Assembly: GCA_029253285.1 (NCBI GenBank)
Contig: JAQWZU010000048.1
Coordinates: forward strand, 1-44,259
Direction: 5' to 3'
Source of the DNA: Akkermansiaceae bacterium
GTDB lineage: Bacteria; Verrucomicrobiota; Verrucomicrobiia; Verrucomicrobiales; Akkermansiaceae
DNA: 44,259 nucleotides
The notes beneath the pieces were generated by a model. It had not been told where the DNA came from. It did no database searches and saw nothing but the letters and a program-made list of their open reading frames with translations. Shown one piece after another: positions 1 through 44,259 of the stretch. Each line of letters begins with the position of its first letter. Position 1 is the first letter of the stretch. The translations under genes and the position numbers were made by a program.

Positions 1-209
1 AGCTCATAATTTTGCCAGCCAGAGGTTTGCCAGTCTCCGAAGCCGGCCGAATCAGTTGGGGAGAGAGTCATGAGCGGCTCCCAACCGGCCTTACCAAGTC
101 CTCCTCCTCCCTCACGCCAAAAGTTGACGCTGATAATTTCGACAGCGGGCAGTAGAGTCGTGGTGGCGAGGGAGATCCCGGCAAGAAGGAAGGTGTGTGA
201 TCGGTTCAT
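1..209 (-). CDS. Secreted protein of unknown function, N-terminal part only (runs off the left edge)
   Basis: An open frame starts at ATG 209-207 and reads leftward to the window edge without a stop, giving 69 residues. The first ~22 residues (MNRSHTFLLAGISLATTTLL...) form a typical Sec signal peptide with a short basic start and a hydrophobic core, so the product is probably exported. The mature part begins near EIISVNFWREGGGGLGKAG, a glycine- and tryptophan-rich opening of the kind seen on secreted verrucomicrobial proteins; whether it ends in a PEP-CTERM sorting signal cannot be seen. It lies 129 bases downstream of modF on the same strand and may have its own promoter. No function can be assigned. 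The frame and signal peptide are seen directly; export is inferred. Confidence 0.55.
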   Translation of the reverse strand, partial: MNRSHTFLLAGISLATTTLLPAVEIISVNFWREGGGGLGKAGWEPLMTLSPTDSAGFGDWQTSGWQNYE

Positions 210-338
210 TTTGAGATGGTGACTATAGCTGATTAAAATGAGATGAAAAATGTAATAATTGAGAGGGAACCTGTTCGTTATTGAGGCGCTTTTGATGCGA
301 ACCTAGGGCCGGGGAGTAGGATTTTCGGGTCGAGATTC

Positions 339-1775
339 TCATGAGTTGACCACTCGCTTTTCCCAGTCAGTGCCGTCGTGAATCAAGTGATGGGTGAGGC
401 AGTCGAGGTGATCCTCGGGCTCGTGGGTGATGTAGAGGAGTTGGGTGAGTCCGGTTGCAACGATGCGGTCGATGACGCGAAGGACGAGAGCCCGATTAAT
501 GCCGTCGAGTCCTTGGCAGGGTTCGTCGAGGATGAGGAGTGGTGGTTGTTTGACGAGAGCGCGGGCGATGAGGAGGAGGCGTTGTTGCCCGAAGCTCAGC
601 GAGCGGAACGGTTGGGTGGCGAGCGCGGTCATGCCGACGACTTCGAGCCACTCGCGGGCAATTTGGAGTTGGGTAGGGTTGGCTTCCTGGTAAAGGCCGA
701 CACTGTCAAAGAATCCCGAAACGATAACCGTGAAGGCATTGGTGCTGACGCGATATTGTTGGTGGAGGGCGGGGGAAATGATGCCGAGGTGGTTTTTGAT
801 GTCCCAGATCGTTTCGCCCTGGCCCCGGCGCATTCCCATTACCGTAACGTCGTTGGAATAACACTGGGTGTGGTCACCGCTGACGAGGTTGACGAGTGTG
901 GATTTTCCGCAGCCGTTGGGCCCGCTGATTTTCCAATGATGCCCACGTTCAACGAGCCAGTCGAAGGAGGAAATGATTTCGCGGCCACCATGTACCACGG
1001 TGACCTGCTTCATCGAAACGAGGGGTCCGGTCCAGGTGGTGGGAGCGATGGAGGGATCGCGGGAAGGGAGGGTGTCGATTTCGCAATCGAGCTCCATGAG
1101 TTGAGTGAAGGCGGGATTATTTTCGACTTCGTTTTTGGTGCCGGAGAGGACGCATTCGTTTTGATCGGCGCAGGCGAGATGCGTGGCGAGGCCATTGAGA
1201 TCGCTGAGGCGATTGGCGACGATGACGAGGGTGATGGTCTTGGCATACTCCCGGAGAAGGTCGGTGAGATGGGACCGGAATTGTTGGTCGAGACCGTCGA
1301 ATGGTTCGTCGAGGATGAGGAGATCGGGAGAAAGAATGAGCGCTCGTGCCAGCATGAGGCGGCGGCGTTCTCCGGTAGAGAGCAGGCGGAATCCACGGTC
1401 GGTGAGATCGGCGAGGCCGAGTTCGTTAATGAGATCATCGAGTGGCGGAGAGTTGTCCGGTTGAACTTCGTGGATGAGTTCGAGGACGGTTCTGCCCGGG
1501 TCGATTTTGTCGAGGAACTCGCTGTCGTCTTCACGGATTTCGCGGGCAAGGAGCGCGTCTTCGAGTTCGAAGGAAAGATGCCCGATCTGCGTAAAGGTGG
1601 TGGAGCGTTGCCCGGAAGAGAGGCCATCGCCTTGAGCGAGCATGTCGCCGAGATGCGATTTGCCGCCGGCATTGCGTCCTACGATGCCCCACGTTTCTCC
1701 GGAGGAAATAGTGAGCTCGTCAAGCTTCACGCAAGTGCGCGTGGACGGCGTGTTTTTGAGGGTGATGGAGGGCAT
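339..1775 (-). CDS. modF: ModF-type duplicated ABC ATPase
   Basis: A 478-residue protein with two complete ABC ATPase domains in one chain and no membrane segment. Domain 1 has Walker A at G33-S40 (GRNAGGKS), signature LSTGE at 132-136 and Walker B LLILDEP at 152-158. Domain 2 has GPNGCGKST near residue 290, then SGDHTQCYSND, GETIWDIK and LSFGQQR, and LLILDEPCQGLD. The second half matches E. coli ModF (once annotated as photorepair protein PhrA) closely in wording and order. ModF sits beside molybdate transport genes in E. coli, but its exact role is poorly defined, and no modABC genes occur in this window. The ATG lies 3 bases after the dnaB stop, so the two are probably co-transcribed. The family call is secure; a role in molybdate handling is not shown by this context. 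Confidence 0.85.
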   Translation of the reverse strand: MPSITLKNTPSTRTCVKLDELTISSGETWGIVGRNAGGKSHLGDMLAQGDGLSSGQRSTTFTQIGHLSFELEDALLAREIREDDSEFLDKIDPGRTVLELIHEVQPDNSPPLDDLINELGLADLTDRGFRLLSTGERRRLMLARALILSPDLLILDEPFDGLDQQFRSHLTDLLREYAKTITLVIVANRLSDLNGLATHLACADQNECVLSGTKNEVENNPAFTQLMELDCEIDTLPSRDPSIAPTTWTGPLVSMKQVTVVHGGREIISSFDWLVERGHHWKISGPNGCGKSTLVNLVSGDHTQCYSNDVTVMGMRRGQGETIWDIKNHLGIISPALHQQYRVSTNAFTVIVSGFFDSVGLYQEANPTQLQIAREWLEVVGMTALATQPFRSLSFGQQRLLLIARALVKQPPLLILDEPCQGLDGINRALVLRVIDRIVATGLTQLLYITHEPEDHLDCLTHHLIHDGTDWEKRVVNS

Positions 1776-1778
1776 GCT

Positions 1779-3227
1779 CTAACCGGGTTCCGATTGGAAA
1801 GACCGGGTCTCGAATCGCATGAGGTCGGGAATAAAGGTGAGCGGGACGGCGCCGGTGGGGCCGTTCCGGTTCTTGGCGAGAACGAGTTCGGCCTCGCCGT
1901 CGTCTTCGTCGCGTTCTTCCTGATTATCGACATAGTAGACCTTTCGATAGAGGAGTCCAACCATGTCGGCGTCCTGCTCAATGGAGCCGGATTCACGGAG
2001 GTCGGACATGCGTGGAACGCCGAGGGCGGAGCCGGTACGGCCTTCCGGTCCCCGGTTGAGCTGGGCGAGAACGATGACCGGGACACTGAGTTCCTTGGCG
2101 AGAGCTTTGAGGCCGCCGGAGATTTCCGCGATCTCACGTTCACGGGAATTGGAAGCCTGCTTGGTGGTCGATCTCATGAGCTGAAGGTAATCGACCGCGA
2201 TCACGCTGATGCCTTCGTCTCGATGTTTACGACGGGCTTTGGCCCGGAGGTCGTTGATGGAAATGCCTGCGGTGTCGTCGATGAAGAGTTTCGCGGCCGC
2301 AACCTCACCGGAGGCTTTCTTGATGCGTTCGAGGTCGGCTTTGTTGGGCGTGTAGCCCTTCATGAGTTTGGCGAACTGAAAGCGCGCGCGGGAGAAGACG
2401 AGGCGCTGCACAATTTGCACCGTGGACATTTCGCAAGAGAAGACCATGGCGGGCTTGCCGGAGGTGACGGCGATGTGTTCGATAATGTTCATCATGAACG
2501 AGGTCTTACCCATCGAAGGACGGGCTGCGATGACGAACATATCGGGTGCCTTGAGTCCGTTGGCCATCTTATCGAGGTCCGGATAGCCGGTGGTGAGGCC
2601 GGTGATGCCGCGGTCGCCGGCGAGGAACTCCTCGAGATACTTCATGACCTCGACGACGGCTTCTTTCACGCCGATTTCGATGTTGGTTTCGGAAGCTTCG
2701 CGAATCTCGAGGACCTTTTGCTCAACTTCATCGAGGAAGTTGACGACGTCCTCGGGGTTATCGTATGCGGTGGTGATCGACTCGGTGCAGGACTTGATGA
2801 TGTTGCGGAGAATAAACTTCTCTTTAACGATCGTAAGGTGGGAATCGAAGTGTGCAGCAGTGGGAGCGTAGGTGTAAATTTCGGTGAGGGCCGATGGTCC
2901 GCCGATGGTATCGAGGAGATTGCGGTCGATCAGGTGCTGGGTCAGCGCGAGAAGCTCGACGGTTTTTCCTTCCTCGAAATGGGTGGTGAGGACGGCATAA
3001 AGCTTGCCGTGGGACGGGACGTAGAAGTGGGCGGGCGTGAGTTGTCCCTCGATGGCGCGCCCGATGTATTCCTCGGGATTCTGCAGCATGGAGCTGAGAA
3101 GGCTTTTTTCGGCTCCCACCGCATGCGGTGGCGGAGTCAGAGAATTGTCCTTTTTCTCTTTCCCGCCGTCTTGAAGATTGGGGCCATTCTTATCGAATTT
3201 TTTGAAGGGTGGTTTGTCGTCAGCCAT
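1779..3227 (-). CDS. dnaB: Replicative DNA helicase DnaB
   Basis: This is the hexameric ring helicase that unwinds DNA at the replication fork and contacts primase. From ATG 3227 it has 482 residues, normal for the family. After a basic, poorly conserved ~35-residue leader, the N-terminal DnaB domain starts at VGAEKSLLSSML. The RecA-like domain opens with the family's TGYPDLDKMANGL phrase and Walker A ARPSMGKTS (about residue 235). It continues with the Walker B region VIAVDYLQLM and the loop AQLNRGPEGR. The frame extends to a TTG at 3269 that would add 14 residues; the ATG (MADDKPPFKK) is preferred because the extra residues resemble no DnaB start. modF follows 3 bases later. No intein is seen at the usual P-loop insertion site. 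Confidence 0.95.
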   Translation of the reverse strand: MADDKPPFKKFDKNGPNLQDGGKEKKDNSLTPPPHAVGAEKSLLSSMLQNPEEYIGRAIEGQLTPAHFYVPSHGKLYAVLTTHFEEGKTVELLALTQHLIDRNLLDTIGGPSALTEIYTYAPTAAHFDSHLTIVKEKFILRNIIKSCTESITTAYDNPEDVVNFLDEVEQKVLEIREASETNIEIGVKEAVVEVMKYLEEFLAGDRGITGLTTGYPDLDKMANGLKAPDMFVIAARPSMGKTSFMMNIIEHIAVTSGKPAMVFSCEMSTVQIVQRLVFSRARFQFAKLMKGYTPNKADLERIKKASGEVAAAKLFIDDTAGISINDLRAKARRKHRDEGISVIAVDYLQLMRSTTKQASNSREREIAEISGGLKALAKELSVPVIVLAQLNRGPEGRTGSALGVPRMSDLRESGSIEQDADMVGLLYRKVYYVDNQEERDEDDGEAELVLAKNRNGPTGAVPLTFIPDLMRFETRSFQSEPG

Positions 3228-3325
3228 CGGAGTGGGCGAAGCATGCTCTGGAATGCGGGGGCGATGCAATGGCCGGAAATGGTGTCCGGAAGATTACAAA
3301 GAATAGCTGTGAATAACTCGACGGA

Positions 3326-4582
3326 CTAGAGAGCCTGCAAGGCGCGGATTCTGGTCAGGACCGGTGGGTGGGAATGGTCGAGGAAGACCTCGAGGGGGTG
3401 TGGGGTGAGGTTCGAGAGATTATTGGCCGAGAGCTTCTTGAGGGCGGTAACGAGGTGCTCGGGGGTGTCCTGGACCTTCGCGGCGTAGGCGTCGGCTTCG
3501 AATTCGTGCTTGCGCGAGAGGATATTCATGAGGACCGAGAGGACGCGCGAGATGGGCTTGAAAACGATCATGAAGAGGACCAGCCCAACGTAGATGGCGC
3601 CGGAGGAAACGCCGAAGGCGGCGTAGAGTTGGGAGCCGAAGGCCGTTTCGGGATTGGTTGCCATGCCGAGGAGGAAGAACATCACGGCGGTTTGGATGAT
3701 GGAGATGACGAGGCGCTGCACGATGTGCTTCTTTTTGAAGTGTCCAATTTCGTGAGCGAGAACGGCGACGAGTTCATCGGTGCTTTGGCTCTCGATGAGA
3801 GTGTCGTAGAGCGCGATCTTTTTCCGTTTTCCGAAGCCCGTGAAAAAGGCGTTGGATTTGGAGGATCGTTTCGAGCCGTCCATGACGGAGATTTCCGTGA
3901 GCGGGAAGTCGCATTTTTTGGCCATGCTTTGGATGGCCTTGTTGAGCTCTTCGTCTTTGAGCGGGCTGAACTTGTTGAAGAGTGGGAGGATCAACGAAGG
4001 TGCGAGATAGGTGAGGGCAAGCGAGATGACCGTGAAGCTCAGCCAGGCGAAGATCCAGGCGTTGTCGACCGAGTAAAAGATCCAAAGAATGAGGGCCATG
4101 ATGGGCAGGCCGATGAGGGCCATCATGAGGTGCGATTTGATTTGGTCGCCGATGTAAGTGGCGCGGGTTGTTTTGTTGAATCCGAATCGTTCCTCCAGGG
4201 CGAAGGTATGGTAAATGTCGAAGGGTAAAGAGATGAGCCAGGAACCGAGATACATCAGGCCGATGTAGCAGAGTCCGGTGGCGACATTTCCGAATCCCCA
4301 ATCGCGGACCAGGGTGTCGAGCCAGCCGAAGCCGCCGATGGTCCAGAAGACGAGAAGGACGGTAAGAGAGTATATCGAGGAAGTGATTCCGAAGCGAGCC
4401 TGGGCGCGTTCGTAGTGTTGGGCCTTGGCGTATTTTTCGTCGTCCCAGACTCCCTGGAATTCCTCGGGGAGCTCGGGGCGGAGGTTTTTGAGGGTGAGAA
4501 TGGTTGCGATGAAATCGAGTTTCCACAGGAGGAAAAGGACGAGCATCAGAGTGATCGCGAGGAGATTAAATTCAGGTGGCAT
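3326..4582 (-). CDS. Ste24-type M48 membrane metalloprotease (CAAX protease-like)
   Basis: A 418-residue integral membrane zinc protease. The zinc motif HEIGH lies at about H277-H281 (VLAHEIGHFKKKH), and the third ligand glutamate is in HEFEADAYAA further on. The N-terminal ~220 residues carry several hydrophobic segments and the Ste24-like stretch SLPFDIYHTFALEERFGFNK. This puts it with Ste24/CAAX prenyl proteases rather than with the shorter HtpX. Bacterial members are thought to act in membrane protein quality control, since bacteria do not make prenylated CAAX proteins; the substrate here is unknown. The ATG at 4582 is followed by a membrane segment at once. It lies 98 bases upstream of dnaB on the same strand and diverges from the SprT-like gene across ~90 bases. 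Confidence 0.9.
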   Translation of the reverse strand: MPPEFNLLAITLMLVLFLLWKLDFIATILTLKNLRPELPEEFQGVWDDEKYAKAQHYERAQARFGITSSIYSLTVLLVFWTIGGFGWLDTLVRDWGFGNVATGLCYIGLMYLGSWLISLPFDIYHTFALEERFGFNKTTRATYIGDQIKSHLMMALIGLPIMALILWIFYSVDNAWIFAWLSFTVISLALTYLAPSLILPLFNKFSPLKDEELNKAIQSMAKKCDFPLTEISVMDGSKRSSKSNAFFTGFGKRKKIALYDTLIESQSTDELVAVLAHEIGHFKKKHIVQRLVISIIQTAVMFFLLGMATNPETAFGSQLYAAFGVSSGAIYVGLVLFMIVFKPISRVLSVLMNILSRKHEFEADAYAAKVQDTPEHLVTALKKLSANNLSNLTPHPLEVFLDHSHPPVLTRIRALQAL

Positions 4583-4647
4583 TACTGGTGGGGAGGATTG
4601 TGGGGCATGGGACGGGGGACAAGAGGAAACTTTTTTTAGTTAGGTTC

Positions 4648-4675
4648 TTGAAATATTTAAGTTTTCCGTAATAAT
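4648..4675 (+). promoter_or_regulatory. Candidate sigma-70 promoter for the SprT-like gene
   Basis: TTGAAA (4648-4653) and AATAAT (4670-4675) each match five of six consensus bases with a 16-base spacer. The -10 element overlaps the first possible ATG at 4674. If this promoter is used, the transcript starts near 4682 and translation must begin further in, most simply at ATG 4779 or 4785. The elements are seen; their use is inferred. Confidence 0.4.
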
Positions 4676-5285
4676 GCCGCCCGTGTTTCGTGCCGCCCGC
4701 CAAATCGAGTTTGCTTTTCTGCAAGAGAAGCAGAGTGAGCATGTGGAGCCGAGTGTTTCGGAGTGTTGCTCGCATCTGATGGGGATGGATACAAATCTCA
4801 CCGAGACCTGCACCAAGATTTTGTTAGAAATGGGTCTCGATGATTTGGCCAAGCGGGTGAGCGTGGGCTGGAATCGACGGATGCGCTCGAGTGCTGGGCG
4901 CGCGACCTGGCCGACGGCATTGATTGAATTGAATCCGCGTTTGCCGGATATTTCCCAGGAAGAAGTTCGCCGGACGATGTTGCATGAGTTGGCGCATTTG
5001 GTGGCCTACGAGCGGAATGGAAATCGACGTATTCAGGCGCACGGTCCCGAGTGGCAGCAGGCTTGTGCTGATGTCGGTATCCCCGGTGAGAAGGCCACGC
5101 ATCGTTTGGAGCTTCCTTCGAGATCAATAAAGCGGCGTTGGCGTTATCAATGCCCTTCATGTGGGACGAGCTTTGACCGGGTTCGTCGGTATAAGGGTCG
5201 GGTGGCTTGTTACGAATGTTGCAGCAATGTAAATGGTGGCGATTACCACGAAAGCTTCCGCTTGATGGAGCTTAGTTTGGCGTAA
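4674..5285 (+). CDS. SprT-like zinc metalloprotein
   Basis: A SprT-family protein of up to 203 residues. It carries HELAH at H104-H108, a downstream histidine in QAHGPEW that completes the zinc site, and a C-terminal zinc ribbon with CPSCG and CYECC. The layout resembles the bacterial SprT domain and the protease domain of eukaryotic SPRTN, which degrades DNA-protein crosslinks. A proteolytic DNA-repair role is plausible but not shown for bacterial members. The start is uncertain: ATG 4674 adds ~35 residues before the conserved part (LTETCTKILLEMGL) and sits on top of a good -10 element, so ATG 4779 (168 residues) or 4785 may be the real start. The last 14 bases overlap the convergent PAS-AraC gene. 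Confidence 0.8.
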   Translation: MPPVFRAARQIEFAFLQEKQSEHVEPSVSECCSHLMGMDTNLTETCTKILLEMGLDDLAKRVSVGWNRRMRSSAGRATWPTALIELNPRLPDISQEEVRRTMLHELAHLVAYERNGNRRIQAHGPEWQQACADVGIPGEKATHRLELPSRSIKRRWRYQCPSCGTSFDRVRRYKGRVACYECCSNVNGGDYHESFRLMELSLA

Positions 5286-6015
5286 GTCGCTTGCGGTAGT
5301 CTCTCGGTGACATGCCGATAAGTTCGGAGAATTTTTTCGAGAAGGCCGAGTGATCGTAGAAGCCGACTTGAAGCGCGATCTCAGTCATGGGCATTTTGGT
5401 GTTTACGAGGAATTCACAGGCTTCGAGGATTCTTAATCGTCCAACGTATTTTTGCGGACTGGTTTTGAAAGTGTTCTGAAAACGTCGTTGGAGTTTTCGG
5501 ACGGACATGCCGACGCTCTTGGCGAGGTCGGGCATGGAGACTTTGGAGGCCGAATTGTTTTTAAGATACTCGGTGACGGGAAGGAGATCGAGGTAGGGTT
5601 GAAGTGAGGTGCGGACGCCTTCAAAGCTTTTGACCAGGCCGCAGACTCCGGCGACTTTCCCTTCCTGGTCGAAGAGTGGGATTTTGTTGGTCACGAACCA
5701 CTCGGGTGTGCCGAGTTGGTTGGGGAAAAGTTCGACAATTTCGATGAGGGGTTCCTTTGTCGAGAGGACCTTGCGGTCGTCGTTCATGTATTTCTCGGCC
5801 ATTTCGATGGGGAAGATTTCGCGGTCGGATTTTCCGATCATTTCTTCCTCGGACTGAAAGCCGCAGCGTTCCACGAAGGTCTGGTTTCCAGCCATGAGCC
5901 GGAGCTCTAGATCTTTGACGAAATAGAGGGTGTCAGGCATGTAATTGAAAAGCCCGGAAACCTGTCCAGGGCAGAGTTTTTCGACCCATCGCCTCTTAAT
6001 GTCTTGGGACAGCAT
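5272..6015 (-). CDS. PAS-AraC transcriptional regulator, divergent from a sugar oxidoreductase
   Basis: A 247-residue cytoplasmic regulator. Residues ~15-130 form a PAS-type sensor (FNYMPDTLYFVKDLELRLMA ... NKIPLFDQEGKVAGVCGLV). Residues ~150-245 form an AraC-type double helix-turn-helix with the family phrase MSVRKLQRRFQNTF, then MTEIALQVGFYDHSAFSKKF and GMSPRDYRKR. A PAS domain in place of the usual cupin arm suggests that it senses a small molecule, redox state or cofactor; the ligand is unknown. It is divergent, across 72 bases, from the Gfo/Idh/MocA gene at 6088, so that operon is its likely target. A paralogue of the same plan lies at 30804-31583 beside xylA. Its end overlaps the SprT-like gene by 14 bases. 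Confidence 0.85.
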   Translation of the reverse strand: MLSQDIKRRWVEKLCPGQVSGLFNYMPDTLYFVKDLELRLMAGNQTFVERCGFQSEEEMIGKSDREIFPIEMAEKYMNDDRKVLSTKEPLIEIVELFPNQLGTPEWFVTNKIPLFDQEGKVAGVCGLVKSFEGVRTSLQPYLDLLPVTEYLKNNSASKVSMPDLAKSVGMSVRKLQRRFQNTFKTSPQKYVGRLRILEACEFLVNTKMPMTEIALQVGFYDHSAFSKKFSELIGMSPRDYRKRLTPN

Positions 6016-6035
6016 GTCGTTTTAATACAAGAAAT

Positions 6036-6073
6036 AATCGCTTCTGCACTAGAAAACGATTGGTGAAATCGCT
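6036..6073. promoter_or_regulatory. Candidate operator: direct repeats between PAS-AraC gene and Gfo/Idh gene
   Basis: AATCGCT occurs at 6036-6042 and again at 6067-6073 in the same orientation, 31 bases apart (about three helical turns). Both copies are preceded by GAAAT or GAAA. AraC-family activators often bind direct repeats near their target promoter. The spacing fits, but seven-base repeats in a 72-base gap can arise by chance. Confidence 0.3.
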
Positions 6074-6087
6074 AGCGTTTAGACCTC

Positions 6088-7218
6088 ATGTCGAACGAGA
6101 AGATTAATATCGCGATTGTCGGGCTGGGCTTTGGTGCCGAGTTTATCCCTATTTACCAGCGTCATCCGCATGCCAATATGGTGGCTATTTGCCAGCGGAC
6201 GCAGTCAACCTTGGATGAAATCGGAGATAAGTATGGCATTGAAAAGCGCTATAATGATTACGACGCTCTCTTGGCTGATCCGGAGATCGATGCGGTTCAT
6301 ATTAATACCGCGATTCCGGATCATGCGGCCCATACGATTGCGGCCTTGAAGGCTGGGAAGCATGTTGCTTGCACCGTGCCCATGGCGACTTCGGTGGAGG
6401 ATTGCCGACAGATCGTGGAACTCTGTCAGCAGACCGGCTTGAAATACATGATGATGGAGACGGTGGTTTACGCCCGGGAGTTTCTCTTCATGAAGGAGCT
6501 CTACGATAAGGGGGAGCTCGGAAAGTTGCAGTTTTTGAAAGCATCCCATCAACAAGACATGGAAGGCTGGCCGGGTTACTGGCCGGGGCTGCCGCCGATG
6601 CATTATGCGACGCATTGCGTGGGGCCTGTTTTGGGCCTGGGTCGCCATGAAGCGGAGTATGTTTCGTGCTTTGCATCGGGAACGATCGCGGAGGAGATGC
6701 ACGAGTGTTACGGGTCGCCCTACGCTATCCAGAGTTGTCACATTAAATTTAAGGACAGTGATCTTTCGGGGCTTGTTTACCGTTCGCTCTTCGATGTGGC
6801 GAGACAGTATCGGGAGTCGTTTGAAGTCTACGGCGTGGATAAATCAGTGGAATGGCCTTTGATCGAAGGGGAGCCCCTTGTGGTTCACACGGCGAAGAAG
6901 CCGGAGCCCGAGATCCCGGAGAAAGTTGAGTGTCCCGATTTTGCGCATTTGCTCCCTGATGAAATCGCGCCCTTCACGACGGGTGGCGTCTACGGAGGTG
7001 ATGAAGGAGAGGACCATCTGTCCTATACCCAAGGTGGAGGTCATGGAGGATCCCATCCCCATTTGGCTCATCAATTTGTGGAATTGCTGAGAGGCAAAGG
7101 CGAGGGGTATCCCAACGCGGCTCAATCAGCAAATATTACTTGCACGGGAATTCTTGCCCACGAGTCTGCTCAAAAAGGTGGAGAGCTCATCAAGCTTCCT
7201 GAGTTCACCCTGCAATAA
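6088..7218 (+). CDS. Gfo/Idh/MocA-family oxidoreductase with altered EKP motif
   Basis: A 376-residue NAD(P)-dependent sugar oxidoreductase-like protein. The N-terminal Rossmann fold has the dinucleotide loop VGLGFGAEF. The C-terminal alpha/beta domain has a candidate catalytic histidine in MHYATHCVG. The usual EKP motif, whose lysine contacts the cofactor and substrate, is replaced by TVP in HVACTVPMATS. The enzyme is therefore either a divergent subgroup with different chemistry or one using another lysine. It has a histidine- and glycine-rich loop near residue 310-330 (GGGHGGSHPHLAHQF). It has no signal peptide, so it acts in the cytoplasm. The ATG follows the 72-base divergent region, and the exported ThuA fusion starts 8 bases after its stop, so the two are co-transcribed. 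The substrate is unknown; a sugar or sugar derivative is likely. Confidence 0.8.
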   Translation: MSNEKINIAIVGLGFGAEFIPIYQRHPHANMVAICQRTQSTLDEIGDKYGIEKRYNDYDALLADPEIDAVHINTAIPDHAAHTIAALKAGKHVACTVPMATSVEDCRQIVELCQQTGLKYMMMETVVYAREFLFMKELYDKGELGKLQFLKASHQQDMEGWPGYWPGLPPMHYATHCVGPVLGLGRHEAEYVSCFASGTIAEEMHECYGSPYAIQSCHIKFKDSDLSGLVYRSLFDVARQYRESFEVYGVDKSVEWPLIEGEPLVVHTAKKPEPEIPEKVECPDFAHLLPDEIAPFTTGGVYGGDEGEDHLSYTQGGGHGGSHPHLAHQFVELLRGKGEGYPNAAQSANITCTGILAHESAQKGGELIKLPEFTLQ

Positions 7219-7226
7219 TCATCGCC

Positions 7227-10200
7227 ATGAAACGTCTCGCTTTAATGATACCGCTGGTGCTGATTGCGGCACTCTCTTTCGCGTTGAACAAAGCGGAGAC
7301 GCTGGAGGAGAAGCAGGGTCCGGTTCGGATCTTGTTTCTTGGGCATGATTCGAAACATCACAATTCCAATGCTTACTTTCCAATGCTTTCCAGGGCTTTG
7401 GGGCGGGATGGGATTTACTTCGATTACCATACCAATGTTGAGGAAGCCTTGGGAGACGCGGAGTATTTGGCGAAGTTCGATGGAGTGCTGCTCTACGCAA
7501 ACCACAACGCGATCACACCGAAGCAGTTTCAGAATTTGACGCAGTTCATTGAGAATGGCGGCGGATTTATTCCGGTGCATAGCGCGAGTGCATGTTTTGG
7601 AAACGAGCCAGAATTTGTGAAGTTGGTCGGAGGTAAGTTCGCCCATCACAAAGGGAAGGAATTCAAGACCTCGGTAGTGGCTCCGAAGCATCCGGCGATG
7701 AAGGATGTGAAGGAATTTAAAGCATGGGATGAAACATATGTGCATTCCGGTCATGGAAGTGACCGCACGATTTTAATGGTCCGGAAACCAGAGGGCGATG
7801 ACAACGTGAGTGAACCCGAGCCATGGACCTGGACCCGGGAGCAAGGAAAGGGGCGCGTTTTTTACACGGCCTCGGGACATGATCAACGGGTATGGTCGCG
7901 CGGGGAATTCCACCAACTCTTGAAGTCGGGAATTCTTTGGTCAATCGGTGATGAACGAAAGGAGAGTTACGATTTATTTGTTTCGTCGCGCAAAGCTCTG
8001 ACTTATGAAACGCGGGACAATATTCCCAACTACGAGAAGCGGCCCAAGCCATTGCGGTATCAGCATCCGCTGAGTCCTGAGGAGAGTTTGAAATATACCC
8101 AGGTTCCGGTGGGTTGGAAACTTCAGCTTTTTGCAGCCGAACCCCAGATTGTGAATCCGATTGGCTTGGCCTGGGATGAGCGCGGACGGCTTTGGGCAGC
8201 GGAGACTTTGGACTACCCGAATGAGATTAAGGCTGAGCGCAAAGGCGCGGATAAGATTAAAATTCTCGAGGACACGAATGGAGATGGTCGATGTGACAAG
8301 GTGACGGTCTTTGCTGACGGTCTCAACATTCCGACCTCTCTGACATTTGGAAATGGTGGCGTTTATGTTCACCATGCCGCCGAGACTCTCTTCCTCAAAG
8401 ACACCAATGGAGATGATAAGGCTGATGTCCGGGAGGTTGTCCTCAAGGGATGGGGAACGGGAGACACCCATGCGGGGCCGTCGAATCTTCGCTATGGCTT
8501 GGATAACCAGATTTGGGGGACGGTGGGTTATTCCGGTTTCTCCAATAATGGTCAGAGGTTTGGAATGGGAGTGTATCGTTTTACCAAGAGTGGTTCCTCC
8601 CTGGAATTTCTCCACCAATTCAATAACAATACCTGGGGAATAGGGTTCAATCCATCCGGTGACGTTTTTGGTTCCACAGCCAACAATAACCCCAGCTTTT
8701 TTGGAGGGATTCCGGCAACCATTCTTCCGGGAGGAAAAGGTCTCAGTGCCAAGATGATTGCATCGTCTCCCACCTTCCATCCCATCACGCCGAATATTCG
8801 TCAGGTCGATGTCTTTGGGGGCTACACTGCGGCAGCGGGTCATGCCTTTGCGAACTCGGACAACTTCCCGGAATCATGGCGCGGTAACAGGGCCTTTGTG
8901 GCCGGGCCGACGGGGAATCTTCTGGGCATGTTTGATACGAGTCGTGATGGTGCGGGATATAAATCTAAGAATGCTTTTCAGTTAGTTGCTTCGGCTGACG
9001 AGTGGTTTTCGCCGGTTGCTGCCGAAGTAGGTCCCGATGGAAACCTTTGGATCTCGGATTGGTATAATTTTATCATTCAGCATAATCCGACACCGAATGC
9101 GGGTCGAGGTGGATACGATGCCAGGAATGGAAAAGGAAACGCTCACATCAACCCAAACCGGGATCGGCAACATGGACGAATCTATCGCTTGGTTTGGGAT
9201 GAAGCGCCAAAGTCAAAAACGAAGTCGCTTGCGGGAGCTTCCACCAATGAATTGGTTGCGGCATTATCCGACCCCAATCAGTTCTGGCGGTTGACGGCGC
9301 AGAAGCTTTTGGTCGATGGTGAGAAGGTTGAGGCCTTACCAAAATTGAAGGCTCTTGTCGCGAATCGCGGTGTGGGTTCGATCCATGCTCTGTGGAGTCT
9401 TGATGGTCTGGGCGCTCTGGATTCCGAGACTCACCGTGGTGCGTTGCTTTCGACGGATCCTGTCTTGCGGAGAAATGCCATTCGTGCTCTTCCGCATACT
9501 CAAGCGGGTGTCGCCCTGATGTTTCAATCAGGCGTGATCAACGATTCGGATCTCACCACTCGTCTTGCGGCATTCGTTGCCTTGGCGAAATTTCCATCAA
9601 GTGATCCGGTTAAGAATGCCGTCACTTCTCTGGGCAATAACGAAGTAAACCAAAAAGACGTTTGGTTGTCGGCAGCTCTGGCTGCGTCGAGGGAGAGGCA
9701 TCAGGCCGCAGATTTAGCTGATTTGGAATATGAGGAGTCGAAAAAGAATCTCGTGGAAAACGTGAACTGGAAGGTTTTCATTCATAGCGGGAGTGGGGCT
9801 CAACATATGCTTCCGGAAAAAGAGGGTTCCAAGGGAGGGAAATGCTTAAAAATTGAATCTGCAAAACCGACCGACACTTCGTGGGGAGGGGTGGTTCAGG
9901 TTAAGCCGAACACGCGATATCGCTTGCGGGGAAAAATAAAAACAGAGGGTATTAAAGGTGGCGGAATGGGAGCGCTTTTTAATGTTCACGAACTACAGAG
10001 TCCTACGCGCGTTGCCACCAAGGCTTTGAAAGGAAAGAACGGCTGGACTGAAGTCTCGGTGGACTTCAATTCGATGGGGCGCTCCAAGATTACCATCAAT
10101 GCACTCTATGGTGGTTGGGGTCAATCAACCGGAACAGCTTGGTGGGATGAGATCCGACTTTCTGAATTGGTTGCGGTTCCCAAGGTCGTTTCGAAGGTGA

Positions 10201-10490
10201 AACTGAAACCCGGCGACGGCGCGCGGGGGAAGGTTCTCTTCAATACCCATCCGGTGGCTGCTTGTAACCGATGTCATGCGATTTCTGGAACAGGTGGCGT
10301 AATCGGGCCGTCTCTGGATACCATTGCTGGAAGGAAAGACCCCGACTACATCAGGAGATCCCTTCTTGAACCGAATACGGAAATAGCGGAAGGTTATCCC
10401 TTGAAGGTATCGCCAATGCCTCCGATGAATCTCCTTTTGGAGCCTCAAGAGATTGAGGATATTTTGGCCTATCTTCAGACACTGAAATAG
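7227..10490 (+). CDS. Exported ThuA / PVC-type dehydrogenase / HEAT / CBM-like / cytochrome c fusion protein
   Basis: A 1087-residue protein with an N-terminal signal peptide or anchor (MKRLALMIPLVLIAALSF). Domains in order: ThuA-like (about 30-240, opening RILFLGHDSKHH and including GGGFIPVHSAS); a PVC-type membrane-bound dehydrogenase propeller (about 280-640, with NPIGLAWDERGRLWAAETLD and two DTNGD loops); helical HEAT-like repeats (about 655-810); a beta-rich carbohydrate-binding-like segment (about 835-960); and a C-terminal cytochrome c with CNRCH at 1013-1017 and a candidate axial methionine in SPMPPM. ThuA proteins act on 3-keto-disaccharides in trehalose and sucrose catabolism. The propeller resembles glucose/sorbosone dehydrogenases. 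The fusion suggests periplasmic sugar oxidation or cleavage with electrons passed to the heme. The activity is inferred; the domain order is read from the sequence. Confidence 0.85.
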   Translation: MKRLALMIPLVLIAALSFALNKAETLEEKQGPVRILFLGHDSKHHNSNAYFPMLSRALGRDGIYFDYHTNVEEALGDAEYLAKFDGVLLYANHNAITPKQFQNLTQFIENGGGFIPVHSASACFGNEPEFVKLVGGKFAHHKGKEFKTSVVAPKHPAMKDVKEFKAWDETYVHSGHGSDRTILMVRKPEGDDNVSEPEPWTWTREQGKGRVFYTASGHDQRVWSRGEFHQLLKSGILWSIGDERKESYDLFVSSRKALTYETRDNIPNYEKRPKPLRYQHPLSPEESLKYTQVPVGWKLQLFAAEPQIVNPIGLAWDERGRLWAAETLDYPNEIKAERKGADKIKILEDTNGDGRCDKVTVFADGLNIPTSLTFGNGGVYVHHAAETLFLKDTNGDDKADVREVVLKGWGTGDTHAGPSNLRYGLDNQIWGTVGYSGFSNNGQRFGMGVYRFTKSGSSLEFLHQFNNNTWGIGFNPSGDVFGSTANNNPSFFGGIPATILPGGKGLSAKMIASSPTFHPITPNIRQVDVFGGYTAAAGHAFANSDNFPESWRGNRAFVAGPTGNLLGMFDTSRDGAGYKSKNAFQLVASADEWFSPVAAEVGPDGNLWISDWYNFIIQHNPTPNAGRGGYDARNGKGNAHINPNRDRQHGRIYRLVWDEAPKSKTKSLAGASTNELVAALSDPNQFWRLTAQKLLVDGEKVEALPKLKALVANRGVGSIHALWSLDGLGALDSETHRGALLSTDPVLRRNAIRALPHTQAGVALMFQSGVINDSDLTTRLAAFVALAKFPSSDPVKNAVTSLGNNEVNQKDVWLSAALAASRERHQAADLADLEYEESKKNLVENVNWKVFIHSGSGAQHMLPEKEGSKGGKCLKIESAKPTDTSWGGVVQVKPNTRYRLRGKIKTEGIKGGGMGALFNVHELQSPTRVATKALKGKNGWTEVSVDFNSMGRSKITINALYGGWGQSTGTAWWDEIRLSELVAVPKVVSKVKLKPGDGARGKVLFNTHPVAACNRCHAISGTGGVIGPSLDTIAGRKDPDYIRRSLLEPNTEIAEGYPLKVSPMPPMNLLLEPQEIEDILAYLQTLK

Positions 10491-10565
10491 TTCATCTTGG
10501 GAAGATGAAGCTTGACCCGGCGGGGAGGGTTAAGCCTAACTCATTGGAAGACACAGTCTTTTAAT

Positions 10566-13500
10566 ATGATAGATCATCATCGTTTTCTCTTAAGGTGTTT
10601 TCTGGCGATCATTCTCTCGCTCTTCTCGAATTCTACTTTGTCCGCTCAATCTGTGGTCATTTCCGAATTCATGGCCTCCAATGACAACATTTTGAATGAT
10701 GAGGATGGCGATAGTGAGGACTGGATTGAGATATTTAATGAAGGTGCATCGGTGGTGAATCTTACCGGATGGCATTTGACTGACGATGCCGCTTTGCTGA
10801 CAAAGTGGACCTTTCCGAATGTCACTCTTGATCCCGGAGAGTTGCTCGTTGTTTTCGCATCCAATAAAGATCGGGTTGATCCGGCGGGAGAGTTGCATAC
10901 AAACTTTAAGCTCTCCAGTTCGGGCGAATATCTCGCGTTGGTTCGGGATGATGGGGCGACGGTGGAATATGATTTCGGCCCAAGCTATCCTCAACAGGTC
11001 ACTGACGTGTCCTATGGACTTCAGCAGTCGACCAACACTACGACCCTAATCGCAGGTGGTGCTTCCGCGAAATACAAGGTTCCCACGAATGCCACCGATG
11101 ACGTCAATGAGGGGACTAATCCCAACTCATGGATCGGAACCAATTTCAACGACACCTCCTGGATCAGCGCAACGACCGGGATCGGATATGCGACGGGTAG
11201 TCCCGATGCTTATGATCCTTTTATTGCGAGCGATGTGCAGACAGAAATGTCCTCAAACGGGCGTCCCTCTATCTATATTCGGATTCCCTTCACCGTTGCT
11301 AATCCAACTGACTATTCGTCGTTGAGCTTGAAGATGAAGTACGACGATGGCTTCGTGGCTTATCTCAATGGCGATCCTCTTTCAGTCGCTGAGATCAATA
11401 ATCCGTCGCCCGATCAACTGAACTTCGAATCAATCGCGACGGCAACCCATGATGATGGAGACTCGATTGTTGATGAAGTTTTCCCGCTTTCGACTTCACT
11501 TCTTAATGTGGGAAACAACGTGCTGTGTATTCACGGACTGAATCGTTTTGCGACAAGCTCAGATGCGCTTTTTCTACCGACACTCGAGGGGGTCGAAATC
11601 ACCGGAGGTGCGACACCGGCCTACTTCACCTCGCCTACACCGGGATCGGCGAATATTGCCGGAGTTTCCTCTCCCGGGCCGCTCGTTCGGAGTGTGACAA
11701 AAGACCTGCCGCCTTTGGATCTCGGTGCTGGAAATCTCGTCATCGAAGCGGATATCACTCCGACACTCAATCCCATTGCCAGTGTCAGTTTAGTTTCACG
11801 GATCATGTATGGAGGAGAAACGACGCTTGCCATGGTAGACGACGGGACGGGAGCTGATACGACCGCAGGTGACGGAATTTACACGGCCACAATTTCAACC
11901 GCCGGAATGACGGCCGGGCAGATGCTCAGGTGGCGGGTCACTGCTTTGGATACGATGGGAGACAGTTCAAAATTGCCGCTTTTTCCTGATCCTTTGGATT
12001 CACCGGAATATTTTGGAACAATTGCGGAGGATCCATCGGTGGACAGCTCCAACCTTCCGATTTTTCATTGGTTCACCTCCAGCCCGAGTGGAGCCACCAC
12101 CAATTCAGGATCGCGTGGATCGGTTTATTACTTAAATCAATTCTACGATAATATCCAGGCTGATCGGCATGGGCAATCGACTGGTGGCTTTCCCAAGAAG
12201 AGCTACGACTTTGACTTTAATAAAGGAGATCGCTTTCTCGTCGAGCCCGGAGGGAACCGTGCCAAGGACATCAACATGCTCACTAACTGGGCGGATAAAT
12301 CCAAGACGAGGAACACCATTGGCTATGAGATGATGCGGAAGTCAGGTCATCCTGCACACTATGCCTTTCCGGTAAGAATTCAGCAGAACGCTGCCTTTTT
12401 TAATATTGCTGATTTCGTGGAAGATGGCGATGACCGCTATCTGGAGAGAGCGGGCCTGGATGGAGAAGGGGCGCTTTATAAAATGTATAACCGTCTCGAT
12501 TCCTCCTCGAGCGGGATCAACAAGAAGACCCGCAAAGAAGAGAGTAATAGTGATCTCGCTGCTTTGGTTTCAGGGTTGGGGCAGTCGGGAGAGGCCAAGT
12601 TACGCTTCGGGTATGACAACATGAATATCCCGGGAACGATCAATTATTTGGCTGCTCTCGATATGACGAATAATAGCGATCACGGACATAAAAATTATTA
12701 TCTCTATCGTGATACCAATGGGACTGAGGAGTGGCGTCCGTTGATTTGGGATATCGATCTCAATCTTGGGCGGAATTGGCGGAGTGGGCCGGCATATTTT
12801 GACGACGTTTTTCGCGATAATAACCTCCGGGCGGGGCCCTCTAATCGGATGAAGGATCTGGTTTTCGATGATTCGACTTTGAACAATATGTTCCGTCGTC
12901 GGGTAAGAACTCTCATGGATGAAATGTATGGTTCTCCTTCCTCTCCAAATAATTATTTGCAAGATCGCGTCAATGAATTGGTGGCTTTGATCGATCCGAC
13001 TGATGACAATGCTAATACGGGATCAGACGACGCGGATCTTGATTATCAGCTGTGGGGATCATGGGGGAACAACAACGCGATGCGTGCTGCTTCCAATCGT
13101 ATCTTAACGGAGTATATCCCTTCGCGTCGCGCCCAGCTTTATGGTCTTGGCGAGCTTCCTTCGGCACAACCGGTGGCGGCTCCGATCAATATTAGCTCGG
13201 TTGATTTTAATCCGGCATCGTCAGGGGCATCGTCAGATCAGAGCGGGGAATATTTCACTTTGACCAACCTCAATACCTACGCTGTGGATTGTTCCGACTG
13301 GGTGATTTCCGGAGGAGTATCGCTCACCCTGCCGCCGGGGGCGGTGATTCCGGTCGGAGGGACACTCTACGTGGGAAGAGATGCCGTGGGATTCAGAGCG
13401 CGGAGTGTGAGTCCGAAGGCTGATGAGAAACGGTATCTCGTGAGCGGGTATGGCGGGCAGCTTTCAGCGAGGGGTGAAACGATTCTCCTCCACGATCATC

Positions 13501-14483
13501 TTGGTAACCTCATCGATAGCGAGACCTATGTCGGAAGTGAAACACCATCGCAGCAATATTTGCGGATCACCGAATTGCTTTATGCTCCGGTTGGGCCGAC
13601 GGCAGGAGAGCTTGCAAGCATACCAACCTTGAGCGCATCGGATTTCGAATTCATTGAGTTGGTTAATAACAATCAAGTGAATCTGGATCTCAGTGGTGCC
13701 CGGTTTGTTGAAGGTGTCACGATGACCTTCGCAGGTGGAACGGTCTTGAGCCCCGGACAAAGGATTATCGTGGTCGCAAACCAGGCGGCCTTTGAGTTGC
13801 GGAATGGAGCAGGGCAGCCGATCCTTGGAGAGTTCACCGGGAATCTCAGTAATGGTGGAGAAGAAATCCAAATCATCGACAGCGTTGGGGAGAATGTCCT
13901 CGAATTTAGCTACCGCGACGACTGGTATGGTCAAACTGATCAGGACGGCTATGCCTTGTCTTTGCTGGATCCGCTTGGGACGCCGGTCACCGATTTTGAC
14001 CAGGTTGAAAACTGGGGGATCAGTTTAGCGGTTGGAGGAGATCCCGGACAATCGGCTTCGGGGTTTTCGTCGAGTTTCGAGTATTGGAAAAACCAGGAAT
14101 TCACCCAAGCTCAGGTTTTGGACCCCTTGGTAGTCGGGGAGCTTGTTGACCTCGATGGCGACACATTGGGAACTCTTCTCGAATATGCTCTCGGACTTGA
14201 TCCAGAGGTAGCCGACACAGGTTTGGGATATAGCAGCTTGATCGCGTCTGACGGGGGTTCAGATTACCAGGCTCTCAGTTTTAGGCGGCAGAAAAATACC
14301 CTGGATATGACCTACACGGTGCAAGTTAGTGACGATCTTGAAAACTGGAATCCTATTTCCCAGGTCGTTGGGACGCCCGTCGACAATGGCGATGGCACGG
14401 AGACAGTGATTATTCGCGATGCTTTGGTTCATCCGGCGGGTAATCAGAGATTCATCCGCTTGTCCGTTGCTCTGACTCCCTAG
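10566..14483 (+). CDS. Secreted lamin-tail-domain / CotH-kinase-like protein, 1305 residues
   Basis: A very large secreted protein. ATG 10566 is followed by a clear signal peptide ending near LSAQS; the frame also has a TTG at 10512, which is unlikely. A lamin-tail domain follows (about 27-145, VVISEFMASND ... DWIEIFNEG). Next come a beta-rich stretch and a CotH-like domain (about 590-860, with LDGEGALYKMYN, KNYYLYRDTNG and PLIWDIDLNLG). Two more lamin-tail-like domains (about 875-1115) and a C-terminal module (VDLDGDTLGTLLEYALG ... YTVQVSDDLENW) complete it. CotH of Bacillus spores is a protein kinase, but function in these long Gram-negative proteins is unknown. It follows the ThuA fusion by 75 bases on the same strand and may belong to that operon. 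The C-terminal module is a type often found on verrucomicrobial surface proteins. Confidence 0.85.
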   Translation: MIDHHRFLLRCFLAIILSLFSNSTLSAQSVVISEFMASNDNILNDEDGDSEDWIEIFNEGASVVNLTGWHLTDDAALLTKWTFPNVTLDPGELLVVFASNKDRVDPAGELHTNFKLSSSGEYLALVRDDGATVEYDFGPSYPQQVTDVSYGLQQSTNTTTLIAGGASAKYKVPTNATDDVNEGTNPNSWIGTNFNDTSWISATTGIGYATGSPDAYDPFIASDVQTEMSSNGRPSIYIRIPFTVANPTDYSSLSLKMKYDDGFVAYLNGDPLSVAEINNPSPDQLNFESIATATHDDGDSIVDEVFPLSTSLLNVGNNVLCIHGLNRFATSSDALFLPTLEGVEITGGATPAYFTSPTPGSANIAGVSSPGPLVRSVTKDLPPLDLGAGNLVIEADITPTLNPIASVSLVSRIMYGGETTLAMVDDGTGADTTAGDGIYTATISTAGMTAGQMLRWRVTALDTMGDSSKLPLFPDPLDSPEYFGTIAEDPSVDSSNLPIFHWFTSSPSGATTNSGSRGSVYYLNQFYDNIQADRHGQSTGGFPKKSYDFDFNKGDRFLVEPGGNRAKDINMLTNWADKSKTRNTIGYEMMRKSGHPAHYAFPVRIQQNAAFFNIADFVEDGDDRYLERAGLDGEGALYKMYNRLDSSSSGINKKTRKEESNSDLAALVSGLGQSGEAKLRFGYDNMNIPGTINYLAALDMTNNSDHGHKNYYLYRDTNGTEEWRPLIWDIDLNLGRNWRSGPAYFDDVFRDNNLRAGPSNRMKDLVFDDSTLNNMFRRRVRTLMDEMYGSPSSPNNYLQDRVNELVALIDPTDDNANTGSDDADLDYQLWGSWGNNNAMRAASNRILTEYIPSRRAQLYGLGELPSAQPVAAPINISSVDFNPASSGASSDQSGEYFTLTNLNTYAVDCSDWVISGGVSLTLPPGAVIPVGGTLYVGRDAVGFRARSVSPKADEKRYLVSGYGGQLSARGETILLHDHLGNLIDSETYVGSETPSQQYLRITELLYAPVGPTAGELASIPTLSASDFEFIELVNNNQVNLDLSGARFVEGVTMTFAGGTVLSPGQRIIVVANQAAFELRNGAGQPILGEFTGNLSNGGEEIQIIDSVGENVLEFSYRDDWYGQTDQDGYALSLLDPLGTPVTDFDQVENWGISLAVGGDPGQSASGFSSSFEYWKNQEFTQAQVLDPLVVGELVDLDGDTLGTLLEYALGLDPEVADTGLGYSSLIASDGGSDYQALSFRRQKNTLDMTYTVQVSDDLENWNPISQVVGTPVDNGDGTETVIIRDALVHPAGNQRFIRLSVALTP

Positions 14484-14486
14484 GAA

Positions 14487-14527
14487 CCAAAAATAATCCC
14501 CTGACAAACTTTCGAATGTCAGGGGAT
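14487..14527 (-). terminator. Rho-independent terminator of the tRNA-Phe transcript
   Basis: A perfect 11-base-pair stem (14496-14506 with 14517-14527) encloses a 10-base loop. Read on the minus strand it is followed by TTATTTTTGG, a U-rich tail. On the plus strand the stem is followed by GTAAAAAAG, so it should mainly end minus-strand transcripts and is a poor terminator for the lamin-tail gene. Confidence 0.75.
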
Positions 14528-14536
14528 GTAAAAAAG

Positions 14537-14612
14537 TGGTGGCTCATCTCGGATTCGAACCAAGGACACGCGGATTTTCAATCCGCTGCTCTACCAACTG
14601 AGCTAATGAGCC
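14537..14612 (-). tRNA. tRNA-Phe (anticodon GAA)
   Basis: On the minus strand the 76 bases fold as a full cloverleaf. The acceptor stem GGCTCAT pairs with ATGAGCC, the D arm includes AGCTCAGTTGGTAGAGC, the anticodon stem is GCGGA/TCCGC with loop TTGAAAA (anticodon GAA), and the T arm contains GGTTCGAATCC. Discriminator A is followed by an encoded CCA. The gene lies between pdxH and a minus-strand terminator, and may share the upstream transcript or have its own promoter in the ~80-base gap. Confidence 0.95.
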
Positions 14613-14691
14613 ATGCAGTGTGTGCTGCGGGCGGCGTGATAATGGCCGATGCGAGAATTGGCAACAGAAAATCAACTTTGAGCGCGATTTT

Positions 14692-15333
14692 TTACGGGCT
14701 GAGGCGGGAGATCTGCCATTGATTATCATTTAGCTCGAAACAGATCCGGTCATGTAGGCGGCTGGGGCGACCTTGCCAGAATTCGATGCAGGTTGGCTTG
14801 AGTTGATAGCCGCCCCAAAAACCAGGCAGGGGGACTTCCGAGGTTTCGGGATACTTTTGCCGAAAATCTTCTTCACGCTCAATAAGTTGCTCCCGGCTGA
14901 CGACTTCACCTGATTGCCATTCGGAAACCCAGGCTCCAATTTGAGATCCATAGGGTCGGGAGTGGAAGTATTCTTCGGAAATCTCGCGTGACGTTTTTTC
15001 GACTGTCCCGCGGATGTTAACCTGGCGCTCGAGCTCCTTCCAAAGAAAGGTTAAGGAAGCATTTGGGTTTTCAGAGAGGTTACGGGCTTTTTTTGAATGA
15101 TAGTTGGTGAAGAACTGAAAGGTCTCCTCGTGGAGTCCTTTTAGGAGGACTGTTCTACTGGAAACCTCACCGCCACTGCCACTCGTTGCCAGGGTCATGG
15201 CATTGGGTTCGATAATGCCGGCTCCCTGGGCTTCGATCATCCATTTTTCGAATTGTTGAAACGGATTCGAATCAGCTTCATTCTTGCGCAGTCCTTTTTG
15301 GGTGTAGTTTTCCCTGAGTTCGCCGAGTTTCAT
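14692..15333 (-). CDS. pdxH: Pyridoxamine/pyridoxine 5'-phosphate oxidase
   Basis: This FMN enzyme oxidises pyridoxine- or pyridoxamine-5'-phosphate to pyridoxal 5'-phosphate, the last step of the DXP-dependent vitamin B6 route and of salvage. It has 213 residues, the usual length. Family landmarks are SSRTVLLKGLHEETFQFFTN, SKKARNLSENPNASLTF, SRPYGSQIGAWVS and, at the end, a GRPSRLHDR stretch that forms part of the PLP/FMN site. The ATG overlaps the stop of the upstream small membrane protein gene in an ATGA arrangement, so their translation is probably coupled. The product would serve, among others, the PLP-dependent GcvP encoded at 21599. Confidence 0.95.
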   Translation of the reverse strand: MKLGELRENYTQKGLRKNEADSNPFQQFEKWMIEAQGAGIIEPNAMTLATSGSGGEVSSRTVLLKGLHEETFQFFTNYHSKKARNLSENPNASLTFLWKELERQVNIRGTVEKTSREISEEYFHSRPYGSQIGAWVSEWQSGEVVSREQLIEREEDFRQKYPETSEVPLPGFWGGYQLKPTCIEFWQGRPSRLHDRICFELNDNQWQISRLSP

Positions 15334-15617
15334 TTTTTTGTATCGGGATCGATTTCGTCGTCGTTGATTTCGAGGGCGACATATTCATCGCCTTCTTTCG
15401 CCAGTCTGATTTGGTTGATCCAAAGAACCGCAACAATCCCGAGAAACGCGAAGGACAGCTCGAGGAAAAACGGGGTGAACATGATACCCGAGATCTTGCG
15501 GAAAAACTCTCCGGCAAATCCAGGCAAAGCACCCAGTGCGAAGATGCCGATGACGATCAACGTAATCGCAAGGATGGGGATGAATCCGGTCAGGAGAAGT
15601 TTCGTCCGTTTGGTCAC
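15330..15617 (-). CDS. Small membrane protein of unknown function upstream of pdxH
   Basis: A 95-residue protein with two hydrophobic segments (about 8-32 and 43-68) and an acidic, charged tail (KEGDEYVALEINDDEIDPDTKK). It starts at GTG 15617 and its stop overlaps the pdxH ATG by four bases, which supports it being a real translated gene. No known family is recognised. The topology suggests a bitopic or hairpin inner-membrane protein with both ends in the cytoplasm. The promoter for this gene and pdxH would lie in the 117-base gap shared with the divergent cysS gene. Confidence 0.6.
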   Translation of the reverse strand: MTKRTKLLLTGFIPILAITLIVIGIFALGALPGFAGEFFRKISGIMFTPFFLELSFAFLGIVAVLWINQIRLAKEGDEYVALEINDDEIDPDTKK

Positions 15618-15734
15618 GTGGGGAGAATTGCAAAATATCGCCGCTCTGGCAATGTCTGCGATTGTCGGGGTGGGATGATCAATGGAGGCAGGTGGTGCTT
15701 GCCCGCAGGCCGTTCACTGGTTAAGTCTCCGCGC

Positions 15735-17099
15735 GTGAGGCTTTTTGACACATTGAAGCGGGACTATGTATCCCTTGAGCCGGTTGATGGGAAAACATTT
15801 CGGTTTTACTGCTGTGGCCCGACTGTATACGGGCCAGCCCACATTGGAAACTTCCGGACCTTTGTGATGCAGGACGTCTTCCGTCGGGTTCTTGAGGTTG
15901 GAGGTCAGAAAACAAAACACGTCAGAAACATTACCGACGTCGATGATAAGACGATCCGCGATTCAGTGGCAGCCGGTCGGTCTCTGGAAGAATTCACGGC
16001 GCAGTGGCGGGATAAATTTCACGCAGATTGCGAGCTTCTGAATTGTCTGGCTCCCCATGTCGAACCGAGCGCAGTGAAGCACATTTCCGAGCAGGTCGAA
16101 ATGATCAAGGAATTGATCGAAAAAGGTCATGCCTATGCCTCGGATGACGGTTCGGTATATTTTATGATCTCGTCATTCCCGGAATACGGGAAACTTTCGC
16201 ATTTGGATACCCGCGAGCTCGATTTAGGGAAAACTCAAAATGCCCGTGCTGATTCGGATGAATACGACAAGGACGACGCGGCTGATTTTGTTTTGTGGAA
16301 AGGACGTCGTGATGAAGACGGGGATAACTTCTGGGAGAGTCCGTGGGGACAGGGGCGTCCGGGATGGCATTTGGAGTGCTCGGCAATGATCCGCAAGTAT
16401 CTCGGGGAGACTTTTGATCTACATAGCGGTGGGGTTGATTTGGTATTTCCTCATCACGAAAACGAGATCGCACAATCGAAGTGCTCCTGCGGAGGAGAGT
16501 TCGCGAGAAATTGGTTTCATATCACGCACCTTCGGGTGGAGGGGAAGAAGATGTCCAAATCATTGGGAAATCTCTACACCCTCGAAGATCTTGCCAAAAA
16601 GGGATACTCCGCGATGGAGGTCCGATACGTTTTGCTCAACGGGCACTATCGCAAGCCAATCAATTTCGGTCTCGATTCGCTTCATGCGGGTCGGGAGGCT
16701 CTGGGGAAACTCGCCAAGGCCGCCGAAGGCAAGGCAGCTCCTGCCTACAAGGAGATTTTGAAAGGGGGCGATTATGGGGTCTTTGCGGGTGCTTTGCAAA
16801 AGCTCAATGATGATCTTAATACGGCTGGAGCGATTGGTGAGTTGTTTGTGAATCTCAAAGCCGCTGAGTCAGAAGCCGACTGGTTTGGATTTTACTCAGC
16901 GCTGGCGTCCCTGGGGCTTATCTTGCCAGAAGCGGTGAAGAAAATAGCTCCGGATGAGATTAAAAAGCTCGCTGAAGAACGCTGGCAGGCGAGGGGGAAT
17001 CAGGACTGGGCGGCATCGGACCGACTGCGCGATGAGTTGTTGGAAAAAGGCTGGGTGGTTAAGGATGGTCGGGAAGGATACGAACTGGTGTCAGCTTAG
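15735..17099 (+). CDS. cysS: Cysteinyl-tRNA synthetase
   Basis: A class I aminoacyl-tRNA synthetase charging tRNA-Cys. From GTG 15735 it has 454 residues, the usual length, and begins MRLFDTLKRDYVSLEP like its relatives. It has the HIGH-type motif H36-I-G-N, the KMSKS motif at 272-276, and zinc ligands in YCCGPTVYG, WHLECSAM and the HHENEIAQSKC stretch. An ATG at 15675 is in frame but would add 20 residues without family support. The open frame continues further upstream antisense to the small membrane protein gene and is not coding there. No strong Shine-Dalgarno site precedes either start. Confidence 0.93.
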   Translation: MRLFDTLKRDYVSLEPVDGKTFRFYCCGPTVYGPAHIGNFRTFVMQDVFRRVLEVGGQKTKHVRNITDVDDKTIRDSVAAGRSLEEFTAQWRDKFHADCELLNCLAPHVEPSAVKHISEQVEMIKELIEKGHAYASDDGSVYFMISSFPEYGKLSHLDTRELDLGKTQNARADSDEYDKDDAADFVLWKGRRDEDGDNFWESPWGQGRPGWHLECSAMIRKYLGETFDLHSGGVDLVFPHHENEIAQSKCSCGGEFARNWFHITHLRVEGKKMSKSLGNLYTLEDLAKKGYSAMEVRYVLLNGHYRKPINFGLDSLHAGREALGKLAKAAEGKAAPAYKEILKGGDYGVFAGALQKLNDDLNTAGAIGELFVNLKAAESEADWFGFYSALASLGLILPEAVKKIAPDEIKKLAEERWQARGNQDWAASDRLRDELLEKGWVVKDGREGYELVSA

Positions 17100-17151
17100 T
17101 TGCACATGAATGAGGGTCTTGCCTTGATTTGTTAGGAATTCTTAGGTAATT

Positions 17152-17166
17152 GAGGAGCATCTCATG
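17152..17166 (+). promoter_or_regulatory. Shine-Dalgarno site of the NahK-like kinase gene
   Basis: GAGGAG at 17152-17157 lies six bases before ATG 17164. It is one of the few clear Shine-Dalgarno sites in a window where most genes lack one, and it fixes this start. Confidence 0.6.
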
Positions 17167-18282
17167 ACTAAAAAGGGCATGGAAATCTCCAGGATTAGTT
17201 CGCAATTTGCAATTGATGGGACATTTGTGGGCGGGAAGGAGATTGTCAGCGGTTTGATTAATGTGACCTACCTTGCGGAATACGTGAACGACGATGGTGA
17301 ACGGTCGCGCTATGTTTTGCAGCGGATCAACGAGCAGGTTTTTCCTGATCCACATTCTGTGATGCGGAATATTTCAAAGGTTACAAAGCACATCAACCGA
17401 AAGGTATTTCGTCGGAAGCGTGACTTTGGCGGGCAAACACTCAATTTGTATCCTGGACGGGATGGAAAGGATTTTGTCGAAGGACCGGAGGGGGGTGTTT
17501 GGCGTTGCTACAACTACATCGAGGGTTGTTGCAACTACGACATTGTTGAAAATACCCGGCAGGCTTACCAGGCTGCGAAAGCATTCGGAGCTTTCCAGGA
17601 TTTGATTAGCGATCTTTCTCCCAGCGAGATTTCCATTACCATTCCGGATTTTCACAATACGCCGAGTCGGTATGGCAAGCTAATGAAGGCGATTAAAGAG
17701 GATCGCTTTGATCGAGTGAAGTTGGTCACCGAGGAAATTGATTTCATCAATAGCAGAGAGGAGATCGGACATGTTCTTTTGGATCATCTCAAGAAGGGGA
17801 GGTTGAAGGAGCGCATCACCCACAACGACACCAAGTTGAATAATGTCATGATCGATGAGGCTTCTGACGAGGCTGTTTGCGTGATTGATCTCGATACCGT
17901 GATGCCTGGACTCACGCTTTACGATTTTGGTGATTTGGTGAGAACTGCGACCAGTCCGGTCGCCGAGGATGAGACGGATCTCGATAAGGTGGAGATGCGG
18001 ATGCCGATGTTTGAAGCGCTTGTGGAAGGGTATCTGGAAACTGCCCGCAATTTCCTGACTCCGCTTGAGGTGGATCTTTTACCGTTTTCCGGGAAGTTGA
18101 TTTCGTTTGAAGTCGCTCTGCGATTTTTGACTGACTATCTCGAAGGGGATGTTTATTTCCGGGTGAGCAGGGAGGGGCAGAATCTGGATCGTTGTAGAAC
18201 GCAACTGGCCCTGGTGAAGTCGATTGAAGATCAGGAAGAGCAAATGTTGAAGTTTGTGAAAAAGGGAGCTCGATTCAATTAA
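17164..18282 (+). CDS. NahK-like sugar kinase (aminoglycoside phosphotransferase superfamily)
   Basis: A 372-residue cytoplasmic kinase of the aminoglycoside/choline phosphotransferase fold. The catalytic loop is ITHNDTKLNNVM (H220-N-D222) and the metal-binding aspartate is in VIDLDTVMPGL. The segments GLINVTYLAEYV, YVLQRINEQVF and DFGDLVRTATSP resemble N-acetylhexosamine 1-kinase (NahK) of bifidobacteria and its relatives in other phyla. It may phosphorylate GlcNAc, GalNAc or another sugar at C1 in glycan salvage. Neighbours do not settle the substrate: cysS precedes it and a small acidic protein follows. A good Shine-Dalgarno site precedes the ATG. The fold is certain; the exact substrate is inferred. 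Confidence 0.8.
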   Translation: MTKKGMEISRISSQFAIDGTFVGGKEIVSGLINVTYLAEYVNDDGERSRYVLQRINEQVFPDPHSVMRNISKVTKHINRKVFRRKRDFGGQTLNLYPGRDGKDFVEGPEGGVWRCYNYIEGCCNYDIVENTRQAYQAAKAFGAFQDLISDLSPSEISITIPDFHNTPSRYGKLMKAIKEDRFDRVKLVTEEIDFINSREEIGHVLLDHLKKGRLKERITHNDTKLNNVMIDEASDEAVCVIDLDTVMPGLTLYDFGDLVRTATSPVAEDETDLDKVEMRMPMFEALVEGYLETARNFLTPLEVDLLPFSGKLISFEVALRFLTDYLEGDVYFRVSREGQNLDRCRTQLALVKSIEDQEEQMLKFVKKGARFN

Positions 18283-18325
18283 AATGGAGCTTCCGTTTGT
18301 CTGCATGTCCCGATAGTTCTCGGCC

Positions 18326-18790
18326 ATGTTCAGTGTCAGCGATCTTAATGAAGAGCAAGTGAAGCAAATCCTCTCATGGGTTGAAGAAGGAGCTCAAATG
18401 GCTGATGTCCAAAAGCGCCTCGAGAGCGAATTTGGTCATATCGTGACATATATGGATACGAGATTTCTCTCGCTGGATCTTGGGTTGGAGTTCCAGGTCG
18501 AGGAGGAGCCGGAGCCAGAGGTCGTTCCGGAGGTGGAAGTCAAGGAGCCTGACTCAGGGCCAGAAGCAGGGCCTGCTGGCAATATTTCAGTGAGCATTCA
18601 CGAAGATCCTCTTCAGGGATCTGTGATCAGTGGCGCTGTTGTTTTTAGCGACGGGCAGGGTGGGCAATGGATGATCGACCAGGAGGGGCGTCTTGCCATG
18701 GACCCTGACACGCAGGGTTATCAGCCCAGCGAAGCAGATGTCGTGGAGTTTCAGGAAAAGCTCAGGGAAGCGGTCGAGAGTCAGGGCTAA
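18326..18790 (+). CDS. Acidic protein of unknown function, 154 residues
   Basis: The N-terminal ~55 residues (LNEEQVKQILSWVEEGAQMADVQKRLESEFG) are helical and look like a small protein-interaction or helix-turn-helix-like unit. A Glu/Pro/Val-rich linker (about 56-85) follows. The C-terminal ~70 residues form a beta-rich unit (VSIHEDPLQGSVISGAVVFSDGQGG ... WMIDQEGRLAMD), ending in a helix. No signal peptide or membrane segment is present. No known family is recognised, but the coherent two-domain composition and the 4-base convergent overlap with hisI support it as a real gene. It lies 43 bases after the NahK-like gene on the same strand. Confidence 0.65.
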   Translation: MFSVSDLNEEQVKQILSWVEEGAQMADVQKRLESEFGHIVTYMDTRFLSLDLGLEFQVEEEPEPEVVPEVEVKEPDSGPEAGPAGNISVSIHEDPLQGSVISGAVVFSDGQGGQWMIDQEGRLAMDPDTQGYQPSEADVVEFQEKLREAVESQG

Positions 18791-19236
18791 GCGCCATAGA
18801 CTGCGTCGGGGTCGAAGGTTTTTTCGTCATCGACAAATTTCAGATCAACAGGATTGCTTTCAGGGAAACTTACAGCGCGGTAGAAGCATGAGCGACGTCC
18901 GGTGTGGCAAGCTCCGGCGCCTTGTTGAGTGACGTAGAGGATGATGGCATCCTGATCGCAGTCGGTGCGGATTTCGTGAACTTTCTGAGTGTGGCCGGAG
19001 GTGGCTCCCTTGTGCCAAATTTCCTGACGTGAGCGTGAGTAGTAAACGGCCTCACCTTTATCAATGGTCATCTTGAGCGTTTCGGCATTCATATAAGCCA
19101 GCATCAAAGGTTCACGCGATTCGTGGTCGATAGCCATTGCTGCGATGAGACCGCCCGAATCGAATTTCGGGCTGAAGGCCAGTGATTCGTCGAGTTCCTT
19201 TTTGTCGGGACGTGGAGAAAATTGCAGCTCGCTCAT
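18787..19236 (-). CDS. hisI: Phosphoribosyl-AMP cyclohydrolase
   Basis: This enzyme opens the adenine ring of phosphoribosyl-AMP in the third step of histidine synthesis. It has 149 residues and covers only the cyclohydrolase domain; the HisE pyrophosphatase is not fused. Family motifs are EPLMLAYMNAETLKMTIDKGEAVYYSRSR, split here as EPLMLAYMNAETL and GEAVYYSRSR, then IWHKGATSGHTQKV, the metal-binding DCDQDA, and the cysteines of GAGACHTGRRSCFYR. Its ATG overlaps the stop of the upstream rhomboid-like gene (ATGA), so the two are translationally coupled. No other his genes are in the window. Confidence 0.95.
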   Translation of the reverse strand: MSELQFSPRPDKKELDESLAFSPKFDSGGLIAAMAIDHESREPLMLAYMNAETLKMTIDKGEAVYYSRSRQEIWHKGATSGHTQKVHEIRTDCDQDAIILYVTQQGAGACHTGRRSCFYRAVSFPESNPVDLKFVDDEKTFDPDAVYGA

Positions 19237-20051
19237 GGCGCGGAACCCTTGTCACTTTTTCTGAGATGGTCCAGACAATACTCTTCGCCGTCTGATGAGA
19301 CGCGGAAATCCAATTCAGGGTCCGAGAGTTCTGTTTTACCGCATTCGGCACAGCGGTGGAGCGTTTGCTCTCCTGACGGTCTACCAGATTCGAATTTGGC
19401 CCGACGAACCCGGAGCTTTCCGCGATTACGCATCCACCTGATCAGCCTGGGAGTAGCCCAAGTGAGATAAATAATTTGTGGTCCTAGAAATGAGGCGGCA
19501 AAGATCGGCATTTTAATACAATTCCCAACAAGGCTCAGCCCCGCCAGAGCCGCGATCAACCAAACTGGAACAGGTAAAATAAAGAAAAGGCGGAATACAA
19601 ACTGAGGCTGCAGGGTGGCGAAAGCGAAAAAGATACTGAGGTAGTAGTGGCTCCCTCCTGCGACGGCGAAGGCGATCGGGTCGAAGAAATAGATCAGCGA
19701 TTGACTGATAATAACGGCGTAGACAAAGAGGGAGGTCCGTAGTTCTCCCCAAAAATCCTCCAAGACATCATTGATAAGAAAGGAGATTCTCATCGCGATG
19801 AAGGCGAAAAAGCAGCTAAAAACGGGACCAAAGCCGGAGTGGGGATTGACGAGAGGATAGAAGACAAAGCTGACCAGTCGCCAGATTTCGCCCTCTTTAA
19901 TCTTTGGGGCGAAGGGAATAAATACTTCGGCCGCTTCTGGCCGGAAGAGAAGCAGAACGAAAAAGACAAGCTGGAGAGAGGCGATGGAGCGGATCAATCC
20001 GGGAAAAGCCAGCCAGCCAAATTTCCGTTCGAGAGAGAATCGTTTATTCAC
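19233..20051 (-). CDS. Rhomboid-like membrane protein, probably catalytically inactive, with C-terminal zinc-binding-like tail
   Basis: From GTG 20051 this is a 272-residue membrane protein with about six hydrophobic segments. Rhomboid-superfamily features are EGEIWRLVSFVFYP after the first membrane segment, then NDVLEDFWGELRTSLFVY, and GGSHYYLSIFFAFA where active rhomboids have GxSG. The serine is kept but the second glycine is histidine, and the histidine expected in the late membrane segment is not seen in IFAASFLGPQII. It is therefore probably a pseudoprotease. The last ~40 residues carry HRCAECGK and EYCLDH, a possible zinc site facing the cytoplasm. The frame is open 57 residues further upstream across the gcvT promoter region; the GTG is preferred. 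It is coupled to hisI by ATGA overlap. Function is unknown. Confidence 0.6.
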   Translation of the reverse strand: MNKRFSLERKFGWLAFPGLIRSIASLQLVFFVLLLFRPEAAEVFIPFAPKIKEGEIWRLVSFVFYPLVNPHSGFGPVFSCFFAFIAMRISFLINDVLEDFWGELRTSLFVYAVIISQSLIYFFDPIAFAVAGGSHYYLSIFFAFATLQPQFVFRLFFILPVPVWLIAALAGLSLVGNCIKMPIFAASFLGPQIIYLTWATPRLIRWMRNRGKLRVRRAKFESGRPSGEQTLHRCAECGKTELSDPELDFRVSSDGEEYCLDHLRKSDKGSAP

Positions 20052-20080
20052 TGGCGCTAGAAAAGGGCTTGAAGGTCGGA

Positions 20081-20110
20081 TTGACAAGCAACAAGGGTAG
20101 GCACACATTC
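20081..20110 (+). promoter_or_regulatory. Candidate promoter of the gcv operon
   Basis: A perfect -35 element TTGACA lies at 20081-20086. A weak -10 (CACATT, 20104-20109) follows after 17 bases. Transcription would begin close to the GTG at 20117, making a leaderless or nearly leaderless gcvT message. There is no room for a glycine riboswitch in the ~65-base gap to the divergent gene. Confidence 0.35.
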
Positions 20111-20116
20111 CGCGGC

Positions 20117-21199
20117 GTGAGTGATGTCCTGAAACTTTCTCCATTGGATCAACAGCACCGGGATCTGGGCGGAAGAATGGTTCCTTTTGCGGGTTGGGAA
20201 ATGCCCGTCGTCTATTCCTCAATTATTGAAGAGCATCAGACGGTGCGCAAGGAGGTAGGTATTTTCGATATTTCGCATATGGGGCAGGTATTTGTCTCCG
20301 GGAGATCTTCGACCAGTTGGCTGAATCGGATGTTGGGGAACGACGTGGCGTCTCTGGAATTCGGCAATGCCCACTATACCTTTCTTTTGAATGAAGAGGG
20401 CGGAGTGATTGATGACCTGATTCTTTATCGATTGGGGGATACGAATTACCTTTTGGTGGTAAATGCTTCCAAGATTGAGGAAGACCTTGATTGGCTCCAG
20501 AAGCATGGCGAGGAGGGAGTAGAGATTCTGAATGATAGCTCGGAGTGGGCGGGTATGGCGATTCAGGGTCGCAAAGCCTGTGAAGCCTATTTTGGAGCCA
20601 GCGGAGGGCGAACGTTGCCGAAGCGGAACGGGGTGGATGACCTCAGCTTGGAAGGGAGCCGCTTTATCGTCTGTCGGACCGGCTATACCGGGGAGGATGG
20701 TTTTGAGCTCTTTTGTCCCAAGTCGATGGCTTCGCAATGGTGGGAGGGATTTCTTGCCGAAGGAGTCAAGCCCTGTGGACTGGGCTCGCGGGATAGCTTG
20801 CGACTGGAAATGTGTTACCCTTTGAATGGAAGTGATCTTACCCCGGAGAGAACGCCTCTGGAGGCGGGATTGGGCTTTTTTGTCGCTTTGGGGAAAGGCG
20901 AATTTGTCGGTGGAGAGGCTCTTCGGAAGCAAAAAGAAGAAGGGCTCAAGAAAAGGCTCGTTGCGATCGAGGTGACCGAGCGCGGTGCTCCGCCAAGGGC
21001 CGGGTATCCGGTTTTATCCGAGAATGGAGAGCCTCTGGGAAACTTGAGTTCGGGAGGGATTTCGCCCTGTTTGCAAAAAGGGATTGGCCTGGCCTATCTT
21101 CCGGTGGCCAGTGCGAAAATCGGAACCAAGCTGGCGATTGAAATTCGAGGGAAAAAGATTTCCGCTCAAGTGGTTAAAAAACCTTTCTATAAGAAATAA
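20117..21199 (+). CDS. gcvT: Glycine cleavage system T protein (aminomethyltransferase)
   Basis: This protein transfers the methylene group from aminomethyl-lipoyl GcvH to tetrahydrofolate, releasing ammonia. From GTG 20117 it has 360 residues (MSDVLKLSPLDQQHRDLGG...), the normal length and start for the family; a TTG at 20069 would extend it by 16 unsupported residues. Conserved stretches include GGRMVPFAGWEMPVVYSS, GIFDISHMGQV, LNEEGGVIDDLILYRLGD and RTGYTGEDGFELFCP, plus the folate-contact region GSRDSLRLEMCYPLNGSDL. gcvH follows after 19 bases and gcvP 5 bases after that, forming a T-H-P operon. Confidence 0.95.
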   Translation: MSDVLKLSPLDQQHRDLGGRMVPFAGWEMPVVYSSIIEEHQTVRKEVGIFDISHMGQVFVSGRSSTSWLNRMLGNDVASLEFGNAHYTFLLNEEGGVIDDLILYRLGDTNYLLVVNASKIEEDLDWLQKHGEEGVEILNDSSEWAGMAIQGRKACEAYFGASGGRTLPKRNGVDDLSLEGSRFIVCRTGYTGEDGFELFCPKSMASQWWEGFLAEGVKPCGLGSRDSLRLEMCYPLNGSDLTPERTPLEAGLGFFVALGKGEFVGGEALRKQKEEGLKKRLVAIEVTERGAPPRAGYPVLSENGEPLGNLSSGGISPCLQKGIGLAYLPVASAKIGTKLAIEIRGKKISAQVVKKPFYKK

Positions 21200-21218
21200 A
21201 GATCTCTAGATCTCAGTC

Positions 21219-21593
21219 ATGACAGCACCAGACAAGCTCCACTACACCCGCGATCACGAATGGGTTCGTCTTGAAGGAGAGATTGCTACCATTGGGATTA
21301 CTGATCACGCCCAGGAGGAATTGAGCGATGTTGTTTTTGTCGAACTTCCTGACCTTGGAGATATCGACGTCGGGTCTCCGGTTGCGGTGGTGGAAAGTGT
21401 TAAAGCGGCCAGCGATATTTATGCGCCCATCGCGGGAGAGATCATCGAAATCAACATGGATCTGGTTGCCGATCCGGCCAAAATTAATACCGATCCATAC
21501 GACGGTGGTTGGATTTTTAAAATTCGGGTGAGCGATCCGACCCAGGTGAACAATCTGATGGACGCCAGCTCCTACATTGCCTCGGTGCGCTAG
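21219..21593 (+). CDS. gcvH: Glycine cleavage system H protein (lipoyl carrier)
   Basis: A 124-residue lipoylated carrier that shuttles the aminomethyl group between GcvP and GcvT. The lipoylation site is K62 in [14 protein letters not shown]. The opening ([20 protein letters not shown]) and the closing beta-hairpin fold are those of the family, at the usual length. It is part of the gcvT-gcvH-gcvP operon. The L protein that reoxidises its lipoyl arm is not encoded in the window. Confidence 0.97.
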
Positions 21594-21598
21594 TTCCT

Positions 21599-24397
21599 AT
21601 GAAAAGCGCATTCCCGCAACGCCACATCGGACCATCGAAGGCGAGTCGGGAGTCGATGCTAGAGGTCTTGGGTTATGGCAGCCAGGCCGAGCTCGTCGGG
21701 AAAGTTGTTCCTGGCGACATTCGCTCTGGCTCCGGATTAGATTTGCCAGATGGTTTGCCCGAAGAGCAGGCCCTGGCAAAATTGCAGGATATTTTTTCCC
21801 AAAATGAGATTCACCGCTCATTTATTGGCCAGGGATATTACGGAACATTTGTGCCGTCCGTGATTCAGCGTAACATCCTTGAAAATCCGGGTTGGTATAC
21901 TGCTTACACTCCTTATCAGGCCGAGATCTCCCAGGGGAGAATGGAAGCACTTCTGAATTTTCAGACCATGGTGGTCGAACTGACCGGACTGGATGTTGCC
22001 AATGCTTCACTGCTTGACGAAGCGACCGCTGCTGCTGAAGCGATGAGTCTTTCTCTGGCAATGAAGCCACGAGGGACGACGTTTTGGGTTGATGAAGAAT
22101 GTCACCCCCAGACGATTGCGGTGGTGCAAACCCGGGCCGAGCCACTTGGAATCAGGGTGGTGGTAGGAAAGCTCACGGAGTTTCAAGCGGAGGAAAGCTT
22201 TTTTGGGGCGCTGGTGCAGTATCCCTCGACGCTTGGTAATGTGCGTGATTTCTCTGAGCTCGCGGAGACGGTTCATCGGGCAGGTGGTCTCCTGACGGTT
22301 GCCGCGGATTTGTTGGCTCTCACCTTACTGAAGGAACCGGGCGCAATGGGCGCGGATGTCTGTGTAGGTTCCTGCCAGCGGTTCGGAGTGCCACTCGGTT
22401 TTGGGGGGCCGCATGCAGCCTTCATTTCCTGCACCAATAAGCTCAAGCGTAAAATCCCAGGACGCCTCATCGGGGTCTCGCTCGACTCCCAGGGGAATCC
22501 CGCATTCCGGCTTTCCTTGCAAACGCGTGAGCAACACATTCGTCGGGACAAGGCGACTTCCAATATTTGCACAGCCCAGGTTTTGCTGGCGGTAATGGCA
22601 TCAATGTATGCCGTTTATCACGGCCCCGATGGGTTGAGAGAGATCGCAAAACGGGTTAACGGAATGGCTAGTCGATTGGCGGGGGCGCTTACGGAAGCCG
22701 ATTGTGAGGTTCTAACCGAAACTATTTTCGATACCGTCGTCGTTGATGCCGGACTGGATGCTTGCGAGATTCTGAAGGAAGCGAATGCGCATGGATATAA
22801 CCTGCGGGACTTTGGAGATGGACGAATTGGAATCTCTTTTGATGAGACCAGCACTCCAGAGGATCTCCAGTTTCTCTGTCGCATTTTTAATGCCCCGGAT
22901 GATGTCGAGGACACTCTTCCGATCGATTTGGCGCTTCTTAGAAAGTCGGAATACCTCACGCAGAAGGTCTTTCATCTTTACCGCAGTGAGACTGAGATGA
23001 TGCGATATATCCACCGTCTTGAGACCCGGGATCTGGCTCTAAATCGGTCCATGATTCCGCTTGGGTCCTGCACTATGAAGCTCAATGCCGCGTCGGAAAT
23101 GATTCCGGTGAGTTGGCCCGAGGTTTCGCAAATTCACCCTTTTGCCCCTCGAAGCCAGACCGGGGGATATCGTGAAATGCTCGATGACCTTTCTGAAAAT
23201 TTGGCGAAGATTACGGGTTTTGCGGCGGTTTCGCTGCAGCCAAATGCTGGATCCCAGGGGGAGTATGGGGGCTTGCTCGCAATTCGCTCCTACCATCGCT
23301 CCAACGGCGATGCCCATCGAACGAGTTGTTTGATTCCCATTTCAGCTCACGGAACGAATCCAGCCTCGGCGGTGATGGCGGGGTTTAAAATTATTCCGGT
23401 CAATTGTGACGACGAGGGGAATATTGACCGCGAGGACTTAGGTTTGAAGATCGATCAGAATCGCGAATCCCTCGGAGCCCTCATGGTGACCTATCCTTCC
23501 ACTCACGGCGTTTTTGAGGAGGGAATTAAGGAAGTATGTGACGAGATTCATCAGGCCGGTGGACAGGTTTACATGGATGGGGCAAACATGAATGCCCAGG
23601 TTGGTTTGACCAGTCCTGGAGAGATCGGTGCTGACGTCTGTCATCTAAATTTGCATAAGACTTTCTGTATTCCGCATGGGGGCGGGGGGCCCGGAGTGGG
23701 CCCAATTGGGGTGAAGGAACATCTTGTTGATTACCTTCCCGGACACCATGAGTTGGGCGACAACACCAACGTGGTTTGTTCGGCTCCATATGGGAGTGCG
23801 TCGATCAACGTTATTTCCTGGATGTATCTTGCCATGATGGGACCTGACGGGTTGAAAGAAGCCACCGAGGTCGCCATCTTGAATGCCAATTATCTGGCTC
23901 ATCGATTAAGAGACGCGTTCCCAATTCTCTATACCGGAAGAGATCAACTGGTGGCACATGAGTGCATCATTGACCTACGCCCGATTTCCGAAAAGAGCGG
24001 GATTACTGTGGAGGATGTCGCGAAGCGATTGATCGATTATGGCTTCCACGCTCCAACGATGAGTTGGCCGGTAGCGGGAACCTTGATGATTGAACCGACA
24101 GAATCTGAATCGAAAGAAGAGTTGGATCGTTTTTGCGAGGCAATGTTGTCGATTCATCGGGAGATTGAAGAGGTCGTCAAAGGGGAAAGTGATCCCTTGG
24201 AAAACGTTTTGAAGAATGCTCCTCATACCGCTGCAATGATTTCATCCGACGACTGGAATCATCCTTATTCACGAGAGAAAGCGGCATGTTTAAGTCATGA
24301 CAAATATTGGCCTCCGGTGGGACGGGTTGACAATGTTTATGGAGATCGCAATCTCGTCTGCACCTGCGACACGGTCGAAGCCTATGCCAAAGTCTAA
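21599..24397 (+). CDS. gcvP: Glycine dehydrogenase (decarboxylating), P protein, single-chain type
   Basis: The PLP-dependent P protein decarboxylates glycine and passes the aminomethyl group to lipoyl-GcvH. It has 932 residues in one chain, with both homologous halves fused, unlike the split GcvPA/GcvPB of many other bacteria. It begins [21 protein letters not shown]. The PLP lysine is K687 in [17 protein letters not shown], followed by GPIGVKEHL. The first half holds [20 protein letters not shown] and [20 protein letters not shown]. The second half opens near [13 protein letters not shown]. The ATG lies 5 bases after the gcvH stop, and its 3' end overlaps the NUDIX gene by 14 bases. Confidence 0.97.
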
Positions 24398-24920
24398 TCA
24401 TAAAATCTTACCCGATTGGGAGCAATGGGAGCCTGGTATCCATGCCACCCTCATGTTTGTTCATCAGGGTAGTCGTGTTCTACTCATCGAGAAATTGAGA
24501 GGAATCGGAGAGGGCAAAATTAATGGCCCTGGAGGGAAAATTGATCCCGGGGAGACGCCGGAACAATGTGTCATCAGGGAGTGCCAGGAGGAGTTGCATA
24601 TCACCTGCCTCGATCCGGTAAAGCGGGGCGAGCTTTGGTTTGCGATGAACGACATCCCGGATATTCACTGCCACGTGTATACCGCGACTCAATTTGAGGG
24701 GATCCCAACCGCCACGGATGAAGCCATCCCGTATTGGTGTGAGATCGAGGAAATTCCGTTTGAGCGGATGTGGGAAGACGACTCCTACTGGCTCCGTCAG
24801 GCTCTCGCCGGGGAGCAATTCGATGCTCGTTTTCTTTTCGATCACGAATCAATTCTTGGATACGATATTACTTTTGGAGGGGATTCCCGTGACAGGTGGC
24901 GGGGATATGAGGTCAAATAG
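24384..24920 (+). CDS. MTH1-like NUDIX hydrolase (oxidised purine nucleotide triphosphatase)
   Basis: A 178-residue protein from ATG 24384. The NUDIX box is [20 protein letters not shown] followed by ELHI; the usual glycine of EExGU is histidine. The C-terminal part closely follows human MTH1/NUDT1: a [20 protein letters not shown] segment, then [14 protein letters not shown] and FLFD, matching the MTH1 pattern of two aspartates and tryptophans that bind 8-oxo-dGTP and 2-OH-dATP. It probably removes oxidised purine triphosphates before they are built into DNA or RNA. The gene begins inside the last 14 bases of gcvP in another frame, so it is likely the last gene of the gcv operon. The earlier start at 24297 lies inside gcvP and is rejected. 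Confidence 0.85.
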
Positions 24921-24962
24921 CCCGAATTAGGGCGAAATCCCCGTAATGAGGGGGATGAAGGC

Positions 24963-24991
24963 GTGACAGGCCCCCGCGATGTTGGCATATT
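24963..24991 (+). promoter_or_regulatory. Candidate extended -10 promoter of the deacetylase gene
   Basis: GTGACA (24963-24968), a 17-base spacer and CATATT (24986-24991) preceded by TGG give an extended -10 promoter pattern. The start would fall near 24998, leaving only a few bases before ATG 25006. This fits a short leader with no Shine-Dalgarno site. Confidence 0.35.
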
Positions 24992-25005
24992 TTAATAAGT
25001 TAACT

Positions 25006-25833
25006 ATGAAGCGACGTAAACTATTGCTCTTAGCCTCCGGCGCCTTGATTACACTCCCGTCTTGCGGTTCCAAGAAGTCGAAGGGCACGGCTCAGAAGTC
25101 CAGTAATTCGACTTCCAGAGTGGTTCCGCTAGGCGGCACGAGGGGGGCATATCGTCCTCCTGCCTATACTGGTCGAGGTTTGAAGAATCCCAGTATTAAT
25201 TTACCGTCCAGCTTTTGGGGACGAACCGTCACCCATCGCAGCGGTCCAAGTTCTCAGCCCTACGTTGCGATGACCTTTGATGATGGACCCCATCCTCAGA
25301 ATACCCCGCGATTGCTCAACATACTTCGTGACCGGAACATCAAAGCAACTTTTTACGTCATCGGTAATTGTGTTGATCGTCATCCGCACATTGTCCGTCG
25401 TATCGTCGCTGAAGGACACGAGATCGGGAATCACACCTATACTCACCGGAAGCTGACGACTCTGGGCTCCAGCGAAGTTCGCACTGAAATGAGGAAAACG
25501 CAGGCTGCCATTGTGCGCGCCGCCGGAGTGAAACCCCGTACCATGCGACCTCCATACGGCGCGTTGAGAACAGACCAAAGAAATACCATTTTTTCCGAAT
25601 TCGGCTATCCCACCATCATGTGGTCTGTCGATCCACAGGACTGGAAGCGCCCGGGGCCATCGATCGTGAGTTCGCGTATTCTTTCCTCATCCAGAAACGG
25701 TTCCATCATTTTGGCTCACGATCTTCACAAGCCAACCATCGATGCGATGCCACGAACCCTCGACGGACTCCTTGCCAAGGGGTTTAAGTTCATCACGGTA
25801 TCCCAAATGCTAGCGCTGAAGGGGCAGGCCTAA
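25006..25833 (+). CDS. Polysaccharide deacetylase lipoprotein (NodB domain)
   Basis: A 275-residue predicted lipoprotein: MKRRKLLLLASGALITLPSC ends in a lipobox cysteine, so it is probably anchored to a membrane outside the cytoplasm. After a Ser/Gly-rich spacer, the NodB (carbohydrate esterase 4) domain has all five motifs: MTFDDGPHP with the two catalytic/metal aspartates, HTYTH metal histidines, RPPYGALR, a WSVDPQDW stretch, and LAHDLH with the second catalytic histidine region. It should remove acetyl groups from GlcNAc residues of peptidoglycan, chitin or a capsule polymer. A frame start nine residues earlier (24979) would spoil the signal peptide, so ATG 25006 is chosen. A dynamin-like GTPase follows 33 bases downstream. 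Confidence 0.88.
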   Translation: MKRRKLLLLASGALITLPSCGSKKSKGTAQKSSNSTSRVVPLGGTRGAYRPPAYTGRGLKNPSINLPSSFWGRTVTHRSGPSSQPYVAMTFDDGPHPQNTPRLLNILRDRNIKATFYVIGNCVDRHPHIVRRIVAEGHEIGNHTYTHRKLTTLGSSEVRTEMRKTQAAIVRAAGVKPRTMRPPYGALRTDQRNTIFSEFGYPTIMWSVDPQDWKRPGPSIVSSRILSSSRNGSIILAHDLHKPTIDAMPRTLDGLLAKGFKFITVSQMLALKGQA

Positions 25834-25866
25834 ACGATTCGTCCGTGCGTCCAGCACTCCTCAATC

Positions 25867-27582
25867 ATGTTCGGTGACCGCTACTTTGCGATAAGACAAC
25901 GCTTCAATGATGTTGTCACCCGAGTTCGTGATCTAGGGGGAGAGTGTGAAATCGATGTCGAAGCGTTGGTCGATGATGGTGATTTTTTGAAGGAACTCCG
26001 TCGGCCGTTCCTTGTCTGTTTTTGTGGGGAAACGAACTCGGGGAAGTCAACTTTGATCAACGGGTTGTTTGGAGAAAAGCTCTGCGAGGTTAGCGACCGT
26101 CCCAATACTCAAAAAATTATCAAGTATCAGTTCGGGAAGAACAAACGGAGTGAGGATACGAGCGCTCATGTGGTAGAGAGATTTCTTCCTATCGAGTTCC
26201 TTCGTGAATTTCATCTCGTAGATACTCCTGGGTCGGATGCTCTGATTTCCGGGAATACCGAAGCTATCGAGAAGTTTCTCCCCATTGCCGATCTTCTTGT
26301 CTTTGCATTTCCCGGGGATAATCCATGGGGAGCTCATACTTGGCAATTGGTTGCGAGGCTTCCAAAAGAGCAGTTAAAGAATGTTATTTTTGTGCTGCAG
26401 CAAGCTGACCTGAAGTCCGAAGATGATTTACGGGTTATTCTCGGCCACATGGAGAAACTGGGGGAGCAAAAGACGGGAGAGACTCCGCAGATCTTCCCAA
26501 TTTCAGCCAGGTTGGCTTGGGAAGCCAAAAAGGGAGAAGGGATTTCGGAAGAAATTTGGCAACAGAGCGGGTTTCCGCCACTCGAGTCATTTATTGAGCG
26601 AAAGGTGAGCGGTAATTTTGACCGCCATCGCGTTCTGCGCGATATTTGGGATGCGACTCAAAGCGCTCTGAATAGGATTGAGCAGGGGATTCAGGAGCGC
26701 CGGATTACTCTTGATAGCGATGAGTATTTTCTGAAGGAAATTGAGACCGAAGTGCATCTTCGTCGGGACAGCCAAGCGACAGCTTTTTCGGGGAAATTTT
26801 CGACCCTCTCTGATGTCTTTTTGGAGCAGGGGCAGGATTCGCTGGGAGCGCTCAATTCGCAGCTTTCCCTTGTGCAAAGTCTCTATTCCTTGTTCCGACG
26901 TGAGAGATTACCGACGCGTATCGAAAAGAGACTTATCGAGGCGGTAAAGAATGCCGTCGAATCGCATGCCGGCAAAGATGGATCCGAGTTGGTACAAAAT
27001 TGTCGCAAGCACTGGGAAACCGCTGTGCCAAGAATTGAAGAACGACTGGAGCAAACTCCGCCCGATTTCAACATCGATGCCGATTCTCTCTCTGGCGCCC
27101 GGCAGCGCTTCATTGATCGTTTGGGGGAAGCGTCCAAGCTTTCTGTGGCCAACTTGAAGATCCGCGGAACCCTCGACCGGCAGATGGAGGAGCGCCGCAC
27201 TGTGTTACGGTATTACCTTACGATTATTTTGTCTGCGATTATGGCGGCTGGAATTTTTGGTGGCCTGGGAATCTCGTTGGCTCCCTGGATTTCGCTGGGA
27301 GTGGCTCTCTTCTTCCTCTTTGGTGCTGCTCTCTATTCGCAGAAATCAAAAGAAATCCTCTCGGCCAATTTCGCCGAGCGTATCGATGATCTCAGGCAGC
27401 CATTTGCAGAATCTCTCGCCAATGACTATAAAGAGGGCGTTCGGGAGTTCTATGTGGAGTATGGTGGCTTGTTCGAAATCGTGCGTCGACGTATTGCCGA
27501 TCAAAAACTTCTGTTAAAACCGCGCCTTGAGCGTTGGAATAACTTATTCCTTGAGTTGAAAGCCATCGAACAGGAAATCTAA
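25867..27582 (+). CDS. Dynamin-like GTPase with C-terminal membrane segments
   Basis: A 571-residue large GTPase. G1 is GETNSGKST (54-62), G3 is DTPG (119-122), and the place of G4 (NKxD) is QQAD at 178-181, so guanine specificity may be altered. A G5-like SAR follows in IFPISARLAWEAKK. The middle is long, helical and charged. Two hydrophobic segments near 452-492 (YYLTIILSAIMAAGIFGGLG and WISLGVALFFLFGAALY) are followed by another helix. This order matches bacterial dynamin-family proteins, which remodel or protect membranes. The gene ends 8 bases before the 2-oxoacid dehydrogenase E1alpha gene and may share its transcript. The biological role here is unknown. Confidence 0.78.
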   Translation: MFGDRYFAIRQRFNDVVTRVRDLGGECEIDVEALVDDGDFLKELRRPFLVCFCGETNSGKSTLINGLFGEKLCEVSDRPNTQKIIKYQFGKNKRSEDTSAHVVERFLPIEFLREFHLVDTPGSDALISGNTEAIEKFLPIADLLVFAFPGDNPWGAHTWQLVARLPKEQLKNVIFVLQQADLKSEDDLRVILGHMEKLGEQKTGETPQIFPISARLAWEAKKGEGISEEIWQQSGFPPLESFIERKVSGNFDRHRVLRDIWDATQSALNRIEQGIQERRITLDSDEYFLKEIETEVHLRRDSQATAFSGKFSTLSDVFLEQGQDSLGALNSQLSLVQSLYSLFRRERLPTRIEKRLIEAVKNAVESHAGKDGSELVQNCRKHWETAVPRIEERLEQTPPDFNIDADSLSGARQRFIDRLGEASKLSVANLKIRGTLDRQMEERRTVLRYYLTIILSAIMAAGIFGGLGISLAPWISLGVALFFLFGAALYSQKSKEILSANFAERIDDLRQPFAESLANDYKEGVREFYVEYGGLFEIVRRRIADQKLLLKPRLERWNNLFLELKAIEQEI

Positions 27583-27590
27583 CCAGTCCC

Positions 27591-28613
27591 ATGTCTCTTT
27601 TAAAATCGACCTCCAACGAGCTGCCTACAAAACAGATCGACGGTGAATTGGTGCGCCGGACGCTCCGGGTGATGATCCTGGCGCGGACGTTGGAGAGTAA
27701 ATTGTCGAGTCTCTACAAGGGCGGCAAGATTGTAGGCGGTGTCTATCTGGGAACCGGGCAGGAAGCGTTCTCGGCATCGCTGGGATGCACGCTTGATCAG
27801 GAGAAAGATATTTTTGCCCCCTTGATTCGAGACCAGGCTGGGAGAACAGGATTTGGCGAAGAGATCATCGATGCCACTCGAACCTATCTGGGTTCGGCGA
27901 AGGGGCCGATGAAGGGACGTGATGGAAATATTCACCGAGGGAGGCCAGATCAGAGAATGCCTGCCATGATCAGCCATTTGGGGGCGGCGGTGTCATTGGT
28001 GGCGGGCATGTTGGTTGCTCGAAGAATGCAGGGAAAACTGGATGGTGTGGTAGGCGCGACCTGCGTCGGTGATGGCGCGACCTCAACTGGATCCTTTCAC
28101 GAAGGTTTGAATATGGCGGCAGTGGAGAAACTGCCCTTGGTTGTGTTGGTTGCTGACAATCAATTTGCCTATTCCACTCCCCGCGAGAGACAGTTTGCTT
28201 GCGATAGTCTGGTGAAGCGTGCTGCCGGATACGGGGTGGCCGGACATGAAGTGGATGGAACGAATTTGGAAGCGTGTCTCGCAACAATTCAATCTGCGGT
28301 GCGGGCCGCCAGAGAAGGAGGCGGTCCCCAGCTTGTCGTCGGAAGCTTGTTGAGGTTATGCGGGCACGGAGAGCATGACGACGGATCTTATGTTCCGTCT
28401 GATCTCAAAGAATCCGAACTCGGGAGTGATTGTTTGGAGATCGGAATTTCGCAAGTTGTTGCGAGAGGATTGGCAAGTGAGGAGGAGATCAAGCAATGGC
28501 AGATGGAGTCCGCTGAGGAAGTGCAGAATGCCGTTGCGATTTCGCAAAAAGAGGTCGGGCCCGACCCGTATCAGGAAGACTGGCAAGCGGTTTCAGAAAG
28601 GGGGATGTCCTAG
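27591..28613 (+). CDS. 2-Oxoacid dehydrogenase (pyruvate or related) E1 component, alpha subunit
   Basis: The thiamine-diphosphate-dependent alpha subunit of a heterotetrameric E1 decarboxylase; 340 residues. The ThDP/Mg motif is GDGATSTGSFHEGLN ... NQFAYSTP. Around it stand the RDQAGRTGFG stretch, GRDGNIHRG, and GHGEHDDGSY near the phosphorylation-loop position of eukaryotic E1. Pyruvate, acetoin and branched-chain 2-oxoacid enzymes share these features, and the YSTP wording leans toward the branched-chain or acetoin side. Pyruvate dehydrogenase is still the simplest call, given a complete E1a-E1b-E2 set. E1beta starts 2 bases after this stop. Confidence 0.85.
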   Translation: MSLLKSTSNELPTKQIDGELVRRTLRVMILARTLESKLSSLYKGGKIVGGVYLGTGQEAFSASLGCTLDQEKDIFAPLIRDQAGRTGFGEEIIDATRTYLGSAKGPMKGRDGNIHRGRPDQRMPAMISHLGAAVSLVAGMLVARRMQGKLDGVVGATCVGDGATSTGSFHEGLNMAAVEKLPLVVLVADNQFAYSTPRERQFACDSLVKRAAGYGVAGHEVDGTNLEACLATIQSAVRAAREGGGPQLVVGSLLRLCGHGEHDDGSYVPSDLKESELGSDCLEIGISQVVARGLASEEEIKQWQMESAEEVQNAVAISQKEVGPDPYQEDWQAVSERGMS

Positions 28614-28615
28614 CA

Positions 28616-29581
28616 ATGAGTTTCACCTATATTGATGCCATTCAACAGGCGCAACTGGACCTCCTCAGGGAGCGGAAGGAGGTGTTTCTGTATGGGCAGG
28701 ATATTGGAAACTTCGGAGGGGCCTTCAAGGCAACAAAGGGTTTCATTGAAGAGTTTCCCGATCGAGTGCTCGATGCCCCCATCAGTGAGGATGCGATGGC
28801 CGGGATGGCAATCGGAGCGGCGATTAGCGGCATGCGTCCGATCGTGGAGATGCAATTCGCGGACTTTTCCTCGATTGCTTTCAACCAAATCGTCAACCAG
28901 GCCGGAACGCATTTTTATCGGACGGGAATACCGGTTCCGATTACGATGCGGATGCCGTGTGGAGGAACTCCGGGGTCGGGACCATTTCACAGTCAAATGG
29001 TCGAAACACTCTATGCCCATTATCCGGGAATTGTCGTGGTGACTCCGGCGACTGTTGCTGATGCCTACCATTTACTCAAAGCCTCGGTCCTGCTCGATGA
29101 TCCGGTTGTCTTCTGTGAACACAAATTCCTCTATCGCTGGCTTAAATCGAAGAGTCTGGATTATGATGGACTGCCTCTGGGGGCCGCTCGAATTACACGG
29201 CCTGGAAAGCACGCTACAGTCGTGACATACAGCGCGATGGTTCACGAAGCGGTGCGGGCGGCTAATCGTCTGGCCGAGGAGGGATGGGAGATCGAAGTGG
29301 TGGATCTTCGTTCAGTGAAACCCCTTGACATGGATACCGTAATTGCTTCGGTAGCGAGGACCGGAAGGCTCCTTGCTTTGGGCGAGGCGTTTCCCTGGGG
29401 CGGTGTCACCGCCGAAGTTGTTTCGCGGGTTGTCGCGGAAGGATTTCATCTTCTCGATGCTCCTCCGATGCGCTTAAATGCCAAGGATACTCCAATTCCG
29501 TATCATCCGGATCTTTGGGCGGTACATCGCCCAACTCCTGAATCCATTGTGCAGAAGCTCCGTGAACTTTTAAACCTTTAA
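28616..29581 (+). CDS. 2-Oxoacid dehydrogenase E1 component, beta subunit
   Basis: The 321-residue beta subunit completes the E1 active site and carries the transketolase C-terminal domain. Typical stretches are FLYGQDIGNFGGAFKATKGF, DAPISEDAMAGMAIGAAISG and RPIVEMQFADFSSIAFNQIV, then TPATVADAYHLLKASV and EVVDLRSVKPLDMDTVIASV, and an LGEAFPWGGVTAEV region. It lies between E1alpha (2 bases) and E2 (5 bases), so subunits are made together. It acts with E1alpha in the cytoplasm to decarboxylate the 2-oxoacid and reductively acylate the lipoyl arm of E2. Confidence 0.9.
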   Translation: MSFTYIDAIQQAQLDLLRERKEVFLYGQDIGNFGGAFKATKGFIEEFPDRVLDAPISEDAMAGMAIGAAISGMRPIVEMQFADFSSIAFNQIVNQAGTHFYRTGIPVPITMRMPCGGTPGSGPFHSQMVETLYAHYPGIVVVTPATVADAYHLLKASVLLDDPVVFCEHKFLYRWLKSKSLDYDGLPLGAARITRPGKHATVVTYSAMVHEAVRAANRLAEEGWEIEVVDLRSVKPLDMDTVIASVARTGRLLALGEAFPWGGVTAEVVSRVVAEGFHLLDAPPMRLNAKDTPIPYHPDLWAVHRPTPESIVQKLRELLNL

Positions 29582-29586
29582 TCGCT

Positions 29587-30807
29587 ATGCCACAGGTTCC
29601 CATTATCATGCCCCAACTCGGCGAATCGATTGCCGAAGCCCGAATTGTCAGACTTTTAATTGGCGTTGGTGATCAAGTGGTCGCGGATCAGGACATTATC
29701 GAGGTGGAGACAAACAAGGCCACTATGGCGGTAACGACCTTGTGCGGAGGCACGATTACCGAGCTTCGCGGAGAGGAAGGGGCGAATTATGCCGTGGGGA
29801 GTCTTCTTGGGGTTTTGGAGGCGACGGCAGAGGAAATCGAACGAACCGGCTCTCCAACGATGGGCGAGGAGGGTGCCCCGGCGTCCAAAGGCGATGAGGA
29901 AGAGGAGAATCTTCATTTTAGGCAAGCCGACCAAAGCTACGAGGAGCCGAAGTTGGTGGAGCCTAGTATCAAAGGTCTTCCCGTTCCCGCTGGAACAAAA
30001 GGCGCGCATTATCTTTCTCCCCGGATGCGGGCGCGCATGGATGAACTTGGATTGCGGGGTGCCGATATTTCCGCTATTGCCGGGAGTGGAGCGGGTGGCC
30101 GGGTTACTGTTGAGGATCTCGAAAAGTTTTTGGAGTATATCTCTGAATGGCCGCACAGTTCGGCCTCTCCAATGCGGCTGTCTGTCGCGGATGCCATGCT
30201 GCGCAGTTGGTCCCGTCCTCTGGCTTCTGTCGGGCTTCCAGTGGTTCTCGATTCAGTTCTCGAACATCGCTCGCGTCAAAATCCCAAGCCTGGGTTGACC
30301 TTGTATGTCCTCCGGGCTTTCGCGATCGCCCTGGCGGAAGAGCCGACTACGGCCGGTTTTCTCATTGGTGAAAAAATCGTTCATCCCAGAGCTTACGATA
30401 TCGGGGTGGCTGTTCAGGTGGAGGATGGTGTGATGGTGCCGGTGTTGCGCAATGTTGATCAGCTCACTGTTCCGGAGTTGGCTGAAGAATACAGACATTT
30501 GGTTGCCGCGGCCAGAGAGCGTCGTCTTACTCCCGATCAAACAAGTGGAGGCATCGCGACCGTGACAAATTTCGGCACCTTCGGATTGAAATGGGGTACG
30601 CCTATTCCGCTTCCGAATGAAACTCTCATTTTGGGATTGGCCGCAGGGATCAAAAAGCCCAAATGGAGTGATGAAGTGGGAGCCTTCGTGCCGGTGACCG
30701 AGACGGAGCTCTGTCTCACCTTCGACCACCGTGTTGTCGATGGCGGGGGAGCCGGGCTGCTACTCCAACGGATCGGCAAGCTTTTGCAATATCCCGAAAA
30801 TCTCTAA
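29587..30807 (+). CDS. 2-Oxoacid dehydrogenase E2 (dihydrolipoamide acyltransferase)
   Basis: The 406-residue core of the complex. One N-terminal lipoyl domain has its lipoyl lysine at K44 in EVETNKATM. A Glu-rich linker follows, then a peripheral-subunit-binding domain (YLSPRMRARMDELGL ... GSGAGGRVTVEDLEKFL, about 140-180), which would hold E1 or E3. The catalytic domain ends with the active-site motif TFDHRVVDGGGAG. It transfers the acyl group from lipoate to CoA. No E3 gene follows; instead the PAS-AraC regulator of the xyl locus converges, with its end overlapping by 4 bases. A lipoamide dehydrogenase from elsewhere must serve both this complex and glycine cleavage. Confidence 0.9.
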   Translation: MPQVPIIMPQLGESIAEARIVRLLIGVGDQVVADQDIIEVETNKATMAVTTLCGGTITELRGEEGANYAVGSLLGVLEATAEEIERTGSPTMGEEGAPASKGDEEEENLHFRQADQSYEEPKLVEPSIKGLPVPAGTKGAHYLSPRMRARMDELGLRGADISAIAGSGAGGRVTVEDLEKFLEYISEWPHSSASPMRLSVADAMLRSWSRPLASVGLPVVLDSVLEHRSRQNPKPGLTLYVLRAFAIALAEEPTTAGFLIGEKIVHPRAYDIGVAVQVEDGVMVPVLRNVDQLTVPELAEEYRHLVAAARERRLTPDQTSGGIATVTNFGTFGLKWGTPIPLPNETLILGLAAGIKKPKWSDEVGAFVPVTETELCLTFDHRVVDGGGAGLLLQRIGKLLQYPENL

Positions 30808-31583
30808 GTCGAGCTGGAGTAATATTCGCGATATTCTCGGGGGCTCATATGCATCACGGAAATAAATGCGCGAGTGAATGAAGCATGTTCTTGATAGCCC
30901 AGGGAAATTGCGATCTGTCCGATGCTCAAGGTGGTATTCAATAGCCGGTCGCAAGCTGCCGCCATACGGGCATGGACCAAATAGCGTTTTGGGGTGGTTC
31001 CGAAATATTTGCGGAAACGACGTTCCAAACTGCTTACCGACATGTGGACTTTTCTTGCAAGTTCTTTGATGCTAATCGGATCATCTAGATGGTCGTGAAT
31101 ATGATCCACCAGATCAGAAATAGCTCGTTGGGGCGTGGGGAGAGGGGGGCCTTCGCCGTGCTCGAGGCGCCGCGAGATTCCAGCAGTTCCAATGATTCGG
31201 TTATCTTCGTCAAACAAGGGGATTTTCGAAGTCATTCGCCATTCGATTCCGCCTCCTGGCCGGGTAATGATTTCCAATTTATTTTGCATCGATTTACCGG
31301 TGCTAATGACGCTTTCGTCGTCTTTCTGAAAAGTTTTGGCCATCGTCGGGGCAAATAGCGTGGCGTCGGTTTCGCCAATCAGATCTTCGGGGAGACGGCG
31401 GAGCAGTTCCGCATAGGCGCGGTTTGCGAAGACGATGGCTCCCCGACGATCCTTGAGCCAGAACATGACCTCGGGGAGGGCTTCGAACAAACCAAGCGCG
31501 ATCTGCCCCGATCTGAGGTTCCCCACAAACTCAATGAATTTGGGGTTTTCTTTGGAGTGTTGGCTTCGTTCGCTCATGGACAT
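30804..31583 (-). CDS. PAS-AraC transcriptional regulator of the xyl operon (predicted)
   Basis: A 259-residue regulator: PAS-type sensor (about 25-140, LFEALPEVMFWLKDRRGAIV ... SKIPLFDEDNRIIGTAG), then an AraC-type double helix-turn-helix (about 150-255, MSVSSLERRFRKYF, QIAISLGYQEHASFTRAF, MSPREYREYY). It shares both domain order and many residues with the regulator at 5272-6015. It is divergent from xylA across 116 bases, so it probably controls xylA-xylB and the three following genes. E. coli XylR is also AraC-type but senses xylose with a periplasmic-binding-protein-like domain, so the PAS domain means a different signal. ATG 31583 or 31577 could be the start. Its end overlaps the E2 gene by 4 bases. 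Confidence 0.85.
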   Translation of the reverse strand: MSMSERSQHSKENPKFIEFVGNLRSGQIALGLFEALPEVMFWLKDRRGAIVFANRAYAELLRRLPEDLIGETDATLFAPTMAKTFQKDDESVISTGKSMQNKLEIITRPGGGIEWRMTSKIPLFDEDNRIIGTAGISRRLEHGEGPPLPTPQRAISDLVDHIHDHLDDPISIKELARKVHMSVSSLERRFRKYFGTTPKRYLVHARMAAACDRLLNTTLSIGQIAISLGYQEHASFTRAFISVMHMSPREYREYYSSST

Positions 31584-31642
31584 TTTGACGATTTAAGACA
31601 AAAGAACGATGGATTCCATCATAGGAAAAGAAAAGGAATTTC

Positions 31643-31651
31643 TGCTAGTAT
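31643..31651 (+). promoter_or_regulatory. Candidate extended -10 element of the xylA promoter
   Basis: TGC then TAGTAT (31643-31651) matches an extended -10 (TGnTATAAT) in five of six hexamer bases. No good -35 lies upstream, where the DNA is purine-rich. A weak -35 is what an activator-dependent promoter would show. About 48 bases separate it from ATG 31700. Confidence 0.4.
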
Positions 31652-31671
31652 CTTCCTGCGGTCGGGAAGAT
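31650..31671. promoter_or_regulatory. Inverted repeat in the xylA leader
   Basis: ATCTTCC (31650-31656) and GGAAGAT (31665-31671) are perfect reverse complements separated by 8 bases. A second arm pair GGAAG/CTTCC follows immediately (31665-31677). The repeat lies at or just after the predicted start of xylA transcription. It may be an operator or a leader hairpin; nothing in the sequence decides between these. Confidence 0.35.
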
Positions 31672-31699
31672 CCTTCCGCACAATTCCGAGAATAGAACC

Positions 31700-33010
31700 A
31701 TGTCCGAATATTTTCCTAACATTCCCAAGATCCAATATGAGGGTCCCGATTCCGATAACCCATTGGCCTTTCACCACTATAACCCGGAAGAGGTGATTGC
31801 CGGCAAGTCGATGCGGGATCACATGCGCTTCGGCGCTGCATATTGGCACTGCATGCGTAATGGATTGGGTGATCCATTTGGAGAGGGCACTGCTTTGATG
31901 CCATGGGACGATGGCAGTGACTCGCTGGATAATGCGATCGCGCGCGTTCCGGTCTTTTTCGAATTCCTCGAGAAGATTGATATCGACTACTATTGTTTCC
32001 ACGACCGCGACATTTCTCCCGAAGGGGAGACGCTCGCTCAGACTCACGAAATGTTTCACCGGGTGGTTGATGAGTTTGAAAAGTATCAGCAATCCAGCGG
32101 CAAAAAACTTCTCTGGGGAACTGCATGCCTTTTCTCCCATCCACGATATGCTCACGGAGCATCAACTTCACCCAATGCCGATGTCTTCGCCTATGCAGCC
32201 AGTCAGGTGAAAAATGCCATCGACGCGACTCATCGTCTCGGCGGTCCAGGCTATACTTTCTGGGGTGGGCGCGAAGGATATGGTTCATTGATCAACACCG
32301 ACATGAAGCGTGAGGTGGATCATCTGGCGGCCTTCCTTCACCTTGCTGTCGATTACGCCAAGAAGATTGGCTTCACTGGTCAATTTTACATTGAGCCCAA
32401 GCCACGGGAACCTTCTACCCACCAGTATGATTCCGATTCGGCGGCTTGTTTGAATTTCCTTCGCGAATATGATCTCCTTGAACACTTCAAGCTGAACCTT
32501 GAGACCAACCACGCCACTCTCGCCGGCCATACCATGGAGCACGAGATGGAAGTGGCTATCGGAGCCGGAGCTCTTGGTTCGGTTGATGCCAATCGTGGTG
32601 ACGAGCTTCTCGGATGGGATACCGACCAGTTCCCAACCAATCTCTACGGCACGACCAATATCATGATCCGCCTCCTTAAGATGGGTGGGTTCACTACCGG
32701 TGGACTTAACTTCGATGCCAAGCGTCGTCGCGAAAGTCACGAGCCCGAAGATCTCTTCCACGCTCACATCGGAGGGATGGATGCCTTCGCACGTGGCTTG
32801 AAAGTTGCCTCCAAAATCATCGAAGACGGGAAGTTCGACGACTTTGTGAAGACCCGCTATGAGTCCTTCGACTCAGGGATCGGCGGTCAGGTTGAAGCGG
32901 GATCTACCAGTCTTGAAGACCTCGATTCCTACGCCGTTGGTATCTCTCCTCCGCAACTTACGAGCGGACGTCAGGAACGTCTCGAGAATCTACTCAACGA
33001 TTACCTCTAG
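31700..33010 (+). CDS. xylA: Xylose isomerase (class II)
   Basis: This enzyme converts D-xylose to D-xylulose with two divalent metal ions. It has 436 residues, the class II length. Motifs are the catalytic H101 and D104 in [21 protein letters not shown], the metal-binding [15 protein letters not shown], the histidine of [12 protein letters not shown], and [16 protein letters not shown]. It resembles the enzymes of anaerobic fungi and Bacteroides as much as that of E. coli. It is the first gene of the operon; xylB starts 12 bases after its stop. The divergent PAS-AraC regulator probably controls it. No xylose transporter gene is in the operon. Confidence 0.97.
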
Positions 33011-33022
33011 GATTATTCGGCC

Positions 33023-34573
33023 ATGTCTCTCGTTCTAGGATTAGATTCTTCGACCCAAAGCCTCTCGGCGGTTCTTCTTGATGCTGATCAAGGTGTCGTC
33101 GTGGCCGAGGACTCGGTGAGTTTTGGAGACGATCTCCCCCAATACCAACAAGCCCACGGTTATGCTGAAGGCGGAGTGAGAGGGGAGATCCATGCGAATC
33201 CCATGATGTGGGTCGAGGCCCTGGATCTCCTCCTGGAACGAATGAAATCCAATGGGGTGGACTTCAGTTCTGTCGTTGCTGTTTCCGGTTCCGGACAACA
33301 GCACGGGAGTGTCTATCTTCGGTCTTGTTTTGGCGAGAAGCTCTCTCAATTGGACTCCGCTCAGAGTTTGGCTGAGCAAATCGAAGGATGCCTGACTCGA
33401 AAAAGCTCTCCGATCTGGATGGACAGTTCGACTTCCGCGGAATGTGCCGAGATTGCTTCGGCGGTGGGTGGAAATGAAGTCGTTTGCGCCAAGTCCGGTT
33501 CGATTGCCGTGGAGCGTTTTACCGGATCTCAAATTCGGAAATTTTCTAAAACAGAACCAGAGGCCTACGCCGAAACGGGAGTGATTCATTTGGTAAGTTC
33601 ATATTTCGCTTCCATCCTCGCGGGCAGGAATGTCGCGATCGATCGAGGCGACGGGGCCGGAATGAATCTCATGAATCTCGCTTCCGGTGAATGGGACGAT
33701 GATTTGGTGGATGCCACTGCGGATGGACTGAAAGTAAAACTTCCTCCTGTCGCTCCTTCGAATACCAACTCAGGGCCGATTTCGTCATACTTTGTGCAGA
33801 AGTATGGCTTCAGCAAAAACTGCCAAACCGTGATCTGGTCCGGAGACAACCCCTGTAGCCTCATCGGGATGGGCGCAGCCAAACCGGGCAAGGTGGTCAT
33901 TAGTTTGGGAACCAGCGATACTTTGTTCGCGGCTATGCCCGAGCCGAAGACCGACCCAAATGGCTACGGTCATGTCTTTGGTAATCCTGTCGGTGGCTTC
34001 ATGAGTCTCATCTGTTTTAAGAACGGATCACTCGCCAGAGAAGCGATCAAAGACCAATTCAATCTCGAATGGTCCGCCTTCGAAAAAAGCGGACTCGCGC
34101 AGACACCTATCGGAAACGACGGCATTCTTATGTTGCCGTTTTATGAACCGGAGATCACACCCCGTATTGATACCGGTGGTCCGGTGTTTTCTACTGATAA
34201 CGCACTCACTCCAGAACAAAGCGTCCGAGCTGTTTTAGAATGCCAATTCCTCAATATGCGAAACAATTTCGGATGGCTCGGAGTTGATCCGACTCGTATC
34301 TCTCTCACCGGTGGCGCATCGGCGAACGATGGAATCGCCCAAGTCGTCGCAAATGTCTTCGGGGTTCCTGTAGATCGTCTTGATGCTCCCGGATCTGCCA
34401 CTATCGGAGCAGCAATGCGGGCAGGACATGCAATTGGAATCGACCTCGATGTCCTTGAGGGTAATTTCTCACAAGCCAAAGAAGGTTCGACTATTGAGCC
34501 TGAAGAGGGGGCGTTTGAAATCTACCAACAAATGCTTCCTCAGTTTGCCCAATTCATTTCGAGCCAACACTAA
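33023..34573 (+). CDS. xylB: Xylulokinase, close in sequence to animal-type XYLB
   Basis: This FGGY-family kinase phosphorylates D-xylulose to xylulose 5-phosphate for the pentose phosphate pathway. It has 516 residues, longer than E. coli XylB (484). Landmarks are [29 protein letters not shown], the catalytic loop region [68 protein letters not shown] and [14 protein letters not shown]. From GAGMN onward the wording follows human XYLB ([43 protein letters not shown]) more than the E. coli enzyme. This places it in the subgroup shared by eukaryotes and some bacteria. It is the second gene of the xyl operon. Confidence 0.93.
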
Positions 34574-34595
34574 TTCTCAAAAACTAAATTATATT

Positions 34596-35651
34596 ATGCC
34601 AAGACCAGTCACCCTCTTCACCGGCCAGTGGGCCGATTTGCCACTCGTCGAGCTCCTACCTAAAGTTAAGGGAATGGGTTACGACGGAGTTGAACTCGCC
34701 TGTTGGGGCGATCACTTTGATGTGCAAGCCGCCCTCAATGACGACAGCTACATTGCAAATCATTGGGAGCTTCTTAAAAAGAACGACCTCGCGTGTTACG
34801 CCATTTCATCCCACCTTGTGGGGCAGGCGATCTGCGACAATATCGATGAACGCCACGCGGCAATTCTCTCGCCTGAAATCTACGGCGACGGAGATCCTGA
34901 AGGAGTTCGCCAGCGTGCCGCCCAGGAGATGATTGATACCGCCAAAGCGTGTCGTAAGTTTGTCGACGCGGGCGCTGACTATATGGCAGGAAAGCTTCCT
35001 TCCGGGATCGGAGCCGTTGTCAACGGCTTTACCGGCTCCAGCATCTGGCATGCGCTCTACGCGTTCCCTCCGACCGACCAAGCGTTCCTCGAAAAAGGCT
35101 ACGTCGATTTTGCAAATCGCTTTGGACCAATCCTTGATGCTTTCGAGGAACAGAATGTCAATTTTGCACTCGAAGTTCACCCAACTGAAATTGCTTTCGA
35201 CATCGCTACTGCTGCCCGCGCCATCGAAGCCGTTAGTGGACACAAGCGATTTGGCTTTAACTACGATCCAAGCCACCTGGGCTACCAGGGTGTCGATTAC
35301 GTCCGCTTTATCCGCGAATTCGCAGACCGCATCTTCCACGTTCACATGAAGGACGTCTGGTGGGGGCACGGTGACGGAACAGTTGGTGTCTTCGGTGGAC
35401 ACACGGATTTCTGCGATGCACGTCGCGCCTGGGATTTCCGTTCGGTCGGACGTGGCGATATCAACTTTGAAGAGATCATTGTCGCCCTGAACGACACCCA
35501 ATACAGTGGACCTCTCTCGGTTGAATGGGAAGATGGACGGATGGAGCGTTTCCACGGTGCCACCGAAAGTTGCGCCTTCACCAAAGCTCTCGACTTCCCG
35601 CGCAACGAAGGTGGGATGTTTGACTCGGCATTCGACGGAGATAACCAGTAA
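34596..35651 (+). CDS. TIM-barrel sugar isomerase/epimerase-like protein (AP endonuclease 2 superfamily)
   Basis: A 351-residue TIM-barrel protein of the sugar phosphate isomerase/epimerase group (IolE/AP-endonuclease-2 fold). It starts [17 protein letters not shown] at ATG 34596; the open frame upstream lies inside xylB. Candidate metal ligands are in [15 protein letters not shown] (Glu), [10 protein letters not shown] (Asp, His), FHVHMKDV (His) and [11 protein letters not shown] (Glu), the normal set for a divalent-metal site. Relatives include epimerases, dehydratases and beta-eliminases that act on keto-sugars made by Gfo/Idh enzymes. It sits between xylB and two Gfo/Idh genes in one operon (22 and 12 bases apart), so it probably acts on a keto-sugar or sugar-lactone intermediate. 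The exact reaction is unknown. Confidence 0.82.
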
Positions 35652-35663
35652 GAACGAATTATT

Positions 35664-36743
35664 ATGGCAACTAAAATTGGAGTAATCGGAGCAGGTGGAA
35701 TGCTGCAGTATCATGCAGCTGGGTTTAAACAAGGCGGAGGCGAAATCGTCGCCGTCGCAGACGTCGCACCTGGCGCCGCCGCAGCAGCAGCTGAAAAATA
35801 CGATATCGCGCAGTCATTCGAGAGCGTCGAGGAAATGCTTGAGAATTCGGGCTGCGATGCGGTAAGTATTATCGTTCCCAACAAATTCCACGCGCCACTG
35901 GCGATCCAGTGCATGCAGGCCGGAAAGCACGTCTTTTGTGAGAAGCCTCCCGCGCTTACCGCAGAGGAGGTCGAAGAAATGATTGGAGTTTCCCAAGCGA
36001 CCGGGAAGCGTCTCATGTTCAACTTCAACAACCGGGCGCGTCCCGAGTCCCGTGAGATGATGAAGTTTATTTCAGCAGGCGATGCCGGAACGATCAATTC
36101 GGCGCAAGCCAAGTGGATCCGGCGTACCGGCATTCCGGGCTTCGGCGGTTGGTTTACGACCAAGGCTCTGTCTGGAGGAGGGCCACTCATCGATCTTCTT
36201 CACATGGTGGATCTCGCGATGTATTTCATGGGATACCCTGAGCCGGCTCACGTCATGGGGCAGACCTTTGACACTTTCATTACCGACAAGGGCTTCAAGG
36301 GCCCGTGGGGAATTCCAGACCGTGAAGATGGCGTCACCGACGTTGAAGCCGCTGCTCATGGATTTGTTTCCTTTAAGACAGGACAGGTTCTTTCGCTTCA
36401 GGTTTCTTGGGCCGAGATGATCAAGCGCGAAGAGGTTTCAGTTGTTTTCCAGGGCACTCAAGCTGGAGGAAAAGTAGAACGCCTCTTTGGCACCGATGGT
36501 CTGGATGAAACGGCGATCGATACCTGTGAGCTCTATGTTCAGGAAGATGGAAAGTCAGTTGACCGCACCGTCGTTGTCGAGGAATGCGAAGACATGGGCC
36601 GGATTAATTCCGCTGCCAACTTCGTGGAGGCTATCGATGGTAAAGCCGAACCTCTCAATACACCGGATCAGGCGCTTTCCCTGATGAAGGTGATTGATGC
36701 TATTTATCATTCTGCACAAAGCGGGCAACCAGTCAGCCTCTAG
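35664..36743 (+). CDS. Gfo/Idh/MocA-family oxidoreductase (xyl operon, first copy)
   Basis: A 359-residue NAD(P)-dependent oxidoreductase. The Rossmann loop is VIGAGGMLQYHAAGF, the EKP motif is intact in HVFCEKPPALTAEE, and the catalytic region is GGGPLIDLLHMVDLAMYFMG with the expected aspartate and histidine. It has no signal peptide, so it is cytoplasmic. It lies 12 bases after the TIM-barrel gene and 12 before the second Gfo/Idh gene. The two copies share only the family core and probably act on different carbons or substrates. It is likely a sugar or sugar-glycoside dehydrogenase acting with the TIM-barrel protein; the substrate is unknown. Confidence 0.85.
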   Translation: MATKIGVIGAGGMLQYHAAGFKQGGGEIVAVADVAPGAAAAAAEKYDIAQSFESVEEMLENSGCDAVSIIVPNKFHAPLAIQCMQAGKHVFCEKPPALTAEEVEEMIGVSQATGKRLMFNFNNRARPESREMMKFISAGDAGTINSAQAKWIRRTGIPGFGGWFTTKALSGGGPLIDLLHMVDLAMYFMGYPEPAHVMGQTFDTFITDKGFKGPWGIPDREDGVTDVEAAAHGFVSFKTGQVLSLQVSWAEMIKREEVSVVFQGTQAGGKVERLFGTDGLDETAIDTCELYVQEDGKSVDRTVVVEECEDMGRINSAANFVEAIDGKAEPLNTPDQALSLMKVIDAIYHSAQSGQPVSL

Positions 36744-36755
36744 TCCTCTAGAATT

Positions 36756-37910
36756 ATGAATCGTAAACTTAGAATGGGAATGGTCGGTGGAGGCCGTGGA
36801 GCCTTCATTGGACAAGTCCACCGCATGGCTGCCAATTTGGACGGCAAAATCGAATTGGTCGCCGGGGCGTTTTCTTCTGACCCTGAAAAGTCCAAGCTCT
36901 CGGGGCAGGACTTCTTTATTGATCCAGAGCGGGCCTATGGGAGCTACGAGGAAATGGCTGCGGCCGAAGCGGCCCGTGAAGATGGTGTCGATTTTGTCAG
37001 CATCGTGGTGCAGAACCACCTTCACTTTACGGTGGCCAAAACCTTCCTCGAAGCAGGCATCAACGTGATTTGCGACAAACCGCTCGCGTTGAATATCGAT
37101 GAAGCCAAGGAGCTTCAGGAGATTGTTCACAATTCAGATCTCGTTTTCGCGCTGACTCATAACTACACGGGTTATCCGATGGTTAAGGAAGCCAAGCGGA
37201 TGCTTGATGAAAAGGAATTGGGACGCGTACTCAAAATCGTCGTGGAATATCCGCAGGGTTACGCTGTGGGAGATGTCGAAGGGGAAGGTTCAGGTGCCAT
37301 CGCGAACTGGCGCGCCGATCCCAAGATCGCCGGAGCATCTAATTGCATGGGTGATATTGGAACACATGCTCATAATCTCGCCCGTTACATCACCGGGCTG
37401 GAAATCGATGAACTTGCGGCCGAGTTGACTGCCTTTATTCCTGGCCGTGAATTGGATGATGATGGAAATTGCCTTGTTCGTTTCGAAGGTGGAGTGAAGG
37501 GAATTATTTACGCTTCCCAGATTTCCAATGGAGACGAAAATAATCTTAATATCCGCATCTATGGGACCAAAGCTTCCATTGAGTGGCATCAGGAAGATCC
37601 CAACGAGCTTATCGTCAAGTATGCCAATGCTCCGCGGAAGACCTATCGCCGTGGAAATGACTATCTTGGCGAAGCCGCCAAAGGTAATAGTCGGACCCCG
37701 TTTGCGCACCCTGAAGGCTTCATCGAGGCATTTGCCAATGTCTATTTAGCCGCCGCCGCTGCAATTATTGACAAGATCGATGGGAATGAAGCGCCGGAGG
37801 GTGATTATGACTTCCCGACGGTTGACGACGGAGTTGCCGGCATGGCCTTTATCAAGGCTTGTGTTGAGTCATCCCAAAACAACGCAGCCTGGACCAAGCT
37901 CGACACCTAA
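36756..37910 (+). CDS. Gfo/Idh/MocA-family oxidoreductase (xyl operon, second copy)
   Basis: A 384-residue member with Rossmann loop MVGGGRGAFIGQVHRMAA, the conservative motif variant DKP in NVICDKPLALNIDEA, and the catalytic stretch GDIGTHAHNLARYITG with aspartate and two histidines. The GGGxGAFIGxVHR opening is the type found in levoglucosan dehydrogenase-like and other sugar 3-dehydrogenase-like members, which oxidise a glycoside to a 3-keto form so that the glycosidic bond can be opened. That role here is inference. It is the last gene of the xyl operon; a strong terminator follows 20 bases after its stop. Confidence 0.85.
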   Translation: MNRKLRMGMVGGGRGAFIGQVHRMAANLDGKIELVAGAFSSDPEKSKLSGQDFFIDPERAYGSYEEMAAAEAAREDGVDFVSIVVQNHLHFTVAKTFLEAGINVICDKPLALNIDEAKELQEIVHNSDLVFALTHNYTGYPMVKEAKRMLDEKELGRVLKIVVEYPQGYAVGDVEGEGSGAIANWRADPKIAGASNCMGDIGTHAHNLARYITGLEIDELAAELTAFIPGRELDDDGNCLVRFEGGVKGIIYASQISNGDENNLNIRIYGTKASIEWHQEDPNELIVKYANAPRKTYRRGNDYLGEAAKGNSRTPFAHPEGFIEAFANVYLAAAAAIIDKIDGNEAPEGDYDFPTVDDGVAGMAFIKACVESSQNNAAWTKLDT

Positions 37911-37929
37911 AATCGATTAAAACTCTCCC

Positions 37930-37966
37930 AAGAGCAGCTCTTTACTGCAAAGAGCGGCTCTTTTTG
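37930..37966 (+). terminator. Rho-independent terminator of the xyl operon
   Basis: Arms 37930-37942 and 37950-37962 pair over 13 positions with one mismatch, plus a further T-A pair at 37943/37949, around a 5-base ACTGC loop. A five-T tract follows directly. It ends the xylA-to-Gfo/Idh transcript about 20 bases after the last stop. Confidence 0.85.
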
Positions 37967-38006
37967 TATTCTTGTGAATTCCTGTTCTATCCCTATAATC
38001 GGGCCC

Positions 38007-38603
38007 ATGAAGCGGTTAATTCTATCCTCATTCCTGCTCGCAGGCTTGAGTTCTTGTTCCTCTTCGTCGGAAGACGGGGAGGGGGAGGAGTCCGCCCAAA
38101 AAGCCAAGGTTGGGAAGGAATATAGCCTCAATCAAAAGAATCCGTTCGAATGGAGTGATGACGACGTTCAAAAAGCAACGAATGGGACGATCGAAGGCGG
38201 GAAGCGAAGCCGTTACGACAAGGCCGGATCTTCCAAGTATGCCCAGAAGGGAACGGCGTCATATCTTAACAAGAGTTACACCAAGGAAGCATGGAAAGGT
38301 GGTAAAAACTACAACACCGGATCTTATCGGACGGGGAGCTTCGGAAGCTCTGGAAAGCAGTCGAGATTCAGCAATCAACGTTCTGGTGAAAATTCGCAGG
38401 TGGCGAGAGCGTCGGGACAAAACTATTCGACCGGCTCATATCGCACTGGCTCAGCCCTAGAGACCGGACGCTCGGCCCGGACAGGTTCGAGTGGTTATGT
38501 CGATAATCGGCGCGATAATTATGGCTGGATTCCTACAGTTTACAGCCGCGACGATCATCGTCGCATGAGTATGGGGGAGGCCAAGAGTCTCCTAAGTCGC
38601 TAG
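38007..38603 (+). CDS. Repeat-bearing lipoprotein of unknown function
   Basis: A 198-residue predicted lipoprotein: MKRLILSSFLLAGLSSC has a lipobox cysteine and is followed by a Ser/Glu-rich acidic spacer. The rest is basic and rich in Ser, Gly, Tyr and Arg. It carries two near-copies of NY[NS]TGSYRTGS, and looser TGS/TGR units around them, so it is likely largely unfolded. The end (WIPTVYSRDDHRRMSMGEAKSLLSR) is more conserved-looking. The ATG at 38007 is preferred to one at 37974, which would bury the signal peptide. It lies 43 bases upstream of the ion channel gene. A cell-envelope structural role is possible but unproven. Confidence 0.7.
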   Translation: MKRLILSSFLLAGLSSCSSSSEDGEGEESAQKAKVGKEYSLNQKNPFEWSDDDVQKATNGTIEGGKRSRYDKAGSSKYAQKGTASYLNKSYTKEAWKGGKNYNTGSYRTGSFGSSGKQSRFSNQRSGENSQVARASGQNYSTGSYRTGSALETGRSARTGSSGYVDNRRDNYGWIPTVYSRDDHRRMSMGEAKSLLSR

Positions 38604-38646
38604 TGAATCTCAGTTTTTAGTAAGGCTCAATTGGCCCCGGAAGACG

Positions 38647-39471
38647 ATGGAAGAGAATGAAGAAGAGTCACTGAAGGAACGTCTTTGGCGGGTGATTTTC
38701 GAGGCGGAAACCCCGATGGGCAAAGCCTTCGATGTTGTTTTGCTTTGGGCGATCGTCCTGAGTGTCGTTGCGGTGATGTTGGAAAGTGTTGCGAGTATTG
38801 ATGTGAAATACCACACGACCTTGAAGGCCTTTGAGTGGGGGTTTACTATTCTATTCACGATAGAGTATCTTCTACGGATCTTTCTCGTTCGTCATCCGCT
38901 GAAGTACATGCGGAGCTTTTTCGGAATTGTAGACCTTTTGTCCTGTGTCCCAACTTATCTCGGTCTTTTTATCGGAGGTGCCCATTCCCTTATGGTCATT
39001 CGTATTCTGCGGCTATTGAGGATGTTCCGTGTGCTCAAGATGGTTGGGCATGTCCGGGGCGGACAAGTCATCATGCGCGGTCTTCTACAAAGCAGGGCCA
39101 AAATATTTGTCTTCTTTTTCAGCGTGCTGTTATTTGCAATTTTGGCGGGCACCTTAATGTATTTGGTGGAATCGGGTGAGCCGAATACTCAATTCACCAA
39201 TATTCCCATCAGTATTTATTATGCGATCGTTTCGATTACAACGGTGGGATACGGAGATATCGTCGCGACCACGATTACCGGGAAGTTTTTGACCTCATTT
39301 TTTGTTCTGAGCGGTTACGCTATTATTGCGGTTCCTACCGGCATCGTGACTTCGGAGTTGATCAAGTCTCACTTTGGCGACCATACGAGCGAAGCCTGTC
39401 AGGGATGCGGAATTCATGGGCATCTGCCGGATGCCAAGTATTGTCGCTGTTGCGGCGATAAGTTGCATTAG
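38647..39471 (+). CDS. Voltage-gated-type potassium channel with C-terminal zinc ribbon
   Basis: A 274-residue six-segment channel. S1 starts near [16 protein letters not shown]4 is [16 protein letters not shown] with regularly spaced arginines (a voltage sensor), and the pore loop has the K+ selectivity filter TVGYGD at 199-204. S6 includes [16 protein letters not shown]. The last ~25 residues hold CQGCG and CRCCGDK, a short zinc ribbon in the cytoplasm. Bacterial KvAP- and KvLm-like channels share the core; the zinc ribbon tail is seen in some bacterial members and could bind metal or aid assembly. menB begins 11 bases after the stop, which may be chance co-transcription. Confidence 0.9.
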
Positions 39472-39482
39472 GGCGTTGCAGG

Positions 39483-40325
39483 ATGGCGACACCGAGGCAA
39501 CACTCGGGCATGTGGAATTCAGCCGCTGATTTTGAGGATATTCGCTACGAAAAAACTGAAGATGGTGCGATCGCCAAGATCACCATCAATCGCCCGGAGG
39601 TCAGAAATGCATTCCGACCTCTTACCGTGAACGAGCTTCTTCAGGCGTTTGAACTAGCTCATCAGGACGAACAAGTAGGGGTCATCATCCTTACCGGAGA
39701 AGGAGAGAAAGCATTTTGTTCCGGTGGTGATCAAAAGGTCAGAGGGCATGCCGGCTATCTCGGTGATGATGGCGTTCCCCGCCTCAATGTCCTCGATTTG
39801 CAGAAAAAGATTCGTTCTTTGCCCAAGCCCGTTGTGGCAATGGTGGCGGGCTATGCCATCGGAGGTGGGCACGTATTGCACATTGTGTGCGATTTAACGA
39901 TCTCCGCTGACAATGCCCGCTACGGTCAAACTGGCCCGAAGGTAGGTTCTTTCGACGGAGGATTGGGCTCGAGTTATCTTGCTCGTATCGTGGGACAGAA
40001 GAAAGCCAGGGAGATTTGGTATCTTTGTCGCCAGTACGACGCTCAACAGGCTCTGGAGATGGGTTTGGTTAATACCGTTGTTCCTTTGGGGGATTTGGAA
40101 AATGAGACCGTGAAATGGTGTCGTGAAATGCTGGCTCACTCGCCCCTTGCATTGAGATGTCTGAAGTCGGCCATGAACGCTGATTGTGATGGTCAGATGG
40201 GATTGCTCGATCTGGCTGGCAATGCGACTTTGCTTTACTATATGAGCGAGGAGGCGAAGGAGGGAAAACAGGCCTTTATCGAGAAAAGGAAGCCTGATTT
40301 CGGTAAATTTCCCAGAGTTCCCTAA
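39483..40325 (+). CDS. menB: 1,4-Dihydroxy-2-naphthoyl-CoA synthase
   Basis: This crotonase-fold enzyme closes the naphthalene ring of menaquinone from o-succinylbenzoyl-CoA. It has 280 residues. The family-specific features are [41 protein letters not shown], the oxyanion region [20 protein letters not shown] and [20 protein letters not shown], and the end [14 protein letters not shown]. The next gene is menA, 11 bases downstream, so the pair makes a small menaquinone operon. Other men genes are not in the window. Its presence implies menaquinone-based respiration. Confidence 0.96.
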
Positions 40326-40336
40326 TCAGCCAGCTG

Positions 40337-41209
40337 ATGTCGCAGTGGAAAGCTTGGATTCTGGCCGCGCGGCCAAAGACCCTTCCTGCTGCCATCGTAC
40401 CGGTTTGGTCGGGAAGCTTGCTGGCCTATGAGCAGACCGGGAGCTTTCATTTAAGCTTGGCCCTCCTGACGGTATTTGGGGCGATATTCATTCAAGTCGC
40501 CACCAATTTTTTTAATGACGTCATCGATTCTCAAAAAGGCGCTGATACCGGAGAGCGAGTTGGTCCGCAGAGGGCAACCGTGAGCGGCTTATTGACTCCC
40601 AAGGCGGTTTATTTCGGGGCTTTTCTCATGTTGATACTGGCAAGTCTCTGCGGTTGGTTTCTTTTTCAAGCGAGGGGGTGGCCTATTCTCTTGATTGGAA
40701 TTCCCTCACTCTATCTTAGCTTTGGCTACACGGGAGGGCCATTTCCCCTGGCCTATCGTGGGATGGGAGAGCTTTTTGTGATTCTCTTTTTCGGTCTGGT
40801 GGCGGTAGGAGGGACGGTTTTCGTGCAGACAGGAATGTGGACTTCAGAATCACTTATTCTAGGGTTTCAGATTGGCCTTCTCTCTGCCGTCCTCATCGCA
40901 GTGAATAATTATCGGGATCTCAATGAAGATGCCCCGGTGGGAAAGTGTACCCTTGCGGTACGATTTGGGAGGCCTCTGGTTCGTTGCTTGATCATCGGGA
41001 TGACTTTGATTCCCGCGATGCTGATATTGTGTCACTCGGAGTATTCTTTGGCCTGGTTTTTGCCAGCCTTGGGAATTGCGTTGCTGTTCGTCGTTCTTGA
41101 GTTGAAGTTTCTCAGGCCTGATGGGGTGCCCTCTTCACTATTGGGCTTATCCGCATTGCATCTCATTCTCTTTGTTTCGTTACAGAATTTTGCGATGTCA
41201 TTGACCTGA
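40337..41209 (+). CDS. menA: 1,4-Dihydroxy-2-naphthoate polyprenyltransferase
   Basis: This integral membrane enzyme attaches the isoprenoid chain to dihydroxynaphthoate in menaquinone synthesis. It has 290 residues and about eight or nine hydrophobic segments. The opening WILAARPKTLPAAIVPVWSG and the Mg-diphosphate motif NFFNDVIDSQKGAD are typical, and the second Asp motif is NNYRDLNEDAPVGK, followed by TLAVRFGR. It follows menB by 11 bases. The end of the protein has one more hydrophobic segment and no extra domain. Confidence 0.95.
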   Translation: MSQWKAWILAARPKTLPAAIVPVWSGSLLAYEQTGSFHLSLALLTVFGAIFIQVATNFFNDVIDSQKGADTGERVGPQRATVSGLLTPKAVYFGAFLMLILASLCGWFLFQARGWPILLIGIPSLYLSFGYTGGPFPLAYRGMGELFVILFFGLVAVGGTVFVQTGMWTSESLILGFQIGLLSAVLIAVNNYRDLNEDAPVGKCTLAVRFGRPLVRCLIIGMTLIPAMLILCHSEYSLAWFLPALGIALLFVVLELKFLRPDGVPSSLLGLSALHLILFVSLQNFAMSLT

Positions 41210-41250
41210 GGGGTTCATGTGCTTACATTTGGGCAACACACACCACGATT

Positions 41251-41778
41251 TTGAGCGCCACAGACCATGTCTTGAGCAAAATGTTCGAATCCCATGTTTG
41301 GATTCGTCCGGAGGGAAGAGGGACTTTTCAAGTGAGTCCCTCGATTAAGAATTTTGGCGAGAGCCAAATCACTGCCGGGAGGAGTAATCTGGTGGTCGAT
41401 TTAGGAGCTTGCACCGGAATGGACTCTACCTTCATGGGGATGCTGGCCGGATTGGGGATGCTCCTTAAAAAGAATGGGGAAGGGCAGCTAAGTATCGTTG
41501 GGACCACAGAGAAAACCAAGGCCTCCCTGGAGGAGCTGGGTTTGAATCATCTCATGGAGATTGAGCCAAATACTGGTCCTTGGATTGGAAAGCTGGATGA
41601 AGCAAGAAGTGACCTAAGGCCCTTGGACGATCAGGAGAACGCACCCAAGGAGGAGCATATTTTGGAATGTCATGAGAACCTCTGTGACGCCGATGGTGAA
41701 AATTTTGAACGTTTTGAAACAGTCCTCGGCGTGATGGGGTCGAAGAAGGTCAACCCTTCGAAAAGTAAGCCCGAGTGA
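41251..41778 (+). CDS. STAS-domain anti-sigma factor antagonist-like protein
   Basis: A 175-residue protein with a STAS domain over about the first 110 residues (HVWIRPEGRGTFQVSPSIK ... LVVDLGACTGMDSTFMGMLA ... LSIVGTTEKTKASLEELGL). The serine in MDSTFMG is the position phosphorylated in SpoIIAA-type antagonists. The C-terminal ~60 residues are acidic and polar. TTG 41251 keeps the ~17-residue lead usual before the STAS strand; ATG 41281 would leave 5 residues and is the alternative. Such proteins switch partners between anti-sigma kinases and phosphatases; the partner is not seen here. Its last 29 bases overlap the convergent Ser/Thr kinase gene. Confidence 0.75.
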   Translation: MSATDHVLSKMFESHVWIRPEGRGTFQVSPSIKNFGESQITAGRSNLVVDLGACTGMDSTFMGMLAGLGMLLKKNGEGQLSIVGTTEKTKASLEELGLNHLMEIEPNTGPWIGKLDEARSDLRPLDDQENAPKEEHILECHENLCDADGENFERFETVLGVMGSKKVNPSKSKPE

Positions 41779-43156
41779 GTTCGTTGGGGCTGAGGAGTCC
41801 ATCATCATCGAGATCAATGAGGGGGAAATATTTTTTCAGCCTTTTCAAGAGCTCCTTGGTTGGAGCATAGGCGAACTCGTCGATGGTTAATTGCCCATCC
41901 TTGTTTTTGTCTCTTCGTTGGATCAGAGCCGTTACTGAATCCGGCAGCCTGAGAATCTTAAGCAGTTTCTTACCGGAGGGAAGCTTCAGTTCCTCCTGGG
42001 AGTCATACGAACCAGCAGTGGAAGAATCCTCTCCGCCGTCTCCTGACGAGGATGAAATGACGACCACAAGTAAGATCACAGCGACAACTCCGGATATGGC
42101 GAACCAAACCCATTTGGGAATACCATCCTTTCCCCTATCAGGTTCTCCCATGCTAACCGAGGTGTTGTTATGCTGTTCCTGAACACTTTGTTCAATTCTG
42201 CCAGTGTCCGGAGTAAGACCTCCGGGAGCTGCGCTGGGAATGTGAACCCCAGAAGTTGCGGTGTCGGCTTTGACGGTGATGGGCTGGGTGGGTGAACTGA
42301 CTGTGGATGGCTCCGGAGGATCGTAAGTTCCATTGAGGACCCCCATGAATTGTTCGAGTGCGGCTTGCGCTGAATCCGGCCGGTCATTAACTCGACAAGA
42401 CATGAGATTCATGACCCATTTACATAAGCCAGAGTGCATATCGGGGCGGAACTCCCTGAGGTCCTTGTAATTCCCGGTCAGGTGACCGGCCATGATCAGG
42501 GCGACGGAATCTCCATCGAAGGGATATTGTCCGGCGAGAGCGTAGTAAAATACGGCGCCGAGAGCATAGAGATCAGTGCGGGCGTCGAGTTCGAGTTGTT
42601 CGAACTGCTCCGGGGCCATGAAGTGAATCGAGCCAAAGAGGGAATTTCCCTGCGCAATGGTCTGTTTTGACGGTTCGATGGAAAACTTGGCCAATCCAAA
42701 ATCGAGGAGTTTGAGCTGCATTCTCCCGCTTGGAAGCCAAGTCATCATGAAGTTTGCCGGCTTGAGATCACGGTGCTGCAGATGGGCCGCATGCGCGGCG
42801 ACAATTCCTTCCAGGGACTGTTCTGCCAGTATGAGAAAGTCCTGCTCGGTAAAGGGAGCGCGAACGATGAGGTCCTCGAGTGTTTCTCCTTCCAGGAGTT
42901 CCATTACCACAAAGGGGCCGTCACCGTCTTCACCGAAGTCGTAGAGACTGACAATATTGGGTGAATTCAAGGCTGAGAGCGAATGGCATTCGCGGAGTAA
43001 TTCCTCCACAGCGCCTTGGGAATTATTCGAATCATCAGCAACAAGGCGCTTGATTGCAACCTTGCGCTTCAATTGCCGGTCATACCCTTCGTAGACGGTC
43101 CCAACACCACCTTGTCCGAGTTTCCGGCGGATTTCGTAACGTTCTTGAATCTCCAT
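41750..43156 (-). CDS. PknB-type Ser/Thr protein kinase with membrane segment and C-terminal EF-hands
   Basis: A 468-residue kinase. The catalytic domain (about 8-270) has GQGGVGTVYEG, the lysine of VAIKRL, the catalytic loop HRDLKPANF, DFGLA and APEQFEQLE, so it should be active and of the Hanks type. A Pro/Thr/Ser-rich linker is followed by one membrane segment (about 348-370, WVWFAISGVVAVILLVVVIS). Outside the membrane lies a pair of calcium-binding EF-hand loops, DKNKDGQLTIDE (416-427) and DLDDDGLLSPNE (448-459). This suggests a kinase that senses Ca2+ outside the cytoplasm. Its targets are unknown; a phosphorylatable STAS protein lies convergent and overlapping by 29 bases. Confidence 0.9.
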   Translation of the reverse strand: MEIQERYEIRRKLGQGGVGTVYEGYDRQLKRKVAIKRLVADDSNNSQGAVEELLRECHSLSALNSPNIVSLYDFGEDGDGPFVVMELLEGETLEDLIVRAPFTEQDFLILAEQSLEGIVAAHAAHLQHRDLKPANFMMTWLPSGRMQLKLLDFGLAKFSIEPSKQTIAQGNSLFGSIHFMAPEQFEQLELDARTDLYALGAVFYYALAGQYPFDGDSVALIMAGHLTGNYKDLREFRPDMHSGLCKWVMNLMSCRVNDRPDSAQAALEQFMGVLNGTYDPPEPSTVSSPTQPITVKADTATSGVHIPSAAPGGLTPDTGRIEQSVQEQHNNTSVSMGEPDRGKDGIPKWVWFAISGVVAVILLVVVISSSSGDGGEDSSTAGSYDSQEELKLPSGKKLLKILRLPDSVTALIQRRDKNKDGQLTIDEFAYAPTKELLKRLKKYFPLIDLDDDGLLSPNELTRAYFSKG

Positions 43157-43318
43157 TTTCCCAGATGAAATCTCGTCAGAAACCTATGATGATTTTCTAG
43201 ACGGTGATGGCACAGTTGGAAAGCACGGATGCCAAGAATAATGACATTTCAGGATTGCCACGCCAGCGTCCTCCCGTTAGCTTCCGCCCGCCCCGACCAA
43301 TACGGGCATTTTCTAATC

Positions 43319-43408
43319 GGACAGATGGCAGAGTGGTCGAATGCGCACGCTTGGAAAGCGTGTGATGCAGCAATGTATCCGAGGGTTCGAATCCCTCTCT
43401 GTCCGCCA
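43319..43408 (+). tRNA. tRNA-Ser (anticodon GGA)
   Basis: Ninety bases including the encoded CCA fold as a class II tRNA. The acceptor is GGACAGA paired with TCTGTCC, the anticodon stem is CACGC/GCGTG with loop TTGGAAA (anticodon GGA), a long variable arm contains TGATGCAGCAATGTATC, and the T arm has GGGTTCGAATCCC. The discriminator is G. A decayed hsdM fragment begins directly after it, as expected if an island integrated at this tRNA. Confidence 0.95.
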
Positions 43409-43417
43409 TTTGTATGA

Positions 43418-43768
43418 AGTATCTGGAAGGGCTACATCCTGCCGCTACTCTTCTTCGAGCAGATCAGTGATTTTTGGGATAAAGAACACGCCCGGCCGAT
43501 TAAGCAATATGGCGAGGATTTCGAGGACGGGCACCGCTTTCTGATACCGGACGGCTGCCACTGGGAAGGCGTTCACTCCACCGCTCAAAGCATCGGCGCC
43601 GCCCTAAGGCACGCCATGCAGGAGATTGAGCGGGTCAACCCCGGCACTTTTCACAGCGTCTTCGGCACCGGCGACTGGGTCAATAAGGAGAAGTTCACCG
43701 ATGAGCTGAACTAGATCACGGTTGAGGGCTTCCCCGCGATCGATTACAAGAAAAGATCGGGTTTATAA
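43418..43768 (+). pseudogene. hsdM: Fragment of a type I restriction-modification methyltransferase gene (hsdM), N-terminal region
   Basis: In one frame the DNA after tRNA-Ser reads WKGYILPLLFFEQISDFWD, then EYGEDFEDG-like QYGEDFEDGHRFLIPDGCHWEG, and IGAALRHAMQEIERVNPGTF through NKEKFTDELN. This is the N-terminal helical domain of HsdM, the DNA methyltransferase subunit of type I restriction systems. The start of the gene is missing: a stop lies at 43415-43417, just after the tRNA. A TAG ends the frame at 43712-43714, well before the catalytic domain, and 17 further residues in frame end at TAA 43766-43768. The rest of hsdM, hsdS and hsdR are not in the window. It has richer G+C than the DNA that follows. 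It is a relic of a mobile or defence island. Confidence 0.8.
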
Positions 43769-43769
43769 T
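43764..43769 (+). promoter_or_regulatory. Candidate -10 element upstream of the zinc-ribbon membrane protein gene
   Basis: A perfect TATAAT lies at 43764-43769, 57 bases before ATG 43827, in AT-rich DNA. No good -35 is seen 16-18 bases upstream (TCGATT or nearby at best). It overlaps the end of the hsdM relic frame. Confidence 0.3.
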
Positions 43770-43826
43770 GTTCAATATTCCTCTGCTCTATTTTAAGATA
43801 AGGGCTGAATTGATGGGGATATTGGA

Positions 43827-44237
43827 ATGAAAACGAAAATGGGAAATCCCAACGAGCCATGGTGCCCGGTCTGTAGGGAATATACGGAGCATCATTTGAA
43901 AGGGCGGGAATCTGCGTATTATACCTGTAATCAATGTGGTTCAGATGCCTGGAAACCAACTTCACCAGGGATCTATGGATCGGTTGTGATCTTGGTTTTG
44001 GCTTTCTTGAATTTTATGGCTTTTGTTATCGGGCCTGATGTTGAGCGTGATGGTGGGAACGGAACCATTGATTTCTTCAGCCAAATTGAAATTTGGATTG
44101 TCCAAATATTCGTAATGGGAGCTAACATTTTATTGTTAAGGGTTGTATGGAAAAACGCGGTCCATTGGAGAAAATTCCATAAGTGGAGAAAGAGACACTA
44201 TCAGGAATTGATCGATGCTAGCCGTAAGCAAAAATGA
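43827..44237 (+). CDS. Zinc-ribbon membrane protein of unknown function
   Basis: A 136-residue protein. The N-terminus has a four-cysteine zinc ribbon (WCPVCREYTEHH ... YYTCNQCGSDAWK, about 12-42). Two hydrophobic segments follow (about 50-70, YGSVVILVLAFLNFMAFVIG, and about 88-108, IEIWIVQIFVMGANILLLRV). The end is very basic (WRKFHKWRKRHYQELIDASRKQK). It should lie in the inner membrane with the ribbon and tail in the cytoplasm. Codon use and base composition are AT-richer than in the genes to the left, in keeping with recent arrival. No known family is recognised. The gene seems to be followed at once by another (see the start site at 44243-44259). Confidence 0.65.
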   Translation: MKTKMGNPNEPWCPVCREYTEHHLKGRESAYYTCNQCGSDAWKPTSPGIYGSVVILVLAFLNFMAFVIGPDVERDGGNGTIDFFSQIEIWIVQIFVMGANILLLRVVWKNAVHWRKFHKWRKRHYQELIDASRKQK

Positions 44238-44242
44238 AAAGC

Positions 44243-44259
44243 GGAGGAAACATTTTATG
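44243..44259 (+). promoter_or_regulatory. Ribosome binding site and start codon of a gene cut by the right edge
   Basis: GGAGG at 44243-44247 is followed by 9 bases and ATG at 44257-44259, the last bases of the window. It lies 20 bases after the stop of the zinc-ribbon membrane protein, so a second gene of the same short operon probably begins here. Nothing of its product is visible. Confidence 0.4.

Follow-up and report, generated by a model that had tools for sequence, protein, structure and literature searches.

The open reading frame at positions 7227-10490 of the window, which is the whole stretch of 44,259 nucleotides of Akkermansiaceae DNA that was analysed, raises the question of what an exported protein may do when a ThuA domain, a propeller, a carbohydrate-binding-like domain and a cytochrome c are joined in one chain. 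From what was observed here, namely the domains present, their predicted fold and conservation, the exchange of modules among relatives and the neighbouring genes, we give an even chance to the proposal that it is an exported oxidative glycan-processing enzyme, with a keto-sugar handled by ThuA and a heme as electron outlet.

Domain architecture of the exported protein

The domain order is a likely signal peptide, ThuA, a PVC-type six-bladed propeller, HEAT helices, a sandwich resembling a carbohydrate-binding module (CBM) and a one-heme cytochrome c, as follows.

7227-10490, + strand: exported multidomain protein, open reading frame intact from ATG to stop, 1087 aa
7227..7298, + strand: predicted Sec signal peptide, approximately residues 1-24 (judged by eye; the model has a helix at 2-20 and low confidence at 21-27)
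7332..7940, + strand: ThuA domain, residues 36-238 (PF06283, own-genome search, conservation, Foldseek)
8073..9194, + strand: PVC-type six-bladed propeller, DUF7133/TIGR02604, residues 283-656 (Pfam, NCBIfam, own-genome search, structural alignment)
9243..9701, + strand: HEAT-like helical repeat, residues 673-825 (model helices; alphaRep profile match; HEAT_2 under cut-off)
9723..10181, + strand: carbohydrate-binding-like beta sandwich, residues 833-985 (profile, Foldseek, model strands)
10221..10487, + strand: one-heme cytochrome c domain, residues 999-1087 (PF00034, E 1.2e-9; conservation)
10263..10277, + strand: CNRCH heme-attachment motif, residues 1013-1017 (sequence; single copy)

All domains that the sequence-only reading had named were recovered by Pfam, NCBIfam or the structural model, and both ThuA and the propeller were found with profile HMMs. 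ThuA matched PF06283 over residues 36-238 (E 2e-34, 120.1 bits against a gathering score of 33.4), and the propeller matched DUF7133 (PF23500, residues 283-656, E 1.1e-105, 354.6 bits against a Pfam cut-off of 27) as well as the PVC-type NCBIfam model TIGR02604 (Piru_Ver_Nterm, residues 296-657, 229.1 bits against 122.2), while TIGR02603 stayed under its NCBIfam cut-off (44.2 of 68.15 bits). The AlphaFold2 model, with a mean pLDDT of 87.4, was compared to PDB entries with Foldseek and structural alignment. Its N-terminal helix 2-20 and the low-confidence stretch that follows fit a Sec signal peptide.

The helical repeat and the beta sandwich are both clear in the model; their Pfam matches are under cut-off (HEAT_2, 22.2 of 27.7 bits; CBM_4_9_1, 16.7 of 27 bits). 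In a profile search the sandwich matched the binding module of the hyaluronate lyase 4d0q (E 1.1e-11), which was also recovered by Foldseek (TMt 0.67) together with CBM16 and CBM4 entries, and the CBM_4_9 cut-off is exceeded in the relatives L151 and L074. We consider residues 833-985 a putative carbohydrate-binding module of a CBM4/9/16-like type.

Distribution and conservation

Homologous loci were collected, and 80 named loci were kept out of the 149 found. The protein extends from ThuA to the cytochrome in 62 of these 80; of the remaining 18, 13 are truncated at a contig end. An architecture that recurs at this frequency is not due to chance, and the ThuA-to-cytochrome protein is an established family. 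A pseudogene was dismissed because the open reading frame is intact, and an assembly artefact because the same frame occurs in 62 of the 80 loci. Among the relatives, a run of N accounts for an artefactual 3238-aa open reading frame in L155. The N-termini of L151 and L155 are long enough to overlap with the partner gene, which is probably an artefact of start choice.

Conservation was examined in an alignment of 49 of the 59 representatives, the 10 left out including long or open-ended reading frames; all members were required to match through the cytochrome, and copper variants (see below) are therefore absent from it. The phylogenetic tree contains 75 of the 80 named loci and the protein under study, with 59 rows labelled. 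Invariant positions in the alignment of 49 numbered 41/216 in ThuA and 73/378 in the propeller, but were few in the HEAT (6/185) and CBM (4/140) regions.

A cytochrome that is exchanged for a copper domain

Residues C1013, C1016, H1017 and M1064 are invariant in 49/49 aligned proteins, own protein included, in a set selected for sequences that extend through the whole cytochrome. Among the 72 named loci in which the 3' end is present, 67 have a CxxCH motif within the last 150 residues. The motif and the conserved Met1064 predict a covalent heme site.

In L136 and L142 the C-terminal position of the cytochrome is taken by a copper domain of the azurin/plastocyanin type. Both proteins matched PF00127 over cut-off (E 3.7e-5 and 7.3e-8) and the azurin model under cut-off (E 1.9e-8 and 5.9e-5), and their Cys, His and Met residues are arranged at what we take to be the azurin spacing. 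L135 contains the first part of a copper domain, after which the contig ends. On the tree, the difference between cytochrome and copper corresponds to two changes in two branches, whose direction was not inferred there. That this end of the protein retains either a cytochrome or a cupredoxin points to a role in electron transfer.

The host genome encodes COX1 and the cytochrome c assembly protein PF01578. A search for ResB gave 0 matches in the host, which alone would suggest that cytochrome c maturation is missing, but this interpretation was not kept since PF01578 is present.

The propeller and the missing PQQ ligands

In the predicted model the propeller folds like a PQQ sugar dehydrogenase. 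It was compared with VIA-align to the PQQ sugar dehydrogenase 3a9g (Z 28.4, rmsd 2.9, 287 residues aligned), with similar values for AA12 (Z 27.9) and somewhat lower values for Acinetobacter glucose dehydrogenase entries (Z 23.8 to 25.0); lactonase and DFPase propellers scored close to the dehydrogenases (Z 24.2 for 8djf and 23.8 for 3hli). Within the propeller, invariant residues reach their highest density in the top loops (36/129), as compared to the bottom loops (16/78) and the strands (21/157), and they are often polar, as would be expected for an active site. Two invariant loops (D349/D353/D357 and D392/D396/D400) resemble DxNxDGxxD, which we take to be a calcium-type motif, and suggest that calcium is bound at both.

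For the cofactor we compared the propeller to E. coli YliI, in which R214, K314, R341 and R343 are presumably PQQ ligands. A direct profile-profile alignment was out of register by blades, so that residues could not be mapped from it, and the positions were instead taken from a joint MAFFT alignment with intermediates. None of the basic ligands was kept in two MAFFT modes: R214 corresponds to N467, K314 to T562 or P561, R341 to W593 and R343 to S595. In the last blade this map is two positions off an ungapped reading by eye, with no Arg or Lys there in either case. N215 of YliI is retained as N468, and H147 is matched only within one position (H415). The invariant R525 could stand in for a lost Arg.

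PqqC was found in 0/38 draft genomes of a close set that includes the own genome, a set in which no positive control rang either. Across a phylum sample, 8/288 matched, of which 6 were over cut-off, and none of these eight is among the 16 carriers, the inclusion of all 16 being deduced from equal size and handles; PQQ might also be taken up from outside. With neither equivalents of the PQQ-binding Arg/Lys residues nor a PqqC found in the host, the propeller is left with no known redox cofactor, and this is the main difficulty for a sugar-oxidising function.

ThuA and the keto-sugar hydrolase in the same slot

The published role of ThuA is to act on keto-sugars. The domain matched 4e5v in Foldseek (E 1.1e-9), and its invariant residues in the alignment of 49 include H45, N92, H141, D168, E169, H173, H218 and D219. 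In L004, a paralogue in the own genome, a 3-keto-disaccharide hydrolase occupies the slot of ThuA, followed by PVC-type propeller, HEAT and cytochrome c. L195 has the order PVC-HEAT-cytochrome-3-keto-disaccharide hydrolase, and L042 has ThuA, in two stretches, followed by the hydrolase. The own genome contains 38 matches to PF06439, of which 35 are over cut-off; this domain is absent from the protein under study itself (Pfam, E 0.01). Periplasmic hydrolysis of 3-ketoglycosides has been proposed for the PF06439 family in the accessible part of one report (PMC9007349). Members have also been interpreted as ordinary endo-glycosidases in the accessible parts of two sources (PMC5673643, PMC9007349), and the fusions are thus no proof of oxidation at C3.

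Neighbouring genes and sulfatase fusions

Two neighbouring genes lie upstream.

6088..7218, + strand: partner, a Gfo/Idh/MocA-fold protein resembling GH109 NAD-dependent glycosidases (8 bases upstream; PF01408)
5272..6015, - strand: divergent PAS plus AraC-type regulator, a candidate regulator of the pair (PF08448, PF12833)

The sequence-only reading had envisaged a self-contained machine, a description that fits poorly with the adjacency of the partner gene in 30/80 named loci; no adjacent partner was found in 28 of the 49 loci having room on both sides. In 18/80 loci a related regulator is located no more than 3.5 kb away. The partner has no signal peptide by eye, and among its Pfam matches, all to general Gfo/Idh/MocA domains, PF01408 alone is over cut-off. 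Its model (mean pLDDT 53.3) was too poor for structure comparison. The best PDB profile match is the GH109 alpha-N-acetylgalactosaminidase 2ixa, in an alignment that is partial, with a loop stretch that is weak alone, and glucose-fructose oxidoreductase and DgpA score almost equally. A GHGG loop, preceded by G or A, was identified in 18/18 sequences of the partner alignment and in 28/28 partner relatives, the aligned loop of 2ixa being AGHGG, and the EKP motif was found in 0/28. With GH109 the partner thus shares the best PDB match, the GHGG loop and the absence of the EKP lysine. GH109 is described as working by elimination linked to transient oxidation in the accessible part of a report (PMC10628242), in which the title of a cited study (Teze 2020) locates the acid/base in the GGHGG loop.

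In L126, L127 and L128 a sulfatase with a CHPSR motif is fused N-terminally, which hints at sulfated glycans as substrate in some relatives; for trehalose, sucrose or xyloside, which had been suggested from the sequence, no evidence was found. The sulfatase evidence counted consists of these three fusions only, the neighbourhood signal (0.83 per 10 kb within 3 kb versus 0.53 beyond, 24/80 loci) being too weak. The CotH/LTD protein at 10512-14483 was not counted as a member of the system, because a relative is adjacent only in three close relatives.

Comparison to known systems

PVC-type heme-binding CxxCH proteins (TIGR02604/DUF7133) have propeller, HEAT and C-terminal cytochrome in common with the protein studied here, HEAT and cytochrome in the form described for Lac161_ORF7 (PMC5342196, see below). 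Additional in the present protein are a ThuA domain at the N-terminus and a CBM-like domain ahead of the cytochrome. The parts are known, and the variant is ThuA plus a CBM-like domain on a known kind of propeller-cytochrome protein. No description of ThuA joined to a PVC-type propeller was recognised among the papers listed in a literature search with subscription papers mostly outside it. The order TIGR02604-HEAT-cytochrome c is shared, by description rather than sequence, with the verrucomicrobial Lac161_ORF7 from a Chthoniobacter-like cosmid, for which no ThuA is reported in the accessible text. After production in BL21(DE3)pLysS and purification, that protein was reported to act as a beta-galactosidase (Km 1.8 mM) that releases glucose from lactose, and the accessible text names no electron acceptor (PMC5342196).

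The six-bladed propeller is shared with PQQ-dependent aldose dehydrogenases and AA12 pyranose dehydrogenases, at Z values of about 24 to 28. The protein studied here differs from them in having no counterparts of the PQQ-binding Arg/Lys residues, and no PqqC turned up in its host. Breakdown of glycosides outside the cytoplasm that begins with oxidation has likewise been proposed for LacABC pathways with DUF1080 (PF06439), according to the accessible part of the source (PMC9007349). In the paralogues here, PF06439 is part of one chain with this type of propeller or with ThuA, whereas the protein at 7227-10490 has ThuA instead and an electron carrier built into the chain. A cytochrome combined with carbohydrate-binding domains is also seen in the planctomycete-specific cytochromes c PSCyt1-3, which occur with CBMs and near sulfatases in Verrucomicrobia and whose function the accessible part of the source states to be unknown, nothing being known there on what planctomycete-specific cytochromes do (PMC5615132). 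The present protein, in contrast, matches PF00034 and DUF7133, with no PSCyt model listed by Pfam.

A proposed mechanism and its alternatives

The oxidative scheme is inferred throughout, from each catalytic step and the choice of C3 to the cofactor, substrate and electron acceptor and to where the two proteins are located. In it, the CBM-like domain would hold a glycan or oligosaccharide while the top face of the propeller would oxidise a ring hydroxyl to a keto group, most likely at C3. Electrons would pass via the tethered C-terminal heme to the respiratory chain, and the N-terminal ThuA would act on the keto-sugar, either by isomerising it or by helping to cleave the activated glycosidic bond. 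The GH109-like partner in the cytoplasm may then act on the product after import, using the same type of NAD-linked chemistry. Glycan oxidation with electrons passed on had been proposed in the sequence-only reading, and is strengthened by the copper swap, the hydrolase in the ThuA slot of L004, the sulfatase fusions and the GH109-like neighbour; the redox step itself is not supported, because equivalents of the PQQ-binding residues are absent and one published relative is reported as a plain hydrolase.

It is doubtful, in our view, that the propeller acts simply as a metal-assisted glycoside hydrolase or lactonase, with the cytochrome or copper domain used for redox sensing or envelope docking. 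The retention of a cytochrome or cupredoxin at the same end, with a swap that points to electron transfer, argues against this, as does the N-terminal slot common to ThuA and 3-keto-disaccharide hydrolase. The activity reported for Lac161_ORF7 would agree with a hydrolase, but BL21(DE3)pLysS, in which it was made, has its own LacZ. The loss of the PQQ ligands, the near-dehydrogenase scores of 8djf and 3hli and the calcium suggested at the two invariant loops are also consistent with it. We find it quite improbable that the protein is a PQQ-dependent sugar dehydrogenase that binds scavenged PQQ in a changed way and produces an aldonolactone by C1 oxidation, on which ThuA would act: four basic ligands are lost, the carriers tested have no PqqC and the fusions with 3-keto-disaccharide hydrolase are more easily reconciled with C3 than with C1, although the fold is common to PQQ aldose dehydrogenases and AA12, N468 stands at the YliI Asn position with H415 within one residue of the His, and R525 could replace a lost Arg. 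That ThuA, propeller and CBM are mainly binding modules of a cell-envelope electron-transfer or scaffold component seems very improbable; the HEAT repeats, the large multidomain layout and the weak conservation of the HEAT and CBM regions would suit it, but not the many invariant positions of ThuA and propeller, nor the clustering of often polar ones in the top loops, as for an active site.

Within the oxidative scheme, a specific form that we judge unlikely is a respiratory glycosidase, in which a non-PQQ site in the propeller oxidises the glycan, its own heme (copper in relatives) takes the electrons and the attached ThuA opens the sugar. Breakage of the glycosidic bond would then itself feed the respiratory chain, and the propeller would contain a novel redox centre. 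The module swaps (heme for copper, ThuA for 3-keto-disaccharide hydrolase, an added sulfatase) lead to one testable claim, that these are glycan-degrading enzymes that oxidise first and have built-in electron outlets. If true, such bacteria would gain access to glycans, perhaps including sulfated ones from algae, by a route coupled to respiration that annotation of glycoside hydrolases has missed. The relevance of a common function is increased by the abundance of DUF7133 propeller proteins, with 37 matches, 34 of them over cut-off, in the 4.3-Mb genome of this bacterium.

Domain architecture and predicted fold

The main protein is encoded by one intact reading frame, and HMM scans placed the ThuA, PVC-type propeller and cytochrome c domains proposed in the sequence-only reading in this single chain. 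The HEAT-like helices and binding-like segment of that reading were seen in the AlphaFold2 model, as a helical repeat and a beta sandwich, but the HEAT and CBM matches fell under the Pfam cut-offs.

Domains of the main protein (7227-10490, forward strand, 1087 aa)
Residues 36-238: ThuA (HMM scan, E 2e-34)
Residues 283-657: DUF7133/TIGR02604 PVC-type propeller (HMM scans, E 1.1e-105 and 1.1e-67)
Residues 673-825: helical repeat (AlphaFold2 model)
Residues 833-985: beta sandwich (AlphaFold2 model)
Residues 999-1087: cytochrome c (HMM scan, E 1.2e-9)

The model, for which a 49-sequence alignment was the input (mean pLDDT 87.4, pTM 0.80), starts with a signal-like helix followed by an alpha/beta ThuA domain, and the cytochrome domain is helical. 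The strands of the propeller were grouped by us as six four-stranded blades, with strand 297-304 closing the propeller. In comparisons of the model to the PDB, the propeller was nearest to PQQ sugar dehydrogenases (3a9g, Z 28.4, rmsd 2.9, 287 residues), with the AA12 entry 6h7t at Z 27.9, while a lactonase (Z 24.2) and DFPase (23.8) scored about equally to the Acinetobacter glucose dehydrogenase entries (23.8 to 25.0). The beta sandwich resembles the hyaluronan-binding module 4d0q and CBM16/CBM4 entries, and the ThuA domain matched 4e5v, 4jqs and 1t0b. No published description of ThuA joined to a PVC-type propeller was recognised in the literature searched. The main protein is real, conserved and coherent, a variant arrangement of known modules with a predicted function.

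Distribution and conservation of the family

Relatives were sought in one genome per species, and the best 80 of the 149 found were used as named loci. By their source titles, these 80 are from verrucomicrobial MAGs, bar four (bins titled Deltaproteobacteria and Marinovum, and two from one bin titled Bacterium), and the titles suggest marine samples for several of them. In 62 of these best 80 the match begins in ThuA, no later than residue 45, and runs through the cytochrome, past 1070; of the remaining 18, 13 are truncated at contig ends and five are different (L133, L136, L142, L144 and L156). L133 has ThuA, propeller, CBM-like match and cytochrome plus additional sequence, L144 lacks everything beyond HEAT, and L156 is 692 aa long. 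In the relatives' set, 42 of 58 genomes, own genome counted, had a match at E <= 1e-60, a count that takes in partial matches and matches to other propeller proteins. An even sample of the phylum gave a match at 1e-120 in 16 of 288 genomes; in 6 of these carriers it begins only at residues 226-247, without ThuA, and others do not reach the CBM.

In the 49-sequence alignment, whose members were picked for matching through the cytochrome, invariant positions account for 19% of ThuA, 19% of the propeller, 11% of the cytochrome and about 3% of HEAT and CBM. With blades and faces assigned by us from the strands of the predicted model, the propeller invariants comprise 36/129 top-loop, 16/78 bottom-loop and 21/157 strand residues, reaching their highest density in the loops on the canonical active face.

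A same-genus copy of the gene (genome G014, contig C21, 48134-51213) is split into three overlapping pieces, one of them with internal stops, and is either decayed or mis-assembled. A second ThuA, 66% identical to that of the main protein, is located at a contig end (genome G000, contig C214, 3-743), possibly another copy of the main protein in the same genome.

Exchange of terminal modules

A CxxCH motif was identified inside the last 150 residues in 67 of the 72 named loci, from the best 80 of 149, with the 3' end present. In L136 and L142, an azurin/plastocyanin-type domain replaces the cytochrome at the C-terminus, with PF00127 above its cut-off, the azurin model below its own, and Cys, His and Met spaced as in azurin, by the spacing that we take as yardstick. 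In L135 the contig ends partway through such a domain. On a FastTree tree with 76 rows, two changes between heme and copper were counted, and we infer that heme is ancestral because it is the common state. The replacement of one small carrier by another suggests that the C-terminal domain carries electrons, and is hard to explain otherwise.

Proteins of the window's own genome show a swap at the N-terminus and further fusions. In L004, a PF06439 3-keto-disaccharide hydrolase domain (E 1.8e-31) takes the place of ThuA, ahead of propeller, HEAT and cytochrome c; L195 has PF06439 at the opposite end, L042 joins ThuA with PF06439, and L196 has the order ThuA-F5/8C-propeller-HEAT-cytochrome. This genome contains 38 matches to PF06439 (35 above cut-off), 37 to DUF7133 (34 above cut-off, some being two pieces of a single frame) and 16 to ThuA (12 above cut-off). 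According to PMC9007349, a DUF1080 (PF06439) protein is proposed to hydrolyse 3'-ketolactose in the periplasm after LacABC, and an endo-xanthanase also belongs to DUF1080/PF06439; in PMC5673643, DUF1080 proteins are regarded as ordinary glycosidases.

In three named loci (L126, L127 and L128, the first two closely related in the tree), a sulfatase with a CHPSR motif is fused ahead of ThuA. These sulfatase-ThuA-propeller-cytochrome chains are 1544 to 1724 aa long, with the partner gene, of the Gfo/Idh/MocA fold, just upstream.

Redox cofactor and proposed function

The propeller was placed in joint alignments with GSDH proteins, E. coli YliI among them. YliI H147, which we take to be the catalytic His, aligns to within one residue of the invariant H415. 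At the basic YliI positions (R214, K314, R341, R343), the PQQ-holding residues of known enzymes, R214-N215 aligns to N467-N468, K314 to T562 or P561, R341 to W593 and R343 to S595; the basic residues are thus not kept. PqqC was found in none of the 38 close-set genomes, where no control matched either, and its model matched 8 of the 288 phylum-sample genomes (6 above cut-off), none of them among the 16 carriers. Either a redox centre of another kind serves the propeller, or PQQ is scavenged and bound in an altered site, or the propeller is no dehydrogenase.

We give an even chance to a joint mechanism in which the propeller would oxidise a sugar, electrons would pass from it to the tethered carrier, and the ThuA domain would act on the resulting keto-sugar. 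Its best support comes from the module swaps; Lac161_ORF7 and the missing PQQ site weigh most against it. A heme-copper oxidase subunit I and a cytochrome c assembly protein are present in the host genome, where ResB was not found; the former two indicate that the host has an outlet for electrons.

The one biochemical result found for such an architecture, that on Lac161_ORF7, was obtained with protein from E. coli BL21(DE3)pLysS, a strain with its own lacZ. In PMC5342196, this TIGR02604-HEAT_2-Cytochrom_C protein of a Chthoniobacter-like cosmid, once purified, is reported to liberate glucose when given lactose (kcat 13.2 per s, Km 1.8 mM), which favours plain hydrolysis. The kcat/Km printed in its Table 3, 7.3 x 10^4, is tenfold above 13.2 per s / 1.8 mM. 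Plain hydrolysis by a chain whose redox domain is accessory, a reading that this result supports, has perhaps one chance in four; the heme/copper swap counts against it. A PQQ enzyme oxidising C1 is unlikely given the altered PQQ-holding positions and the distribution of PqqC, and a non-catalytic scaffold is more doubtful still. The main protein offers a sharp test for the role of its protein class.

Gene neighbourhood

Other features in the window
6088-7218, forward strand: partner gene, Gfo/Idh/MocA fold, GH109-like
10512-14483, directly downstream: CotH-kinase protein with lamin-tail domains
31700-37910: sugar catabolic cluster with two xylose-isomerase-like TIM barrels, an FGGY kinase and two Gfo/Idh/MocA oxidoreductases

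A gap of 8 bases separates the partner gene from the start codon of the main protein. A homolog (>=50% identity, <=400 bases, same strand) accompanies 30 of the best 80 of 149 relatives, upstream in 17 and downstream in 13, and is adjacent in 21 of the 49 loci having at least 1.3 kb on both sides. Over the 59 labelled rows of the tree, at least 8 changes of its state (upstream, downstream, none) were counted; in several clades the association was thus established anew or survived rearrangement, and in others it was lost or is absent.

The top PDB profile match of the partner is the GH109 enzyme 2ixa (E 1.1e-22), of which the second stretch, containing the loop, is weak taken alone, and glucose-fructose oxidoreductase and DgpA score close behind. 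An EKP motif is usual in the Gfo/Idh/MocA superfamily; TVP is at this site in 18/18 aligned partners, and GHGG is present in 18/18 and 28/28 relatives. The window encodes two further Gfo/Idh/MocA proteins; both lack the GHGG loop, and EKP is present in one. By its title, Teze 2020, cited in PMC10628242, puts the acid/base of GH109 in a GGHGG loop. The predicted structure of the partner is poor, so its likeness to GH109 stays at the sequence level. The GH109 mechanism is described in PMC10628242 as elimination coupled to transient oxidation.

The CotH-kinase gene is adjacent only in three close relatives. The sugar catabolic cluster may serve to use a deoxysugar, rhamnose or fucose for example, the sugar being a guess.
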